DNA from: Modestobacter roseus
Lineage (GTDB): Bacteria; Actinomycetota; Actinomycetes; Mycobacteriales; Geodermatophilaceae
Assembly (NCBI RefSeq): GCF_007994135.1
Contig: NZ_VLKF01000001.1
Location: forward strand, 496,001-560,000
Length of the DNA stretch: 64,000 bases
Reading direction: 5' to 3'
The notes under the pieces are model-generated. The model ran no database searches. It was not told where the DNA came from and saw only the letters and a list, made by a program, of their open reading frames with translations. A program made the translations under genes and the position numbers. Shown piece after piece: positions 1 through 64,000 of the stretch. Each line of letters opens with the position of its first letter. Within the stretch, counting starts at the first letter, position 1.

Positions 1-204
1 GGGACGGCGATCGCGGTCGTCGACACCGACCGGGAGGTGCTGCTCGGGGTCACCTTCGTCGGCGAGGGCGTGGCCGAGCTGCTCCACTCGGCGACGATCG
101 CGGTGGTCGGGGAGGTGCCGATCAGCCGGCTCTGGCACGCCGTCCCGTCCTACCCGACGATCAGCGAGATCTGGCTGCGCCTGCTCGAGACCTACCGGGG
201 CTGA
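1..204 (+). CDS. Flavoprotein pyridine nucleotide-disulfide oxidoreductase, C-terminal fragment
   Basis: Only the last 67 residues are in the window; the gene starts before base 1. The sequence has the dimerisation-domain pattern of FAD/NAD(P)-dependent disulfide-type oxidoreductases: a strand pair around VVDTDREVLLGVTFVGEG, then a helix, then the family's closing stretch VPSYPTISEIWLRLLE. In mercuric reductase and lipoamide dehydrogenase relatives this domain forms the homodimer interface. The substrate cannot be told because the FAD and disulfide motifs lie outside the window. The stop is 3 bases before the GTG of the NAD kinase, so the two are probably co-transcribed. Confidence 0.75.
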   Translation, partial: GTAIAVVDTDREVLLGVTFVGEGVAELLHSATIAVVGEVPISRLWHAVPSYPTISEIWLRLLETYRG

Positions 205-207
205 GGC

Positions 208-1170
208 GTGCACGACGGCAGCCGGATCGGGCTGGTCCTGCACCCGCACCGCGACTGCTCCGGGGCGGCCACCCAGGTCGCGACCTGGACCAGCACGCAC
301 GACGTGGAGCTGGTCGCCGCGGCCGACGACGTCCACCGGCTGGCCCTGACCGGGGTCACGCCGGTGGCGCCGACCGAGCTCGCGGACAGCTGCGACGGGA
401 TCATCGCCCTCGGCGGTGACGGCACGCTGCTCGGCGCCATGCGGCTGGTCGCCGGCCGGCCGGTGCCGGTGCTCGGGGTGAACTTCGGGCGGCTGGGCTT
501 CCTCACCGAGGTGGAGGGCCGCGAGCTCGACGCCGCGCTCACCGCGATGGCCGAGGGCCGGTCGACCATCGAGTCGCGCAGCTGCCTGGTGGTCCGGGGT
601 CCGGGCTGGGAGACGGTCGCCTTCAACGACGTCGTGCTGGCCCGGGTGCCGGGGGAGGGGATGGTCGACGCGACGCTCTCGGTGGCCGGCCGCCGGTACG
701 GGCACTACCGCAGCGACGCCCTGATCATCGCCACCCCGATGGGGTCGACCGCCTACAGCTTCGCCGCGGGTGGGCCGGTGATGTCCCCGGGAGCGGAGGG
801 CGTGCTGGTGACGCCGTCGGCGCCGCTGAACGGCATCGACCGCACCGTCGTCCTGGGCCCGCAGGAGCCGCTCAAGCTGACCCTGCCCGCCACCGCCGGC
901 CGGCCGGCGGTGGAGGTCGACGGGCTGGTCCGCGGCCGGCTGGGACCGGGCGACGAGCTGCAGGTCTCCAGCCGCGCCGAAGCGGGGCTGCTGGTGCGCC
1001 TGGACGACTGGGCCGCCGCCGACCGCAGCCGGGTGAAGCTCTCGCTGCTGGACCTGCCACTGCTGCCGGAGGAGCTGGTCGAGCTGGTGCCCGAGGAGCT
1101 GCGTCGCCGGCAGCCCGGCGGCGTCTCCGAGCCCGGCGGCGGGCAGGCGGGCACTCAGGCCAGCGCGTAG
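208..1170 (+). CDS. nadK: NAD(+) kinase
   Basis: Phosphorylates NAD to NADP in the cytoplasm using ATP or polyphosphate. The 320-residue protein carries the family hallmarks in order: GGDGT at residues 69-73, the GVNFGRLGFL stretch near 90, the ND pair at 140-141, and the NAD-binding loop ending in GSTAY near 179-183, followed by a beta-rich C-terminal domain. Start is a GTG 3 bases after the upstream oxidoreductase. The last 16 bases overlap the convergent transglutaminase gene. Actinobacterial nadK usually sits beside recN; this one sits beside a flavoprotein, so it could be a second paralogue. The C-terminal 25 residues are low-complexity (PGGVSEPGGGQAG). Confidence 0.9.
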   Translation: MHDGSRIGLVLHPHRDCSGAATQVATWTSTHDVELVAAADDVHRLALTGVTPVAPTELADSCDGIIALGGDGTLLGAMRLVAGRPVPVLGVNFGRLGFLTEVEGRELDAALTAMAEGRSTIESRSCLVVRGPGWETVAFNDVVLARVPGEGMVDATLSVAGRRYGHYRSDALIIATPMGSTAYSFAAGGPVMSPGAEGVLVTPSAPLNGIDRTVVLGPQEPLKLTLPATAGRPAVEVDGLVRGRLGPGDELQVSSRAEAGLLVRLDDWAAADRSRVKLSLLDLPLLPEELVELVPEELRRRQPGGVSEPGGGQAGTQASA

Positions 1171-1940
1171 GGCTCCTGGCTCGGGGCGGGCAGCTCGCCG
1201 TCGACCGTGGCGGTGACCGTCATCGCGCCGAGGGTGGCCTGCCCGCCGAACAGCGACAGGAAGGCGGTGTCGGCGGCGTCGCGCCCCGAGCAGATGCGCA
1301 CCAGCGCCGACGTCGGCGCCAGCCGGGTGGCGTCGACGGTCCGCCACACGCCGTCGACGTCGGCCTCGACCACGGCGTGGAAGTCCATCGGGGACAGGCC
1401 CGGGGCGTAGACGGCGACCAGCCGGGCCGGCACCTCCAGGGCACGCAGCAGCGTGACGGTCAGGTGCGCGTAGTCGCGGCACACGCCCTGCCCGAGCAGC
1501 AGGGTGTCGACCGCGGTGTCGACCGGCCGGCTGGACCCGGCGGTGTAGACGAGCCGGTCGTGCACCCAGGCGGCGACCGCGGCCACCAGCTCCGCGCGCG
1601 GCAGCGACCGGTCGAACTCCGCGCCGGCGTAGCCCTCCAGCTGGTCCGAGGGGCAGTAGCGGCTGGGCCGGACGAACTCCGCCCACTCGGCCGGGGTCAC
1701 CGTGCGCGGCTCGCCGTCGCCGGTCACGTGCCCGGTGTAGGCGATCGTCGTCTCCCCGGCGGGCAGCTGCAGCCGGTGCACCCGAGCCCCGGGGACGGCG
1801 ATCTCTTCGGCCGCCACCGGCCGCCCGTCGCAGAGCACGGTGAGCTGCTCACCGGCCGGCGCGGCCAGCGCGACCTGCAGCAGTGCGGTCGCCGGGGCGG
1901 GGGAGGAGACGGTGAGCCGGCAGGCGACGTCGGTGCGCAT
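1155..1940 (-). CDS. Transglutaminase-like domain protein
   Basis: A 261-residue cytoplasmic protein with a C-terminal transglutaminase/protease-like fold. The catalytic triad is visible: Cys154 in GQGVCRDYAHL, His188 in DFHAVVEA and Asp203 in TVDATR. The N-terminal ~85 residues form a beta-rich domain typical of bacterial transglutaminase-like proteins. Such proteins act as cysteine proteases or amidases, and the substrate here is unknown. The ATG at 1940 is chosen because the longer reading frame upstream is arginine- and proline-rich without domain similarity. Its 3' end overlaps the convergent nadK by 16 bases. Confidence 0.8.
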   Translation of the reverse strand: MRTDVACRLTVSSPAPATALLQVALAAPAGEQLTVLCDGRPVAAEEIAVPGARVHRLQLPAGETTIAYTGHVTGDGEPRTVTPAEWAEFVRPSRYCPSDQLEGYAGAEFDRSLPRAELVAAVAAWVHDRLVYTAGSSRPVDTAVDTLLLGQGVCRDYAHLTVTLLRALEVPARLVAVYAPGLSPMDFHAVVEADVDGVWRTVDATRLAPTSALVRICSGRDAADTAFLSLFGGQATLGAMTVTATVDGELPAPSQEPYALA

Positions 1941-2104
1941 GGCCGCATCCTGACCGCCCCGTGTTGCGGGCGTGTGGCGCGCCGCCGGCACCGGGTCCGC
2001 GCACGGTCGTGCGCTGCCCACGTGGGGTGGGCAGAGCACGACCGTCGGCGGGACCGTCCCGGGGGCCGGTCGGGCGGGTCGGCGGCATGTGGTGCAGTGG
2101 ACCC

Positions 2105-2923
2105 GTGCAACCGGGCAGTGACCGTCGGACGTGGCAGCGCTACATCGCGCTGGGGGACTCCTTCACCGAGGGGCTCAGCGACCCCGACCCCGGTACGGCC
2201 GACGCCTTCGTCGGCTGGGCCGACCGGCTGGCCGCCCACCTGGCCGACGCCGCACCCGGTGGGGACGTGGAGTACGCCAACCTCGCCGTCCGCGGCCGGC
2301 TGCTCGCGCAGGTGCTCGACGAGCAGGTGCCCGTGGCGCTCGCGGCCGAGCCGGACCTGGTGAGCCTGGTCGCCGGCGGCAACGACCTGCTGCGTCCCGG
2401 CGTCGACCCCGACCGGCTGGCCGCGGACCTGGAGCGCGCGGTCGTCGCGTTCCGGGACGCCGGCGCCGACGTGCTGCTGGCCACCGGCGTCGACCCCCGA
2501 CAGACCCCGATCATCCGGCGCACCCGCGGCCGGGTCGCGGTGTTCAACGCGCACCTGTGGTCGATCGCCGCCCGGCACGGCGCCGTCGTGCTCGACCAGT
2601 GGGGCGCGGCCTGGCTGCAGGACGCCCGGATGTGGGACCCCGGTGACCGGATCCACCTGACCGCGGAGGGGCACCGGCGCACCGCGCTGGCCGCCGCCGC
2701 GGCGCTCGGGGTGCCGGTGGCCGACGACGTCGACTGGCGGACGCCGCTGGACCCGGCGCCGCCGAAGGCGGTCCGCGAGGTCGCCGCGCAGGAGCTGGCG
2801 TGGGTGCGCGGGTTCGTGCTGCCGTGGATCGGCCGCCGGCTGACCGGCCGCTCCTCCGGCGACGGCCGGGCGGCCAAGCGCCCGGTGCCCGTGCCGCTGC
2901 ACCGGTCCGCCCAACTCCGGTAG
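2105..2923 (+). CDS. SGNH/GDSL-family hydrolase (esterase/lipase type)
   Basis: About 272 residues. The nucleophile block GDSFTEGL puts Ser19 near the N-terminus, GGND (91-94) supplies block III, and Asp181-x-x-His184 in DRIHLTAEGH completes the catalytic set, so the enzyme should be active as an ester or carbohydrate-ester hydrolase. No signal peptide is visible, so it is probably cytoplasmic. The GTG at 2105 is preferred; an ATG at 2087 in the same frame adds six residues and cannot be excluded. Transcription diverges from the transglutaminase gene. Confidence 0.85.
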   Translation: MQPGSDRRTWQRYIALGDSFTEGLSDPDPGTADAFVGWADRLAAHLADAAPGGDVEYANLAVRGRLLAQVLDEQVPVALAAEPDLVSLVAGGNDLLRPGVDPDRLAADLERAVVAFRDAGADVLLATGVDPRQTPIIRRTRGRVAVFNAHLWSIAARHGAVVLDQWGAAWLQDARMWDPGDRIHLTAEGHRRTALAAAAALGVPVADDVDWRTPLDPAPPKAVREVAAQELAWVRGFVLPWIGRRLTGRSSGDGRAAKRPVPVPLHRSAQLR

Positions 2924-3010
2924 TACACGATCGGGTGACGGGCAATCCGCCTGCGCTGCGCGCGCCGAACCCCTGTCGAGCACCACTCGACGAGATCCAG
3001 GGAGTTCCTG

Positions 3011-3700
3011 ATGAGCAGCAACCGCGTCGCCCGCACCTCCATCGCCCTCGCCGTCGCGGCCACCGCCGCCCTCGGCCTGTCGGCCTGCGGCGCCGGCGAG
3101 AGCACCGCCAGCGCCGCCGACTCCTCGGCCAGCTCGTCCTTCGGCCGCCCGGAGCCGGTCGCCACCATCCCCGCCGTCCCCGGCGGGAGCACCGCCGTGG
3201 CGCTGGACACCGGCTTCACCGACGCGCTCACCCAGCTCGGCCTGACCCCCGGCACCGTGGGTTCGGCCACGCTGGACGGCGCGACGGGGACGATCACCTT
3301 CCCGATCACCGGGGGGACCGTGACGCTCTTCGACCGCGAGTCCGGCTACCGGCCGTGGGTGCAGGGCACCCTGTTCCACGAGGGCAGCGGGCTCAGCCTC
3401 ACCGCGGGCGGCACCACCGTCGAGCTCACCGACTTCACCATCGACCCGGGCAAGCCGGCCCGGCTGTTCGGCAACGTCTCGGTCAACGGCGAGCTCGCCG
3501 TCCCCAGCGCCCCGCTGTTCGACCTGGACGGCAGCACGCTGAACCCGCCCACCACCTCGGCCGGGTCCGCGGAACTGGACGGCACCACCGTCGAGCTGTC
3601 GCCGGAGGCGGCCGAGCTGCTGAACGCGACCTTCGGCACCGACGCACTCACCGGCGGGTTCGTCGTCGGCACGTCGACCATCACCGTCGAGACCGAGTGA
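3011..3700 (+). CDS. Secreted lipoprotein of unknown function
   Basis: A 229-residue protein with a clear lipoprotein signal: basic start, hydrophobic core and lipobox LSAC, with the lipidated cysteine at about residue 26, followed by a Ser/Ala-rich linker. The mature domain is rich in short beta-strands (GTITFPITGGTVTLFD, GSGLSLTAGGTTVELTD) and Thr/Gly turns. This looks like an all-beta extracellular domain and recalls HtaA-type surface proteins, though I cannot establish homology. An unknown role at the outer face of the membrane is the safe call. A 16-bp hairpin follows the stop. Confidence 0.75.
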   Translation: MSSNRVARTSIALAVAATAALGLSACGAGESTASAADSSASSSFGRPEPVATIPAVPGGSTAVALDTGFTDALTQLGLTPGTVGSATLDGATGTITFPITGGTVTLFDRESGYRPWVQGTLFHEGSGLSLTAGGTTVELTDFTIDPGKPARLFGNVSVNGELAVPSAPLFDLDGSTLNPPTTSAGSAELDGTTVELSPEAAELLNATFGTDALTGGFVVGTSTITVETE

Positions 3701-3705
3701 TCCCC

Positions 3706-3740
3706 GGACCGTGCGGTGCCCGTGGGGCACCGCACGGTCC
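3706..3740. terminator. Bidirectional hairpin terminator between convergent genes
   Basis: A perfect inverted repeat: 16 bases on each side (GGACCGTGCGGTGCCC and its complement) around a GTG loop-plus-spacer. It lies in the 42-base gap between the lipoprotein gene and the convergent GGDEF-EAL gene, so one hairpin can end both transcripts. There is no U-tract, as is usual for high-GC actinobacteria. Confidence 0.75.
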
Positions 3741-3742
3741 GC

Positions 3743-6208
3743 TCACCGACGGTCGCCGGGCTCCGGCAGGTCGCGCGGGACCGGCCCGGTGGCCGGGCCA
3801 CCGAACGGCCGCGGGAACGGCCCGGACCGTGGCCCCCGCCCCGCGTACTCGCCGTGGTCGGCGGAGTCGCGGGGCTCGGGCAGTCGCAGCGCGTCCGGCC
3901 GGCCGCTGGCGGCCAGCAGCGCGCTGAGCTCGGCCAGCGCGCTGGACGGGGCGAAGGAGTGCGGGTCGAAGGCCGGGTCGGCCGCCGCCCCGGGCCCCGC
4001 TGCGGGCTCCGGCTGGGCCACCGGCTCCGCCGGGGTCCCCGGGTCCTCCGTCGCCCAGCGTCCGAACAGTGGGATCGGCTCGGCGATCGGGCCGGACGTC
4101 GGCTCGTCCGCAGCCTGCGCCGTCGGCTGCTCGGGTGTCTCCGGGAGGTCCTCCGGCTCGGCGAAGTCACGCGGGTCGGTGGCGAACACCGCGAACGAGT
4201 CCAGCTGCGGGACGGCGGGGGGCGCGGGCTGGGCGTCGGCGTCCGGCCGCTCGCCGTCGACCGCGGGTGCGGCGTCCCAGGCGTCGTCGCCCGGCAGCGG
4301 CAGCCCGGCGTCGGTGCCGTCCTCGACGCCGTCGACCAGCTCGACCCCGCCGGCGTCGGCCGCCGGGTCGAGCGGGCCGTACCCGTCGTCCCCGTCCGCC
4401 GCACCGTCCGCGTCGTCGTCCGGGACGACCGACGGGTCGTCCAGGCCGACCAGGTCCGGCGGCACCGCCAGGTCGTCGAGCTCGCGGGCCGGCAGCGGGG
4501 CGGGGCGCCCGAAGGCGTAGCCCTGGGCCATGGCGCAGCCGTGCTCGCGCAGCCAGCGGGCCTGCTCGCCGTCCTCGATGCCCTCCGCGATCACCTGCAG
4601 CCCCATGCCCTGGCCGAGCTGCAGCAGGCCCTGGACCAGGGCGGCGGTGGCCGGCTGGGTGACGACGTCGGCGACGAAGGAGCGGTCGATCTTGACGGTG
4701 TGGATCGGCAGCCGGTGCAGCGCGGTGATCGCCGAGTAGCCGGTGCCGAAGTCGTCCAGTGCCAACGTCACGCCGCTCTCGGTGACCTGGTCGACCGCGT
4801 GCAGCGTGGCGTCGGCGGCGAACAGCGCCGTGGACTCGGTGATCTCCAGCTCCAGCCGCTCCGGGGCGAGCCCGGAGGTGGCCAGGGCATCGGCGACCAG
4901 CTCGCTGAACCCGGGCTCGGCCAGGTGCCGGGCGGAGATGTTGACGTGCACGCGCAGCGCTGGGTCCCAGCCGGCGGCGTCCCAGCAGGCCTGGTGCAGC
5001 ACCCAGGCGCCCAGGCGCGAGGTGAGCCGGTTGTCCTCGGCCGCGGCCAGGAACGCGCCCGGCGGGAGCAGCCCGCGGGTGGGGTGCTGCCAGCGGATGA
5101 GGGCCTCGTAGCCGAGGAGGTGCTCGTCGGAGAGCGCGACGATCGGTTGGTAGAACAGCCGCAGCTCGCCGGCCTCCAGCGCGTGGCGCAGGTCGGTCTC
5201 CAGCTGGAGCTGGTCGACGTAGCCCTCCCCGAGCGCCTCGTCGTGCACCTCGACCCGGCCGCGCCCGCCGTTGGCCTTGGCCCGGGCCAGCGCGCTGTGC
5301 GCCTGGCGGAGCAGCGCCTCGGGGGCCACGTCGGTGCCGAGGGTGACCCCGACGCTGGCCGAGAGGGTGATCTCGCGGTCGTTCACGTGGAAGGGCTCGT
5401 CGAGCACCGAGAGGAGCCGGTCGGCGATGGTGCGCAGCCCGTCGACGTCGTCCACCTCCTCTGCCAGCACGAGGAACTCGTCGGCGCCGAACCGGACGGC
5501 GGTGTCCTCGACCCGGGTGCTCCAGCGCAGCCGGTCGGCGACCTGGCAGAGCAGCTGGTCGCCTCCTTCGTGGCCGAGGGAGTCGTTGACCGCGGTGAAC
5601 CGGTCCAGGTCCAGGTGCAGCAGGCCCACGGAGGTGCCGCGCCGGCGGGAGAACGCCAGCGCCCGGCCCAGCCGGTCGGTGAGCGCGCGGCGGTTGGGCA
5701 GCCCGGTCAGCGGGTCGGTGAAGGCGCGGCGGACCAGGTCCTCCTCGGCCCGGCGACGGTCGGTGACGTCGACCATCGACAGCAGCACGAACTGGAGCGC
5801 ACCGTTGGCGTGGTGCACCAGCTCCTGGGTCTGGTGCACCCAGACGCTCTCGCCGTCGGCGCGCCGGAGCCGGCGCTCGCCGACCACGGCCAGCTGCGGG
5901 TCCAGCAGCGGGGCACCCGGCACGTGCTCGGTGGCGCGGTCCTCCAGCGGGACGTCGTCGGGGTGCGTCAGCAGGTCCAGGTGACGACCGGTCAGCTCAC
6001 CGGAGGTGCGGCCGGTCAGCTCGCACAGCGCCGGGTTGACCAGCAGCATCCGTCCGCTGGGGTCGACCACGGCCTTGCCGATGGGGGCGGAGAGGAACAG
6101 GGCTCGGAAGAGCTGGCCCCGGTCGGCCAGCAGGACGTCGGCCGCGCGCAGCCGCTGCCCCGTGCCGGGCCCGGGGGCGCTCGACGACTCGGGTGCGGAG
6201 GAGGTCAC
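3743..6208 (-). CDS. PAS-GGDEF-EAL cyclic-di-GMP signalling protein with long acidic tail
   Basis: An 821-residue soluble protein. A PAS sensor covers about residues 30-150, GGDEF 160-320, EAL 335-575, and a Pro/Ala/Asp/Glu-rich low-complexity tail 590-821. The cyclase motif is degenerate (GADEF at 241-245 rather than GGDEF), but the inhibitory c-di-GMP site RxxD (RVED, 232-235) is at the canonical five-residue spacing. The phosphodiesterase half keeps its key residues: EAL at 368-370, NIS near 423, ExxxE-type LEITES near 455, DDFGTG 485-490, KID near 506 and AEGIE near 542. I infer a c-di-GMP phosphodiesterase whose GGDEF domain is regulatory. No membrane segment or signal peptide is seen. 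Confidence 0.88.
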   Translation of the reverse strand: MTSSAPESSSAPGPGTGQRLRAADVLLADRGQLFRALFLSAPIGKAVVDPSGRMLLVNPALCELTGRTSGELTGRHLDLLTHPDDVPLEDRATEHVPGAPLLDPQLAVVGERRLRRADGESVWVHQTQELVHHANGALQFVLLSMVDVTDRRRAEEDLVRRAFTDPLTGLPNRRALTDRLGRALAFSRRRGTSVGLLHLDLDRFTAVNDSLGHEGGDQLLCQVADRLRWSTRVEDTAVRFGADEFLVLAEEVDDVDGLRTIADRLLSVLDEPFHVNDREITLSASVGVTLGTDVAPEALLRQAHSALARAKANGGRGRVEVHDEALGEGYVDQLQLETDLRHALEAGELRLFYQPIVALSDEHLLGYEALIRWQHPTRGLLPPGAFLAAAEDNRLTSRLGAWVLHQACWDAAGWDPALRVHVNISARHLAEPGFSELVADALATSGLAPERLELEITESTALFAADATLHAVDQVTESGVTLALDDFGTGYSAITALHRLPIHTVKIDRSFVADVVTQPATAALVQGLLQLGQGMGLQVIAEGIEDGEQARWLREHGCAMAQGYAFGRPAPLPARELDDLAVPPDLVGLDDPSVVPDDDADGAADGDDGYGPLDPAADAGGVELVDGVEDGTDAGLPLPGDDAWDAAPAVDGERPDADAQPAPPAVPQLDSFAVFATDPRDFAEPEDLPETPEQPTAQAADEPTSGPIAEPIPLFGRWATEDPGTPAEPVAQPEPAAGPGAAADPAFDPHSFAPSSALAELSALLAASGRPDALRLPEPRDSADHGEYAGRGPRSGPFPRPFGGPATGPVPRDLPEPGDRR

Positions 6209-6298
6209 GGGGGACAGCCTCGCTCATCGACGGGCCCGATCCAGGGAACCTCGACCGCGTGGCTGTGTTCGTGCCGTCACTGCCCGTGACGGATCGGG

Positions 6299-6844
6299 TC
6301 ACCGGAGGACGGTGTGCCTGGCGTGGTCGGTGAGGCCGGTCTCCGCCGGCCGGCTCGGCGCGGGGACCCGGTACGGGCGGGCCGACGACGGTGGCGCGGA
6401 GTCGCTGAACAGCCCGGTCTGACCGGTGAGTGCCAGCAGCCGGGTCACGCACCGCGGGGCCACCCCGAGTCGCAGCTCCCGGCCCGCCGCGGCGGCCGTG
6501 CGGGCAGCCGCGGTGAGCGCGCGCAGGCCGCCGGCGTCGCAGAACGTCACCTGGCCGGCGTCGATCGTCCATCCGACCCGGTCGGTCACCAGCAGGGTCT
6601 CGACGGCGTCACGCAGGTGGTGCGCGGAGTCGCGGTCGAGGTCGCCGCGGAGGTGGACGAGCCCGGTGGTCAGGTCGAGGTCGACGACCAGCGTCGGGTC
6701 GTCGGTGCGCGCGTCGGTGGTCGTGAGGGTCCCCTTCCCGGGGTCGTCCGCCGGGACCGTGCCCGGGTGGCGGTGCGCCGCTCGGGCGCGTCGTCGGGGC
6801 CGGACGACCGGCCCGCCGCGACCGTAGCAGCGCCGCACCCCCAC
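6299..6844 (-). CDS. STAS-domain protein (anti-sigma-factor antagonist-like)
   Basis: Residues about 48-145 form a STAS domain of the SpoIIAA/RsbV type. It contains the strand pair VVDLDLTTGLVHLRGDLD and the helix-capping loop TFCDAGGLRAL. In SpoIIAA the corresponding loop is DSSG, whose second Ser is phosphorylated by the anti-sigma kinase; here the loop is DAGG, so the phosphorylatable Ser is missing. The N-terminal ~45 residues are Arg/Pro-rich and may not be translated. Only GTG codons at 6844 or 6838 are available upstream, so the start is uncertain. It is a plausible partner for the HATPase protein at 8374-9351. Confidence 0.7.
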   Translation of the reverse strand: MGVRRCYGRGGPVVRPRRRARAAHRHPGTVPADDPGKGTLTTTDARTDDPTLVVDLDLTTGLVHLRGDLDRDSAHHLRDAVETLLVTDRVGWTIDAGQVTFCDAGGLRALTAAARTAAAAGRELRLGVAPRCVTRLLALTGQTGLFSDSAPPSSARPYRVPAPSRPAETGLTDHARHTVLR

Positions 6845-6859
6845 CCGGAACCGTCCGGT

Positions 6860-7162
6860 TCAGTCGCCGACGGTCACCCCGGGGGAGAAGGCGACGTAGC
6901 CGGCGAAGTCCCGGCCCACGCGCTCGACCGCCGAGGGCTTGATGTCCGGGTAGCTCCAGGCGCCGTCCTTGCGCACGCCGCCCGGGGTGACGACGTCCCA
7001 GTACTGCGCGGCGCCCTTCCACGGGCAGGTGTAGGCGGTCGGGCTCTCGGTGAGGGCGCCGGGCACGACGGCCGACGGCGGGAAGTACCAGTTGCCCTCG
7101 ATGCTGACCAGCTCCTCCTCGGGGGCCTCGGCGATCACGGTTCCGTCGATGGTGGCGCGCAT
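6860..7162 (-). CDS. DUF427 domain protein
   Basis: A 100-residue protein matching the small DUF427 family. It starts MRATIDGTVIAE and has the conserved NWYFPPSAV and CPWKGAAQYWDV stretches. The family has a beta-barrel fold and no firmly assigned biochemical role. The ATG at 7162 is chosen because it follows a good ribosome-binding site (GAGGAGAC) and begins the conserved domain. It is transcribed divergently from the monooxygenase at 7293 and lies 15 bases downstream of the STAS gene on the same strand, in the opposite order from a translationally coupled pair. Confidence 0.85.
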   Translation of the reverse strand: MRATIDGTVIAEAPEEELVSIEGNWYFPPSAVVPGALTESPTAYTCPWKGAAQYWDVVTPGGVRKDGAWSYPDIKPSAVERVGRDFAGYVAFSPGVTVGD

Positions 7163-7292
7163 GGCTGTCTCCTCGGGTCCGGACGGGTTCTCCGGCCGGT
7201 GCAACCCCACCGGGGGGCCAGATCGTCCCGGCGGGGAACAGCAGCCGCCACCGCGGCGCTGAGCCGCAGGACGACGACGAGAGGTGGACGTG

Positions 7293-8354
7293 GTGGAGAA
7301 GCGGATCGGCTTCCTGAACTTCGGGCACTGGCAGCCCATCCCGGGGTCGCAGGTGCGCACCGGGGCCGACGCCCTGCTGCAGACCGTCGAGCTGGCGCAG
7401 GCGGCCGAGGAGCTGGGGGTCGACGGCGCCTACGTGCGGGTGCACCACTTCGCCCGGCAGCTGTCCTCGCCCTTCCCGCTGCTGGCGGCGATCGCCGCGC
7501 GCACGAGCCGGATCGAGATCGGTACGGGCGTGATCGACATGCGCTACGAGAACCCGCTGTACATGGCCGAGGAGGCCGCCGCCGCCGACCTGCTGTCCGC
7601 CGGCCGGCTGCAGCTGGGGATCAGCCGGGGATCACCGGAGACGGCGCTGCGCGGCTCGGAGGCCTTCGGCTACGTGCCCGCCGACGGCAGTGACGACGCG
7701 GAGCTGGCCCGGGCGAAGACGGCCCGGTTCCTCGCCGCCGTCGCCGGGGAGACCGTGGTGGACGCCGACCCGCGGATGGTCGGGGGCCACGGGGGCGGGG
7801 GCAACGGGGTCTGGGGCAGGGCACGCCTGGCGGTCCAGCCGCAGTCGCCGGGCCTGCGCGAGCGGATCTGGTGGGGATCGGGCACCCGGCAGACGGCGGT
7901 CTGGACGGCGCGGCAGGGGATGAACCTGATGAGCTCCACGCTGCTCAGCGAGGACACCGGGGTGCCGTTCGACGAGCTGCAGGCCGAGCAGATCGCGCTG
8001 TTCCGGGCCACCTGGGCCGACGCCGGCTGGGCGCACGAGCCGCGGGTGTCGGTGAGCCGCTCCGTCATGCCCATCACCACCGACGAGGACCGGCAGTACT
8101 TCGGCCGGGAGCGCACGAGCACCGACCAGGTCGGGCTGCTGGAGGGGGTGCGCGCCCGCTTCGGGAAGAGCTACGCCGGGGAGCCGGACCAGCTGGCCGA
8201 GGAGCTGGCCAAGGACGCCGCCGTGCGGGACGCCGACACCCTGCTGCTGACCGTCCCGAACATGCTCGGCGTCGACTACAACGCCCGGCTGCTGGAGACG
8301 ATCACCCGGCACGTCGCCCCGGCGATCGGCTGGGTCCCGCCCGCGGGACGCTGA
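7293..8354 (+). CDS. LLM-class flavin-dependent oxidoreductase (bacterial luciferase-like)
   Basis: A (beta/alpha)8 protein of about 353 residues in the luciferase-like monooxygenase family. It has the N-terminal strand IGFLNFGHW, the substrate-side motif VRVHHFARQLSSPFPLLA, TSRIEIGTGVIDMRYENP and the flavin-phosphate region RLQLGISRGSPE. Members use FMN or F420; the cofactor cannot be fixed from sequence. GTG codons at 7284, 7290 and 7293 are all in frame; the purine-rich GAGAGG at 7279-7284 fits 7290 or 7293 best. The gene converges on the MEDS-HATPase gene, with a shared hairpin between them. Confidence 0.85.
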   Translation: MEKRIGFLNFGHWQPIPGSQVRTGADALLQTVELAQAAEELGVDGAYVRVHHFARQLSSPFPLLAAIAARTSRIEIGTGVIDMRYENPLYMAEEAAAADLLSAGRLQLGISRGSPETALRGSEAFGYVPADGSDDAELARAKTARFLAAVAGETVVDADPRMVGGHGGGGNGVWGRARLAVQPQSPGLRERIWWGSGTRQTAVWTARQGMNLMSSTLLSEDTGVPFDELQAEQIALFRATWADAGWAHEPRVSVSRSVMPITTDEDRQYFGRERTSTDQVGLLEGVRARFGKSYAGEPDQLAEELAKDAAVRDADTLLLTVPNMLGVDYNARLLETITRHVAPAIGWVPPAGR

Positions 8355-8360
8355 CCCCGG

Positions 8361-8389
8361 GCTGCCGGCGCGGTCAACGCGCCGGCAGC
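8361..8389. terminator. Shared hairpin terminator
   Basis: A perfect 12-bp stem (GCTGCCGGCGCG and its complement) with loop GTCAA. It lies between the convergent monooxygenase and MEDS-HATPase genes and overlaps the last codons of the latter (stop at 8374). It probably terminates both transcripts; no U-tract. Confidence 0.7.
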
Positions 8390-9351
8390 TCCGTGGTCAC
8401 CCGCACGGTGACGCCGCGCTCGTCGGTCCAGATGTCGACGTGGTCGCACAGCTGGCGGGCCAGCCACAGGCCCATCCCGCCGCGGGAGAGGTCCTCCCCG
8501 TGCGCCGGCCCGTAACCCGCGAACGGGTCACCGGGGCCGGTGCCGCCGTCGGACACGGTGCACACCACCGTGCCGCCGTCCGCCCAGACCCGGACGTCGG
8601 CCGGCGGGCGGCCGTGCACCAGCGCGTTGGTGACCAGCTCGTCGATCGCGAGCAGCAGGTCGTCGGTCGCGTCGGGGGAGCGGTCCAGGCCGGCGAGCAG
8701 CGGGACCAGGGCGTGCCGGACCGCACCCGGGCGGGTCACCCCATCGGCGGACAGCAGCGGGGGTGCGGCCTGCAGCGGCTCGGTGGGCACGGGCAGCTGC
8801 GCCAACAGCTGCTCGGCGGCCTGGAACTCCGGGTTGGGGCGCCGGCCCCGAGCGGCGTGCACGTGCCGGTGGGTGCAGTGCGCCCAGCGGACCACCTGCG
8901 CGGGCAGCTCCCCGGTGTCCTGCAGGCACAGGAACCACACCGGGCAGCCGGCCAGCGCGTGCTCGACCACCGCCTCGTACCGCTGCCACTCCAGCCAGTC
9001 GCGGTCACCCGGCCCGCCGGCGATCTCGGCGATCACCCGCAGCCGCCGGCCGGGGGGCAGCTCGGCCCCGGCCACCAGCTTCCGGAACGCGGTCAGGGTC
9101 GCCGGGGTGCGCCGCCCGTAGACGTCCCGCTGGTCGAGGAAGGTGAGGCCGGGCGGCTGCCCGAGCGCGGCACGGAGGGCGTCGGCCACGGGTTCGCCGG
9201 TGACCACCACCACCGGGTCGCCGGCGGCCAGGCCCTCGCGGGCGAAGGGGAGAGCGACCTCGACCAGCCCGGCCGCAGAGTCGGCGAAGGCGACGTCGTG
9301 CAGCGGGCCACCCGAGGCGGGCGCTGCCAGACCGGCCGCGGACACGGTCAC
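8374..9351 (-). CDS. MEDS sensor-HATPase anti-sigma regulatory protein
   Basis: A 325-residue cytoplasmic protein with two parts. Residues about 15-185 match the MEDS (methanogen/methylotroph DcmR-like sensory) domain, with the strands LPFAREGLAAGDPVVVVTG and LRVIAEIAGGPGDRDWLEWQRYEAVVEHAL. Residues about 210-322 are an RsbW-type HATPase, with the N-box DELVTNALVHG, the DGG loop (SDGGTGPGDPF) and the lid GGMGLWLARQL. This arrangement is common in actinobacterial partner-switching regulators, where the kinase-like domain binds a sigma factor or a STAS antagonist. Start is GTG at 9351. Confidence 0.85.
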   Translation of the reverse strand: MTVSAAGLAAPASGGPLHDVAFADSAAGLVEVALPFAREGLAAGDPVVVVTGEPVADALRAALGQPPGLTFLDQRDVYGRRTPATLTAFRKLVAGAELPPGRRLRVIAEIAGGPGDRDWLEWQRYEAVVEHALAGCPVWFLCLQDTGELPAQVVRWAHCTHRHVHAARGRRPNPEFQAAEQLLAQLPVPTEPLQAAPPLLSADGVTRPGAVRHALVPLLAGLDRSPDATDDLLLAIDELVTNALVHGRPPADVRVWADGGTVVCTVSDGGTGPGDPFAGYGPAHGEDLSRGGMGLWLARQLCDHVDIWTDERGVTVRVTTELPAR

Positions 9352-9412
9352 GCATCAGTCCCTTGTTCGTCCGGAACCGGCTCTCTGCTGAACCGGTCCC
9401 GCTCCGTGGAGG

Positions 9413-10171
9413 CTACGACAGGGGCAACCCGCCCGCAGCAGGTCGACCGGACGCGTCCCGGGGGAGCTGTCCGGTCTCGGCCAGTTCCTGGGCGAGGTCG
9501 AACAGCTTGGTGTTGGACTGCTGCGACAGGCCGCGCAGCAGCGCGAACGCGTCGGCCGCGGTCATCTTGTACCGCTCCATGAGGATGCCCTGGGCCTGGC
9601 CGATGACCGTCCGGCGTTCGACCGCCTCCTCCAGGTGGCCCGCCCGGCGGGCCGAGGCCAGCACCACCGAGGTCAGCGCGGCGAAGGACTCGGCGTCCTC
9701 CGCCGGCAGCGCGGCCAGGGCCGCCGCGTCGGTGCCGTAGACGTTCAGCGAACCCAGCGGGTGCGCCTGGCTGCCCAGCCGGACGCTGAGCACGCCGGCG
9801 TACCCCGCCTCGGCGACGACCCGCGGTGCCCACTCCGGCCACGGGGTCTCGCCGTCGACCAGGGAGGCGCGGACGAGCGGGCTGCCGGCGGCAGCGTCCA
9901 GGCACGGCCCCTGGGCCAGCTCGTACTGCCACGTGTCGGCCCGCACGGCGCGCTCGCTGGTGGAGGCCACCGTGGCCGGCGTGCTCCCGGGTGCGACCGA
10001 GGTCAGGCTGGCGTCGGTGCACCCGGGCAGCTGCGCGACGGCCGCACCCACCAGCACCTCGAGCGCGTCGGGGCCCCAGGTGCCCCGGCCGAGCGCCTCG
10101 ATGAGCTGGTGGGCGAGCGAGGTCAGGGGGGTGTCGCCGGGGGGCGGCACGGACGGCTGTGCGCCGGACAC
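9413..10171 (-). CDS. GAF-ANTAR domain RNA-binding regulator
   Basis: A 252-residue protein with a GAF sensor domain (about 20-170) and a C-terminal ANTAR domain (about 175-235: ERRTVIGQAQGILMERYKMTAADAFALL). ANTAR domains bind paired RNA hairpins and prevent transcription termination, so this should be a signal-controlled antiterminator. It sits just upstream, on the same strand, of the MEDS-HATPase gene (61-base gap), suggesting a signalling operon. Start is GTG at 10171. The 230 bases upstream up to the tRNA hold no gene. Confidence 0.88.
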   Translation of the reverse strand: MSGAQPSVPPPGDTPLTSLAHQLIEALGRGTWGPDALEVLVGAAVAQLPGCTDASLTSVAPGSTPATVASTSERAVRADTWQYELAQGPCLDAAAGSPLVRASLVDGETPWPEWAPRVVAEAGYAGVLSVRLGSQAHPLGSLNVYGTDAAALAALPAEDAESFAALTSVVLASARRAGHLEEAVERRTVIGQAQGILMERYKMTAADAFALLRGLSQQSNTKLFDLAQELAETGQLPRDASGRPAAGGLPLS

Positions 10172-10402
10172 GTCGATCTCCGAGAGGTCCTGGGCCGCGC
10201 AGGGGCTGTGGGGTCAACCGGCGACGGCGTTCCCGCGGGTGGTCGCACGAGGAGTCGACGACCGCCAGGGGCCCCGCCACTTTACTGGCGCACAACCGAG
10301 TGATGTGGAGGCGGTCGGGTCCGGTGCGCCGGGCCGTTCCCGTGCAGGGCGCCGGCCCGCGAGCCGGCCGCGTCGCGCGACCGTGAGCCAGCAGCTCGAG
10401 GG

Positions 10403-10475
10403 CGCGCCCGGCAGGGATCGAACCTGCGACCAAGTGCTTAGAAGGCACCTGCTCTATCCGCTGAGCTACGGGCGC
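10403..10475 (-). tRNA. tRNA-Arg (anticodon TCT)
   Basis: Read on the minus strand, 73 bases fold as a cloverleaf. The acceptor stem is GCGCCCG/CGGGCGC, the D-arm AGCTC...GAGC, the anticodon stem-loop has loop CTTCTAA giving anticodon TCT, and the T-arm is GCAGG-TTCGATC-CCTGC with discriminator G. CCA is not encoded. It decodes AGA, a rare codon in such GC-rich genomes. Confidence 0.95.
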
Positions 10476-10713
10476 TCGGGCCCGATCATGACATCGGGTC
10501 CGGGCGACCGGGTGGGAACGGTGCCCGGCCGGGACCCGGGGCGTCGCCGTAGCCGACGGCGGCCGGGCCCGCCGGCGGCCGTCCACAGCCGGGGTGCGGG
10601 TCCACATCCCGGCCGCAGCCCTGTCCCGCCCGCGGCGTCCCGGCGACGGTGGGTGCACGCCGGCGGACCGCCGGCCGCGCCGATCCGGCGCCCCACCTCG
10701 TCCGAGGAGCACC

Positions 10714-11238
10714 GTGAAGGAAACCGAGCTCACCGTCGTCGGCAACGTCGTCAACTCCCCGCAGCGCAGCCGGCTGGCCAGTGGCGCCAGCGTCACGAAC
10801 TTCCGGCTGGCCTCCACCTCCCGCCGGTTCGACCGGGAGAGCCAGACCTGGACCGACCACCGCACCCTCTTCCTCGACGTCGAGTGCTGGGGCGACCTGG
10901 GCGGCAACGTCTCGCACACCCTCAGCAAGGGCGACCCGGTGATCGTGGTGGGGGAGCTCTTCACCCACCGGTGGGAGTCCGAGCAGGGCCCGCGCAGCCG
11001 CTCGCAGCTGCGCGCCGAGGCGGTCGGACCCGACCTCTCCCGCGGCGTGGCCGAGTTCCGCCGGACGCCCCGAGCGGCGGCGCCGGCCGGTGCGGTCGAG
11101 GAGCCGCCCGCCGACGCCTACGCCGACCGGTCCACCGATTACGCGCCCGAGGACTACGACGGGGGGCCGGTGACGTTGGACGATGAGACAGCCGACGAGC
11201 TCGGCGACGGCCGCCCGCTGGTCCCGTCGCTGACGTGA
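10714..11238 (+). CDS. Single-stranded DNA-binding protein (paralogue without acidic tip)
   Basis: A 174-residue protein with an N-terminal OB-fold of the bacterial SSB family (about residues 1-105: ELTVVGNVVNSPQRSR, FRLASTSRRFDRESQTW, DVECWGDLGGNVSHTLSKGDPVIVVG). The C-terminal tail is acidic in the middle but ends GDGRPLVPSLT, lacking the DDxxPF tip through which canonical SSB recruits replication and repair proteins. This therefore looks like a secondary SSB rather than the replicative one. The GTG at 10714 is preceded by GAGGAG. Confidence 0.85.
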   Translation: MKETELTVVGNVVNSPQRSRLASGASVTNFRLASTSRRFDRESQTWTDHRTLFLDVECWGDLGGNVSHTLSKGDPVIVVGELFTHRWESEQGPRSRSQLRAEAVGPDLSRGVAEFRRTPRAAAPAGAVEEPPADAYADRSTDYAPEDYDGGPVTLDDETADELGDGRPLVPSLT

Positions 11239-11239
11239 G

Positions 11240-11256
11240 CCTCCCGAACTGGGAGG
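11240..11256 (+). terminator. Short hairpin after the SSB gene
   Basis: CCTCCC-GAACT-GGGAGG forms a 6-bp stem two bases after the SSB stop codon. It is weak but well placed to end the SSB transcript before the ettA promoter region. Confidence 0.4.
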
Positions 11257-11351
11257 ATCGGCGCTGAGAACGCAGGTGGCGGGGCGGGCGACGGAGACCC
11301 CGGTGCCCGCCCTGCTCCCGATCGCGACCTGACGGAAGGCTCGACAGCCCA

Positions 11352-13022
<1,671 letters not shown>

Positions 13023-13089
13023 CGGGGACCGCCTCCAGCACGTCGACCGGCCGGTCGGGGCAGCAGCTCCGGCCGGCCGGCGGCGTCTG

Positions 13090-13521
13090 TCAGGCGGTCC
13101 CGAAGCGGGACACGAACCGGGCCTGACCGCGGGTCTCCACCGCGTGCCGCCGGTAGTGGCTGCGCACGTAGGCCACCGCCCGGGCCGCGGGCAGCCCGTC
13201 CAGCACGGCCAGGCAGGCCAGCGCCGTCCCGGTCCGGCCGGTGCCGCCGGCGCACGCCACCTCCACCCGCTCGGTGGCCGCCCGGTCCCACACCTCCAGC
13301 AGCGCGTGCCGCAGGTCGCCGGGGGCGGTGGGCAACCGGAAGTCCGGCCACCGCACCCAGCGGGTCTCCCACGGCACCGGGCACGGTGCGCGGCCCAGCA
13401 GGTAGACGCCGAAGACCGGTTCCGGGCCCGCCGGCAGCGTCTGCCGCAGCCCGCGGCCGCGCACCCGACGCCCCGAGGGCAGCACCAGCACACCGGGCTC
13501 GCTGTCGTCCCACGGGTCCAT
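13090..13521 (-). CDS. Protein-tyrosine-phosphatase-like protein
   Basis: A 143-residue protein with the phosphatase P-loop CAGGTGRTG: Cys90 and Arg96 in the CX5R arrangement, followed by Thr. WPD at 58-60 could supply the general acid. The small size and loop resemble bacterial dual-specificity phosphatases related to protein-tyrosine phosphatases. The protein is cytoplasmic and the substrate unknown. It converges on ettA across 67 bases of GC-rich DNA. Confidence 0.8.
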   Translation of the reverse strand: MDPWDDSEPGVLVLPSGRRVRGRGLRQTLPAGPEPVFGVYLLGRAPCPVPWETRWVRWPDFRLPTAPGDLRHALLEVWDRAATERVEVACAGGTGRTGTALACLAVLDGLPAARAVAYVRSHYRRHAVETRGQARFVSRFGTA

Positions 13522-13593
13522 GACCGCACCGTAGGCCGGGCAGGCCGTGGCGGGAACGGGTCCGTGCTCGGCGCCGGTCGGTCATGAGGCAGG

Positions 13594-14007
13594 GTGACCG
13601 CCGTGAGGCACACCGTCGCCGTCCCGATGCGCTGGTCGGACATGGACGCTTACCAGCACGTCAACAACGTGGCCTTCCTCGGCTACTTCGAGACGGCTCG
13701 GGTCGACCTGTTCTTCGACCAGCCGACGCACGACGAGGAGACCGGGCTGCGTCGCGGGATCGTCGTCGCCAGCCACCAGATCGCCTACAAGCGCCCGGTG
13801 GTCTACAGCGCCGACCCGCTGCGGATCCAGATCTGGGTGTCCGGCGTGCGGGCCGCCTCCTTCACCTGCCACTACGAGCTGTTCGACCACGGCGAGCTCG
13901 CCGTCACCGGCAGCACGGTGCTGGTGCCCTTCGACTTCGCGATCAACCGCCCGCGCCGGCTCACGGCCGCGGAGAAGGTGTTCCTCGCCGCCCACCACGA
14001 CGACTGA
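13594..14007 (+). CDS. Acyl-CoA thioesterase, 4HBT/YbgC-type hotdog fold
   Basis: A 137-residue single-hotdog protein. The active-site stretch RWSDMDAYQHVNN matches the 4-hydroxybenzoyl-CoA thioesterase pattern, with Asp18 as the expected catalytic residue, followed by the long helix YFETARVDLFF. It should hydrolyse a short or aromatic acyl-CoA as a homotetramer in the cytoplasm. Start is GTG at 13594; a second GTG at 13603 lies 7 bases after a CAGGGT hexamer and could be a leaderless start. Confidence 0.85.
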   Translation: MTAVRHTVAVPMRWSDMDAYQHVNNVAFLGYFETARVDLFFDQPTHDEETGLRRGIVVASHQIAYKRPVVYSADPLRIQIWVSGVRAASFTCHYELFDHGELAVTGSTVLVPFDFAINRPRRLTAAEKVFLAAHHDD

Positions 14008-14026
14008 CGCCGTCCCCGCGCCGGCC

Positions 14027-14071
14027 CCCGGCCGGCTTTCGGCGCCGGGACCCGGCCGGCTTTCGGCGCCG
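14027..14071. repeat. Two tandem copies of a palindromic 21-mer
   Basis: A 21-base unit (CCCGGCCGGCTTTCGGCGCC plus G) occurs at 14027-14047 and again at 14051-14071. The second copy continues into GAAAG, so that CTTTCGGCGCCGAAAG is a perfect 16-base palindrome. It lies between convergent genes. The core TTCGGCGCCGAA recurs at 29824-29871, suggesting a dispersed REP-like family. Confidence 0.6.
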
Positions 14072-14088
14072 AAAGCTGGTGGGGCGGG

Positions 14089-14616
14089 TCAGTCGGGGAG
14101 GACGACGGTGCGGGGGACCGGACGGTCGGCGCCGGTCGGGGCTCCACGGCGGGCGGCCTCCGCGTCGTCCACGGCTCGGACGGCGGCGCCCCCGGTGACC
14201 TCACCGGCGCCGAACACCGCCGCGTTGATCCCGCCCCGGGAGGCCATCGCCCTGACCAGCCGCACGCCGGTCAGCCGCTCCAGGTGGGCGCACGGCGGGC
14301 ACCGCTTGGTGCCGAACAGCAGCACGTCCCCGACCAGGAACCACCGCCCCACCAGCGCGGGCAGGTCGACGCCCCGGGTGACCAGGTTGCGCCGGGTCCA
14401 GCCGGGGGAGAGATCGACGCCGGCTTCGGCCGCCACCGCCGCGACGTCGTCGGCGTCGATCAGCGTGACCTGCTTCACCTGCAGCGGGTACCGCGCCCAC
14501 GTGCCGCCACCCGCGGCGTAGCGGTCCCCGGCCAGCCCGACGCCGGGCACCGCGGGCACCGAGTCACGGCGCACCATCGGCGCCGCGGCCACCGGCGCCG
14601 TCCAGATCTCCCGCAC
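14089..14616 (-). CDS. MOSC domain-containing protein
   Basis: A 175-residue MOSC (molybdenum cofactor sulfurase C-terminal) domain protein. It begins VREIWTAPVAAAPM and has the conserved GVGLAGDRYAAGGGTW segment near 30-45, the NLVTRGVDL strand near 84, and the Cys-containing KRCPPCAHLERLTG near 121-134 that marks the family. MOSC proteins handle activated sulfur or act in molybdoenzyme reactions; the specific reaction is unknown. The GTG at 14616 is preferred because the upstream frame crosses the bioY terminator. Confidence 0.8.
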   Translation of the reverse strand: MREIWTAPVAAAPMVRRDSVPAVPGVGLAGDRYAAGGGTWARYPLQVKQVTLIDADDVAAVAAEAGVDLSPGWTRRNLVTRGVDLPALVGRWFLVGDVLLFGTKRCPPCAHLERLTGVRLVRAMASRGGINAAVFGAGEVTGGAAVRAVDDAEAARRGAPTGADRPVPRTVVLPD

Positions 14617-14640
14617 CCGCCCGGTCCCGGACGCAGGACG

Positions 14641-14677
14641 CCCCGCGCCGGTGCCCGGGGTGGGCACCGGCGCGGGG
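14641..14677 (-). terminator. Strong hairpin terminator after bioY
   Basis: A perfect 16-bp inverted repeat (CCCCGCGCCGGTGCCC and its complement) with loop GGGGT. It is 19 bases past the bioY stop and just upstream of the MOSC start, so on the minus strand it should end bioY transcription. No U-tract. Confidence 0.75.
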
Positions 14678-14696
14678 CGGTCGGGGAACGGCTGGG

Positions 14697-15296
14697 TCAG
14701 CGGGTGCGGTCCGCCGCGAGCCAGGCGCCGCGGAACGCCAGCGCGGCGACGCCGGCCTTGACCACGCCACCGAGGATGAACGGGTAGAAGCCCGCCTCCA
14801 GGGCCTGGGACGCCGTCAGGCCGGCGCTGACCGCCAGCCACGGCACGCCCACGGCGAAGACCACGAGCTGACCGGCGGCGAACAGCGGCAGCGCCTGCCA
14901 GATCTTCCGGTCCGCGCCGCGGCGGGCGGCCAGCCCGATCAGGAACGCGGCCGGCAGGAAGCCCACGACGTACCCGCCGGTGGCGCCGAAGACGACGTCG
15001 AAGCCGCCGCTGGCCTCGGAGTAGAAGGGCAGCCCGACCAGCGCGCACAGAATGTACAGCGCCTGCACCGCGACGCCGCGGACCGGGCCGAGGGCGCCCG
15101 CGGTGAGCACGACGGCCAGCGTCTGGCCGGTGATCGGCACCGGGGACCCCGGGACCGGGACCGACACCTGCGCGAGCGCCGCGGTCAGCAGCACCCCCAG
15201 GGCGACGAGGACGGCGGTGCGGGCGCGGCTGGCCGGGACCAGGTCGGCGAGGACCAGCCGGCGGGACGGCAGCGCGGGCATCGAGGCGGTGGCCAC
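14697..15296 (-). CDS. bioY: Biotin transporter BioY (ECF-type substrate-binding membrane protein)
   Basis: A 199-residue, strongly hydrophobic protein with about six membrane helices. It has the BioY signature loop VPVPGSPVPITGQTLAVVLTAGALGP near residues 46-72 and GGFDVVFGATGGYVVGF near 97-113. BioY is the S-component of energy-coupling-factor biotin importers and also works with a shared or no energising module in some bacteria. No bioM or bioN gene adjoins it here. An ATG start is used, with GGAGG-type bases upstream. Confidence 0.92.
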   Translation of the reverse strand: MATASMPALPSRRLVLADLVPASRARTAVLVALGVLLTAALAQVSVPVPGSPVPITGQTLAVVLTAGALGPVRGVAVQALYILCALVGLPFYSEASGGFDVVFGATGGYVVGFLPAAFLIGLAARRGADRKIWQALPLFAAGQLVVFAVGVPWLAVSAGLTASQALEAGFYPFILGGVVKAGVAALAFRGAWLAADRTR

Positions 15297-15394
15297 GGGA
15301 CCTCCTGGAGCGCAGGGAGGGGCGTGATCGCCCCCGATCGGGGAGTGAGTCTGCCCTACCGCCGGGGTGGCGGGGTCGCCCGGTCAGCCGCCGG

Positions 15395-16978
15395 TCACGC
15401 CTGCAGCCAGACCGCCCCGTCGTCCGGCACGGTCCCGTCGGTCACCGGCTCGCTGGCCAGCAGCACCTGCCCCTCGGGGAGCGGCACCGGGCCACCGGAG
15501 AGGTTGAGCAGGCAGACCAGCCCGCCGGGCCGACGGAAAGCCAGGCAGCCGTCCGGCGCGGGCAGCCACTCCAGCCCGTCGCCGGTGAAGGCGGGGGAGC
15601 CCCGACGCAGCCGGAGCGCCACCCGGTACAGCGACAGCATCGAGTCGGGGTCCTGCTCCTGGGCCTCGACGGTCAGCGGCGCCCAGCCCGCGGGCATGGG
15701 CAGCCAGGTGTCCGGCGTGGTGGAGAAGCCGTAGGAGGGCTGGTCGCCCGACCAGGGAACCGGCACCCGGCAGCCGTCGCGGCCCCGCTCGGTGTGCCCG
15801 GAGCGCTCCCAGATCGGGTCCTGCAGCACCTCGTCGGGCAGGTCGACGTCGGGCATGCCGAGCTCGTCGCCGTTGTAGACGTAGGCCACGCCGGGCAGCG
15901 CCAGTTGCAGCAGCGCCGCGGCGCGGGCCCGGCGGGTGCCGACCGCGCCACCGCCGTAGCGGGTGACGTGGCGGGGACGGTCGTGGTTGCTCAGCACCCA
16001 GCAGGCCGGCGCCGGGGTGCTCGCCACCGTCGCCAGCGAGTGCTCGACGGCGCTGCGCAGCTCCGCGGCGTCCCAGTCGGCGGTGAGCAGCCGGAAGTTG
16101 AACGCCAGGTGCAGCTCGTCGGGGCGCAGGTACTGGGCCAGCCGCTCGTCGTCGAACACCCAGACCTCGCCGACGGCCATCCGGTCGGGGTAGCGGTCCA
16201 GCACCGCCCGCACCCGCTGGTGCAGCTGGTGCACGTGGTCCTGGTCGAACCGCAGGTCACCCGGGCCGTCGTCGGCGAACAGGCCGGTGTCCTCGGCGGG
16301 CACCATGTCCGGCAGGCCGGCGGGCTTGGCCATCCCGTGCGCGACGTCGATCCGGAAGCCGTCGACCCCGCGGTCCAGCCAGAAGCCCAGCGTCTCCTCC
16401 AGGTCGGCGACGACCTCGGGGTTCGCGTAGTCCAGGTCCGGCTGCTCCGGCGCGAACAGGTGCAGGTACCACTGCCCGTCGGGCACCCGGGTCCACGCCG
16501 GCCCGCCGAACACCGAGGGCCAGTTGTTCGGCGGCTCCACGCCGTCCGGCCCGCGGCCGTCGCGGAAGAAGTAGCGGGCCCGGGCAGCCGATCCCGGCGG
16601 TGCGGTCAGCGCCTCGGCGAACCACTCGTGGTCGTGCGAGCTGTGGTTGGGGACCAGGTCGATGGTCACCCGGATGCCGCGGGCGTGCGCGTCGGCCAGC
16701 AGGGCGTCGAACGCTGCGAGGTCGCCGAACACCGGCTCCACGTCCCGGGGGTCGGCGACGTCGTATCCGTGGTCGTGCATCGGCGAGGGGTAGAACGGCG
16801 TGATCCACAGCGCGTCGACGCCCAGCTCGGTCAGGTAGGGGAGCCGGGACCGGATGCCCGCCAGGTCCCCCACGCCGTCACCGGTGCCGTCGGCGAAGCT
16901 GCGCACGTAGACCTGGTAGAAGACCGCCTCCCGCCACCAGTCGGCGTCGGGGCGGGGGGACGTCGGGACCGTGGTCAC
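15395..16978 (-). CDS. Alpha-glucosidase, glycoside hydrolase family 13
   Basis: A 527-residue cytoplasmic GH13 enzyme. Catalytic residues are Asp211 (GFRIDVAHG), Glu271 (AVGEVWVF) and Asp333 (LSNHDRPRH). The N-terminal WWREAVFYQVYVRSFADGTGDG and PFYPSPMHDHGYDV segments are typical of the oligo-1,6-/alpha-1,4-glucosidase group (GH13_23/30-like). It should release glucose from maltose-type oligosaccharides. No signal peptide is present. GlbO lies just upstream on the same strand (28-base gap), so the two may share a transcript. Confidence 0.88.
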   Translation of the reverse strand: MTTVPTSPRPDADWWREAVFYQVYVRSFADGTGDGVGDLAGIRSRLPYLTELGVDALWITPFYPSPMHDHGYDVADPRDVEPVFGDLAAFDALLADAHARGIRVTIDLVPNHSSHDHEWFAEALTAPPGSAARARYFFRDGRGPDGVEPPNNWPSVFGGPAWTRVPDGQWYLHLFAPEQPDLDYANPEVVADLEETLGFWLDRGVDGFRIDVAHGMAKPAGLPDMVPAEDTGLFADDGPGDLRFDQDHVHQLHQRVRAVLDRYPDRMAVGEVWVFDDERLAQYLRPDELHLAFNFRLLTADWDAAELRSAVEHSLATVASTPAPACWVLSNHDRPRHVTRYGGGAVGTRRARAAALLQLALPGVAYVYNGDELGMPDVDLPDEVLQDPIWERSGHTERGRDGCRVPVPWSGDQPSYGFSTTPDTWLPMPAGWAPLTVEAQEQDPDSMLSLYRVALRLRRGSPAFTGDGLEWLPAPDGCLAFRRPGGLVCLLNLSGGPVPLPEGQVLLASEPVTDGTVPDDGAVWLQA

Positions 16979-17006
16979 CGGGCTCCTCGGGGTGTCGTGG
17001 GGCGCG

Positions 17007-17405
17007 TCAGCGGTTCCGCATGCTCTGGGCCGCCATGACCAGGTAACCCCACAACGTCGCGTCCTGCTCGTCGGTGAGCTCCAGCGAGTCGACCGCGTCC
17101 CGCATGTGCCGCAGCCACGCGTCCTGCGCCGCCTCGTCGACGGCGAACGGCGCGTGCCGCATCCGCAGCCGCGGGTGGCCGCGGTTCTCCGAGTACGTCG
17201 TCGGCCCGCCCCAGTACTGCTCCAGGAACATCCGCAGCCGGGTCTCCGCGCCCTCCCAGTCGTCGGCGGGGTACATGGGCCGCAGCACCGGGTCCTCGCG
17301 CACCCCGGCGTAGAACCGGGCGACGAGCGCCCGGAACGTGGGTTCGCCGCCGACCTCGTCGTAGAAGGTGCGCGCCGAGGGCAGCGACCGGCTGGTCTCG
17401 CTCAT
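17007..17405 (-). CDS. glbO: Group II truncated haemoglobin (GlbO-like)
   Basis: A 132-residue globin. The proximal haem ligand is His84 (RMRHAPF). Tyr32 (B10), Tyr45 (CD1, in RPMYPADDW) and Trp97 (G8) match the distal pocket of the group II trHbO class, which binds O2 tightly and handles peroxide or reactive nitrogen species. Its ATG overlaps the stop of the upstream MFS gene by four bases (ATGA), indicating translational coupling. Confidence 0.92.
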
Positions 17406-18649
17406 GTCCTCGATCGTCCCTCAGCCGGGTCCGGGCGCGGCACCCGGCCGTCGGTGCGCCGTCCGGGCCGGGTGCGGTGCAGGCCGACCAGCGGCCCGGC
17501 GAGCGCGACCAGGCCGATGCCGCCGGCCAGCGCGACCACGGTGCCCGGCGCCAGCACCTCGGCGCCGAGCCCGGCCAGCACCACCCCGATCCCCTGCACG
17601 CCCGACAGGCCGGCGACCGCGACACCGAACGCCCGGCCGCGGTACGCGCTGGGCACGGCCTGCACGAACGCCACGTTCAGCGGGATGTTGCTGGCCCCGC
17701 CGAGCCCGGCGACGAACAGCAACCCCAGGACGACGACGTAGGCCGCCGACCCGGTGCCCAGCCACAGCGGGGTGAGCCCGGCCAGCAGCACCCCGGCCAG
17801 CGAGAGGACCAGCAGGGGCACCAGCAGCCGGTCCCGCACGTGCGGGGGGCAGAAGCGGCCCACCAGCAGCCCGCCGAGCGCGGTGCCGGCCGGGTTGGCG
17901 GCCAGCAGCAGGCCCGCGGCGGCGGCGGTGCCCTGCAGCTGCAGGGCCCACGGGGTGGCGATCCCCTCCGGGGCGTTGATGAACAGGGCGCCCACCCAGA
18001 GCACCGCCACGATCGCCAGCAGCCGCGGGGACCCGGCGATGAACCGCACCCCGCCCGCGGTGTCCCGCCAGAGCGAGCCGGCCTCCCCCTCGGCCGCCGG
18101 CGCGGGCCGGCGCCGCAGGCCGTGGGTCAGCCAGACCGCCGAGACGGCGAAGGTGGCGGCGTTGATCAGCAGGGCCGCGGAGGGCGACAGCGCGGTGATC
18201 AGCGCACCGCCCAGCAGGAAGCCGATCAGCTGGCTGGCCTGGCTCGCGACGCCGGTGAGCGAGGTGCCCACCGCGTAGCGGTCGCCCTCCAGCACGTCGG
18301 CCATCAGCGCCGACCGGGCGGCCTCGAACGGCGGGGCGCAGAGCGCCACGAGCAGCAGCAGCCCCAGGAGCACGGGCAGCGGCGTGCCCGGGACCGCCAT
18401 GCCGGCGACCAGCACGGCGCGGGCGACGTCGCTGGTGATCAGCACCCGGTGCCGCGGGAACCGGTCGGCGAGCGAGGCCAGCACCGGCCCGACGAGCACC
18501 CACGGCAGGTAGCTGATGGCGAAGGTGATCGCGGAGAGCAGCGCCGAGTCGGTGCGCTGGTAGACCAGCACGGTCAGCGCGACCCGGGCGAGCTCGTCGC
18601 CGATCGTGGAGAGCGTGAAGGAGCCGAACAGCGGCCGGAACTCGGCCAC
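17402..18649 (-). CDS. MFS transporter
   Basis: About 415 residues with 11-12 hydrophobic helices. It has the MFS loop [13 protein letters not shown] after the second helix and a central break near [13 protein letters not shown]. The fold and the [29 protein letters not shown] start resemble the DHA3/enterobactin-exporter-like branch, so drug or siderophore efflux is possible but unproven. The GTG at 18649 is the first good start below the MscS stop at 18712; a longer form reaching into the 62-base gap cannot be ruled out. The stop overlaps the glbO start. Confidence 0.82.
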
Positions 18650-18711
18650 CGCGAAGACCTGCCCGAACGTGGCCGGGCGGCCGGTGGGGTGGTCCCGGCC
18701 GGGGCGGCGGC

Positions 18712-19728
18712 TCAGCGGGGCCCCGTGCCGGTGATCGTCCCCAGCAGGGGGAGCGGGGTGCGGATGCCCTCGGTCGCGAAGCGCGCCTGCAGCCGCTGCC
18801 GCAGCTCGCGGGCCACCTGCCACTGGACGGCGTTCGTGGTGCGGACCTGCACCCGGAGGACGACCCCCTCGGCGGTGATCTGCTCGACGCCCAGGGACTC
18901 CGGCTCGCCGAGGAAGACCTCCGCCCACTCCTCGTCAGCGGCCATCGCGTCGGCGACCTCCTGCATCACCGCGCGGCAGCGCTCGAGGTCGGTGTCGTGC
19001 GCGACCGGCATGTCGATGACCACCTGGGCGAAGCCCTGGCTGCGGTTGCCCACCCGCAGCACCTCACCGTTGCGGACGTACCAGACCACGCCGTTGATGT
19101 CCCGCAGCCGGGTGATCCGCAGGCCGACGGCCTCGACCGTGCCGCTGGCCTCCCCGAGGTCCACGACGTCCCCGACGCCGTACTGGTCCTCCAGGATGAT
19201 CCCGATCCCGGCGATGAAGTCCTTCACCAGGTTCTGCGCGCCGAAGCCGAGCGCGACGCCGATGACGCCGGCGCTGGCCAGGATCGGCGCCAGGTTCACG
19301 CCCAGCTCGCCGAGGACGAGCACGATCGCGATGCCGAGGACGACGAACGAGGCGAAGCTGCGCAGAACCGACCCGATCGCCTCGGCCCGCTGGGTGCGCC
19401 GGGCGGCGATCAGCTCGAGGCCGTCCGGGTCGGCCTGCCGGACCCGGTTGCGCCACGGCCGCAGGATCGTCGGGACGGCGCCGGTCGCGGTGCGGTCGGT
19501 GAGCCGGTGGATCGCCCGGTTGATCAGCGCCCGCGCGACCACGGCCAGGACGACGATCAGCAGGATCCGCGCCGGCGTGCCCACCAGGGTGTCGGCGTTG
19601 GCGGCCAGCCAGTCCAGGCCGAACCAGTCCCACAGTCGCGCACAGAGCGAGCCGGGGTCGGCGGTGGCGCAGTCGGGCGCGACCGGACCCGGATCGTCGG
19701 CCGCCGTGACCGTGGGTGTCCCGTTCAT
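18712..19728 (-). CDS. MscS-family mechanosensitive ion channel
   Basis: A 338-residue membrane protein. It has a hydrophobic segment near 48-68 and paired helices around 130-175. The pore-lining TM3-like stretch is rich in Gly/Ala (SAGVIGVALGFGAQNLVKDFIAG), followed by the beta domain QYGVGDVVDLGEASGTVEAVGLRITRLRD and a C-terminal alpha/beta domain. It opens under membrane tension to release solutes in osmotic downshift. A periplasmic disulfide is possible (CATADPGSLCARLWDW near 20-34). It is followed on the same strand by the MFS gene. Confidence 0.9.
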   Translation of the reverse strand: MNGTPTVTAADDPGPVAPDCATADPGSLCARLWDWFGLDWLAANADTLVGTPARILLIVVLAVVARALINRAIHRLTDRTATGAVPTILRPWRNRVRQADPDGLELIAARRTQRAEAIGSVLRSFASFVVLGIAIVLVLGELGVNLAPILASAGVIGVALGFGAQNLVKDFIAGIGIILEDQYGVGDVVDLGEASGTVEAVGLRITRLRDINGVVWYVRNGEVLRVGNRSQGFAQVVIDMPVAHDTDLERCRAVMQEVADAMAADEEWAEVFLGEPESLGVEQITAEGVVLRVQVRTTNAVQWQVARELRQRLQARFATEGIRTPLPLLGTITGTGPR

Positions 19729-19804
19729 CGCCGTCAGTCTCGCAGGTCCGTTCTGGGCGGTCGATCACCCGGACGGTGCCGTTCCGGTGTGTCGTCCGCG
19801 CAGG

Positions 19805-21910
19805 TCAGCCGCCGGTCGGCGGCTCCGTGTCCGACGGGCTGGCGGGCGTCAGCCCCGTGTGCGCGGCCAGGAACGCCAGCTGGTCGGCGGCCAGGCCGAC
19901 CGTGCGGCTCACCGCGCGGGCGCCGTGTCCCACCGACAGCTCCCGCCGGAGCACGATCGGCGCCTCGGCGGAGGTGGCGTGCTGCAGCGCCGCGGCGAGC
20001 TTGCGCGCGTGCAGCGGGTCGACCCGGGTGTCGGACTCGAAGGTCGTGAACAGCACCGCCGGGTACGCGGTGCCCTCGACCACCCGGTGGTAGGGCGAGT
20101 ACCCGAGCAGCCAGCCCAGCTCCTCGGCGTCGGCGGCCGTGCCGTACTCGTCGTTCCAGGTGCGCCCCAGCCCGAACAGCTCGTACCGGACCATGTCCAG
20201 CAGCGGCGCGCTGCACACCACGGCGGCGACCAGGTCCGGGTGCTGGGTGGTCATCGCGCCCACCAGCAGGCCGCCGTTGGAGCCGCCCATCACGGCGAGC
20301 TGCGCCGGCGTCGTCCACCCGGTGGCGATCAGGTGCTGGGCCGCGGCGGCGAAGTCGTCGAACACGTTCTGCTTGCGCTCGCGCATCCCCGCGCGGTGCC
20401 ACTCCTCGCCGTGCTCGGAGCCACCCCGCAGGTTCGCCACCACCCACACGCCACCGGCGGCGACCCAGGCCAGCGCCTGCGCGCTGTAGGCCGGGGTGAG
20501 CGAGACGTTGAAGCCGCCGTAGCCGTAGAGCACGGTCGGGCGCGGGGTGTCGGGGGTGCCGGCCGCGGAGAGCACGAACAGGTGCACCGGGGTGCCGTCG
20601 GCCGACGTCGCGTGCGCCTCGACCACGCGCAGGTCGGGGACGTCGCCGTCGACGGGTGCCTGCTCGTGCGTGGTGAGCGCGGCCGGGTCGGCGGCGTCCC
20701 AGCGCAGCACCGACGGCGGCGTGGCGTAGTCGGTGTAGCCCACCCACGCCGTCGTCCCGCCCTCCGGCGGCGCGCTGACCCCGGAGACGCTGCCCGGGCG
20801 CAGGCCGGTCACCTCGGCCAGCCGGCCCGAGCCGTCCCCGGCCCAGAGCGACAGCCGGTCGGTGGCGTCGACGGCGTGCACCGCGAGCACCCGCAGGTCG
20901 CCGTCCGGGCCGTCGACGAGCGCCACGTCGGAGAGCACGCCCTCGTCGGACTGGCCGATGACCTCGGTCCACGCCTCCGGCGTCCAGCTCGCCGGGTCGG
21001 CCGGGTCGGCGACGGCGAGCCGGCTGCGCGGGGCGTCCCGGTCGGAGTGCAGCCACAGCCGGCCGTCGCGGGCCACCCAGGCGGTGAGCTGCGCGTCGAC
21101 GCCGACCTGCAGCGGGCGCAGCTGCGCGTCACCGGACAGGTCGGCCAGCCACACGTCGTCCCGGGGCGCGGTGCCCACCGAGGCGGAGACCACCAGCCAG
21201 CGGCCGTCGGCGCTGGTGCGCGCCCCGAAGTAGGTCGAGGGGTCGCTGCCCTCGCCGTGCACGAGGACGTCGGTGTCCGGGTCGGCGCCCACCCGGTGAC
21301 GCCAGACCCGGCGGTGGAACTGCTCCTCGCCGGCGGGCACCAGCTCGGGGGCCAGCCGGCGGACGTAGTAGAGCTCCTCCCCGCCGGGCAGCCAGCCGAC
21401 GGGGGAGTAGCGGCAGCGGTCGATCGGGCCCTCGAGCAGCTGCCCGGTGGCGACGTCGAGCACGTACAGCTGCGACTCCTCGTCACCGCCCACCGACACC
21501 TGGTAGGCCAGCCGGTCGCCCTCCCAGGACGGCGACCAGGCGTCCAGCGTGGTCGTGCCGGCCGGGTCGAGCGCGATCGGGTCGACCAGCACGCGCACGC
21601 TGCCGTCGGGTTCGGTGACCCGCAGGACCGCGTGCTCCTGGCCGGGGTCGCGCCGGGTGGAGAACGCCCGGCCGCGCCGCCACACCGGGATGCCGACGGC
21701 GCCGGCGTGCACCAGCCGGGTGAGCCGGTCGGCGAAGGACGGCCGCGCGGGCAGGCTGCCGAGCAGCTGTGCCGCGAGCTCGTCCTGGGCCGCGGCCCAG
21801 GTGACGGTGCGTTCGTCGGCGGGGTCCTCCAGCCACCGGTAGGGGTCGGCGACCCGGTGACCGTGCAGGTCCTCGACCAGGTCCAGGCGGGGGGCTTCGG
21901 GATGGCGCAC
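19805..21910 (-). CDS. Prolyl oligopeptidase family protein (S9A)
   Basis: A 701-residue serine peptidase with an N-terminal seven-bladed propeller (about 70-420) and a C-terminal alpha/beta-hydrolase domain. Ser544 lies in MGGSNGG, the Asp is in [13 protein letters not shown] and the His in SVGHGARA. The N-terminal [16 protein letters not shown] is the S9A family start. It cleaves after proline in short peptides in the cytoplasm; no signal peptide is visible. Start is GTG at 21910. The 131-base gap upstream is shared with the divergent HNH gene. Confidence 0.92.
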
Positions 21911-22041
21911 GCGGCGACCGTAGCCGCCCGGACGGCACCGCCCGAGGGGGCGCTGGCCTGTATCACACCCCGGCAGGGCACTATGAGGCGACCCAGGGAC
22001 TCTCGAAGCCGTCGGGAGCCCGGGGCCCTCGGAGGTGTCCC

Positions 22042-22653
22042 GTGTCGATCACCGCACTCGGGTCGTCGTCCGTGCCCGCTCATCCGGGCCCGGCCACCGA
22101 CCTCGTCCCCGGTCCGCGCGCGCCCGTCCCGGCGCAGGTCACGACCGCGGCCACGCTGCTGTTGAACGCCACCTACGAGCCGTTGTGCGTGGTCTCCAGC
22201 CGACGCGCGATCGTGCTCGTGCTGGCGGCCAAGGCGGAGGCCGTGGACGTCACCGAGGACCTCGTCCACGCCGAGCGGCTCGCCGTCGCCGTCCCGGTCG
22301 TGGTCCGGCTGACCCGCTACGTCCGGGTGCCCTACCCGGTGCAGGTGCCGCTGTCCCGCCGGGCGGTGTTCACCCGGGACTCCTCGACCTGCGTCTACTG
22401 CGGCGGGTCGGCCACCAGCATCGACCACGTGGTGCCGCGCAGCCGGGGTGGCACCCACACCTGGGACAACGTGGTCGCCGCCTGCCGCCGGTGCAACCAC
22501 ACCAAGGCCGACCGGTCGCTGGCCGAGATGGGGTGGACGCTGCCCTACCCGCCGGGGGCGCCCAGCGGCGCCGCCTGGCGGCTGCTCGGGCACCGCACGG
22601 TCGACCCGCGCTGGCGCACGTGGCTGGGCATGGCGGAGTCCGTCAGCGCCTGA
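22042..22653 (+). CDS. HNH endonuclease domain protein
   Basis: A 203-residue protein with a C-terminal HNH nuclease fold. Two CxxC knuckles (STCVYCGG and CRRCN) flank the SIDHVVPRSRGG active site, and the second His/Asn lies in TWDNVVAACRRCNHTKADRSL. The N-terminal half (TTAATLLLNATYEPLCVVSSRRAIVLVLAAKAE) is the conserved actinobacterial extension seen in standalone HNH proteins of unknown role. No restriction partner is adjacent. It ends four bases before the convergent kynU stop. Confidence 0.88.
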   Translation: MSITALGSSSVPAHPGPATDLVPGPRAPVPAQVTTAATLLLNATYEPLCVVSSRRAIVLVLAAKAEAVDVTEDLVHAERLAVAVPVVVRLTRYVRVPYPVQVPLSRRAVFTRDSSTCVYCGGSATSIDHVVPRSRGGTHTWDNVVAACRRCNHTKADRSLAEMGWTLPYPPGAPSGAAWRLLGHRTVDPRWRTWLGMAESVSA

Positions 22654-22657
22654 CGGG

Positions 22658-23941
22658 TCAGGTGACCCGGGCCCGTTCGGTCGGGTACGTCGTCCACGAG
22701 CCGTCGGCGACCACGGTCCGCAGCCGGGCCATGGCGTCCCAGACGTCGACGAACCGGGTGTACAGCGGCGCCGGGCCCAGCCGCAGCCGGTCCGGCGTCC
22801 GGAAGTCCGGGACGACGCCGCGGTCGATCAGCGCCTGGGTCAGCTGCCAGGCGGCCGGGTGGGTGAGGCTGACGTGCGCGCCGCGGCGGGCCGGGTCGCG
22901 CGGGCTGGCAACCGACACCCCGTGCTCGGCCAGCCAGGCGTCCGCCAGCTCCACGACCAGCCCGGTCAGCGCCCGTCCCTTGGCGGCGATCCGCTCGACC
23001 CCGGCCTCGGCGGTGATCCGCACGCCGACCTCCACCGCCGCCATCGCCAGCACCGGGGGCGTGCCGACGGCGAACCGGTCCACGCCCTCGGCCGGCTCGT
23101 AGGCCGGGCCCATGGCGAACTGGTCGCGCTGGCCGAACCAGCCCCAGATCGGCTGGCGCAGCTGGTCCTGCAGCTCGCGCCGCACGTAGAGGAACGCGGG
23201 TGCGCCCGGGCCGCCGTTGAGGTGCTTGTAGGTACAGCCGACGGCGAGGTCGGCACCGGCGGCGGTCAACTCGGCGGGGACGGCGCCGGCCCCGTGGCTG
23301 AGGTCCCACACCACCAGTGCACCCGCCGCGCGGGCCAGCCGGGTCACCTCGGCGACGTCGACCAGCGCGCCGGACCGGTAGGCGACCTGCGAGAGCACGA
23401 CCACCGCCACCCGCTCGTCGAGCGCCGCGGCCAGCACGCCCGGGTCCAGCCCCTCGTCGACGTGCGCCTCGACCTCCCGCACCGTCATCCCACGCTGCTC
23501 GGCGACGCCGGCCACGACGTACCGGTCGGTGGGGAAGTCGTCGGCGCAGCAGACCAGCACGTCGCGCCCGGGGCGGGCGTCGGCCGCGGCCACCAGCAGC
23601 TTGTAGAGGTCGATGCTGGTCGAGTCGGAGACCAGCACCTCGCCCGGCCGGGCCCCCAGCACCCCGGCGGCCAGCAGGTCGCCGATCCGGCGGGCGTGCC
23701 CGATCCAGTCGGCCCACGAGCCGACCAACCCCTGCCCCCACTCCTGCTCGACCGCCCGGGCGACGGCCGCCGGCGTCTCGACCGGCAGCCGGCCGAGGGA
23801 GTTGCCGTCCAGGTACAGCAGCCGGTCCGGGCCGTCGTCGTCGGTGCCGGTGAAGCGGGCCCGGAAGCCGGCCAGCGGGTCGGCGGCGTCGGCGGCCAGG
23901 GCGGCGGCGCGGGAGAGGTCGGTGCTGGGGGACGGGTGCAC
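22658..23941 (-). CDS. kynU: Kynureninase
   Basis: A PLP-dependent fold-type I enzyme of about 427 residues, near the usual length. It has LYLDGNSLGRLP near 42-53, the phosphate-binding DSTSIDLYKLL, the PLP-aspartate DLSHGAGAVP and the Schiff-base lysine in CTYKHLNGGPGAP. It hydrolyses kynurenine to anthranilate and alanine in tryptophan breakdown. No other kyn gene is in the window. The GTG at 23941 is chosen because the family's N-terminus begins there and the amidase promoter lies beyond it. Confidence 0.92.
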   Translation of the reverse strand: MHPSPSTDLSRAAALAADAADPLAGFRARFTGTDDDGPDRLLYLDGNSLGRLPVETPAAVARAVEQEWGQGLVGSWADWIGHARRIGDLLAAGVLGARPGEVLVSDSTSIDLYKLLVAAADARPGRDVLVCCADDFPTDRYVVAGVAEQRGMTVREVEAHVDEGLDPGVLAAALDERVAVVVLSQVAYRSGALVDVAEVTRLARAAGALVVWDLSHGAGAVPAELTAAGADLAVGCTYKHLNGGPGAPAFLYVRRELQDQLRQPIWGWFGQRDQFAMGPAYEPAEGVDRFAVGTPPVLAMAAVEVGVRITAEAGVERIAAKGRALTGLVVELADAWLAEHGVSVASPRDPARRGAHVSLTHPAAWQLTQALIDRGVVPDFRTPDRLRLGPAPLYTRFVDVWDAMARLRTVVADGSWTTYPTERARVT

Positions 23942-23965
23942 GGGCCGATCCTGCCCCGGGTTGGC

Positions 23966-23971
23966 TAGCGT
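23966..23971 (+). promoter_or_regulatory. -10 hexamer of a leaderless amidase transcript
   Basis: TAGCGT lies exactly 6 bases before the GTG at 23978, placing the expected transcription start on the first base of the start codon. No ribosome-binding site is present in the 36-base divergent gap. This is the common actinobacterial leaderless layout. A clear -35 box is not visible. Confidence 0.5.
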
Positions 23972-23977
23972 CCGGCC

Positions 23978-25408
23978 GTGACCACGGCACGCGGGACGCA
24001 GCTGCACGACCTCACGGCCCTGGAGCAGGCGGCCGCCGTCCGGACGCGGGAGGTGAGCCCCACCGAGCTGGTCGACCACGCACTGGCCCGGGTCGAGGCG
24101 CTCGACCCCGGGCTCGGCGCCTTCATCACCGTCACCCCGGAGCGGGCCCGGACCGCCGCGGCCGCCGCCGACCGGGCGGTGCTGGCCGGCGGCGAGCTGC
24201 CCCCGCTGTTCGGCGTCCCGACCGCGATCAAGGACCTGGCCAGCACCGCCGGCGTGCGCACCACCTTCGGCTCGGCCCTGCTGGCCGACTTCGTGCCCGA
24301 CGTCGACGACGCCGTGGTCACCGCGCTGTCCGCGGCCGGCACGATCAGCCTCGGGAAGACCAGCACGCCGGAGTTCGGCTTCCCCTGCTACACCGACAAC
24401 GACCTCGTCGGCCCGGCCCGCTGCCCCTGGGACCCCGGGTTGCTGGCCGGCGGCTCCAGCGGCGGGGCGGCGGTGGCCGTCGCGTCCGGGATGGTCCCGT
24501 TCGCGCACGGCTCGGACGGCGGCGGCTCCATCCGGATCCCGGCCGGGATCAACGGCCTGGTGGGGGTGAAGCCCACCCGCGGCCGGGTGAGCAACGCCCC
24601 GCTGGGCAGCGAGGTGACCGGGCTGGGCGTCCAGGGGCCGCTGGCCCGCACGGTGCGCGACGCCGCCGCGATGCTGGACGCGATGGCCGGGCCGGTGCCC
24701 GGCGACCCGTACTGGGCGCCGCCGTTGCCAGCGGGGGAGACCTTCCTCGGCGCGACCGAACGGCCGCCGGGGCGGCTGCGGATCGGCCGGTACCCGGACT
24801 CCGGGATGCCCGGCGCCGACCTCGACCCGCAGGTCCGGGCGGCGTTCGAGGACGCCTCCGCGCTGCTGGCCGGGCTCGGCCACGAGGTCGAGGACGTGCC
24901 GGCGCCGCCGCTGTCCGAGGGGGTGTTCCCCGCCTTCGAGGTGGTGTGGGCGCTGTCTGCCACCACCCTGCCGGTGGCGGAGACGCAGGTGCACCGGCTG
25001 CGTCCGCTCACCCGCTTCCTGCGCGAGCGCGGGCTGGCCCTGTCGGCCCGGGACGCGATGCAGGCGATGTTCACCCTGCGGGTGTTCGCCCGCCGGTTCG
25101 TCCAGGCGACCAGCGGCTACGACGTCCTGCTCGCCCCGGTCTGCACGCTGCCGCCCCGGCCGGTGGGCTGGTTCGGCGAGGACGGCGAGGCGGACTTCGA
25201 GCGGCAGAAGCGGTACGCCGCCTTCCCCGCCGTCTACAACGTCACCGGGCAGCCGGCGTTGAGCGTGCCGCTGTGGTGGACCCCCGAGGGCCTGCCGATC
25301 GGCACGATGCTGGTGGGCCGGCCGGCCGAGGAGACCGTGCTGCTGTCGCTGGCCGCGCAGCTGGAGCAGGCCCGGCCGTGGGCGCACCGGCACCCGGCCG
25401 GCTGGTGA
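23978..25408 (+). CDS. Amidase (amidase-signature family)
   Basis: A 476-residue amidase-signature enzyme with the Ser-cisSer-Lys triad: Lys85 (TAIKDLAS), Ser160/161 in AGGSSGGAA and Ser184 in GGGSIRIPA. It hydrolyses a carboxamide in the cytoplasm; the substrate is unknown. It is not likely to be GatA because no gatB or gatC adjoins it. The GTG start appears leaderless. Divergent to kynU, which raises the possibility of amide or formamide hydrolysis in tryptophan breakdown, but the sequence does not show this. Confidence 0.88.
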   Translation: MTTARGTQLHDLTALEQAAAVRTREVSPTELVDHALARVEALDPGLGAFITVTPERARTAAAAADRAVLAGGELPPLFGVPTAIKDLASTAGVRTTFGSALLADFVPDVDDAVVTALSAAGTISLGKTSTPEFGFPCYTDNDLVGPARCPWDPGLLAGGSSGGAAVAVASGMVPFAHGSDGGGSIRIPAGINGLVGVKPTRGRVSNAPLGSEVTGLGVQGPLARTVRDAAAMLDAMAGPVPGDPYWAPPLPAGETFLGATERPPGRLRIGRYPDSGMPGADLDPQVRAAFEDASALLAGLGHEVEDVPAPPLSEGVFPAFEVVWALSATTLPVAETQVHRLRPLTRFLRERGLALSARDAMQAMFTLRVFARRFVQATSGYDVLLAPVCTLPPRPVGWFGEDGEADFERQKRYAAFPAVYNVTGQPALSVPLWWTPEGLPIGTMLVGRPAEETVLLSLAAQLEQARPWAHRHPAGW

Positions 25409-25444
25409 CCGCGCGGCTGCCGGGCCGGTGACCCGGGCTCCCGG

Positions 25445-25450
25445 TAGATT
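25445..25450 (+). promoter_or_regulatory. -10 hexamer of a leaderless transcript
   Basis: TAGATT ends 6 bases before the ATG at 25457, again predicting transcription from the A of the start codon. No Shine-Dalgarno sequence lies between them. Confidence 0.5.
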
Positions 25451-25456
25451 GCGCCC

Positions 25457-25798
25457 ATGCCCTGGTACGAGACGGTGCTGATCTTCGCCGTGATCCCGCT
25501 GGTGATCGTCCTGCTCTTCGCCCTCGCCACGCTGATCCCCGGCCGCGGCAAGGACCGGACCCGGTACCGGCCCGGCCAGCCCTGGGACCACGAGCCCGTC
25601 TGGTACGAGCCGCACCCGGACGTCCCCGGCGTCCACGGTGGGCACGGGGACGACGATGCCGCCGACCACGGCAGTGCGGACGGCCACGGCCGGCGCGCGC
25701 TGGGCGCCACCGCTGCGGCGCTGGCCATCGGCCAGCGCGCGCACGAGGCCCCGGCCGCGCCGCGCACGGCTGCCGGCGGCGCCCGGGGCACCTGGTGA
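25457..25798 (+). CDS. Small single-pass membrane protein, unknown function
   Basis: 113 residues. One hydrophobic helix spans residues 6-27 (VLIFAVIPLVIVLLFALATL). It is followed by a basic/aromatic segment (RTRYRPGQPWDHEPVWYEPHP) and a His/Asp/Gly-rich stretch (HGGHGDDDAADHGSADGHG) that could bind metal, then an Ala-rich end. I do not recognise a domain. It lies 62 bases upstream of the DUF5130 gene on the same strand and may be co-transcribed with it. Confidence 0.75.
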   Translation: MPWYETVLIFAVIPLVIVLLFALATLIPGRGKDRTRYRPGQPWDHEPVWYEPHPDVPGVHGGHGDDDAADHGSADGHGRRALGATAAALAIGQRAHEAPAAPRTAAGGARGTW

Positions 25799-25859
25799 CC
25801 CCCGCCGCGGCACCGCTGCTCCCGACCTGCCGTTCCCTGCCGACCGGAGGCACCCGCTG

Positions 25860-26339
25860 ATGAGCACCCAGCACCTCGACGCCGGCCCCAGCGCCAGCCA
25901 GGACACGATCAACACCGCGGTGGCCGAGCCCGGACCCGGGCCGTTCAGCTACTCCGACCTCGCCCGGCTCGACGAGGCGCTGACCATGTCCTCCCGGGAG
26001 ACCGGGCTCCGGTTCACCCTCTACGTCGGCGACCTGGGCAGCGACACCCGCGGCACGGCCGAGGGCCTGCACGCCCGCGCGGGCGGCGACACCTCGATCG
26101 GGGTGCTCGTCGCGCTCTCACCCGGGCAGCGGGTCGTGGAGATCGTCACCGGGTCGGCCGCGGCCCGCCGGCTGCCCGACCGCGCGTGTGCGCTCGCCGT
26201 GCTGGCGATGACCAACCGGCTCGGCTCGGGTGACCTGACCGGCGCGATCGTGAACGGCCTGCGGCAGATGTCCGACGCGGCGGGCCACCCCCACCACCGT
26301 GAGGACAACGTGCCGCGCGGGATCGCCACCTCGCACTGA
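25860..26339 (+). CDS. DUF5130 domain protein (Rv2468c-like)
   Basis: A 159-residue protein of the actinobacterial DUF5130 family. The conserved core is FSYSDLARLDEALTMSSRET, FTLYVGDLG, GVLVALSPGQRVVEIVTGSAARRLPD and ALAVLAMTNRLGSGDLTGAIVNGL. It recalls TPM-type domains. Function is unknown. In mycobacteria the homologue (Rv2468c) sits beside pepN, as here. The ATG at 25860 follows CGGAGG with good spacing. Confidence 0.85.
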   Translation: MSTQHLDAGPSASQDTINTAVAEPGPGPFSYSDLARLDEALTMSSRETGLRFTLYVGDLGSDTRGTAEGLHARAGGDTSIGVLVALSPGQRVVEIVTGSAAARRLPDRACALAVLAMTNRLGSGDLTGAIVNGLRQMSDAAGHPHHREDNVPRGIATSH

Positions 26340-26364
26340 ACGGCACGCACTGAACAGCACGCGC

Positions 26365-26413
26365 TGAACGCCAGCGGCCCAGAACTCGTCGAGTTCTGGG
26401 CCGCTGGCGTTCA
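26365..26413. terminator. Long bidirectional hairpin terminator
   Basis: A perfect inverted repeat: 24 bases on each side around a single central T (arms begin TGAACGCCAGCGGCCCAGAA). It lies between the convergent DUF5130 and pepN genes. The stem is unusually long and would serve both strands. Confidence 0.8.
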
Positions 26414-26421
26414 GTCCTCGC

Positions 26422-28971
<2,550 letters not shown>

Positions 28972-29000
28972 GTCCGGGAGCTTCCCACGGGGCGCCGACG

Positions 29001-29063
29001 GTCCGCGCCGGGGCTCTGGCTGTTCGCGCCGGGGCCCTGACGGTTCGCGCCGGGGTGCCGGTG
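29001..29063. repeat. Three imperfect 21-bp tandem repeats
   Basis: Units at 29001-29021, 29022-29042 and 29043-29063 share GTTCGCGCCGGGG followed by a more variable CCCTGACG-like end. They lie between the divergent pepN and reductase genes, so they could be binding sites as well as a simple slippage product. Confidence 0.6.
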
Positions 29064-29150
29064 GGAACAAGCCGATCGCGGCCGGCCTTGCTGGCGCGCG
29101 AGGACCCTGCCGGCTGGCGGGGTCGACAGACGACGGAGGGACACCCACCG

Positions 29151-29819
29151 ATGACCGAGGCAGTGCAGAGCGCCCCCGTGACCGCACGCGTGGACTTCTG
29201 GTTCGACCCGCTGTGCCCGTGGGCGTGGCTGACCAGCCGCTGGGTGCTGGAGGCGGCGAAGGTCCGCGACATCGACCTGCACTGGCACGTGATGAGCCTG
29301 TCGGTGCTCAACCGCGGCCGGGACCTGCCCGAGGAGTACCAGGAGATGATGGCCAAGGCGATCGGCCCGGTGCGGGTCGCCGTCGCCGCCGCCCAGCAGC
29401 ACGGTGACGGCGTGCTGGGCGACCTCTACACCGCCATGGGCACGCTGCGGCACCACGACGGCCTGGAGATCGACGAGGTCATCGCCCCGGCCCTGGAGCG
29501 GGTCGGGCTGCCGGCCGAGCTGGCCGAGGCCGCGTCGTCCACCGAGTACGACGAGGCGCTGGAGAAGAGCCACCACGCGGGCATGGACCCGGTCGGTGAC
29601 GACGTCGGCACCCCCGTCATGCACATCGACGGGGTGGCCTTCTTCGGCCCGGTGATCAGCAAGGTGCCCACCGGGGAGGACGCCGGCAAGGCATTCGACG
29701 GCGCCGTCCTGCTGGCCAACCTGCCCGACTTCTGGGAGCTCAAGCGCACCCGCAGCACCGGCCCGGACATGTCGTCCGTGCCCGCGGACGCCCTGGAGCT
29801 GCGCGGCACCTCGCGCTGA
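29151..29819 (+). CDS. DsbA-family mycothiol-dependent reductase-like protein (Rv2466c family)
   Basis: A 222-residue thioredoxin-fold protein with a DsbA-type helical insertion. It begins [13 protein letters not shown], with the active-site cysteine at Cys22 in CPWA, and keeps the cis-Pro region [16 protein letters not shown]. Mycobacterial Rv2466c, a mycothiol-dependent oxidoreductase, has a two-cysteine CPWC motif as I recall it. Here the second Cys is Ala, so a monothiol mechanism using mycothiol is likely. The gene order with pepN and rpiB supports orthology. Confidence 0.85.
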
Positions 29820-29823
29820 CCCT

Positions 29824-29871
29824 CCGGGTTCCGGCGCCGAAACCCGGCCGGGGTTCGGCGCCGAAACCCGG
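29824..29871. repeat. Two tandem 24-bp palindromes (REP-like)
   Basis: 29824-29847 and 29848-29871 are each near-perfect palindromes with the core TTCGGCGCCGAAACCCGG. They share this core with the repeat at 14027-14071 and, like it, sit in a short gap just after a stop codon. Together they could fold as a strong hairpin. Confidence 0.6.
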
Positions 29872-29891
29872 AGACGTGCGGGCGGTTGCGG

Positions 29892-29897
29892 CAGGAT
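29892..29897 (+). promoter_or_regulatory. -10 hexamer of a leaderless SDR transcript
   Basis: CAGGAT ends 6 bases before the ATG at 29904. It fits the NANNNT pattern seen before other leaderless genes in this window. Confidence 0.4.
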
Positions 29898-29903
29898 GGC
29901 GAG

Positions 29904-30674
29904 ATGGCGAAGCCACCCGTCCGGCAGCGGATCTTCATCACCGGTGCCAGCGCGGGCCTCGGGCAGGGCATGGCCCGGGAGTTCGCTGCCCGCGGCCGCG
30001 ACCTGGCGCTGGTCGCCCGGCGCCGGGACCGCCTCGACGACCTGCGCGCGGAGCTGCTGGCCGCTCACCCCGGCATCCGCGTGGTCGTCGGGGAGCTGGA
30101 CGTCGACGACCCGGACGCGGTCGCCGAGGTCGTGCCCCGGCTGGCCGCCGAGCTGGGCGGCATCGACCGGTTCATCGCCAACGCGGGCCTGGGCAAGGGC
30201 GTGCCGGTGGGCACCGGCGGTGCCCGGCCCAACCGGCAGGTGCTGGTCACCAACGTGCTGGGCACCCACGCCTGCTGCGAGGCCGCGGTCGCGCTGTTCC
30301 GCGCCCAGGGGCACGGGCACCTGGTGGTGGTCTCCTCGGTCGCCGGGGTGCGGGGCATGGGCGGCACCCGGACCGCCTACGCCACCTCCAAGGCCGCCGA
30401 CGCCGTGCTCGCCGAGGGCATCCGGGCCGACCTGCTCGGCGACCGGCGCACCCGCGGCATCCGGGTCACCACCGTCCACCCGGGGTTCATCGAGACCGAC
30501 ATCAACGTCGGCCGTCGCGGTCCGTTCACCGTCGACCTGGCCACCGGCGTCACCGCGCTGACCGCGGCGGTCGAGCGGGAGCCGGTGCGCGCCTACGTGC
30601 CCGAGTGGCCGTGGCGCCCGGTCGCCGGCCTGCTGCGCGTCCTGCCGCTGCCGCTGGTCCGCCGGCTCGCGTAG
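29904..30674 (+). CDS. SDR-family oxidoreductase
   Basis: A 256-residue short-chain dehydrogenase/reductase. It has the cofactor loop TGASAGLG (13-20) with Arg-rich NADP-type residues after strand 2 (ARRRDRL), IANAG near 95, catalytic Ser in VVSSVAGV and YATSK near 155. The C-terminus (WRPVAGLLRVLPLPLVRRLA) is hydrophobic and could associate with membrane, as in dehydrogenases acting on lipid substrates. Substrate unknown. It ends 10 bases before the convergent MBL hydrolase. Confidence 0.85.
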   Translation: MAKPPVRQRIFITGASAGLGQGMAREFAARGRDLALVARRRDRLDDLRAELLAAHPGIRVVVGELDVDDPDAVAEVVPRLAAELGGIDRFIANAGLGKGVPVGTGGARPNRQVLVTNVLGTHACCEAAVALFRAQGHGHLVVVSSVAGVRGMGGTRTAYATSKAADAVLAEGIRADLLGDRRTRGIRVTTVHPGFIETDINVGRRGPFTVDLATGVTALTAAVEREPVRAYVPEWPWRPVAGLLRVLPLPLVRRLA

Positions 30675-30683
30675 CCGCCGGGA

Positions 30684-31448
30684 CTACAGCCGTCCGCGGG
30701 CGGTCTCCCGGGTGGCCTCGTCGAAGGGCGCGTCGGCCCCCGGGTCGGTCAGCCAGCGGGCCAGCCCGGCCAGCTCGTCGCGCTGCGCGGTGACGAAGGC
30801 GGCGTCGACCACCGCCCCGTGCCCGGGCACGACCGGCCCGCGGACCAGCCCGAGCAGCGCGTCCAGCGCGGCCGCCCACTCCAGCGGGAAGGCGTCCTCC
30901 ATCGCCGGCGGGTTGCCCTCCTCGACCAGGTCCCCGGCGAACACGACGTCGGCCACCGCGACGACGAGGTCGCTGTCGGTGTGCCCCCGGCCCAGGTGGC
31001 GCAACGTCACCGGCCGGCCGCCGACGTCGAGCACGGCGACGTCGTCGACCAGGTGGTCCGGGACGTCGATCGGGGCGATCGCCACCAGCTCGGCCGCCGG
31101 GTCGCCGTCGGCCCGGAGCCCGGCGACGACGGCCGCCCGCTGCGCCTCGCCGGTCGCGGCCAGCCCCTCGGCGCAGCGCCGGTGCCCCCACACGTCGGCC
31201 GGGCGGAACGCGGCGTTGCCGAAGCAGTGGTCGTAGTGGTCGTGGGTGTTCACCACCGTCCACGGGTGTGGGGTGACCGCCCGCACCGCCTCGGCGAGGG
31301 CGCGCCCCTCACCCAGGTGGCAGCGGGTGTCGACCACCAGGCAGGCACCGTCGCCGACCACCAGGCCGCAGTTGAGGTCGAGGTCGGCGTGCCGCCGGAC
31401 GAACACGCCGTCCCCGACCTCCCGCCACCCCGCCGCGCCGGCCGCCAC
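30684..31448 (-). CDS. MBL-fold metallo-hydrolase
   Basis: A 254-residue metallo-beta-lactamase-fold protein. The zinc motif NTHDHYDHCFGN (HxHxDH) is intact. Other ligands lie in RHLGRGHTDSD and PGHGAV. It belongs to the broad group of cytoplasmic lactonases, glyoxalase II-like enzymes and esterases; the substrate cannot be told. GTG start at 31448, 9 bases downstream of the SpoIIE-phosphatase stop on the same strand, so probably an operon. Confidence 0.85.
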   Translation of the reverse strand: MAAGAAGWREVGDGVFVRRHADLDLNCGLVVGDGACLVVDTRCHLGEGRALAEAVRAVTPHPWTVVNTHDHYDHCFGNAAFRPADVWGHRRCAEGLAATGEAQRAAVVAGLRADGDPAAELVAIAPIDVPDHLVDDVAVLDVGGRPVTLRHLGRGHTDSDLVVAVADVVFAGDLVEEGNPPAMEDAFPLEWAAALDALLGLVRGPVVPGHGAVVDAAFVTAQRDELAGLARWLTDPGADAPFDEATRETARGRL

Positions 31449-31457
31449 CGTCGCCCC

Positions 31458-33173
31458 TCAGCCGGCCGGGAGCGGTGCCACGTCGGCCGGGGCGCCCTGG
31501 TCGGGGGAGTGGCCGGTCAACCGCACCGCGACCAGCGCCACGTCGTCGTCCGGGCGGCCGGCGACCAGCCGGTCGAGGACGGCGTCGCACAGCTCCTGCA
31601 GCGGGAGCGCCGCGAACTCGGTCAGCGCCGCCCGGAGCCGGGCCACGCCGGCGTCGAGGTCGGTGCGCCGGTCCTCGACCAGCCCGTCGGTGAAGAAGAA
31701 GACCGTCGACCCGCGGTCCAGGGTCAGCACCGACTCCCGGCGGGGAGCGCCGGGGTCCACGCCGAGGAGCAGGTCGGCCCGCCAGCCGCCGAGCACGACC
31801 ACCGAGCCATCGGGGTGGATCGCCAGCGGGGGCAGGTGCCCGGCGTTCGACCAGCGCAGACGCACGAGCCCGCGGTCCCGCTCGCCGTCGTCCTGCTCGA
31901 ACCGGGCGACCGCCGCGGTGGCCAGGGTGTGCACGCCCAGCACCGCCATCGCCCGGTCCAGGCCGGCGAGCACCTCGGCGGGGCCGCCGTCACTGTGCGT
32001 GGCGATCCCACGGAGCAGGCTGCGCAGCTGGCCCATCGCCGCAGCGGCCTGCACGTCGTGACCGACCACGTCGCCGATGACCAGCATGGTCGTCCCGCCG
32101 GGCTGGACGAACGCGTCGTACCAGTCGCCACCCACCTGGGCCGCCTCGACGGCGGGCAGGTACCGGACGGCGATCTCGGCGTGCTCCGGCTCCGGGGGAT
32201 CGGTGAGCAGACTCCGCTGCAGCCCCTCGGCCAGCAGGGCCGCCTCGGTGTAGAGCCGGGCGGTCTCCACGGCGGTGCCGGCTCGACCGGCGACGTCGAC
32301 GGCGGCGCTCAGCTCGCGCGCGGTCCAGCCGGGCCGGCCGGCGTCCCGGTAGAGGCTGAGCAGGCCGATCACCCGGCCGCCGGACAGCAGCGGCACCGAG
32401 GCCACCCAGCCCGGGGCGAGCTCGGTCACCAGCCGGCGGGCGGTGGGAGTGGTGACCAGCCGGGAGACCAGCTCGCTGATCGACTCGGCCCGGCCGTCGC
32501 CGACGGTGATGACCTCGCGGGCGGCGAGGGCCCGGTGGGCCGGCGCACCGGGCGCGATGGCGGCGACCCGGTGCCGGGCGTAGCGCGCGGCCACCCGTTC
32601 CAGCCGCGGGTCGCGGTGCGCGACCGCGAGGTCCGTCAGCTGCCCGCCGGGGGTGCGTGAGCTGACGATGCACCAGTCGGCGAGCCGGGGGACCACCAGC
32701 CGGGCCAGCCGGTGGACGGCCTCGTCGATGTCCAGGGTGGCGCTCAGCGCGGCGGAGGTCTCGGTGAGCAGGTCCAGCAGGGCCTGCGCCTCGTGCGCGG
32801 TGGCGGCCGGCCCCTCGTCACCGAGCCGCTTGCTCTCGGTCACGTCGGCGAACGCCACGTCGAGCCCATCGGGACCCGGCCGGACGTCCAGGCGGTACCA
32901 GAGGTCCTGCGGCGGCCAGTACTGCTCGAACACCACCCGCTCACCGGTGGACATGGCGTGCCGGTAGGCGCGCTCGAGCTCGGTGCCGAGGGTCGCCGGG
33001 AACACCTCCCACTGGGTGCTCCCCAGCAGCCGGTCGCGTGGCACCTCGACCAGCTGTGCGGCGGCGGCGTTCACGTAGACGAAGCGGAAGTCCCGGTCGA
33101 AGCAGACCAGCCCGGTCTCCGAGGCCTCCAGCCACCGTTGCGCCCGGCCCAGGTCACCCTCCTCGGCTGCCAC
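31458..33173 (-). CDS. PAS-GAF-SpoIIE protein phosphatase (RsbU-type)
   Basis: A soluble protein of about 571 residues with three domains. A PAS domain (about 10-125: ETGLVCFDRDFRFVYVNAAA) is followed by a GAF domain (about 160-320) and a C-terminal SpoIIE/PP2C phosphatase (about 345-560). The phosphatase keeps metal-binding Asp residues in VGGDWYDAF, VIGDVVGHD and FFFTDGLVEDR. Such proteins dephosphorylate STAS antagonists to release a sigma factor. Here the PAS and GAF domains would sense a small signal. GTG codons at 33173 and 33179 are both plausible starts. Confidence 0.87.
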   Translation of the reverse strand: MAAEEGDLGRAQRWLEASETGLVCFDRDFRFVYVNAAAAQLVEVPRDRLLGSTQWEVFPATLGTELERAYRHAMSTGERVVFEQYWPPQDLWYRLDVRPGPDGLDVAFADVTESKRLGDEGPAATAHEAQALLDLLTETSAALSATLDIDEAVHRLARLVVPRLADWCIVSSRTPGGQLTDLAVAHRDPRLERVAARYARHRVAAIAPGAPAHRALAAREVITVGDGRAESISELVSRLVTTPTARRLVTELAPGWVASVPLLSGGRVIGLLSLYRDAGRPGWTARELSAAVDVAGRAGTAVETARLYTEAALLAEGLQRSLLTDPPEPEHAEIAVRYLPAVEAAQVGGDWYDAFVQPGGTTMLVIGDVVGHDVQAAAAMGQLRSLLRGIATHSDGGPAEVLAGLDRAMAVLGVHTLATAAVARFEQDDGERDRGLVRLRWSNAGHLPPLAIHPDGSVVVLGGWRADLLLGVDPGAPRRESVLTLDRGSTVFFFTDGLVEDRRTDLDAGVARLRAALTEFAALPLQELCDAVLDRLVAGRPDDDVALVAVRLTGHSPDQGAPADVAPLPAG

Positions 33174-33378
33174 GCCCACCCCCGTTGCACCAGCGCTGCT
33201 CCAGCGGTCCCGATCATGGTGGATGCCGGTCGGTGCCGGGGGGACGGGCCTCTCCCGGTCACCAGCAGTCGCACGGCCGCCCTCGGGAAGTGCGCCGGCG
33301 CACCTCCCGTGCCCGCCGTCCACCCCGAGCGCCGCCACCGGGCCAGCCTGCCAGGCGCCGGTCCGGAGGGGTCGGTGA

Positions 33379-33384
33379 GAAGAT
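33379..33384 (+). promoter_or_regulatory. -10 hexamer of a leaderless rpiB transcript
   Basis: GAAGAT ends 6 bases before the ATG at 33391, fitting a leaderless start. No Shine-Dalgarno sequence is evident. Confidence 0.4.
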
Positions 33385-33390
33385 CGGGGC

Positions 33391-33876
33391 ATGCGCGTCT
33401 TCCTCGGCACCGACCACGCCGGTCTCGAACTGAAGTCCCACCTGCTGCAGGTGCTGGCCGACGAGGGCTTCGAGCCCGTGGACTGCGGCGCCTTCGACTA
33501 CGACCCGCAGGACGACTACCCGCCGTTCTGCTTCGAGGTGGGGGAGCGGGTCGTCGTCGAGCCGGGCAGCCTGGGCATCGTCATCGGCGGTTCCGGCAAC
33601 GGCGAGCAGATCGCCGCCAACAAGGTGCCCGGGGTGCGGGCTGCGCTGATCTGGAACGAGAGCACCGCGCAGCTCGCCCGCCAGCACAACGACGCCAACG
33701 TCGCCGCGGTCGGCAACCGGCAGCACAGCGTCGAGGAGGCCACCGCGCTGGTGCTGACCTTCCTGCGCGAGCCGTTCAGCGGTGAGGAGCGGCACGCCCG
33801 GCGGATCGGCCTGCTGGCCGACTACGAGCAGAACCGGCAGCGCCCGGCCGGCGGGCTGCCCACCCGCACCCCGTGA
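33391..33876 (+). CDS. rpiB: Ribose-5-phosphate isomerase B
   Basis: A 161-residue LacA/RpiB-family isomerase. It has RVFLGTDHAGLELK at the N-terminus, the phosphate loop DYDPQDDYPPF, and GGSGNGEQIAANK, in which the Glu takes the catalytic-base role seen in mycobacterial RpiB. AVGNRQHSVEEA follows. It interconverts ribose 5-phosphate and ribulose 5-phosphate in the pentose phosphate pathway. Its position near pepN and the Rv2466c-like gene resembles the mycobacterial order. Confidence 0.93.
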   Translation: MRVFLGTDHAGLELKSHLLQVLADEGFEPVDCGAFDYDPQDDYPPFCFEVGERVVVEPGSLGIVIGGSGNGEQIAANKVPGVRAALIWNESTAQLARQHNDANVAAVGNRQHSVEEATALVLTFLREPFSGEERHARRIGLLADYEQNRQRPAGGLPTRTP

Positions 33877-33886
33877 GGGCACGCCC

Positions 33887-34472
33887 GTGACCGGGGACGA
33901 CCTGCGGTCCGCGGGCGTCGCGGTCCGGGACCTGTTCGCCCGGGTGCCCGACGGGGCCGCCCCGGTGCCCACCCTGGGCACCGACGTGGTCGGGGTCGCC
34001 GCGCACATCCTGGCCCCGTCCAGAGGCTCGGCCCGAGCCTGCGAGGGCTGAGGAGGACGGGGTCCTTCGTCTGGTGCGCCGGCCGGACGCCGAGCTGGCC
34101 GACGTGCTCACGCAGCTGCGCGCGGCCACGGAGGTGCTCGCCCGGGTGGTGGACGCCTCCGCGCCGGGGGAGCGGGGCTTCCACGACTGGGGCCTGGCCG
34201 ACGGCTCGGGTTTCGCCGGGATGGGCTGTGCCGAGCTGCTGCTGCACGCCGGGGACGTCGCCCTGGACCGGCAGCTGGCCTGGACGCCGCCGCCCGAGCT
34301 GGCCGGCGCCGTCCGGGCCCGGTTGTTCCCGTGTGCTCCGGCCGACGCCGACCCCTGGGCCGCGCTGCTGTGGGCCACCGGCCGGGGCGAACTGCCCGGC
34401 CGCGAGCCGGTCACCTCCAGGCGCTGGCACAGCGCCCCCCTCGACGAGTGGGACGGCACCCGGCCCCGGTGA
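33887..34472 (+). pseudogene. Disrupted mycothiol-dependent maleylpyruvate isomerase-like gene
   Basis: Two pieces of one gene lie in different frames. The first (GTG at 33887) reads VTGDDLRSAGVAVRDLFARV up to VGVAAHI, the N-terminal helix of the MDMPI/DinB-like family, then stops at 34049. The second (from 34074) resumes the family pattern: DAELADVLTQLRAATEVLARVV, FHDWGLADGSGFAGMGCAELLLHAGD and the end WHSAPLDEWDG. The conserved middle with a metal-binding His region is missing. A palindromic ~55-base sequence sits exactly at the break. I infer loss of function. The product would have used mycothiol as cofactor. Confidence 0.7.
34012..34066. repeat. Palindromic insertion-like element at the gene break
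   Basis: GGCCCCGTCC at 34012-34021 is mirrored by GGACGGGGTCC at 34055-34065. Inside, AGGCTCGG and CCGAGCCT (34024-34040) form an 8-bp palindrome with one central base. The nested inverted repeats and their position inside a broken gene suggest a small mobile REP/MITE-like element. Confidence 0.45.
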
Positions 34473-34495
34473 CCTGAGCCAACGGGGGCCGCTCG

Positions 34496-35737
34496 TCAGA
34501 AGGAGTCGGGGCACCAGGGGGCGGTCGGCCAGCCGAACGCCGTCGACGCCTGGGTCACCGCACCCGGGCTGATCTCGGTCACCCGGCCGGCGCCCTGCAG
34601 GCTCGCCAGCGAGACCCCACCCAGGTAGGCGGCGGACAGCGCCTCGACGTCGAGCACCAGGTCCGGGTCGCGGTCGGTGCGGTCGCAGAAGGCGCCGGCG
34701 GGGTGACCCCAGACGTGCCAGCGCCCGTCGTTCCAGTCGCAGAACCGATCACGTACCTCGAACACCATGTCCAGCGGAACCGGGTAGCGGCGGGCGGACA
34801 GCGCCGCGCCGACGTCGACCAGCCGCACCCAGAGGGCGTCGACCGGGCGGGCGTGCCAGGCCCGCCCGTCGACCAGCAGGTGGACCAGCGGGTCGTCGGC
34901 GGGACCGTGCGGGTACTCGATGGTGCGCATCAGGTCGTGTCCGAGCAGGTAGCGCCACAGGGCGGCGTAGCCGGCCGGGCTGCTGGCCCGCACCTCCTCG
35001 ACGGTCAGCGTGCCGTCGGGCTCGCTGGTGTCGGTCCAGGCGGCCTTGACCCGGTAGCTCGCGAACCCGGTGACCGTTCCGTCGGTCTCGGTGTGCAGCG
35101 CCAGCTGGCGGGGCGGGCCACCGGCGGAGAGCTCGGCGGAGTCGTGCAGCCGCCGCGCCCACCACCGGTCGTCACGGGCCAGGTTGCCCGGCACGAACCG
35201 GCGCACCTGCTCGTGCAGCGCGGCGGCCGCCGGGCGGAACTCCTCCACGTCGACCAGCCGCACGGTGCCGGTGCCGCAGTCGACGTCCGGCCGCAGGCGC
35301 AACCGCTCGACCTGCCCGGTCCAGCCCCCGCGCCACGCGGCCGGCGCGTAGCCGAACCGGCCGTAGATCGGCCACTCGGCGGCCCACAGCGCCGCCACCG
35401 GCTCGCGCCCGGCGGCGTGCACCTCGGCGAGCTGGCGCCGCATGATCGCCGTCAGCACCCCGCGCCGTCGGTGGGTGGGGGAGACGGTGATCCAGGTGAT
35501 GCCTGCCGTGGGCACCACCGCGCCGGGCACGGACATCTCCAGGCCGTAGATCCCCGCGGTCGCCGCCACCCGCTCGCCGTCGAACAGCGCCAGCGACCGG
35601 TCCAGCTCGGCCGTCGGGGACGGCTCGTCGAGGTAGGGGCCGCTGTGCTCGTTGGCGAACGTGGTGCGCAGGCCGCGGACGAAGCCCGGCCACTCGGCGG
35701 CGGTGATCGGGCGGAGCTGGTCGGCGAGATCGGTCAC
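34496..35737 (-). CDS. Eis-like GNAT N-acetyltransferase
   Basis: A 413-residue protein with the tripartite Eis arrangement: two GNAT folds and a C-terminal sterol-carrier-like domain. The acetyl-CoA loop is VSPTHRRRGVLTAIM (V/I-x-P-x-x-R-x-x-G-x-L). The chain ends in Phe after WCPDS; in Eis the terminal carboxylate takes part in catalysis. Family members acetylate aminoglycosides or lysine side chains. No resistance genes adjoin it, so a general acetyltransferase is the safer call. Confidence 0.87.
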   Translation of the reverse strand: MTDLADQLRPITAAEWPGFVRGLRTTFANEHSGPYLDEPSPTAELDRSLALFDGERVAATAGIYGLEMSVPGAVVPTAGITWITVSPTHRRRGVLTAIMRRQLAEVHAAGREPVAALWAAEWPIYGRFGYAPAAWRGGWTGQVERLRLRPDVDCGTGTVRLVDVEEFRPAAAALHEQVRRFVPGNLARDDRWWARRLHDSAELSAGGPPRQLALHTETDGTVTGFASYRVKAAWTDTSEPDGTLTVEEVRASSPAGYAALWRYLLGHDLMRTIEYPHGPADDPLVHLLVDGRAWHARPVDALWVRLVDVGAALSARRYPVPLDMVFEVRDRFCDWNDGRWHVWGHPAGAFCDRTDRDPDLVLDVEALSAAYLGGVSLASLQGAGRVTEISPGAVTQASTAFGWPTAPWCPDSF

Positions 35738-35799
35738 GGGAGCTGTCTACCGGTGGGCACCGACGGTCCGCCAACCAGTTCCGCCCGGCGGCTGCAGGC

Positions 35800-36456
35800 T
35801 CAGCTGCGCAGGTACGCCAGGGTCGCCATCACCCGGCGGTGCTGGTCCTCGTCCTGCGCCAGGCCGAGCTTGGCGAAGATGTGCTGGGTGTGCTTCTCCA
35901 CCGCGCCCTGGGTGACGACCAGCCGGCGGGCGATCGCGGCGTTGGAGTGCCCCTCGGCGATCAGCCCCAGCACCTCCCGTTCCCGCGGCGACAGCGACTG
36001 CACCGGGTCGTCCCGCCGGCGGCGGGCGAACAGCTGGGAGACCACCTGCGGGTCCAGCACGGTGCCGCCGGAGACGACGTCGTCCAGCGCGGTGAGGAAC
36101 TGCTCGACCTGGGCGACCCGGTCCTTGAGCAGGTAGCCGACGCCGCCTGCCCCGTCGGCGAGCAGCTCGTCGGCGTAGGCGACCTCGACGTACTGGCTGA
36201 GCACCAGCACCGCCGTCGACGGCACGACCCGGCGCGCCTCCACGGCGGCGCGCAGCCCCTCGTCGGTGTGCGTCGGGGGCATCCGGACGTCGACGACGGC
36301 GACGTCGGGCCGGTGCTCGACGACGGCGCGGACCAGGCCGGGCCCGTCGGCGACCGCGGCGACGACCTCCGCCCCGGCCTCCCCGAGCAACCGGACGAGG
36401 CCCTCGCGGAGCAGCACCGAGTCCTCGGCGAGCACGACGCGGCGGGGGGTGGTCAT
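35800..36456 (-). CDS. NarL/FixJ-family response regulator
   Basis: A 218-residue response regulator. The receiver domain has the acidic pair at 11-12, phospho-acceptor Asp56 in VVDVRMPP and Lys in YLLKDRV. A LuxR-type helix-turn-helix follows (about 150-210: LSPREREVLGLIAEGHSNAAIARRLVVTQGAVEKHTQHIF). Its ATG overlaps the stop of the upstream histidine kinase by four bases (ATGA), so the two form a coupled two-component system. Confidence 0.92.
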   Translation of the reverse strand: MTTPRRVVLAEDSVLLREGLVRLLGEAGAEVVAAVADGPGLVRAVVEHRPDVAVVDVRMPPTHTDEGLRAAVEARRVVPSTAVLVLSQYVEVAYADELLADGAGGVGYLLKDRVAQVEQFLTALDDVVSGGTVLDPQVVSQLFARRRRDDPVQSLSPREREVLGLIAEGHSNAAIARRLVVTQGAVEKHTQHIFAKLGLAQDEDQHRRVMATLAYLRS

Positions 36457-37757
36457 GGACACGGGAGGTCTCCGATCAGGCGGGTCGGGCCACCGCGGGG
36501 GCTGTCCACGGCGAGCACGCCGTCCACCGCGCGCAGCCGGTCGGCGAGCCCGGCCAGCCCGTGGCCGGGCGCGAGGACGGCTCCGCCGCGGCCGTCGTCC
36601 TCCACCTCGACCCGCAGCCGGCCGGCCCGGCAGACCACGCTCACCCGGGCGACGGTGGCCTCGCTGTGCTTGGCGGCGTTGGCCAGCGCCTCGCTGACCA
36701 GGAAGTAGGCGGAGTTCTCCACCGCCGGGGCGAGCCGCTGCCCGGGTGCGAGGTCGACGGCGAGCTCGACCGGCACCGGGGAGCGGGCGGCGACGGCGGC
36801 GAGCGCGGCGGCCAGACCGCGGTCGGCGAGCACCGGTGGGGCGATCCCCCGGGACAGCGCCCGCAGCTCCTCCAGCGTCTCCCGGGTCTGCTCCGCGGCC
36901 TCCCGCAGCGTGGTCCGCGCGCCGGCCGGGTCGCGCTCGAGCATCCGCTCGGCCCGGTGCAGGTCCATGCTCAGCCGCACCAGCCGCTGCTGCGGACCGT
37001 CGTGGATGTCCCGTTCCAGCCGGCGCAGCGCCACCGCCTCGGCGGCGACCGCGGCGTCCCGGCCCTCGGACAGCCGGCCGATCTCCGCCTGGGCCTCGCC
37101 CCGCCAGGTCAGCAGCCCGCGACCGAGCTGGGCCTGGGCCAGGGCGCAGCCGCGGACGACGGCCGGCAGGGTGAGCGCGAAGACCAGCCCGATCACCGCG
37201 TAGACGGCGATCCGCAGGGGCAGGCCGCCGTCGAACCCGAGCAGCTCGGGCAGGTCCTGGTCGTCCGGGCCGTCGGGCAGCGCCCAGCCCCAGGCCGGGA
37301 AGGTGAGCCCGCCGAGGGCGACCGACCACCAGGCCACCACCAGGGAGAAGGCCGGAGTGGCGACGCCCAGGTGGAGCAGGGCGTGCAACGCGTCCAGCCA
37401 GCGCTGCGGGTCGCGCAGCGGGGTGATCAGCCGGCGCAGGGCGGATGCGCCCGGGTCGGCGACGTGGTACCCCGGCGTCGGCACCACGCGCCCGAGCACC
37501 GCGGGCAGTCGGCTGCGTTCCAGCGCGGCGAATCCCCGGGCGGCGTACAGCGTGCCGGCCAGCAGCGGCACACCGACCCAGATCACCACCAGACCCGCGC
37601 CGGCCGCCAGCCCGGTGACCACCAGGACGAAGGACAGCAGCGAGAGCGGGAAGGCCAGCAGGACGTAGCCGGTGTCCACGCCCAGCTGCCGCCACCAGCG
37701 GCGGCGGGGGAGCCGGTCGGTCCGCCCGGCGGGGAGGACCGCGGTGTCGGTGATCAT
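36453..37757 (-). CDS. Membrane sensor histidine kinase (HisKA_3 type)
   Basis: A 434-residue kinase. Four hydrophobic segments lie within the first ~205 residues (near 32-50, 51-75, 125-150 and 183-205). The dimerisation helix carries the phospho-acceptor His252 in LERDIHDGPQQRL. An HATPase with N-box SEALANAAKHS and GHGLAGLADRLRAV follows. The N-terminal region resembles the actinobacterial putative-sensor domain of DesK/NarX-like kinases; no extracellular domain of note. The partner is the adjacent LuxR-type regulator. Signal unknown. Confidence 0.9.
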   Translation of the reverse strand: MITDTAVLPAGRTDRLPRRRWWRQLGVDTGYVLLAFPLSLLSFVLVVTGLAAGAGLVVIWVGVPLLAGTLYAARGFAALERSRLPAVLGRVVPTPGYHVADPGASALRRLITPLRDPQRWLDALHALLHLGVATPAFSLVVAWWSVALGGLTFPAWGWALPDGPDDQDLPELLGFDGGLPLRIAVYAVIGLVFALTLPAVVRGCALAQAQLGRGLLTWRGEAQAEIGRLSEGRDAAVAAEAVALRRLERDIHDGPQQRLVRLSMDLHRAERMLERDPAGARTTLREAAEQTRETLEELRALSRGIAPPVLADRGLAAALAAVAARSPVPVELAVDLAPGQRLAPAVENSAYFLVSEALANAAKHSEATVARVSVVCRAGRLRVEVEDDGRGGAVLAPGHGLAGLADRLRAVDGVLAVDSPRGGPTRLIGDLPCP

Positions 37758-38008
37758 GCCGACCAGCCTGCTCGGCCCTTCGGCCCGCGCCGAGCCCGCA
37801 GGCTGGCCGCCGTGCCTTCGGGCTGCCCCGACCTCTGCGCGTCCATCTCGGCGGGGATCATCCTGGCCGCCCGATCCGGCGTCCAGCACCCGCTCCACCT
37901 GTGGGTCCGGCGGCGAGGCCTCTACCCTCGGGACCCAGTCGACCGCATTCGTGCCCGCCGGCACCGAGGACCCCGGTTCCCCGGTGCCGTGGCCACAGGA
38001 AGAAGGCC

Positions 38009-39763
38009 ATGCGCCCCGCCGCCGCCGTCCCGTCCGCCGCCTTCGCCCTGGTCCTGCTGGCCGGGTGCACCAGCGGGGAGTCCTCCGACGACCCCGCCGG
38101 CGCCCAGGCCCCGGAGGACACCGCGTCGGCCGTGACCGCGGCCCCCGACGCAACCCGGACCCTCGTCACCGACGCCGACCCGGTGGCCTCGGCCGTCTCC
38201 ACCAGCCGCGCACTGTTCCGCAGCTCACCGGTGGTCGTCCTCGCCGAGGCCGGCGACCCGGCCGCTCAGCTGCTCGGCGCCTCGGCTGCGGTGGGGCTGG
38301 GCGTGCCCCTGCTGCTCGACGACGGGTCGGCTGCCGACGACGTCCTCGACCCGGAGCTGGACCGGCTGGGTGTGGAGACGGTGCTCGCGGTCGGCGACGC
38401 CTCGGTGGAGGGGGTCGACGACGTGCGCGCCGTCCCCGCCGACGTGGACGCCGTCGGTGAGGTGACCGGGCTGGACCTGGACACCGCCGAGCCGGTCGCC
38501 GCCGACGGCCGGGTCGCCGCGGTCGCCGCACTGGACCCGGAGTCGCCCGCCGCGCTGGAGCCGGCTCCCGAGGAGCCGCCGGCCGGGGAGTCGCCGGCCG
38601 CGGACCCCTCCGCCTCGCCGTCCGCCTCGCCGTCGGCCTCCCGGTCGTCGTCGGCGGCCTCGTCGTCGGAGGCCTCGTCGTCGGAGGCAGCGGCGACCGA
38701 GCTGCCCGACCCGTTGCCGGAGTTCGACCGCGGCGAGCCGCTGGTGGAGACCCTGGTGGTCACCAGCGGCAGCTCCGACGCCCTCGCCGGGGTCGCCACC
38801 GCGCGCGCGGCCGGGGCCGAGGTGCAGCTGATCGAGGGCACCGACCCGCGGGCCTCGTCCGAGCTGGTCGACCGGCTGGCCGCCGAGCCCACCGTCGTCG
38901 TCCTGGGCGCCGACCTCGGCGCCGAACCGGGCCTGGAGTGGAAGCTGGACACCGCAGCCACGGGCACCCAGCTGCCGGGCGGCGGCCAGCTGCTGTTCCC
39001 GGAGCACACGATGATCGCCCTCTACGGCATCCCCGGCAGCGGGGCGCTGGGCCTGCTGGGCGAGCAGGACCTGCCCGCCTCCATCGCGCGGGCGCAGCAG
39101 TACGCCGACGAGTACCGGCCGCTGGTCGACAACACCGTCGTCCCGACCTTCGAGATCATCGCCACGGTCGCCTCGGCCTCGGCCGGCCCGGACGGCAACT
39201 ACTCCGCCGAGCAGGACGTCGAGACGCTGCGCCCGTGGGTGGAGGCCGCCGGTGAGGCCGGCCTCTACGTGGTGCTGGACCTGCAGCCGGGTCGCACCGA
39301 CTTCCTCACCCAGGCCAAGCAGTACGAGCCGCTGCTGGAGCTGCCGTACGTCGGCCTGGCGCTGGACCCGGAGTGGCGGCTCGGGCCGAACGAGGTGCAC
39401 CTGGTGCAGATCGGCCAGGTCGGCATCGACGAGGTCAACCAGGTCGTCACCTGGCTGGCCGACCTGACCCGGGACAACGCGCTGCCGCAGAAGCTGCTCG
39501 TGCTGCACCAGTTCCAGGTCCGCATGATCGTCGACCGGGAGCGGCTGGACACCTCCCGGGACGAGCTGGCGATCCTGGTGCACGTCGACGGGCAGGGGTC
39601 GCAGCCGGCCAAGCAGGACACCTGGGCGGTGCTGCACCGCGACGCCCCGGAGCCGCTGTACTGGGGCTGGAAGAACTTCATCGACGAGGACGTCCCGATG
39701 ATCTCGCCGCAGGAGACCATCGAGACGGTGCAGCCGACGCCGGAACTGGTCACCTACCAGTAG
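38009..39763 (+). CDS. Large lipoprotein with cell-wall-binding-like N-terminal domain
   Basis: A 584-residue lipoprotein. The lipobox LLAGC places the lipidated Cys at 20. Residues about 55-175 (DPVASAVSTSRALF, GDPAAQLLGASAAVGLGVPLLLD, LGVETVLAVGDASVEGV) resemble cell-wall-binding repeat 2. A Pro/Ser/Ala-rich linker (about 178-236, SASPSASPSASRSSS) follows. A second copy of the same fold pattern appears near 245-320 (VTSGSSDALAGVATARAAGAEVQLIEG). The C-terminal ~250 residues look like an alpha/beta barrel (IPGSGALGLLGEQDL, GLYVVLDLQPGRTDFL, LPYVGLALDPEWRL). The role is unknown. AGGAAGAAGG precedes the ATG. Confidence 0.8.
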   Translation: MRPAAAVPSAAFALVLLAGCTSGESSDDPAGAQAPEDTASAVTAAPDATRTLVTDADPVASAVSTSRALFRSSPVVVLAEAGDPAAQLLGASAAVGLGVPLLLDDGSAADDVLDPELDRLGVETVLAVGDASVEGVDDVRAVPADVDAVGEVTGLDLDTAEPVAADGRVAAVAALDPESPAALEPAPEEPPAGESPAADPSASPSASPSASRSSSAASSSEASSSEAAATELPDPLPEFDRGEPLVETLVVTSGSSDALAGVATARAAGAEVQLIEGTDPRASSELVDRLAAEPTVVVLGADLGAEPGLEWKLDTAATGTQLPGGGQLLFPEHTMIALYGIPGSGALGLLGEQDLPASIARAQQYADEYRPLVDNTVVPTFEIIATVASASAGPDGNYSAEQDVETLRPWVEAAGEAGLYVVLDLQPGRTDFLTQAKQYEPLLELPYVGLALDPEWRLGPNEVHLVQIGQVGIDEVNQVVTWLADLTRDNALPQKLLVLHQFQVRMIVDRERLDTSRDELAILVHVDGQGSQPAKQDTWAVLHRDAPEPLYWGWKNFIDEDVPMISPQETIETVQPTPELVTYQ

Positions 39764-39774
39764 CGGCCGGCCCC

Positions 39775-39803
39775 TTGGTTCTGTCGGTGCTCCCCGGCAG
39801 GAT
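39775..39803 (+). promoter_or_regulatory. Candidate promoter of the sigma-factor gene
   Basis: TTGGTT (39775-39780) and CAGGAT (39798-39803) are separated by 17 bases, 36 bases before the sigma-factor ATG. It fits a primary-sigma promoter in part; the -35 box matches the consensus at three or four positions. Confidence 0.35.
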
Positions 39804-39839
39804 CGTCCGCGAGCGTCCGACGAGGGCAGGAGCGGTGCC

Positions 39840-40856
39840 ATGACCGGTGTGATCTCCGAGGGGACCGGTACGACCGGGGCGGTGGAGCTGGAGCCACGCC
39901 TGGCCGAGCACCGGCGCGAGCTGACCGGGTACTGCTACCGCATGCTCGGGTCGTCCTTCGACGCCGAGGACGCGGTGCAGGAGACGATGGTCCGCGCCTG
40001 GCGTTCCCTCGACCGCCTGCAGGGCGCGGGCGCGCTGCGCTCCTGGCTGTACCGGATCGCCACCAACGTCTGCCTCGACGCCCTCGACGGGCGCAAGCGG
40101 CGGGCGCTGCCGGTCGACCTGTCCGGGGGCGAGCCGAGCGCGCCGGTGGTGGCGTCGCTGGCCGGGGTGCTGCCCGACGGGGCGTGGATCCAGCCGGCGC
40201 TGGACCGCCAGGTGCTGCCGACCGGCGCCGACCCGGCGGAGCTGGCCGTCCAGCGGGAGTCGGTGAAGCTGGCGTTCGTCGCGGCGCTGCAGCACCTGCC
40301 GCCGAAGCAGCGGGCGGTGCTGATCCTGCGCGACGTGCTCCGCTGGCGGGCCGACGAGGTCGCCGGGCTGCTGGAGACGTCGGTCGCGGCCGCCAACAGC
40401 GCGCTGCAGCGCGCGCGGGCCACCCTCGCCGCCCACCGGTCGGCGGAGGACCAGCCGGCTCCGGTGGTCGCCGCCGAGCACACCGAGCTGCTGGCCCGCT
40501 ACCTCGACGCGTTCGAGCGGTACGACGTCGAGGCGCTGGTCGCGCTGCTGCACGAGGACGCGGTGATGGACATGCCGCCGTACGCCATGTGGCTGCGTGG
40601 CTCGGCCGACATCGCCACCTGGTACACCGGCCCGGGTCACGGGTGCCGGGGATCGCACGTGGTGCCGCTGGAGATGAACGGCAACCCGGCCTTCGCCCAG
40701 TGGCGGCCCAGCGGGCCCGGTGGCTCCTTCGAGCCGTGGGCGGTGCACGCGCTGGAGTTCCGCGACGGCCTCGTCGTGCGGACGACGGCGTTCCTGGGGC
40801 CGCAGCTGTTCGAGCTGTTCGGCCTCCCGCGCAACCCGCAGCCGGCCGGCCGATGA
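39840..40856 (+). CDS. ECF sigma factor of the SigG-like type with SnoaL C-terminal domain
   Basis: A 338-residue extracytoplasmic-function sigma factor. Region 2 (about 22-85) has YCYRMLGSSFDAEDAVQETMVRAWRSLD, and region 4 (about 135-195) has LQHLPPKQRAVLILRDVLRWRADEVAGLLETSVAAANSALQRAR. The C-terminal ~125 residues form a SnoaL/NTF2-like domain (YLDAFERYDVEALVALLHEDAVMDMPP) seen in SigG-like (TIGR02960) and SigJ-like factors, where it tunes activity in place of an anti-sigma factor. No anti-sigma gene is adjacent, consistent with that. The VOC and DHFR-like genes downstream may be targets. Confidence 0.9.
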   Translation: MTGVISEGTGTTGAVELEPRLAEHRRELTGYCYRMLGSSFDAEDAVQETMVRAWRSLDRLQGAGALRSWLYRIATNVCLDALDGRKRRALPVDLSGGEPSAPVVASLAGVLPDGAWIQPALDRQVLPTGADPAELAVQRESVKLAFVAALQHLPPKQRAVLILRDVLRWRADEVAGLLETSVAAANSALQRARATLAAHRSAEDQPAPVVAAEHTELLARYLDAFERYDVEALVALLHEDAVMDMPPYAMWLRGSADIATWYTGPGHGCRGSHVVPLEMNGNPAFAQWRPSGPGGSFEPWAVHALEFRDGLVVRTTAFLGPQLFELFGLPRNPQPAGR

Positions 40857-40886
40857 GTCCGGCGACCGGGAGAGGTCTGTAGGGGC

Positions 40887-41294
40887 ATGACCGCGACCCA
40901 GGAACCGATCCCGCTGCTCGCCGCCAGCGAGGCGTTCAGCGGCTTCTCCGTCGACGACCTCGACCGTGCCCGCGCCTTCTACGAGCAGGTGCTGGGCCTG
41001 CGCACGTCGCCGACCGCGATGGCCGGGGTGATGCACCTGCACCTGGCCGGTGAGCGGCACGTGCTGGTCTACGCGAAAGGCGGTGACCACACGCCGGCCA
41101 CGTACACGGTGCTGAACTTCCCGGTCGCCGACGTCGACGCGGCGGTCGCCGAGCTCGCGGCCCGCGGGGTCGAGTTCCTGCACTACGACTCCCCGCCCAC
41201 GGACGAGAGCGGGGTCATGCGTGCCGGTGGCCCGCTCATCGCCTGGTTCACCGACCCCGCCGGCAACGTGTTCTCCGTGATCGAGCAGGGCTGA
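40887..41294 (+). CDS. VOC-family (glyoxalase-like) protein
   Basis: A 135-residue vicinal-oxygen-chelate protein. It starts FSGFSVDDLDRARAFYEQVLGL and repeats the beta-alpha-beta unit near residue 72 (FPVADVDAAVAELAARGVEF), ending FTDPAGNVFSVIEQ. The set may bind a metal, but the activity (glyoxalase, resistance or dioxygenase-like) is not determinable. Its TGA shares one base with the ATG of the next gene, so the two are coupled. Confidence 0.85.
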   Translation: MTATQEPIPLLAASEAFSGFSVDDLDRARAFYEQVLGLRTSPTAMAGVMHLHLAGERHVLVYAKGGDHTPATYTVLNFPVADVDAAVAELAARGVEFLHYDSPPTDESGVMRAGGPLIAWFTDPAGNVFSVIEQG

Positions 41295-41848
41295 TGGCCC
41301 GCCTGCTCTACGCCGTCATCTGCTCGCTGGACGGCTACACGGTCGACGCGCGGGGGAGCTTCGACTGGGCGGCACCCGATGCGGAGGTGCACGCGGCGGC
41401 CAACGACCTCGAACGGCAGGTCGGTACCGCCCTGTACGGCCGGCGCATGTACGAGACGCTCGCGGTCTGGCAGACCGTCGGCGGTCCGGACGTGTCGGCC
41501 GTCGAGAACGAGTACGCCGATGCCTGGCGGGCCACCGACAAGGTCGTCTTCTCCCGGACCCTGGCGGAGGTCGGCACGCCCCGGACCCAGCTGGAGCGGG
41601 AGTTCGACCCGGAGCTGGTCCGGCAGCTGGTCGCCGTCGCGGACCGGGACGTCAGCATCGGCGGACCGGAGCTGGCCGGCCAGGCACTCCGCGCCGGGCT
41701 GGTCGACGACCTGCACCAGTTCCTGCACCCGGTCGTCGTGGGCGGCGGCACCCGGGCGCTGCCCGACGGCGTCCGGCTCGACCTGGAGCTCGTCGCCGAG
41801 CGCCGGTTCGCCGGCGGCGTCGTGCACCTGCACCACCGCCGGCGCTGA
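41294..41848 (+). CDS. Dihydrofolate reductase-family protein (RibD C-terminal-like)
   Basis: A 184-residue protein of the RibD-C/DHFR-like superfamily. It starts ARLLYAVICSLDGYTVD and has LYGRRMYETLAVWQTVGG, the NADPH-binding DVSIGGPELAGQALRAGLVDDLHQFLHPVVVGGG and a C-terminal strand pair. These actinobacterial proteins are usually annotated as dihydrofolate reductase family but are not the folate enzyme. It overlaps the VOC gene by one base; both follow the sigma factor on the same strand. Confidence 0.87.
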   Translation: MARLLYAVICSLDGYTVDARGSFDWAAPDAEVHAAANDLERQVGTALYGRRMYETLAVWQTVGGPDVSAVENEYADAWRATDKVVFSRTLAEVGTPRTQLEREFDPELVRQLVAVADRDVSIGGPELAGQALRAGLVDDLHQFLHPVVVGGGTRALPDGVRLDLELVAERRFAGGVVHLHHRRR

Positions 41849-41877
41849 ACCCCGCCGCGGGACGGCTCGAGCCGGCC

Positions 41878-42489
41878 TCAGCCGCCGGCCGGGTCGGCGT
41901 CCGCGGGCTGGGGGCGCCGGCTCGAGGTCACGAGCAGGGGGACGACGACGTCGTCGACGATCGAGTCGAGTGCTGCGTCCGTGAGGGCGCCGACGACGAG
42001 GAACTCGTGGCGGGCCAGGTCGAAGGGCAGCGACAGTGCCCTCGGCGCCAGCGGGGTCGCGCCCAGCTCGCCCCGCGTGCGGGCTCGCTCGATGCTCGGC
42101 TGGAGCAGCTCACCGACCTGCGAGAAGAGCAGGACGCGGAGTGACTCGCCCGCGGACGCATCCAGCTCCGCCATCAGGCTGAGCAGGGTCGCCCGGTTGG
42201 TCTCCCCGACCAGAGCACGCATCGTGCGCAGCAGACTCCGCAGGTCCCCGGCGAGGCTGCCGGTGTCGGGAGCCGGGATCAGGTCGCGGGAGCGGGTCGA
42301 CGTGGTGGCCGCGACGATCATCTCGGCCTTCGACGGCCAGCGCCGGTAGAGGACGGCCTTGCTCGTCCCCGCCCGTGCCGCGATCCGCTCGTAGGTCGCG
42401 CCCGCGTAGCCGTGCTCACGCACGTCGGCCAGGACCGCGTCCTCGATGGCGCGCTGGAGTTCGGCGCCACGTCGGCGAGTGGACGTCAT
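41878..42489 (-). CDS. TetR-family transcriptional regulator
   Basis: A 203-residue repressor-type protein. The N-terminal helix-turn-helix (about 12-58) reads IEDAVLADVREHGYAGATYERIAARAGTSKAVLYRRWPSKAEMI. The C-terminal ligand-binding domain is of the TetR_C type with DLRSLLRTMRALV. It is divergent from the membrane-protein gene at 42577, and the 87-base gap contains two matching operator-like sites. It probably represses itself and that gene. Confidence 0.9.
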   Translation of the reverse strand: MTSTRRRGAELQRAIEDAVLADVREHGYAGATYERIAARAGTSKAVLYRRWPSKAEMIVAATTSTRSRDLIPAPDTGSLAGDLRSLLRTMRALVGETNRATLLSLMAELDASAGESLRVLLFSQVGELLQPSIERARTRGELGATPLAPRALSLPFDLARHEFLVVGALTDAALDSIVDDVVVPLLVTSSRRPQPADADPAGG

Positions 42490-42498
42490 GACACACCT

Positions 42499-42521
42499 CT
42501 TAGGGAACGTTGCGTTTCTTA
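42499..42521. promoter_or_regulatory. Operator-like site 1 for the divergent TetR regulator
   Basis: On the minus strand this site reads TAAGAAACGCAACGTTCC plus flanking bases. It shares the pattern TAAGAWACGCWMCGTYYC with a second copy exactly 40 bases away and contains the partial dyad AACGTTGCGTT. It lies 10 bases before the TetR start codon, a position suited to autoregulation. Confidence 0.55.
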
Positions 42522-42538
42522 TGGCCGGGACCTACGGT

Positions 42539-42561
42539 GAGAAGAGACGGAGCGTATCTTA
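42539..42561. promoter_or_regulatory. Operator-like site 2 for the divergent TetR regulator
   Basis: The second copy of the TAAGAWACGCWMCGTYYC pattern, in the same orientation as site 1. It ends 15 bases before the membrane-protein ATG and just upstream of its TGGAGGTC ribosome-binding site, so a bound repressor would block that gene. Confidence 0.55.
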
Positions 42562-42576
42562 AATCTGGAGGTCATC

Positions 42577-43602
42577 ATGGCAACGGTCGCGACACCTGAC
42601 GGCGCCCCTCCCGGAGACAGTCTGCGGAAGTCCGGGCTGGTCGTCGTGGCACTCACCGCGCTGGCGGTCACGCTGTTGCTGGCCTTCGCCCTGCCGGCCA
42701 TCCACAGTGGCGCGCGCGGCGTACCGATCGGCGTGGTCGCGCCGGCGGGCCAGGCCGAACAGGTCGGGCAGCAGGTGCCGGGGGTCGACGTCACCACCTA
42801 CGCCGACCCGCGAGCGGCACGGGAGGCGATCCTCGACCGGGAGGTGTACGGCGCCGTCGTGATCGAGGACGACGGATCGGTGGAGACCCTGGTCGCCTCG
42901 GCCGCCAGCCCGCCGGCCGCCGCGGTGGTCGAGCAGATCGGTGCCGGAGTGGCGGCGACGACCGGTGCCGAGGCCACCGTCACCGACCTTCGTGCATTCC
43001 CCGACGACGACCCCCGTGGCGTGGGGCTGTCCGCCGGCGCACTCCCGCTGGCGCTCGGTGGCTGGATCGCCGCGGTGGTCATCCTGCTGGTGGTGCACAC
43101 GCCGGTGTTCCGCGTGCTGACCGCTCTCGGGTTCGCCGTCGTCGGCGGTTTCGCCATGACCGCGACGCTGCGCTTCGTCACCGGGACCTTCGACGACGCC
43201 TACCTGCTGACCTCCCTCGGCGCGACGCTGGGCATCGCGGCCACGTCCGTCGCGGTCCTCGGACTCCGCAGCCTGCTCGGCGGTGCCGGGATCGCCATCG
43301 CCGCGGTCGCGCTGATCCTGCTGGGCAACCCGCTGTCGGGGCTGTCCAGCGCTCCCGAGATGCTGCCCTCGCCCTGGGGTGCGATCGGCCAGCTGCTCCC
43401 ACCCGGCGCGACGGGGTCGCTGCTGCGCAGCCTCGCCTTCTTCGACGGGGCCGGGGCGCTGCAGCCGCTCGTCGTCCTGAGCTGCTGGCTGGCGGGCGGG
43501 GCCGTGCTCTACGCCATCGCGCTCCGGCGTGAGCGCGGCGACGCCGACGCCGCGGCTCCCGAGCCCGGCGACCGGACGGCGGTCGCCGGCGCCCACGGGT
43601 GA
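42577..43602 (+). CDS. Membrane protein, ABC-2/YhgE-Pip-like
   Basis: A 341-residue membrane protein. One helix lies near residues 20-42, then an extracytoplasmic domain (about 45-145: VPIGVVAPAGQAEQVGQQVPG, YADPRAAREAILDREVYGAVVIEDDG), then about five helices in the C-terminal half. This is the layout of ABC-2 permease-like and YhgE/Pip-like proteins. No ATPase gene is adjacent. Under control of the divergent TetR, an efflux role is plausible but unproven. Confidence 0.75.
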   Translation: MATVATPDGAPPGDSLRKSGLVVVALTALAVTLLLAFALPAIHSGARGVPIGVVAPAGQAEQVGQQVPGVDVTTYADPRAAREAILDREVYGAVVIEDDGSVETLVASAASPPAAAVVEQIGAGVAATTGAEATVTDLRAFPDDDPRGVGLSAGALPLALGGWIAAVVILLVVHTPVFRVLTALGFAVVGGFAMTATLRFVTGTFDDAYLLTSLGATLGIAATSVAVLGLRSLLGGAGIAIAAVALILLGNPLSGLSSAPEMLPSPWGAIGQLLPPGATGSLLRSLAFFDGAGALQPLVVLSCWLAGGAVLYAIALRRERGDADAAAPEPGDRTAVAGAHG

Positions 43603-43681
43603 CGTCCGGCGGCCCGGTCGACGCGCGGGATGCCGGCGCCTCGCCGGGACGTGCGGACAGCCGTGCGAGCTCCCGGCCACG

Positions 43682-43735
43682 TGGAGCGGGTGACCGGGAT
43701 CGAACCGGCATGGCCAGCTTGGAAGGCTGGGGCTC
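43682..43735 (-). pseudogene. 3' fragment of a tRNA-Gly(TCC) gene (probable attachment-site scar)
   Basis: On the minus strand the sequence gives the end of the D-arm (GAGC), the anticodon arm CCAGC-CTTCCAA-GCTGG with anticodon TCC, the T-arm GCCGG-TTCGATC-CCGGT, the 3' acceptor strand CACCCGC, discriminator T and an encoded CCA. The 5' acceptor strand and most of the D-arm are absent; upstream sequence (CAGTGGGGATGA) does not pair. A cleanly truncated tRNA 3' end like this is the usual remnant left by integration of a mobile element into a tRNA gene. Confidence 0.85.
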
Positions 43736-43929
43736 TTCATCCCCACTGTGGCTGGTCTGTGGAGAGTCAACCGAATGTCGTGCCTTCCACGTGCCTCAGC
43801 GCTGGTCCGAAGACCGGGGCGCTTCCTCGGGCCGGTCGGCGGCCCTGCCGGGCGGGCGGCTCGCGAAGGGCGTACTGCCCACCCCTGCGGACACCGGACG
43901 CTTCGGTCTGCCATGACCCCGTCCGCGGT

Positions 43930-44100
43930 GATCGGACCCTCGCTGAGGACGCGCTCGCCGGCGCCTTCGAGGAAGGACTGCGTCGCTGGCCGGAGCCCGG
44001 CGTGCCCGAGAAGCCCGAGGGCTGGTTGCCCACCGCGGCCAGGAATCGGCAACTCGACGTCTGGAAGTCCGCGGCGTGGACGGCGGCACCGCTCGAGGAA
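43930..44100 (+). pseudogene. Fragment of an ECF sigma-factor gene
   Basis: One frame reads LAEDALAGAFEEGLRRWPEP, then GVPEKPEGWLPTAARNRQLD and VWK. This matches region 2 of SigJ/YlaC-like ECF factors (pattern LAEDAVQEAFxxALxRWPxxGVPxNPxAWLxTxARxRAID). The rest of region 2, region 4 and the start are missing, so this is debris. It lies just inside the tRNA-Gly scar and merges into the convergent 6-phosphogluconate dehydrogenase end. The remaining ~350 bases of this gap hold no recognisable gene. Confidence 0.6.
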
Positions 44101-44149
44101 GGCCGGCTCGTCCAGCTCGGGTCGGGTCGGGAAGCAGTCACTGACCGCG

Positions 44150-45601
44150 TCAATCGCCGACCGGTACCTCGCTGCGGTCACCGGACCACAGGACGTGGAA
44201 GGCGCCCGCGCTGTCGATGCGTCGGTAGGTGTGCGCACCGAAGAAATCGCGCTGCCCCTGGATCAGCGCAGCCGGTAGCCGCTCGGATGCGAGCGAGTCG
44301 AAGTAGGCCAGCGCGGAGGAGAAGCCGGGCGCCGGCACCCCGGACAACGCTGCGGTGGCAACGACCCGGCGCCATGCCTGCGCGCCTCGAGTGACTGCGT
44401 CGGCGAAGTAGTCGTCGGCCAGCAGGGTCGCCAGCTGCGGGTCCCGGGCGTAGGCCTCGACGATCCGGTCGAGGAACCGGGCGCGGATGATGCAGCCGCC
44501 GCGCCAGATCCTGGCCACCGCGCCCAGGTCGATGTCCCACCCGTACTCGCGGGCGCCAGCGACGATCAGGTCGAACCCCTGCGCGTAGGCGACCACCTTG
44601 GAGGCGTAGAGCGCGGCCCGTACGTCGTCCTCAAAACCGTCGTAGGACGGCTGCACCTCCGGCCGCTCCGACATCGCCGTCTGGACGGCGGCTCGCTGTG
44701 CCGGCCTGCTGGACACCGCGCGGGCGAAGACCGCCTCGCCGATGCCCGAGACCGGCACCCCGAGGCCAAGGGCGTTCTGCACGGTCCACACGCCGGTGCC
44801 CTTGGACCCGGCCTGGTCGACGACCACGTCGACCAGCGGTCCACCAGTACGGGCGTCGGTCTGCCGGAGCACCTCCGCGGTGATCTGTATCAGGTAGGAC
44901 TCCAGGTCGCCGGCGTTCCAGGTGGCGAACACGTCCGCGATCGCTGGCACGTCGTGCCCGCCCACCCGGCGTAGGAGGTCGTAGGACTCCGCGATCAGCT
45001 GCATGTCGGCGTACTCGATGCCGTTGTGCACCATCTTCACGAAGTGGCCGGCGCCGTCGGTGCCCACGTGGGTGACGCACGGCTCGCCCTCGGCGACCGC
45101 GGCGATCGACGCCAGGATCGGCCCGAGCGTCGCGTAGGCCTCCGGGGAGCCACCGGGCATGATCGACGGGCCGTGCAGCGCGCCCTCCTCGCCGCCGGAG
45201 ATGCCCGCGCCCACGAAGTCCAGGCCGCGTTCGCGTACCGCGCGCTCGCGGCGGATCGTGTCGTGGAAGTCGGCGTTGCCGCCGTCGACGATGATGTCGC
45301 CCGGCTCGAACCGCTCGGCCAGCTGTTCGATGACCGAATCGGTGCCCCGGCCAGCCTGCACCATGATGATCGCCGTCCGCGGCCGGGCCAGCGACGCCAC
45401 GAAGTCGTCGATCGACTCCGACGGCACCAATCCCGCGTCAGGGTGCTCCGCGACCAGGGCTCGGGTGCGCCCTGGCGAGCGGTTGTAGACCGCGACGGTG
45501 TTGCCCGGTCGGCTGGCGAGATTGCGGGCCAGGTTCGAGCCCATGACGGCCATGCCCACCACGCCGATGTTCGCTCGGCCCGGCTCGGTCGCCCTGGTCA
45601 T
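44150..45601 (-). CDS. gndA: 6-phosphogluconate dehydrogenase, decarboxylating (NADP type)
   Basis: A 483-residue long-form 6PGDH. It has the NADP loop GVVGMAVMGSNLARNLA with NRSPGRTRAL after strand 2 (Arg favouring NADP), the substrate motif VGAGISGGEEGALHGPSIMPGG, the catalytic Lys in GHFVKMVHNGIEYADMQLI, and the C-terminal dimer tail HTYRRIDSAGAFHVLWSG. It converts 6-phosphogluconate to ribulose 5-phosphate and CO2. It is the first intact gene inside the tRNA-Gly scar, and the genome very probably carries another gnd elsewhere. ATG at 45601. Confidence 0.93.
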   Translation of the reverse strand: MTRATEPGRANIGVVGMAVMGSNLARNLASRPGNTVAVYNRSPGRTRALVAEHPDAGLVPSESIDDFVASLARPRTAIIMVQAGRGTDSVIEQLAERFEPGDIIVDGGNADFHDTIRRERAVRERGLDFVGAGISGGEEGALHGPSIMPGGSPEAYATLGPILASIAAVAEGEPCVTHVGTDGAGHFVKMVHNGIEYADMQLIAESYDLLRRVGGHDVPAIADVFATWNAGDLESYLIQITAEVLRQTDARTGGPLVDVVVDQAGSKGTGVWTVQNALGLGVPVSGIGEAVFARAVSSRPAQRAAVQTAMSERPEVQPSYDGFEDDVRAALYASKVVAYAQGFDLIVAGAREYGWDIDLGAVARIWRGGCIIRARFLDRIVEAYARDPQLATLLADDYFADAVTRGAQAWRRVVATAALSGVPAPGFSSALAYFDSLASERLPAALIQGQRDFFGAHTYRRIDSAGAFHVLWSGDRSEVPVGD

Positions 45602-45985
45602 GGTCGTCTCCGTTCTGCAGCGAGGCAGGTCGTCGGCTCGTCGTGGTCATCGGCTCGACGAGCCGCTTCGGGCGCGGTGGGCCGATGCCGGGGGCCGGGG
45701 TTGCGTCGGCGGGACGCTGGGGTCCCTCCGACTCCGCGGGACGTTAGGTCGTGGCTGCGCGACCTACCCGGAGTTGCCTGATGTTGGCTCCGGGTGGCCT
45801 CCGCCAGCAGTCGGGGACGTCCCGGTCCCTGCTCGCGGCGAGGACGACGCTCACGTCACCGCGGTTCGCCGACCGCAGGGAGGCAACTCGTGGCAAGGGC
45901 ACGGGCGCCGCGCTGGCCATCACTACGTTCGACCACCGGTTGTCGCTCCTAGCGATGGCTGACGTGCGGATGAGGGGACGACACA
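45602..45985. other. Gene-free stretch upstream of gndA and the SDR gene
   Basis: These 384 bases between the divergent gndA and SDR genes hold no convincing coding sequence. They must contain both promoters. The only notable sequence is CAACTCGTGGCAA at 45884, which recurs upstream of the ABC importer. GC content looks lower and codon periodicity is absent. Confidence 0.5.
45882..45896. promoter_or_regulatory. Shared motif upstream of the SDR gene
   Basis: GGCAACTCGTGGCAA lies 90 bases before the SDR start codon. The 13-mer CAACTCGTGGCAA is repeated exactly at 48391-48403 upstream of the importer operon. The outer TTGCC/GGCAA halves form a partial dyad on the two strands. Confidence 0.35.
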
Positions 45986-46996
45986 GTGGCTGGAACGACG
46001 GTTGTCACGGCCGGCAGCTCGGTCGAGACGTGGTTGGCGCACCCGGAAGGCGGCCCGCTGCTGAGGCAGCTGCTGGCCCAGGGTGGGATGGACGAGGAGC
46101 GGCTGGCACCGGTCCGTGGCTTCTCGCTCCTGCAGCTGGCGGAACTGAGCCAGGGCGCCCTCCCGCGTGAGGTCGTGGACGACCTGGTGCGCAGGGCGAA
46201 CGGCGGCTCGGTCCCCGTGGGGGATGAGGAGGTCATCGGCTGGCAGGAGCGGATCGTGCCCAGCCGCTTCGAGGGGCGGACGGTCATCGTGACCGGGGCG
46301 GCATCGGGCATCGGACGCGCGACCGCTTCACGGATCGCCCGCGAGGGCGGGCGTGTCGTCGCGGTCGATCTCTCGGGCGATGCCCTTGGTCAGTTCGCCG
46401 CCGAGCAGGGGGAGGCGGTCACCGCGGTGGTCGGTGACATCACCCAGATCGGAGACGTCGAGCGCATCGTCGCCACCGCCGGCGCCCAGATCGACGGCCT
46501 GGCCAACGTGGCCGGCGTCGCTGATGACTTCACCCCGGTGCACGAGGTCTCGGACGCCGTGTGGCAGCGGTGCTTCCGGGTCAACGTCGACGGCACTTTC
46601 CAGCTGACGCGCGCCGTCCTGCCGGCGATGCTGTCCGCCGGGCGGGGGGCCATCGTCAACGTCGCATCGGAGGCGGCTCTCCGCGGCTCTGCAGCGGGTG
46701 CCGCCTACACCGCGTCCAAGCACGCGGTCATCGGTCTCACTCGCAGCGCCGCCTTCATGTACGGGCCCCAGGGCATCCGCGTGAATGCGGTCGCGCCCGG
46801 CGGTGTGGCCACCGGGATGCGACCCACCGCTGCCTCCGAGTTCGGGCAGCAGCGCGTCGGGCCGCTCATGGCGCTCATCCCACCGGTGGCGACCGCCGAC
46901 CAGCTCGCCGCGTCGATCACGTTCCTGCTCAGCGATGACGGGGTCAACGTCAACGGTGCGGTGCTGCCCTCGGACGGCGGTTGGTCGGTGCAGTGA
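45986..46996 (+). CDS. SDR-family oxidoreductase with an extra N-terminal helical domain
   Basis: 336 residues. Residues about 95-336 are a classical SDR: TGAASGIG (103-110), acidic VAVDLS after strand 2 (NAD preference likely), catalytic Ser228, Tyr241 and Lys245 (YTASK), and the C-terminal GAVLPSDGGWSVQ. Residues 1-90 are an added helical domain (ETWLAHPEGGPLLRQLLAQG, FSLLQLAELSQGALPREVVDDLV) that looks like the helical tail of some actinobacterial GH3 glycosidases. A role in sugar or polyol oxidation would fit the surrounding genes. GTG start preceded by GAGGGGAC. Confidence 0.85.
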   Translation: MAGTTVVTAGSSVETWLAHPEGGPLLRQLLAQGGMDEERLAPVRGFSLLQLAELSQGALPREVVDDLVRRANGGSVPVGDEEVIGWQERIVPSRFEGRTVIVTGAASGIGRATASRIAREGGRVVAVDLSGDALGQFAAEQGEAVTAVVGDITQIGDVERIVATAGAQIDGLANVAGVADDFTPVHEVSDAVWQRCFRVNVDGTFQLTRAVLPAMLSAGRGAIVNVASEAALRGSAAGAAYTASKHAVIGLTRSAAFMYGPQGIRVNAVAPGGVATGMRPTAASEFGQQRVGPLMALIPPVATADQLAASITFLLSDDGVNVNGAVLPSDGGWSVQ

Positions 46997-47067
46997 GCTC
47001 AAGTGCCGTCCGGGCGGTGGCAGCACGGCTCGGGCGGCACAGCGGGCGCGGGAACGCGACCCGTTCT

Positions 47068-47850
47068 ATGCGGATTTCGGTCGCCGTACTGCCCGACCGG
47101 CATCCGGTGGTGCACTTCCTGGACGACGTGCGCGACGGCGAGGTCTCCGACGTACGGAACGGGTGAACCTACGACCATTTGACCTGGCACCGGCTGGCCG
47201 ATGCCTTCTGGCAGGGGCTTGCTGGCCATCGCCGCGACGTGCCCGGAGCGGTCCGCCTGCGGACGCTCGTCGCCTCGCTGCACTTCCGCCACCCGGTGCC
47301 CCTCGCCAAGGAGCCCATTGACTCCGACCAGTGGACCGGAGGGCGTCTCGACCTGGGCGTCGGCGTGGCACCGAAGGGCCAGGTCAGTGGTGCTCGGCGA
47401 CCCACCGCGCAGCCGCGGCGTTCGAACAGGTCGGTTCGGCGAGTGGCTCGGTCTGCTGAACCAGCTGCAGAGAGCCACTGACGTCGCTTGCTGGCGATCG
47501 GTCCTCCGCGATCGAAGTCACCAGTTGCGGCAGTGCCCACCGCCCACGGTTACCGGTCACGGCGACCGGTCCGCTGTTGCTGACCACGCGCCACGGCGCG
47601 CGGTGGCACGCGATGTGTCACCCAGAGCCCGTCGGTGGGGATCGGTCCGAGGGGGTGGCTGGCGGGTGTCCCCGACCAGAGTCGCCACGCCGCTCTCGAT
47701 GTTGCGGGGCGACAGCGTTCGGCGCCGAGGCGTCCGGTTCTGATCGGGCTCGAGACGACCCGGCGTTCGAGACGCGACTTCGCTAGTCGACACCTCCGGA
47801 CCGATGTCAGCCGTCGGATGACCGGCGTGAACGTCCACTGGCCGCCCCCT
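47068..47850 (+). pseudogene. Decayed luciferase-like monooxygenase (LLM) gene
   Basis: A start MRISVAVLPDR at 47068 leads to an in-frame TGA at 47164, where the family has Trp (expected WTYDHLTW; seen stop, then TYDHLTWHRL). The same frame continues through LRTLVASLHFRHPVPLAKEP and GGRLDLGVGV. A frameshift follows, and a second frame carries VLGDPPRSRGVRTGRFGEWLGLLNQL. Further shifts leave traces (LLTTRHGARW; GVNVHWPPP near 47825). The order of motifs is that of an F420/FMN LLM protein of about 280 residues. At least one stop and two or three frameshifts make it non-functional. Confidence 0.7.
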
Positions 47851-47859
47851 GGGTCGACG

Positions 47860-48559
47860 GCCAGTGACGACCGTGACGGAAGCGACATGCGGAGCGAGCT
47901 CCCGTCAACTGGTGGCAGAGAGCACTCCAGGCGATGCCCACGGACCGCGATCAGGCGAGCTGTCCGCTGACGACCACCTGGGCGCCCTGCTCGGCCTCAC
48001 CTCCATCCGGGTCCGCGTCCGGCGTCCTGGTCATATGCAGGACGTGCTGAGTGCGGCGACGACCCCCTTCCCCGCCTTGGAGCAGCAACTGGCCTTGAGC
48101 CTGGTGGTCCACCATCGCAGGACCTCCCCATCGACGGCCGCGTCCCAATGGACGTTGACGCAGGGGGTGGGGGTGGCTCGATCCGGGGACCTCGCTCCGC
48201 ACGGCGTCGTCGGACATCAGCCTGAGCCGGCCGGCGGTGCGTGCTCGATCCCGGGGAGGGCCCGCCGCGATCCTGCCTCGCGGGTCCGCTGGCGGACCGT
48301 GTCGGTCGCTGGAGCTGACGACGAGTTGCCCGACACCTGCCTCTCCGGTCATGTCGTGGCATCTCGTGTGACCGGCACAACACGCGACGACAACTCGTGG
48401 CAACCGGTCGCCAGTGGCTTCCGTCACTGATTGCCTACTGGCATTCGGCGGCCGGATGCCCTGACTCACGTCATGGCGCCGGCCCCCCACGAAGACCCCG
48501 GGCGGCGACTGCGATCGTCTTCAGCGCCTCAGCGCCCCCGCATCACGAAGGAGTGATCA
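47860..48559. other. Gene-poor stretch upstream of the ABC importer
   Basis: About 700 bases with several open frames but none with a recognisable domain. One plus-strand frame (about 47960-48170: DDHLGALLGLTSI, LALSLVVHHRRTS) looks protein-like and may be another gene remnant, which I cannot identify. The last ~200 bases should contain the importer promoter; CAACTCGTGGCAA is at 48391 and an inverted partial copy (ACGAGTTG) at 48321. Confidence 0.4.
48391..48403. promoter_or_regulatory. Shared motif upstream of the ABC importer operon
   Basis: CAACTCGTGGCAA, identical to 45884-45896 upstream of the SDR gene, lies 157 bases before the binding-protein start. An inverted partial copy (ACGAGTTG) is at 48321-48328. 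It may be a binding site for a common regulator. Confidence 0.35.
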
Positions 48560-50125
48560 GTGCGGACTCGTACAACCGGCTCACGGCGCACCGGGCGCCG
48601 CCTCACGGCGGCGTTCGGGGTGGCCGCCGTCCTCACCACCGCCGCCTGCGGCGGCGACTCGGACTCGTCCGGCAGTGGTGGCAGCCAGTCGGGCGACGCG
48701 TCCCTGGCGCTCGCCATCAACGCCCAGCCAGCGACCCTGGACCCGGCGCAGCTGGCAGAAGGCCAGCAGGCCTACCTCTGGACCTCCATCTACGACACCC
48801 TGCTCACCCTCGACAACGAGGGGCAGTTGCAGCCCAACGCTGCCGAGAGCTGGGAGTACTCGGCGGACGGGCGCACCCTCACCCTGAAGCTGCGGGACGG
48901 GATGACCTTCAGCTCCGGCGACCCGGTGACCGCCGAGGCGGTGCGGGCGACGCTGGAGCGCACCCGCACCACACCCGGGCAGCAGCAGGGGAAGCTCGCG
49001 GCAGTCGAGTCCGTCGAGGCCCCCGACGACAGCACCGTCGTGCTGAACCTCAGCGAGCCGGACAGCTCGCTGCTCGTCAACCTCGCCCAGGCGGCCGGCG
49101 TGATCGGTGACCCGGCGACCATCGAGAACGAGGACAGCGTGCTCGACCCGGTCGGGTCCGGCCCCTACGTCCTCGACGACGAGGCCACCGTTCCCGGCAG
49201 CACGTACGTCCTCGAGCGCCGGGACGACCACTGGAACGTCGACGCCTACCCGTTCGAGACGGTGACGGTCCGGGTGATCCAGGACCGCACAGCCGTCTTC
49301 AACGCGCTGCAGACCGGTGAGTTGAACGCCGGCACGGTCGAGGCGCCGCAGGGCGAGCAGCTGGCGAGCCAGGGCTTCGACATCGCGAAGGTCGACGCCA
49401 CCGCCGTCGGCAACCTGGTGCTCGCCGACCGGAGCGGCACCGTCCAGCCGGCATTCGCCGACCCCAGGGTTCGGCAGGCCATCAACATGGCCTTCGACCG
49501 GGAGAAGATCGTCGAGCAGTTGCTCCAGGGCAACGGTCTGGCGACGCAGCAGATCTTCAACCCGAAGGGGGAGGCGTACGTCGAGGAGCTCAACGACACG
49601 TACGAGTACGACCCCGAGGGGGCCAAGGCGCTGCTCGCCGAGGCCGGGTACGCAAACGGGTTCGAGATCACGATGCCCAGCACCATCATCTCGCAGAACT
49701 TCGAGCCGACCATCACCCAGGCGCTGGCCGACATCGGGATCCGGGTGACCTGGGAGCCCGTGCCGCCGCAGAACACGGCATCGGCGGTCGCGTCGGGGAC
49801 CTACCCGGCGGTGTTCTTCATCGACGGGCTCAACGCCGCCCCGCGCGAGCTGGCGAACAACTTCGCTCCCGACGGTTTCCTCAACCCGTTCGACAGTGAA
49901 CTGCCCGCCGAGCTCACCGAGCTGATGGACCAGATCGCGACCGAGACCGACCCGACCGCGGCCGGTGACCTGCTCCAGCAGGCGAACGAGGTGATCGTGG
50001 AGAACGCCCTGACGGCGCCGCTGTTCTACGCCGGCACCACCTGGGCCACCACCGACGGGATCGAGTACCTCGGGGACGGCTCGAACACCCTCAACACGGT
50101 GCGCGCCTTCGGCGTCTCGGCCTAG
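48560..50125 (+). CDS. Family-5 extracellular solute-binding lipoprotein of an ABC importer
   Basis: 521 residues. The signal peptide (RRTGRRLTAAFGVAAVLTTAAC) ends in a lipobox with Cys30, followed by a Ser/Gly linker. The mature protein is an SBP_bac_5 domain: PATLDPAQ, YDTLLTLDNEGQLQPNAAESWE, LKLRDGMTFSSGDPVTAEAVRATLE, DPRVRQAINMAFDREKIVEQLL and YDPEGAKALLAEAGY. Family-5 proteins bind peptides, nickel or oligosaccharides; the glycosidase genes nearby favour a beta-linked oligosaccharide. GTG start at 48560 with GAAGGAGTGA upstream. Confidence 0.9.
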   Translation: MRTRTTGSRRTGRRLTAAFGVAAVLTTAACGGDSDSSGSGGSQSGDASLALAINAQPATLDPAQLAEGQQAYLWTSIYDTLLTLDNEGQLQPNAAESWEYSADGRTLTLKLRDGMTFSSGDPVTAEAVRATLERTRTTPGQQQGKLAAVESVEAPDDSTVVLNLSEPDSSLLVNLAQAAGVIGDPATIENEDSVLDPVGSGPYVLDDEATVPGSTYVLERRDDHWNVDAYPFETVTVRVIQDRTAVFNALQTGELNAGTVEAPQGEQLASQGFDIAKVDATAVGNLVLADRSGTVQPAFADPRVRQAINMAFDREKIVEQLLQGNGLATQQIFNPKGEAYVEELNDTYEYDPEGAKALLAEAGYANGFEITMPSTIISQNFEPTITQALADIGIRVTWEPVPPQNTASAVASGTYPAVFFIDGLNAAPRELANNFAPDGFLNPFDSELPAELTELMDQIATETDPTAAGDLLQQANEVIVENALTAPLFYAGTTWATTDGIEYLGDGSNTLNTVRAFGVSA

Positions 50126-50133
50126 TCCTGCTC

Positions 50134-50168
50134 GCCCCGGGCGGCGGTCGGCGACCGCCGCCCGGGGC
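50134..50168 (+). terminator. Hairpin between binding-protein and permease genes (attenuator)
   Basis: A perfect 16-bp stem (arm GCCCCGGGCGGCGGTC) with a 3-base GGC loop. It lies 9 bases after the binding-protein stop and inside the operon. It probably stabilises the upstream message or partially terminates it, giving more binding protein than permease. Confidence 0.65.
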
Positions 50169-50201
50169 CTGTCCCCGTCCGAATCAGCGGAAAGACCACA
50201 C

Positions 50202-51143
50202 ATGACCCTCTACGTGGTGCGGCGACTGGCCACCGGCCTGGTGCTCGCCCTCCTGGTGACGCTGATCACCTTCCTGTTGCTCAGTCCCTCCTTCGACGGT
50301 GTGGTCCGCAGCATCCTGGGCAGCGCAGCCACCCCCGAGTCCGTGGCCGCGCTCAAGGAGCGGTTCGGCCTGGACCGGCCGCTCCTGGTGCAGTACGGGG
50401 ACTGGCTGGGCGGCGTGCTGCAGGGTGACTTCGGGCGGTCGTACTTCACCAGCCAGGAGGTGGCCCCGGCCGTGGCGTCGCGGCTCAGCGTGACGCTGTC
50501 GGTGGTCCTGGTGGCCCTGGCGGTCACCGTCCTGATCAGCGTCACCCTCGGGGTCCTCGCCGCTTGGCGGGGGGGCGGGGTCGACCGGGCGGCGCAGGGT
50601 GTCTCGCTCGTGGGGTACCTGATCCCGAACCTGCTGATCGCGATCGTGCTCGTGTACGTGTTCGCCATCCAGCTGGGCTGGCTGCCGGCCACGGGGTACA
50701 CCCCGCTGTCGGAGAACCCCGGTCGCTGGGCGACCTCCATCCTGATCCCGGTGATCGCGTTGGTCATCGCGGGAATCGCCAACATGGCGGCACAGGTGCG
50801 CGGGTCGATGATCGACGAGCTGCGCAAGGACTACGTCCGGACCCTTCGCACGCGTGGCATCAGCACCCGCTCGGTGGTGCTCCGGCACGCGCTGCGCAAC
50901 GCCGCGGGGCCTGCGCTGACCGTCATGTCGCTCGAGTTCATCTCGATGCTCGGGGGCGCGCTCATCATCGAGAACGTCTTCGCGCTCCCCGGGTTCGGCA
51001 GCTACGCCTTCAACTCGTCCCTGCAGGGAGACATCCCGGTCATCATGGGCATCACCTTGTTCACCGTCCTGCTGGTGGTCTGCGTCAACTTGGTCACCGA
51101 CCTGGTCAACGGCTGGCTCAACCCGAAGGCGAGGGTCCTGTGA
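50202..51143 (+). CDS. ABC importer permease (DppB/OppB type)
   Basis: A 313-residue permease with six membrane helices: an N-terminal helix RLATGLVLALLVTLITFLLL, the family extracytoplasmic loop (LKERFGLDRPLLVQYGDWLGGVLQGDFGRSYFTSQEVAP), and the coupling-helix EAA motif DYVRTLRTRGISTRSVVLRHALRNA. It forms the transport path with the permease half of the next gene. Its TGA overlaps the GTG of that gene by four bases, so translation is coupled. Confidence 0.92.
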   Translation: MTLYVVRRLATGLVLALLVTLITFLLLSPSFDGVVRSILGSAATPESVAALKERFGLDRPLLVQYGDWLGGVLQGDFGRSYFTSQEVAPAVASRLSVTLSVVLVALAVTVLISVTLGVLAAWRGGGVDRAAQGVSLVGYLIPNLLIAIVLVYVFAIQLGWLPATGYTPLSENPGRWATSILIPVIALVIAGIANMAAQVRGSMIDELRKDYVRTLRTRGISTRSVVLRHALRNAAGPALTVMSLEFISMLGGALIIENVFALPGFGSYAFNSSLQGDIPVIMGITLFTVLLVVCVNLVTDLVNGWLNPKARVL

Positions 51144-52972
51144 CCGTCAACGCGGAGACCTTCGCGACCGACGCAGGAGAGGCCGAGCAGGCCGGCCCGC
51201 CACGGCGGTCGCCGTGGCGCAAGCTGCTGCGCGACCCGCAGGCGGTCATCACCGCGACCATCCTGGTCACCTTCGTGGTGCTCGGTGTGCTGGCAGACGT
51301 GATCGCGACGCACGGCCCGAACGAGGCGTCGCTCGACGCGTACAACGCTCCCCCCGGTACGCCCGGCTTCCCCCTGGGCGGCGACCAGAGCGGCCGCGAC
51401 ATCCTGGCGAGGCTGCTGCACTCGATCAACACCAGCGTGGTCTCCGCCCTCATCGGTACGTCGGTGGCGCTCGTCATCGGCGTCACCGCGGGGCTGGTCG
51501 GCGGCTACTTCGGCCGCCGAACGCGCGGGGTCACCGAGTGGCTGTTCAGCCTGATCATGACGTTCCCGGGGCTGCTCCTGCTCATCGTGCTGCTGCCGGT
51601 GACCAAGGGCGACTTCCGGGCGACCATGTTGATCTTCGGAGTCCTACTCTCGCCGAGTGTGTACCGGATCGTCCGCAACCTGGTGCTCGGCGTGAAGAAC
51701 GAGTTGTACGTGGACGCCGCCCGGGTGTCGGGCCTGAACACCAAGCGGATCCTCGCCCGGCACGTGCTGGTGGTGGTGCGCGGGCCGATCATCATCGCCG
51801 CCGCCTTCATGGCGGGGACGTCGATCACCCTGCAGTCGGGCCTCGCGTTCCTCGGCGTGGGTTCGACGTCGGTCCCCAGCTTCGGTGCCATGGTGGCGGA
51901 GGGCTTCCGCAACCTCTACGTCGAGCCCATGCACTTCGTCTGGCCCAGCCTGGCCCTCGGGCTCATGACGGCCTCGCTGGTGCTCCTCGGCAACGCACTA
52001 CGGGACGCTCTCGAAGGGGTGCGTCGGAAGCCGGCGAAGCTCGAGACGGGAACCGATCGGGCGGGTGCTGCCACGGCGCCGGCCGACGGTGCAGCTCCCT
52101 TGCCGGTCCCGGGTGCCGACGCGGACGGCTCCTCGTCGCTACTGGTGGTCGAGGACCTCGCCATCGCCTACCCAGCACCCGACGGCAGTTTCCGCGAGGT
52201 GGTCCACGGAGTCTCCCTGCACCTGGAGGCCGGGGAGACCCTCGGTCTGGTGGGCGAGTCCGGGTCGGGCAAGACCCAGACGGCATTCGCGGCCCTGGGC
52301 GTGCTGCCGGCGGAGGCCGTCGTCACCCGCGGGTCCATCCGGCTCGAGGGGCGGGAACTGCTGGGCCTGAGCGAGCGGGAGCTGCGCGGGATCCGTGGCA
52401 GCGCCATCGCCTACGTGCCGCAGGAGCCGATGTCGAACTTGAACCCGTCGTTCACCATCGGCGCCCAGCTCGTGGAGGGTCTGCGGGCGTCGACCCAGCT
52501 CTCCCGGAGCGCGGCCCGTGAACGCGCCCTCGCACTGCTGGGGCGGGTCGGCATCCCGGACCCGCAGCGGACCTTCGACTCCTACCCGCACCAGATCTCC
52601 GGCGGGATGGCGCAGCGGGTGCTCATCGCTGGCGCAGTGGCCAGCCGGCCCAAGGTCCTGATCGCGGACGAGCCGACGACGGCCCTGGACGTCACCGTGC
52701 AGGCCGAGATCCTCGACCTGCTGCGGGAACTCCAGCAGGAGCTCGGCATGGCCGTGCTGCTGGTGACGCACAACTTCGGCGTGGTCGCCGACATCTGCGA
52801 CCGCATCGCCGTGATGCAGACGGGACGCGTGGTCGAGGCCGGCGAGACCCGCGAGGTGTTCCGCAACCCGCAGCACCCGTACACCCGGATGCTGCTCAAC
52901 TCCATCCTCGACGAGACCACCGTGCGGCAGGACGGCCCGTCGGCCGGCGTGCCGCTGACGACGGAGGCGTGA
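51140..52972 (+). CDS. Fused ABC importer permease-ATPase (DppC-DppD type)
   Basis: A 610-residue fusion. Residues about 25-295 are a DppC-type permease (LLRDPQAVITATILVTFVVLG, GGDQSGRDILARLLHS, EAA motif ELYVDAARVSGLNTKRILARHVL). After a Pro/Ala/Gly linker (about 296-333), residues 334-610 are an ABC ATPase: Walker A GESGSGKT (372-379), signature SYPHQISGGMAQRV, Walker B VLIADEPTTALD and the oligopeptide-transporter C-terminal motif NPQHPYTRMLL. The fusion fixes permease and ATPase at 1:1. The GTG at 51140 overlaps the upstream stop. Confidence 0.92.
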   Translation: MTVNAETFATDAGEAEQAGPPRRSPWRKLLRDPQAVITATILVTFVVLGVLADVIATHGPNEASLDAYNAPPGTPGFPLGGDQSGRDILARLLHSINTSVVSALIGTSVALVIGVTAGLVGGYFGRRTRGVTEWLFSLIMTFPGLLLLIVLLPVTKGDFRATMLIFGVLLSPSVYRIVRNLVLGVKNELYVDAARVSGLNTKRILARHVLVVVRGPIIIAAAFMAGTSITLQSGLAFLGVGSTSVPSFGAMVAEGFRNLYVEPMHFVWPSLALGLMTASLVLLGNALRDALEGVRRKPAKLETGTDRAGAATAPADGAAPLPVPGADADGSSSLLVVEDLAIAYPAPDGSFREVVHGVSLHLEAGETLGLVGESGSGKTQTAFAALGVLPAEAVVTRGSIRLEGRELLGLSERELRGIRGSAIAYVPQEPMSNLNPSFTIGAQLVEGLRASTQLSRSAARERALALLGRVGIPDPQRTFDSYPHQISGGMAQRVLIAGAVASRPKVLIADEPTTALDVTVQAEILDLLRELQQELGMAVLLVTHNFGVVADICDRIAVMQTGRVVEAGETREVFRNPQHPYTRMLLNSILDETTVRQDGPSAGVPLTTEA

Positions 52973-53820
52973 TGACCGCACCACTGCTCGACGTCCAGGA
53001 CCTCCGAGTCGCGTTCCCCGGACGCGGCTTCCGCAGCAAACCGATCGAGGTCTTGCACGGCGTCTCCCTCGACATCGCCGCTGGCGAGACGCTGGGTGTC
53101 GTGGGGGAGTCCGGTTCCGGCAAGACCACGATCGGCAGGGCAGTGCTCGGGCTCGTCAAGCCCAGCGGCGGGCGGATCACCTTCGACGGCCAGGACGTCA
53201 CGCACGCCGCGCCCAAGGACCGACGGGGGAGTGCGCAGGACATCCAGGTGGTGTTCCAGGACCCCTACACGTCACTCAACCCGTCGATGCAGATCGGCGA
53301 CATCCTCAGCGAGCCGTTGGTCGTGCGGGGGGCGAGCCAGCGCGATGCGCGAGCCCGGGTGCGGACGCTGCTGGATCAGGTGGGGTTGCCGGCGAACGCC
53401 GCCGAGCGGCTGCCGCGTGAGTTCAGCGGTGGTCAGCGTCAGCGTGTGGCCATCGCCCGGGCCCTGGCGCCGGAGCCCAGGCTGATCGTCTGCGACGAGC
53501 CGGTCTCGGCGCTCGACCTCAGCACGCAGGCGAAGGTCCTGGACCTGTTCATCGAGATCCAGCGCAGCACCGGAGTGGCCTACCTGTTCGTCTCGCACGA
53601 CCTCGCGGTGGTGCGGCACATCAGCCACCGGGTGAGCGTCGTCTACCGGGGAGACATCGTCGAGACCGGGTCGGCCGACGCGGTGACGTCCACGCCGGAG
53701 AACCCGTACACGCAGCGCCTGCTGCTGGCCGCGCCGGTCGCGGACCCCGCGGAGCAGGAGCGCAGGCGAGCCCAGCGACGGCAGCTGGAGGCCGCGGCGA
53801 GCGGCTCCACCGCCGCCTGA
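52972..53820 (+). CDS. ABC importer ATP-binding protein (DppF/OppF type)
   Basis: A 282-residue ATPase. It has Walker A GESGSGKTT, the Q-loop region QVVFQDPYTSLNPSMQIGD, signature LPREFSGGQRQRVAIARAL, Walker B RLIVCDEPVSALD, the H-loop LFVSHDLAVV and the C-terminal NPYTQRLLLAAPVADP. It completes the importer as the second nucleotide-binding subunit beside the ATPase half of the fused protein. The ATG at 52972 shares one base with the upstream stop codon. Confidence 0.92.
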   Translation: MTAPLLDVQDLRVAFPGRGFRSKPIEVLHGVSLDIAAGETLGVVGESGSGKTTIGRAVLGLVKPSGGRITFDGQDVTHAAPKDRRGSAQDIQVVFQDPYTSLNPSMQIGDILSEPLVVRGASQRDARARVRTLLDQVGLPANAAERLPREFSGGQRQRVAIARALAPEPRLIVCDEPVSALDLSTQAKVLDLFIEIQRSTGVAYLFVSHDLAVVRHISHRVSVVYRGDIVETGSADAVTSTPENPYTQRLLLAAPVADPAEQERRRAQRRQLEAAASGSTAA

Positions 53821-53836
53821 CGGTCGTCCGGTCCGC

Positions 53837-53879
53837 CGAGCCCGCTGACTCACGCGCTCAGGCGAGGTGGGCGGGCTCG
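53837..53879. terminator. Inverted repeat at the end of the importer operon
   Basis: CGAGCCCGC at 53837-53845 pairs with GCGGGCTCG at 53871-53879 across a 25-base loop. It lies in the gap between the convergent ATPase and Gfo/Idh/MocA genes and enters the latter's 3' end. The loop is long, so termination is likely but not certain. Confidence 0.4.
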
Positions 53880-54844
53880 CGTGGTGACATGCCGGCGGCT
53901 CGGTAGATGGCGTCGATGGTGCGCATCGTGGCGGTGGCCTGCAGGGGGCCGGTGAGCAGGCCGCCGCCGTGCACCACCGCGTCGCGGAAGGCCGCCAACT
54001 GGAAGCTGTACGTCGTCCGCGCGTCTCCCTGCTCGGTGACGGTGCCCGCCGGCGTGACCAGGGTCAGCAGTCCGTGGAAGTGCGGGTGGTACGGCATGCG
54101 GACGGTCAGCCGGCCGGCCGTCCCGGTCATCAGCAGCTCGGCAGCCCCCCTCTCCTCCGGATGCATGCTGGCCCGCACCCGGCCCGCCGCGCCGCGGCCG
54201 AACAGCAGGTCGGCGGTCATGGAGGCGTCAACGCCGCCGACCTCGTCGGCGTCGGCCCGCACCACATCAGGCACACCCAACAGGTCGAGCAGCAGGCGTA
54301 CCGGGTAGCAGCCGAGGTCCATGAGCGCTCCGCCACCGAGTGCCGCGTCCCACCGGATGTCGGTGCGGTCCGCATGCGGCACCACGAAGGTGGCCGTCGC
54401 GTCGAGGACCTCACCGAGGGACCCCGACGACACCAGGTCGGTCACCCGTGACCACATCGGGTGGTGGACCGAGTGGAACGCCTCCATCACCACCAGGTCG
54501 CTCCCCAGCGCCAGTTCGGCGATCATCTCGGCCTCGTCCGCGTTGGCGGTGAACGGCTTCTCGCAGAGCACGTGCTTGCCGGCGTCGATCGCGCGGCGGA
54601 TCCAGCGCCCGTGCATCGCCGCAGGCGTCGGGATGTAGATCGCGTCGACGTCCGGGTCGTCGACCACGGCGTCGTAGTCGGCGAGCGCGCGGGGGATGCC
54701 GTGCTGGGCCGCGTAACGGGCCGCCCGTTCGGCCGACCGGGCGGCGATGGCGGTCACCACCACGCCGTCCACCTCGGCTGCCGGCCGCAGAAGCGCGGAC
54801 TCCACGATCCGGGCCGCCCCGAGGACGCCGATGCGCACGGTCAC
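53858..54844 (-). CDS. Gfo/Idh/MocA-family oxidoreductase
   Basis: A 328-residue NAD(P)-dependent dehydrogenase. The N-terminal Rossmann domain begins RIGVLGAARIVESAL; IYIPTPAAMHGRWIRRAIDAGKHVLCEKPF holds the family catalytic Lys in EKP. The C-terminal alpha/beta domain follows (GGALMDLGCYPVRLLLDLLG, HSVHHPMWSRV). Members oxidise sugars, inositols or sugar acids. The start (GTG 54844) overlaps the stop of the upstream TetR gene by four bases, so the pair is translationally coupled. Confidence 0.9.
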   Translation of the reverse strand: MTVRIGVLGAARIVESALLRPAAEVDGVVVTAIAARSAERAARYAAQHGIPRALADYDAVVDDPDVDAIYIPTPAAMHGRWIRRAIDAGKHVLCEKPFTANADEAEMIAELALGSDLVVMEAFHSVHHPMWSRVTDLVSSGSLGEVLDATATFVVPHADRTDIRWDAALGGGALMDLGCYPVRLLLDLLGVPDVVRADADEVGGVDASMTADLLFGRGAAGRVRASMHPEERGAAELLMTGTAGRLTVRMPYHPHFHGLLTLVTPAGTVTEQGDARTTYSFQLAAFRDAVVHGGGLLTGPLQATATMRTIDAIYRAAGMSPREPAHLA

Positions 54845-55461
54845 CGGGCCAGCCCGGGGAGGTAGGTGAGCAGGAACTGCCGCATCGACGCGGCCATGCG
54901 GACGTGCTCCCGGTCGAACAGCCACTGGGCCTGCAGTCCGTTCATCAACGCCACCGTCATCACGGCCAGCGTCTCCGGGTCTGCTCCTGCCGCGAGCTCG
55001 CCCCGCTCCGCGAGGGCGGTGAACGCCTGGGCGTAGAAGTGGCGAAGCGCCCGGTACTGCTCGGCGTAGTGGGTGTGCGCGGGGTGGTCCGGCGACGTCG
55101 CCTCGCCCGCCAGCACGCAGTGCAGGGCGAGCAGGCCGGGCAGGTGCTCGTTCTCGGCGACGACACCGAGCATGCCTCGCAGGGCCTCGAGTGGCTGTGT
55201 GCGCGGGTCCAGCGCCTGAGCCGACCGGAGGTACTCGGTGCTGAGCTCCGCCCGCAGTGCCAGCACGGCAGTGAGCAGCTCCTCCTTGCTCGCGAAGTGG
55301 TGCAGGAGGCCGGTGTAACTGATCCCCGCGCGTCGCGCGACGTCCTTCATCGTGGCGCCGTAGAACCCGGTCTCGCCGAATGCCTCCACGCAGGCCTCGA
55401 CGATGCGCCGCCGGACCCCCTCCGTCTTCGCGTACGGGCCCCGTGGTGCGGTCGCCGGCAT
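54841..55461 (-). CDS. TetR-family regulator of the glycosidase locus
   Basis: A 206-residue regulator. The helix-turn-helix (about 13-58) reads IVEACVEAFGETGFYGATMKDVARRAGISYTGLLHHFASKEELL. A TetR_C-type ligand domain follows (ALHCVLAGEATSPDHPAHTHYAEQYRALRHFYAQAF). It is divergent from the GH3 gene; the shared gap contains one of two near-identical promoter segments, the other preceding the GH1 gene. I infer that it controls both, releasing them when a sugar ligand binds. Confidence 0.88.
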   Translation of the reverse strand: MPATAPRGPYAKTEGVRRRIVEACVEAFGETGFYGATMKDVARRAGISYTGLLHHFASKEELLTAVLALRAELSTEYLRSAQALDPRTQPLEALRGMLGVVAENEHLPGLLALHCVLAGEATSPDHPAHTHYAEQYRALRHFYAQAFTALAERGELAAGADPETLAVMTVALMNGLQAQWLFDREHVRMAASMRQFLLTYLPGLAR

Positions 55462-55478
55462 GCCGTCTCCTGAATGTC

Positions 55479-55511
55479 GTATTGCATTACGGTTTACATG
55501 CTAGCGTGACG
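55479..55511 (+). promoter_or_regulatory. Promoter/operator copy A upstream of the GH3 gene
   Basis: GTATTG, 17 bases, then TAGCGT gives a -35/-10-like pair. The 33-base segment matches copy B (59707-59739) at 25 positions, sharing GTRTTGYAKTACGG and ATGCTAGYGTGACG. GTATTGCATTAC is a near-palindrome overlapping the -35 box, suited to a TetR operator. Transcription would start about 135-140 bases before the GH3 ATG. Confidence 0.6.
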
Positions 55512-55659
55512 TGCGTCATGACCGGGCGGTGACGGGGCCCGCCGAGTGGCTGGCCGGCTCCGCCGCCTCGGCTGCTGCCGTGGCGGCGCCCTGATCCTGT
55601 CGACCGTCCGATCCGCTCCACCAGGTGACCCGCGGTGGACCCATGAGAGGCATCCCACG

Positions 55660-58092
55660 ATGGACCACAAGGACACTGCCCGGTCGCCTGAGGAACGCGC
55701 TCGCGACCTGCTCGGACGGATGACCGTCAGTGAGAAGGCCCAGCAGCTCGTGGGCGTGCTGCCGCATGCGCTGGCCGGTGCCGGCGGAGTCTCCGGAGAC
55801 GCCCTGCGGCGGCACCTGGCCGACGGGATCGGGCACATCTCCGGCGCGGCCCTCACGTCCGATTCGCCGGTGGCGATCGCGCGCGTCAACAACGCCGTCC
55901 AGCGTCACCTCGTGGAGGACACTCGCTTGGGCATCCCCGCCATCCTGCACAACGAGGCCCTCAACGGTGTGTCGGCCAAGGGCTTCACCGTCTTCCCCAC
56001 GAGCATCGGCCTCGCCGCCACCTGGAACCCGGTGCTGGTCGGCGAGATGGCCGCCCTCATCCGCCGCCAGCTGCGCGCTGTCGGCATCAGGCAGGCCCTG
56101 TCCCCGGTGCTGGACGTCGCCCGCGATGCCCGTTGGGGACGGGTACACGAGACCTACGGCGAGGAGGTCGCCCTGGTCACCGCGATGGGTGTCTCCTTCG
56201 TCGGCAACATGCAAGGTGAGGACCTCCGGGACGGCGTCATCGCCACGGCCAAGCACTTCCTCGGCTACGCGATGACCGAGGCCGGGCAGAACCTGGCGGC
56301 GACCCACTTCGGCCCGCGCGAGCTGTACGACGTCTACGCCACCCCGTTCGAGGCGGCCATCCGGCTGACCGGCATGCGCAGCGTCATGAACAGCTACTCC
56401 GAGATCGACGGCGAGCCCGTGGCGACCTCGGCGGCCGTGCTGGATGACCTGTTGCGGGGGCGCCTGGGCTTCCAAGGGACCGTGGTCTCCGACTACCGGA
56501 CCGTCCAGTACCTGGTCGAGCGCCAGCTGGTGGCGAGCTCTCCGGAAGAGGCCGCCGGGCTCGCCCTCGCTGCAGGTCTGGACGTCGAGCTCCCCAGCGC
56601 CTACGGCTACGGAGCCACGCTGGCGCGCGCAGTCGAGGCGGGGGAGATCGACGAGGCCCTCCTCGACCGCGCAGTGCTCCGCGTGCTCGTGCACAAGTTC
56701 GAGCTCGGTCTGTTCGAGGCCCCCTACGTCGCCGAGGACGCCGTGCTGCTCGACGGCCTGGGGCGCGAGGGCGTCGACCTCTCTGCCACGCTGGCCGAGC
56801 AGTCGGTGACGCTGCTGAAGAACGACGGCGGCGTGCTCCCCTTCGACCCGGCCGTGCGCCGGGTCGCGGTCATCGGGCCGCACGCCGAGTCTGCACTGGT
56901 CAACTTCCCCAACTACACCTATCCGGCCAGCCAGGAGATGCTGCGCGGGCTGGCCACCGGGCAGGCCCAGATGGTCGGCATGGAGGGCGTCCTCGGGGAG
57001 ATGTCCGAGGAGAAGCGGAAGGTCGCGGTCGCGCGTCTGGAGGCCATGTCCAAGATCGACGTCGAGCAGATCGTGCGCGACGACTACGGGGCCGTCGGGT
57101 TGGCCGAGGCGGTACAGGCAGTCCTGCCCGACGCCCAGGTCTCCTCCGTCGTGGGCGTCGGCCTCATCGACCCCGAGCCGAGCGATCTGGACGCGGCCCT
57201 GGCGGCGGCGGCGGACGCCGACGTCGTCGTGCTCGCCCTGGGCGGGCGTTCCGGCGCCTTCGCCGGGCGGATGACGGAGGGGGAGGGGACAGACTCCGCG
57301 GACATCGACCTGCCTGCCGGTCAGGTCACGCTCGCTCGTGCGGTCGCCCAGCTGGGCAAGCCGACGGCAGCAGTCCTCTTCATGGGTCGCCCGTACGGCA
57401 TCGCCGCCGTCGACGAAGTGGTGCCGGGCATCGTCACCGCCTACTTCCCGGGCTCGGAGGGGCCGGTCGCGCTGGCCCGCGTCCTCTTCGGGCTCTCGAC
57501 GCCGGGCGGGAAGCTGCCCTTCACCATGCCGCGGCACTCCGGCCAGGTCCCGATCTACCAGGCGCACAAGCGGGGCAGCGGAGACCGCCGCGAGCCGGCC
57601 GACATGTGGAAGGGGTACCGGGACATGCCCATGACGCCGCTGTTCCCCTTTGGTCACGGCCTCACGTACACGACCTTCGAGTACGGGGATGTCAGCAGCG
57701 AGGCGGCCGAGGTGACTCCGGAGGGCGAGGCCGTGCTCCGCGTCCCCGTCCGGAACACCGGGTCGAGGGCGGGGGCGGAGGTGGTGCAGTTCTACGCGAG
57801 CCAGCCGGTCCGCGGCATGACCCGCCCGGTGCAGCAGCTCGTTGGCTTCGCCCGGGTGGACCTGGAGCCCGGCCAGGAGGCCGAGGTCGAAGTCGTGTTG
57901 CCGGTGGACCAGCTCGGCTTCACCGGTGTCGACGGTCGGTTCGTCGTCGCGCCGGGCGAGGTGACCGTGCACGTCGGCTCCTCGTCGGTCGACCTCCGGA
58001 CCTCCAGTTCGTTCGCCATCACCGGCGACCGGCCGCAGCTCGTCGGTCGGCGGACGTACCTCCCGCGTGTCTCGGTCCGCCGGCCGGGATGA
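55660..58092 (+). CDS. Glycoside hydrolase family 3 (beta-glucosidase/beta-xylosidase type)
   Basis: An 810-residue cytoplasmic enzyme. The barrel domain carries the nucleophile Asp278 in VVSDYRTVQYL and the substrate-binding TAKHFLGYAM. The (alpha/beta)6 sandwich begins near ALAEQSVTLLKNDGGVLPF. A C-terminal fibronectin-III-like domain includes FGHGLTYTTFEYGD and VQFYASQPV. The SDY motif and the VELPSAYGYG segment resemble the xylosidase/glucosidase branch with broad exo-activity. No signal peptide, so it acts on imported oligosaccharides. The ATG at 55660 starts the family N-terminus. Confidence 0.92.
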   Translation: MDHKDTARSPEERARDLLGRMTVSEKAQQLVGVLPHALAGAGGVSGDALRRHLADGIGHISGAALTSDSPVAIARVNNAVQRHLVEDTRLGIPAILHNEALNGVSAKGFTVFPTSIGLAATWNPVLVGEMAALIRRQLRAVGIRQALSPVLDVARDARWGRVHETYGEEVALVTAMGVSFVGNMQGEDLRDGVIATAKHFLGYAMTEAGQNLAATHFGPRELYDVYATPFEAAIRLTGMRSVMNSYSEIDGEPVATSAAVLDDLLRGRLGFQGTVVSDYRTVQYLVERQLVASSPEEAAGLALAAGLDVELPSAYGYGATLARAVEAGEIDEALLDRAVLRVLVHKFELGLFEAPYVAEDAVLLDGLGREGVDLSATLAEQSVTLLKNDGGVLPFDPAVRRVAVIGPHAESALVNFPNYTYPASQEMLRGLATGQAQMVGMEGVLGEMSEEKRKVAVARLEAMSKIDVEQIVRDDYGAVGLAEAVQAVLPDAQVSSVVGVGLIDPEPSDLDAALAAAADADVVVLALGGRSGAFAGRMTEGEGTDSADIDLPAGQVTLARAVAQLGKPTAAVLFMGRPYGIAAVDEVVPGIVTAYFPGSEGPVALARVLFGLSTPGGKLPFTMPRHSGQVPIYQAHKRGSGDRREPADMWKGYRDMPMTPLFPFGHGLTYTTFEYGDVSSEAAEVTPEGEAVLRVPVRNTGSRAGAEVVQFYASQPVRGMTRPVQQLVGFARVDLEPGQEAEVEVVLPVDQLGFTGVDGRFVVAPGEVTVHVGSSSVDLRTSSSFAITGDRPQLVGRRTYLPRVSVRRPG

Positions 58093-58102
58093 CCCCCTCG
58101 GT

Positions 58103-58130
58103 CGGGGAGGCGGGATCGCCCGCCTCCCCG
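58103..58130 (+). terminator. Hairpin terminator after the GH3 gene
   Basis: A perfect 12-bp stem (CGGGGAGGCGGG) with loop ATCG, 10 bases after the GH3 stop. It should end or attenuate the GH3 transcript before the GH43 gene. Confidence 0.7.
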
Positions 58131-58240
58131 GCTGACTTCGAGCCACGGCCGGTCACGGCCCCGTGGTAGCCGCACACCCACCGGACGGGGCCGGCGCGGT
58201 CCGCCCGTCCGGCTCGCCCGCGAGCGGAGGAGACCGCCCG

Positions 58241-59701
58241 ATGAGTGCCATCCCGATCTTGCCCGGCTTCCACCCGGACCCCTCCATCTGTCGGGTCGGT
58301 GACACCTACTACCTCGCCACGTCCAGCTTCGAGTACGCGCCGGGCGTGCCGCTGTTCAGCAGCCGCGACCTGCTCCGCTGGGAGCAGATCGGCAACGTGC
58401 TCGACCGCCCCAGTCAGCTCAACGTCCGGCCGGGGCTCGCGAGCGCCAGTTCCGGCGTCTACGCGCCGACGTTGCGGCACCACGCCGGCCGCTTCTGGCT
58501 GGCCACCACGAACATCGCCGACATCCGGCTTGGGCACCTGCTCGTCCACGCCGAGGACTCGGCCGGCCCGTGGAGCGAGCCGGTGTACACCGCGGGCACC
58601 ATCGGCGTCGACCCGGACCTGGCCTGGGACGACGACGGCACCTGCCTGCTGACCTGGTCGGACCCGTTCGGTGGGGTCGCCCAGGCGGTCCTGCTCCCGT
58701 CGACCGGTCGGCTCGGCTCCGAACCGAGACCGCTCTGGGCGGGCAGCGGGCTGGCCCATCCTGAGGGCCCGCACCTGTTCCGACGCGACGGCTGGTGGTA
58801 CCTCGTCGTGGCCGAGGGCGGTACGGGGCGGGGTCACGGGGTCTCCGTCGCCCGGGCCCGTAGTGCCACCGGGCCGTTCGAGGGGCACCCGACCAACCCT
58901 GTCTTCTCGCACCGCAGCACCGGCGACCCGGTCCAGAACACCGGCCACGCCGACCTCGTCGAGCTCCGTGACGGCAGCTGGGCCGTGGTGCATCTGGGAG
59001 TCAGGCCGCGCGGCTCCTTCCCGCAGTACCACGTCAACGGGCGTGAGACCTTCCTCGCCGGCGTCGACTGGGTCGACGGCTGGCCGGTCGTGGTCGAGGA
59101 CCGGTTCGAGGTCCCCGAAGCGGTCACCGCCTTCGTGGACGACTTCTCCGGTGACCGCCTGCACCCGCGATGGATCTCACCCGGGGTCCAGCCGCAGCAG
59201 TTCGCCGCGGTCCGTCCGGGAGGCGGGATCCAGCTCGCCGCAGGACGCCCGGTGTCCGCACGCGAGGCCGAGCGGCTGTTGGCGGTACGAGCGCGCGACG
59301 AGGAGTGGACCGTCGAGGTGACGGTCACGGAGGGGGACGTGGCGCTGACCGTGCGCATCGACGACGCCCACTGGGTGGCGGTGGAGCGGTGCGGCGGTGC
59401 CCTCGCGGTCCGCATGGCCGTCGGTCCGCTGGACCAGGTGCTCGCCACTGCCACTGACGTGTCGCCGGACCGGCCGCTGGTCGTGCGCGCTGTCGCTGCC
59501 CAGGACCGTCGTGGCCGCCGCAGCGGGCCGGACCGGCTCGAGCTGGGTTGGGTGGACGAGGAGGGGGTGCACGTCCTGGCGGGCGTGGACGGTCGCTACC
59601 TGTCCACCGAGGTGGCCGGCGGGTTCACCGGACGCGTCATCGGCGTCGAGGCCCTGGGTGGACCGGCGGTGCTCACGCGATTCGAGTACCGGACCTCATG
59701 A
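58241..59701 (+). CDS. Glycoside hydrolase family 43 (beta-xylosidase/arabinofuranosidase type)
   Basis: A 486-residue protein. The N-terminal five-bladed propeller has the catalytic base Asp13 in PGFHPDPSICRVGDTYYLATSS (split here by the motif), the pKa-tuning Asp in GVDPDLAWDDDG and the acid Glu175 in AHPEGPHLF. The C-terminal ~190 residues are a beta-sandwich like the GH43_11/12-type accessory domain (FVDDFSGDRLHPRWISPG). It should release xylose or arabinose from short oligosaccharides in the cytoplasm. GGAGGAG precedes the ATG at 58241. Confidence 0.9.
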   Translation: MSAIPILPGFHPDPSICRVGDTYYLATSSFEYAPGVPLFSSRDLLRWEQIGNVLDRPSQLNVRPGLASASSGVYAPTLRHHAGRFWLATTNIADIRLGHLLVHAEDSAGPWSEPVYTAGTIGVDPDLAWDDDGTCLLTWSDPFGGVAQAVLLPSTGRLGSEPRPLWAGSGLAHPEGPHLFRRDGWWYLVVAEGGTGRGHGVSVARARSATGPFEGHPTNPVFSHRSTGDPVQNTGHADLVELRDGSWAVVHLGVRPRGSFPQYHVNGRETFLAGVDWVDGWPVVVEDRFEVPEAVTAFVDDFSGDRLHPRWISPGVQPQQFAAVRPGGGIQLAAGRPVSAREAERLLAVRARDEEWTVEVTVTEGDVALTVRIDDAHWVAVERCGGALAVRMAVGPLDQVLATATDVSPDRPLVVRAVAAQDRRGRRSGPDRLELGWVDEEGVHVLAGVDGRYLSTEVAGGFTGRVIGVEALGGPAVLTRFEYRTS

Positions 59702-59706
59702 AAATA

Positions 59707-59739
59707 GTGTTGTAGTACGGGATTGATGCTAGTGTGACG
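59707..59739 (+). promoter_or_regulatory. Promoter/operator copy B upstream of the GH1 gene
   Basis: GTGTTG, 17 bases, then TAGTGT. It lies 6 bases after the GH43 stop and about 55 bases before the GH1 ATG, and matches copy A (55479-55511) at 25 of 33 positions. This implies that GH1 and GH2 form a separate transcript under the same control as GH3. Confidence 0.6.
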
Positions 59740-59794
59740 CCAACCACGACAGCTGCGATGCCGCCGTCCTCCGTCCTCGTCGAAGGGCCATGAC

Positions 59795-60994
59795 ATGTCC
59801 GAACTCCCACTCGGGTTCCTCTGGGGGGCCTCGACCGCCCCGCACCAGGTGGAGGGAAACAACCTCAACAGCGACTTCTGGGCGCGTGAGGGCTCGATGC
59901 CGGGCAGCGAGCGCAGTGGCGACGCGTGCGACAGCTATCACCGCTACCCGGAGGACATGCAACTGCTGGCCGACGCCGGCCTGACCGCCTACCGGTTCGG
60001 CATCGAGTGGGCTCGCATCGAGCCCGAGCCGGGACTCGTCTCCCGTGCGGTGCTCGCCCACTACCGGCGGATGATCGACACGGCCCTCGGCCTGGGGCTC
60101 ACCCCGGTCGTCACGTTGCAGCACTTCACCACCCCGCGCTGGTTCGCCGAGGAGGGCGGCTGGATGAGCGACCGGGCGGTCGACCGCTTCGTCGGCTACG
60201 TGCGCGCCGCGACCGGCATCCTGGACGGCGTTCCGTGGGTCGTCACCATGAACGAGCCGAACATGCAGGCGATGATGACCATGCTGGCGCGGCTCGCCCG
60301 TGACCCGGAGCAGCGGAAGAAGTGGCAGAGCCCGACGGTCGAGGGTGGGCCCCGGCCGCCCCTCCCGGCGCCGGATCTGGAGATCGGACGGCGCATGGTG
60401 GAGGCGCACCACGCCGTCCGCGACGTCGTGCGGGAGCAGACCGGCGCCAAGGTGGGCTGGACGGTCGCCAACCGTGCTTTCGTCGCCCGTCCGGGAGCCG
60501 AGGAGAAGGCCCGCGAGCTGCAGTGGCAGTGGGAGGATCTCTACCTCGACGCGGCGAGGGAGGACGACTTCGTCGGCGTGCAGTCCTATTCCAGCCAGTG
60601 GGTCAACGCCGAGGGGATCGAGCCGTACCCGCCGTCGCCGGACAACACCCTGGTCGGGACCGCCTATCGGCCCGACGCGATCGGCATCGCCGTCCGGCAC
60701 ACGGCGGAGGTGACCGGGGGAGTGCCGATCCTGATCACCGAGAACGGGATCGCCACCGCTGACGACAGCCGGCGCGTCGCCTACACGACCGAGGCGCTGC
60801 AGCACCTGTTCGCCGCCATGGACGACGGCGTGGACGTGCGCGGCTACCTGCACTGGAGCGCCCTGGACAATTACGAGTGGGGCCACTGGGAGCCGACCTT
60901 CGGGCTCATCGCGGTCGACCGGGAGACATTCGAGCGCCACCCGAAGCCGAGCCTGGGCTGGCTGGGGAGCGTTGCCCGTCGCGGTGGCCTGTGA
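59795..60994 (+). CDS. Glycoside hydrolase family 1 beta-glycosidase
   Basis: A 399-residue GH1 barrel. The acid/base Glu154 is in TMNEPN and the nucleophile Glu316 in LITENGIA. The N-terminal GFLWGASTAPHQVEG and the ending WSALDNYEWGHWEPTFGLIAVD are family signatures. It probably cleaves beta-glucosides or beta-galactosides in the cytoplasm. At ~400 residues it is shorter than typical GH1 (about 440-480). Its TGA overlaps the GTG of the GH2 gene by four bases. Confidence 0.92.
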   Translation: MSELPLGFLWGASTAPHQVEGNNLNSDFWAREGSMPGSERSGDACDSYHRYPEDMQLLADAGLTAYRFGIEWARIEPEPGLVSRAVLAHYRRMIDTALGLGLTPVVTLQHFTTPRWFAEEGGWMSDRAVDRFVGYVRAATGILDGVPWVVTMNEPNMQAMMTMLARLARDPEQRKKWQSPTVEGGPRPPLPAPDLEIGRRMVEAHHAVRDVVREQTGAKVGWTVANRAFVARPGAEEKARELQWQWEDLYLDAAREDDFVGVQSYSSQWVNAEGIEPYPPSPDNTLVGTAYRPDAIGIAVRHTAEVTGGVPILITENGIATADDSRRVAYTTEALQHLFAAMDDGVDVRGYLHWSALDNYEWGHWEPTFGLIAVDRETFERHPKPSLGWLGSVARRGGL

Positions 60995-63900
60995 CGCCCG
61001 AGGCGACGGCAGTGCCGCTCCCGGCGCCCACTGACGACACCGGTCTGCACGCGGTCGGTCGGCTGCCCATGCACTCGCTGCGGCGTGAGCCGGAGGTACC
61101 GCTCGACGGGCTCTGGGACTTCCAGTTGCTCCCGTCGCCGACCGCTGCGCGCAGCAACCGGTGGGCGACCGTCCAGGTGCCCGAGCTGTGGACCATGCGC
61201 GAGCCCGCCGACCCCCCGCACTACACGAACGTCCCCATGCCCTTCGACGAGGTGCCGCCCGCCGTCCCGCGAGCGAACCCCACCGGGGTGTACCGGCGCA
61301 CCGTGTCCCTCAGTCTGCGGCCGGGCCGCCGCACGGTGCTGCACGTCGGTGCCGCCGAGGGGCTGCTGCGCGCCTTCGTCAACGGGCGCCCCGTCGGGCT
61401 CAGCTCTGACTCGCACCTCGCCGCCGAGTTCGACGTCACCGACGCCGTCGTCGAGGGACCGAACACCGTGGAGCTGGTCGTCAGCAAGTGGTCGGCGGTC
61501 AGCTACCTGGAGGACCAGGACCAGTGGTGGCAGGCCGGCATCAGTCGATCGGTCTTCCTCTACAGCGTGCCCGAGGTGCACCTGGCCGACCTGAGGGTCG
61601 TCGCCGACCTCGACCCGGCCACCGGCCGCGGCAGCCTGCAGGCCACCGTCCAGACCAACGGCCTGGCCCACCTCCGCGACGTCGAGCACACCCTGCAGGT
61701 GGAGGTGCTCGGCCGCACAGAGGAGGTGCCGGTGGCACCGCGGGTGACCGCACCCACGTTGCCCAGGGGCGGCGACGACCGGTCCACCCGTCCGGAGCCC
61801 CGCCTGCCGGCGGACTTCATGGACCTGGTCAGCCTGAACGCCGCGAGCGCGCCGATCCCACCGGAGTTCCGGGCCACCCCGGGGATGCTCGGCCAGCAGC
61901 ACCGGTCCTCGTCGCCCGCCGGGACCGCGGTCGTCTTCCTCGGCGACCTCGACGTCCGGCCGTGGTCGGCTGAGACCCCGCACCTGGAAGAGCTCGTCGT
62001 CCGGCTGGTCGACGGCGGTGGCGAGGTGGTCGACGAGACCCGCACGCGGATCGGCTTCCGCCGGGTCCGGATCGAAGGGCCCGACCTGCTGGTGAACGGC
62101 CGGCGGGTGCTCATCCAGGGCGTGAACCGGCACGACGTCGACCCGTGCACCGGCCGCGTGCTCTCGCAGGAGCGTCAGCTGGCCGAGCTGTCGCTGCTCA
62201 AGCGGTGCAACGTCAACGCGATCCGCACCGCCCACTACCCGAACGACCCGTCGTTTCTGGACCTCTGCGACCGACTCGGCTTCTACGTCGTGGACGAGGC
62301 CGACGTGGAAGGGCACGCCTTCGCCTCCACGATCGCGGACGACCCTCCGTACCTCGGCGCCATCGTCGAGCGGGTGCAGCGCATGGTCGCGCGGGACCGC
62401 AACCACCCGTCGGTGATCCTCTGGTCGCTGGGGAACGAGACCGGCTACGGCGCAGCGCACGACGCCGCAGCGGCGTGGGTCAGGCACGCCGATCCGACCC
62501 GGCCCGTCCACTACGAGGGCGCCGTCGCCACCGACTGGCACGGAGGACGGGCAGCCACCGATGTCGTCTGCCCGATGTACCCGACGTTCGACGCGCTGCG
62601 GGCCTACTCGGCCGACGAGCGCACCGACCGGCCGTTGATCACGTGCGAGTACGCCTACTCCCAGGGCAACAGCACCGGAGGCCTGGCCGAGTACTGGGAG
62701 CTCTTCGAGTCGCTCCCCGGCCTGCAGGGCGGGTTCATCTGGCAGTTCACCGACCACGCGCTCGATCCGGATGGCGACGGGCGACACCGGTACGGCGGCG
62801 ACTTCGGCGACGAACCGAACAACGGGCCGACCCTGCTCAACGGCGTGGTGTTCGCCGACCTCACCCCGAAGCCGGCGCTCTACGAGGCCCGTGGCCTGTT
62901 CAGCCCGGTCCGCCTCCTGTCCGGAGCAGACGAGGCCCTGAGCGGACGGGTGCGCCTGCGCAACCGGCAGAGCTTCGCCGACCTGAGCGGCTTCGAACTC
63001 GAACTGCGCGTCGAGACGACAGCCGGACCGCTGGGTGCGGTCCTCGTGCCCACCCCGGACGTGGCCGCCGGCGCCGAAGGCGGCCTGGTCCTGCCTGCGT
63101 CGGTGTGCGACCTGCTCCGCAGCCCTGCGGCTCTCGCGCTCACCCTGGCCGTGCGCACGCGCGGCGACGCGCTGTGGGCGCCCAGCAGGACGGAGGTCGC
63201 ACTGCAGCAGGTGGTCCTCCCGCGACGGCCCGTGCCGCTGCCCGCCGGGCACGCCCCGGAAGCAGAGGTCAGGGGTGACGGCGCGGTGGAGCACCCAGTC
63301 CTCCACCGCGCTCCGCGACTGTGCCTGTGGCGCGCGCTGACCGACAACGACCGGTCCTTCGCCCTGGACCAGCGGTTCGTGCGCAGCGGCTTCTTCCGGC
63401 TGACCCCGACCGGCACGGACGTGGACCGGTCGGCGCACGGCACCGTCGTGACCACGCGGTACGCGGCCGCTTTCGGCGACGAGGTGGTGCACCGGCGGAC
63501 CGTCCGGACCATCGGCCCCGGGGACTGGGTTCTCCGCGAGGAGGTTTCCCTGCCAGAGGGCACCACCGACGGGCTGAGGGTCGGGGTGGAGTTCGAGCTG
63601 GTCGATGGCTTCGAGCAGGCCCAGTGGGTCGGTCTGGGACCGTGGGAGAACTACCCGGACCGCGCCGCCTCGGCGCTGCTCGGCGCGTGGGCGAGCCCGA
63701 TCGACGACCTCGCGGTGCCCTACGTCCTCCCGCAGGAGAACGGCACCCGCGGCGGCGTCACCGAGCTGCGGCTGTCCGGCCCGGCCGGTGAGGTGCGGGC
63801 TGTTTCGCCGACCCCGCTCCACCTGAACGTCAGCCGGTACACCGTGGACCAGCTCGAGGGCGCCGCGCACTGGTGGGAGCTGCCGCCCAGCCGCACCACC

Positions 63901-64000
63901 GTCGTCCATCTCGACGTCGCCCACCGCGGGGTGGGCACGGCGCTGCTCGGCCCGGACACACGGAAGCCCTACCGGCTGTCGAGTCGTGAGCACGCCTGGG
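60991..64000 (+). CDS. Glycoside hydrolase family 2 (beta-galactosidase type), 3' end outside window
   Basis: An open frame of 1003 codons runs from the GTG at 60991 to the end of the window. The LacZ layout is visible: sugar-binding domain (DGLWDFQLLPSP, PTGVYRRTVSL), Ig-like domains, then the barrel with acid/base Glu483 in WSLGNETGYG and nucleophile Glu553 in LITCEYAYSQGNS, plus FIWQFTDHALD. The C-terminal small-chain domain includes WVGLGPWENYPDR and LPQENGTRGGV. Only the last few residues should be missing. It is translationally coupled to the GH1 gene. Confidence 0.92.
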   Translation, partial: MTPEATAVPLPAPTDDTGLHAVGRLPMHSLRREPEVPLDGLWDFQLLPSPTAARSNRWATVQVPELWTMREPADPPHYTNVPMPFDEVPPAVPRANPTGVYRRTVSLSLRPGRRTVLHVGAAEGLLRAFVNGRPVGLSSDSHLAAEFDVTDAVVEGPNTVELVVSKWSAVSYLEDQDQWWQAGISRSVFLYSVPEVHLADLRVVADLDPATGRGSLQATVQTNGLAHLRDVEHTLQVEVLGRTEEVPVAPRVTAPTLPRGGDDRSTRPEPRLPADFMDLVSLNAASAPIPPEFRATPGMLGQQHRSSSPAGTAVVFLGDLDVRPWSAETPHLEELVVRLVDGGGEVVDETRTRIGFRRVRIEGPDLLVNGRRVLIQGVNRHDVDPCTGRVLSQERQLAELSLLKRCNVNAIRTAHYPNDPSFLDLCDRLGFYVVDEADVEGHAFASTIADDPPYLGAIVERVQRMVARDRNHPSVILWSLGNETGYGAAHDAAAAWVRHADPTRPVHYEGAVATDWHGGRAATDVVCPMYPTFDALRAYSADERTDRPLITCEYAYSQGNSTGGLAEYWELFESLPGLQGGFIWQFTDHALDPDGDGRHRYGGDFGDEPNNGPTLLNGVVFADLTPKPALYEARGLFSPVRLLSGADEALSGRVRLRNRQSFADLSGFELELRVETTAGPLGAVLVPTPDVAAGAEGGLVLPASVCDLLRSPAALALTLAVRTRGDALWAPSRTEVALQQVVLPRRPVPLPAGHAPEAEVRGDGAVEHPVLHRAPRLCLWRALTDNDRSFALDQRFVRSGFFRLTPTGTDVDRSAHGTVVTTRYAAAFGDEVVHRRTVRTIGPGDWVLREEVSLPEGTTDGLRVGVEFELVDGFEQAQWVGLGPWENYPDRAASALLGAWASPIDDLAVPYVLPQENGTRGGVTELRLSGPAGEVRAVSPTPLHLNVSRYTVDQLEGAAHWWELPPSRTTVVHLDVAHRGVGTALLGPDTRKPYRLSSREHAW

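Follow-up and report, generated by a model that had tools for sequence, protein, structure and literature searches.

What does a tRNA gene that has lost its 5' end mark on the chromosome of Modestobacter roseus? The window, by which we mean the whole stretch of 64,000 nt analysed (C1:496001-560000 of the two-contig genome, G000), contains such a gene. The sequence-only reading took it as a truncated tRNA-Gly(TCC) at the left edge of an integrated element, which should extend to higher coordinates and end at an intact minus-strand tRNA-Gly(TCC) sharing the same bases. Positions beyond the window are given here as extended coordinates (C1 minus 496000).

The tRNA-Gly(TCC) fragment and its intact partner

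Read on the minus strand, window positions 43736-43682 constitute the 3' part of tRNA-Gly(TCC), comprising the anticodon arm, the T-arm, the 3' acceptor strand and an encoded CCA. The features that define the two ends are as follows.

39840..41848, plus strand: left chromosomal flank, with sigma factor, glyoxalase and RibD_C genes (Pfam), found beside tRNA-Gly in G007, G011 and G020 (sigma factor alone in G005)
43682..43736, minus strand: displaced 3' fragment of tRNA-Gly(TCC), 55 nt, left attachment-site core (55/55 identity to the intact gene, exact boundaries)
43752..43807, plus strand: left arm, CTGGTC (43752, 43802) and CGTGCCTTCCACGTGCC (43779-43795), with a 16-mer common to other insertions
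Extended 106407-106541, beyond the window: right arm, adjoining the intact tRNA (alignment and motif search)
Extended 106542-106615 (G000:C1:602542-602615), beyond the window, minus strand: intact tRNA-Gly(TCC) (ARAGORN and sequence comparison)

Only one other exact copy of the 55-nt fragment exists in the genome, at C1:602542-602596. It lies inside the intact tRNA-Gly(TCC), precisely the kind of gene that had been proposed to be sought beyond 64 kb and to close the element. The two copies are identical at 55/55 positions and in the same orientation, with identity ending abruptly on either side, and they are 62,860 bp apart, giving an island of 62,915 bp with both repeats included. The truncated tRNA is thus real, and such identity rules out chance; an exact partner, the lack of which had been named as telling against an island, is present. 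Two details of the earlier description need correction. The att repeat is shared, direct and exact, but 55 nt long instead of about 54; the 5' part is indeed absent, but it amounts to the first 19 of 74 nt rather than to half of the gene.

Neither ARAGORN nor Rfam (gathering threshold) called the fragment in the window, as expected because the gene is truncated; the sole tRNA found there by ARAGORN, in agreement with Rfam, was tRNA-Arg(TCT) at 10401-10475. No gene predicted by our own gene caller overlaps the fragment. Moreover, the fragment and the intact tRNA reside on the same replicon, on the correct side and in the correct orientation, at a length within 2-200 kb. Inside the island, no match to the tRNA longer than 14 nt was found.

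Flanks, empty sites and other insertions

The fragment is preceded on its left by sigma factor, glyoxalase, RibD_C, TetR and ABC-2-type membrane genes; the Pfam match of the last one falls below threshold. The intact minus-strand tRNA-Gly(TCC) is followed by a plus-strand tRNA-Pro(TGG), trigger factor, two clpP genes and clpX. We compared this arrangement with same-genus relatives, represented by one genome per species. The comparison with relatives lacking the region, as the sequence-only reading had suggested, revealed that the two flanks adjoin in four of them: the left-flank match ends 93 bp from the intact tRNA-Gly in G005 (measured from the sigma factor, the sole flank gene there), 744 bp in G011, 1002 bp in G020 and 1258 bp in G007 (measured from RibD_C), as opposed to 64.7 kb in G000. 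The same distance amounts to about 5 kb in G014 and G018, 6 kb in G010, 18-21 kb in G001, G004 and G009, 60 kb in G017 and 129 kb in G008. The tRNA-Gly(TCC) gene is thus an integration hotspot, at which G000 carries a 63-kb insert. The same genes at the same place without any tRNA, the other arrangement named as speaking against an island, were not seen; among the matches listed, those to the cargo lie elsewhere in the relatives.

Displaced tRNA-Gly fragments of 45-51 nt on the matching side occur in at least five of the 22 same-genus relatives, a lower bound given that the site was fetched in 15 of them. Their identity is 96% in G003, 94% in G015 and 100% in G006, G008 and G017. The fragment and the intact tRNA are on different contigs in G003 and G006, leaving these islands unclosed. 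G001, G004, G014 and G018 possess the right arm and no clear displaced fragment in the fetched sequence (one 26-nt match in G004). In G008 (C1:1559628-1561952; L080:7129-9453), the displaced fragment and left arm are followed, at a distance of 2.3 kb, by a right-arm-like stretch that has a second core of 32 nt and looks like the remnant of another tandem element.

Between RibD_C and the fragment, window positions 41878-43681 carry the TetR and ABC-2-type membrane genes. As relatives cease to be strongly similar in DNA at 41845-41866, this 1.8-kb segment may have been inserted separately, outside the repeats. The GC content is 0.752 at the left edge, 0.717 in the island (0.722 in the cargo and 0.662 in the tRNA-proximal restriction module) and 0.706 in the right flank. 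As the right flank is as low in GC as the island, base composition marks the left edge only.

Attachment arms at both ends

Inward of the displaced fragment, the 16-mer GTGCCTTCCACGTGCC (window 43780-43795) is common to G008 and G017 and differs by one base in Klenkia terrae and in the second copy of Blastococcus aggregatus. At the other end, the right arm contains CCGTGCCTTAA together with its exact inverse, the two being separated by 46 nt. About 140 bp left of the intact tRNA could be aligned in 12 sequences picked for having the arm (G000, six relatives and five named loci), with a mean column identity of 83%, tRNA columns included. Among the 15 same-genus relatives fetched, six have the right arm beside the intact tRNA (G001, G004, G008, G014, G017, G018), and it is absent from the other nine (G003, G005, G006, G007, G009, G010, G011, G015, G020), which include all four empty sites. 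CGTGCCT, a motif picked post hoc after the comparison, occurs nine times in 114 kb, with five copies within the two 200-bp island ends, where 0.014 would be expected. Both ends keep CGTGCCT repeats common to related elements, and we predict that the left- and right-arm sequences are arm-type sites of an integrase.

An island without an integrase gene

The expectation that an integrase gene would be located in or near the island failed, as none was found. Phage_integrase (PF00589) matches in G000 are limited to C1:1208938 and C1:2508014, both outside the island and of Xer type: one is XerD (over the TIGR02225 cut-off) and the other XerC-like (best with TIGR02224, below cut-off). A search of the genome for resolvase families, with PF07508 set aside, returned one 84-aa fragment at C1:2557468, also outside the island. 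Similarly, tblastn with the integrases of four relatives detected no remnant in the island (best E 0.15). According to Pfam, the 41 island genes from our own gene caller include no integrase, relaxase, FtsK-type, replication or phage structural family; one is an IS110 transposase and three are without any Pfam match (g68, g76, g83).

Relatives do carry an integrase gene, situated about 0.2 kb inward of the fragment in G003 and G006, 3 kb inward in G017 and mid-island in G008; that of G003 is an incomplete 234-aa open frame without a start. The integrases of G008 and G017 are 85% identical, those of G003 and G006 71%, and identity between the two groups is 37-46%. The different integrase subfamily in G003 and G006, together with the inexact fragments of G003 and G015, indicates that more than one element type uses the tRNA-Gly gene. 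From its gene content, we file the G000 element as a putatively immobilised island, not an active one.

A Type ISP restriction-modification gene at the tRNA end

Beside the intact tRNA-Gly lies a gene for a 1600-aa protein (extended 101431-106233), a Type ISP enzyme by domain architecture, with predicted activity. PF13156, PF04851, PF22240 and PF18135 scored over cut-off, and Eco57I and N6_Mtase were weak matches below cut-off. A single chain thus combines an Mrr nuclease, an SF2 helicase, a coupler, an N6 methyltransferase and an ISP specificity domain. The PADLOC label 'Type IIG/Type I restriction-methyltransferase' was set aside in favour of the Pfam and PDB matches. A tRNA-like stretch left of this gene (about L005:7160-7210), first taken as a second tRNA scar, drew no ARAGORN call and was dropped.

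A scan for Type ISP genes confirmed 127 relatives, of which 80 were kept; ten of these belong to Geodermatophilaceae (Blastococcus, Klenkia). An intact tRNA-Gly follows the gene in K. terrae, TF02A-26 and B. aggregatus, and a truncated core in DSM 46786 and the second copy of B. aggregatus. TML/M2B has the arm and a 44-nt core 1.4 kb away, and the KM273128 locus is cut by a contig end. The loci of B. massiliensis, B. saxobsidens and K. taihuensis have neither tRNA-Gly core nor arm. Altogether, the arm is present at the gene in eight of 12 loci (the ten above, G000 and G008), not all of which are independent, as K. terrae and the second copy of B. aggregatus are 99.4% identical and TF02A-26 and TML/M2B 96.3%. 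ARAGORN detected no tRNA-Gly at 18 further actinobacterial loci of the 80, with the other 52 left aside.

Eight of nine Type ISP proteins were compared over their recognition region, leaving out L175 with its 580 aa before a stop; an early stop also ends the frame of L107, after 1379 aa. Residues 1100-1345 are 33-64% identical in 27 of the 28 pairs, far less alike than residues 1-1099 (84-94%), which points to a recognition region that is replaced or fast-diverging. The 28th pair (TF02A-26 and TML/M2B) is 99% identical in both regions.

An integrase-bearing relative in Klenkia and Blastococcus

The Type ISP scan also led to K. terrae IHUMI-26.3 (L101, L193, L194), where the ISP gene, the right arm and the intact tRNA-Gly and tRNA-Pro are found at C4, about 648.9-660.0 kb. 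From the right end at C4:648.97 kb, the island spans about 107 kb to a displaced 47-nt tRNA core, followed by the left arm at 755.87 kb. It contains an integrase gene (697.0-697.6 kb), the product of which is 88.7% identical over 379 aa to that of G008 and 88.9% over 352 aa to that of G017. A diverged core (49 nt, 88%) at 702.5 kb, between the ends and 5 kb from the integrase, suggests that the K. terrae island may be two stacked elements.

B. aggregatus DSM 4725 (L175) is 99.4% identical to the K. terrae right end over 11,128 bp. There, the right arm, the 47-nt core and the left arm follow one another and match both K. terrae ends, which means that the two ends are joined through the core. 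The same diverged core lies 55 kb past the joined core, and the integrase 5 kb further (9458 bp at 99.9% to K. terrae). Two ends separated by 107 kb in K. terrae are therefore joined in B. aggregatus, an arrangement that a circular or tandem form would produce. A near-identical element (99.4-99.9% over the 11.1 and 9.5 kb compared; L175, L195, L196) is accordingly present in two genera, tRNA-Gly-integrated in one and with joined ends in the other. The 99.4% identity across genera could also stem from a mix-up of material.

Sugar and sugar-acid cargo

The part of the island within the window comprises the following features.

43927..44082, plus strand: sigma factor region-2 remnant inside the left end, tentatively a pseudogene (Sigma70_r2, E 0.00038, 20.6 bits, cut-off 24)
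44150..45601, minus strand: gnd, 6-phosphogluconate dehydrogenase, first called cargo gene (PF00393/PF03446; TIGR00873 over cut-off)
45986..46996, plus strand: short-chain dehydrogenase (PF00106/PF13561)
48620..53820, plus strand: Opp/Dpp-type ABC importer with SBP_bac_5, permeases and ATPases (PF00496, PF00528, PF00005)
53858..55461, minus strand: GFO/IDH/MocA oxidoreductase and TetR regulator (Pfam)
55660..64000, plus strand: GH3, GH43, GH1 and first GH2 glycosidase genes (Pfam); the island continues past the window end to extended 106596

The sugar importer, glycosidases, second gnd and pseudogenes listed from the sequence alone were broadly right: the importer is Opp-type, the glycosidases are GH3, GH43, GH1 and GH2, and a weak sigma-factor remnant is present. 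The gnd gene is indeed a second one, as another gnd-like stretch with 75% DNA identity lies at C1:423597-425011. The whole cargo (44.2-98.5 kb) encompasses gnd, the importer, two GH3, GH43, GH1, two GH2, an MFS transporter, an FGGY kinase, a mannitol-dehydrogenase family protein, glucuronate isomerase, a LarA-family protein, LarE, LarB, LarC, regulators, MMPL, a chemotaxis receptor and others. LarE, LarB and LarC all scored over cut-off (LarA-family and Lar genes at extended 71735-73024, 83925-84737, 86092-86772 and 87600-88808). The LarA-family protein, encoded beside uronate genes, has as best NCBIfam match a nickel-dependent putative hexonate epimerase, at 160 bits, far under the cut-off of 500; these genes are candidates for a sugar-acid epimerase with its cofactor genes. 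A stretch of 1.6 kb (window 46997-48619) is without a called gene, and Pfam on one frame of 47100-48400 gave no match.

This cargo is largely collinear with G005 C15:474770-523556 with 71-91% DNA identity in the individual segments; gnd occupies another position in the opposite orientation, and about 45.6-48.6, 55.4-61.1, 84.8-86.9 and 87.5-89.0 kb are without a match. The counterpart in G001 is split over contigs C4 and C3. The gnd gene, inverted at the left end in G000, is flanked in G001 and G005 by the counterparts of the LarA/GH3 and TetR genes, a position occupied in G000 by the IS110 transposase (extended 76628-77707).

The block is downstream of tRNA-Pro(GGG) in both G001 and G005. An att-bounded island at this site is not supported, no tRNA-Pro(GGG) repeat longer than 13 nt having been found to bound the cargo in G005 (C15:444000-536000) or G001 (C4 from 44000). 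The tRNA-Pro(GGG) genes are positioned at G001:C4:52605, G005:C15:530878 and G000:C1:1229572, and the match between G000 and G005 ends about 55 bp past the 3' end. Integrase matches within about 0.6 kb of the corresponding tRNA-Pro were observed in G004, G007, G008 and G017, with short partial ones in G014 and G018, among 13 genomes whose tRNA-Pro anticodons were left unchecked. Thus, tRNA-Pro(GGG) looks like a second integration hotspot. A sugar-isomerase-like island gene (extended 84726-86006) has a copy near tRNA-Pro(GGG) in the same genome (C1:1222029-1223310), and their 97% DNA identity suggests a recent duplication or conversion.

Discussion

The best explanation of the whole is a 62.9-kb genomic island, reaching from window 43682 to extended 106596, that arose by site-specific recombination into tRNA-Gly(TCC), a reading to which we assign a probability of about 0.92. 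It is based on the exact 55-bp direct repeat in the right configuration, the empty sites and the arms shared at both ends, as well as on the K. terrae island, which shares the right end, has a left arm of like kind and carries an integrase gene, and whose ends are joined in B. aggregatus. Integration into tRNA-Gly(TCC) is established as far as sequence comparison can establish it. The incoming attachment site would have carried the 3' part of tRNA-Gly; thereby, the tRNA gene would have been regenerated at the right end, next to trigger factor and clpX, and the host's own 3' part pushed to the left end in the window. The recombinase was presumably a tyrosine integrase like those of K. terrae, G008 and G017, which would have acted on the CGTGCC(T) arm sites. 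The integrase gene would since have been lost, leaving the island stranded and mobile only with an integrase supplied in trans. On its best reading, the G000 island is an immobilised member of a tRNA-Gly-targeted element family.

Whether all 62.9 kb arrived in a single event is open to doubt, because the relatives of the cargo differ from those of the tRNA-proximal restriction gene. The island is probably a composite of a recurrent element end (Type ISP gene, right arm and tRNA core) and the sugar and sugar-acid block. An element with the restriction gene and the attachment site could have come first and the sugar block have entered it afterwards, through homologous recombination, transposition or a traceless second integration. 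We consider the odds of such accretion to be even, and it does not conflict with integration itself. The ISP end is found again with different content: at the threshold used, the islands of G008 and G017 have no other called cargo gene in common with that of G000, and the ISP gene is present in G008. The collinearity of the cargo with G005, the difference in GC between cargo (0.722) and ISP module (0.662), the IS110 transposase and the diverged core inside the K. terrae island, as in stacked elements, point the same way. The matching arms at both island ends and internal tRNA matches of at most 14 nt speak against accretion.

It is very improbable that a chromosomal rearrangement brought the block here from a place next to tRNA-Pro(GGG) in the same genome, with the tRNA fragment as an older scar of other origin. 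The location of the block downstream of tRNA-Pro(GGG) in G001 and G005 and the 97% identical copy of one island gene at C1:1222029 would be in keeping with it; however, the tRNA-Gly flanks adjoin in the empty-site relatives, and the insert runs exactly from one repeat to the other and carries matching arms at each end. The reading of the fragment as a partnerless tRNA duplicate, accidental or decayed, which only the absence of an integrase favours, is refuted by the 55/55 identity, exact ends, orientation and empty sites.

Beyond integration into tRNA-Gly(TCC) in G000, we tentatively propose, at somewhat less than even odds, that Blastococcus, Klenkia and relatives host a tRNA-Gly(TCC)-specific element family. 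Its fixed tRNA-proximal module would consist of a Type ISP restriction gene with an exchangeable recognition region and the attachment arm, the rest being exchangeable cargo that also uses tRNA-Pro(GGG); integrase-less members would be stranded and mobilisable in trans by the integrases of relatives. The K. terrae/B. aggregatus result raised the odds of this idea slightly. In two named genera, both of which harbour a near-identical element, a restriction-modification gene with a variable recognition region is tied to a single tRNA attachment site, and the comparison suggests a route by which uronate and plant-polysaccharide catabolism could be exchanged among these bacteria. Furthermore, a displaced tRNA fragment noticed in raw sequence was enough by itself to pinpoint the opposite end of a 63-kb island, 43 kb beyond the window.

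Actinomycete integrative and conjugative elements use tRNA genes as integration sites. According to PMC11706625, these elements encode an integrase, RepSA and an FtsK/SpoIIIE-type transfer protein; the G000 island has an actinomycete host and site-specific integration in common with them, whereas none of the three was found among its 41 called genes. Islander (PMC4383910) maps tRNA- and tmRNA-targeted islands of 2-200 kb by the regenerated tRNA gene and the displaced 3' fragment and applies an integrase filter. The G000 island has its ends marked likewise, on the correct side, in the correct orientation, within that length and with a shared stretch including the anticodon arm. However, it lacks the integrase gene that the Islander definition requires and would fail the filter. 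Islands of this kind are dropped there, and arms common to integrase-bearing relatives offer a way to recover them. Titles and abstract openings of the literature on Blastococcus islands, Geodermatophilaceae tRNA and integrases, and actinobacterial tRNA-Gly islands did not describe the G000 island.

The Type ISP protein matches LlaBIII (4xqk) over residues 17-1597 and LlaGI (5ffj) over residues 155-1597; unlike these enzymes, its gene is chromosomal and lies at the end of a tRNA-targeted island, and its activity is predicted. Within the genus, the insertions of G008 and G017 have the same core and arms, and the Type ISP gene of G008 is placed likewise (82% aa identity), but they carry integrase genes and other cargo, and the 124-kb G008 island has an extra partial core. 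The elements of K. terrae IHUMI-26.3 and B. aggregatus DSM 4725, with cargo compared in part, differ from that of G000 in possessing an integrase and, in K. terrae, in a length of about 107 kb with a diverged core inside, and share with it the Type ISP gene, the right arm, the tRNA core and a left arm of the same kind.
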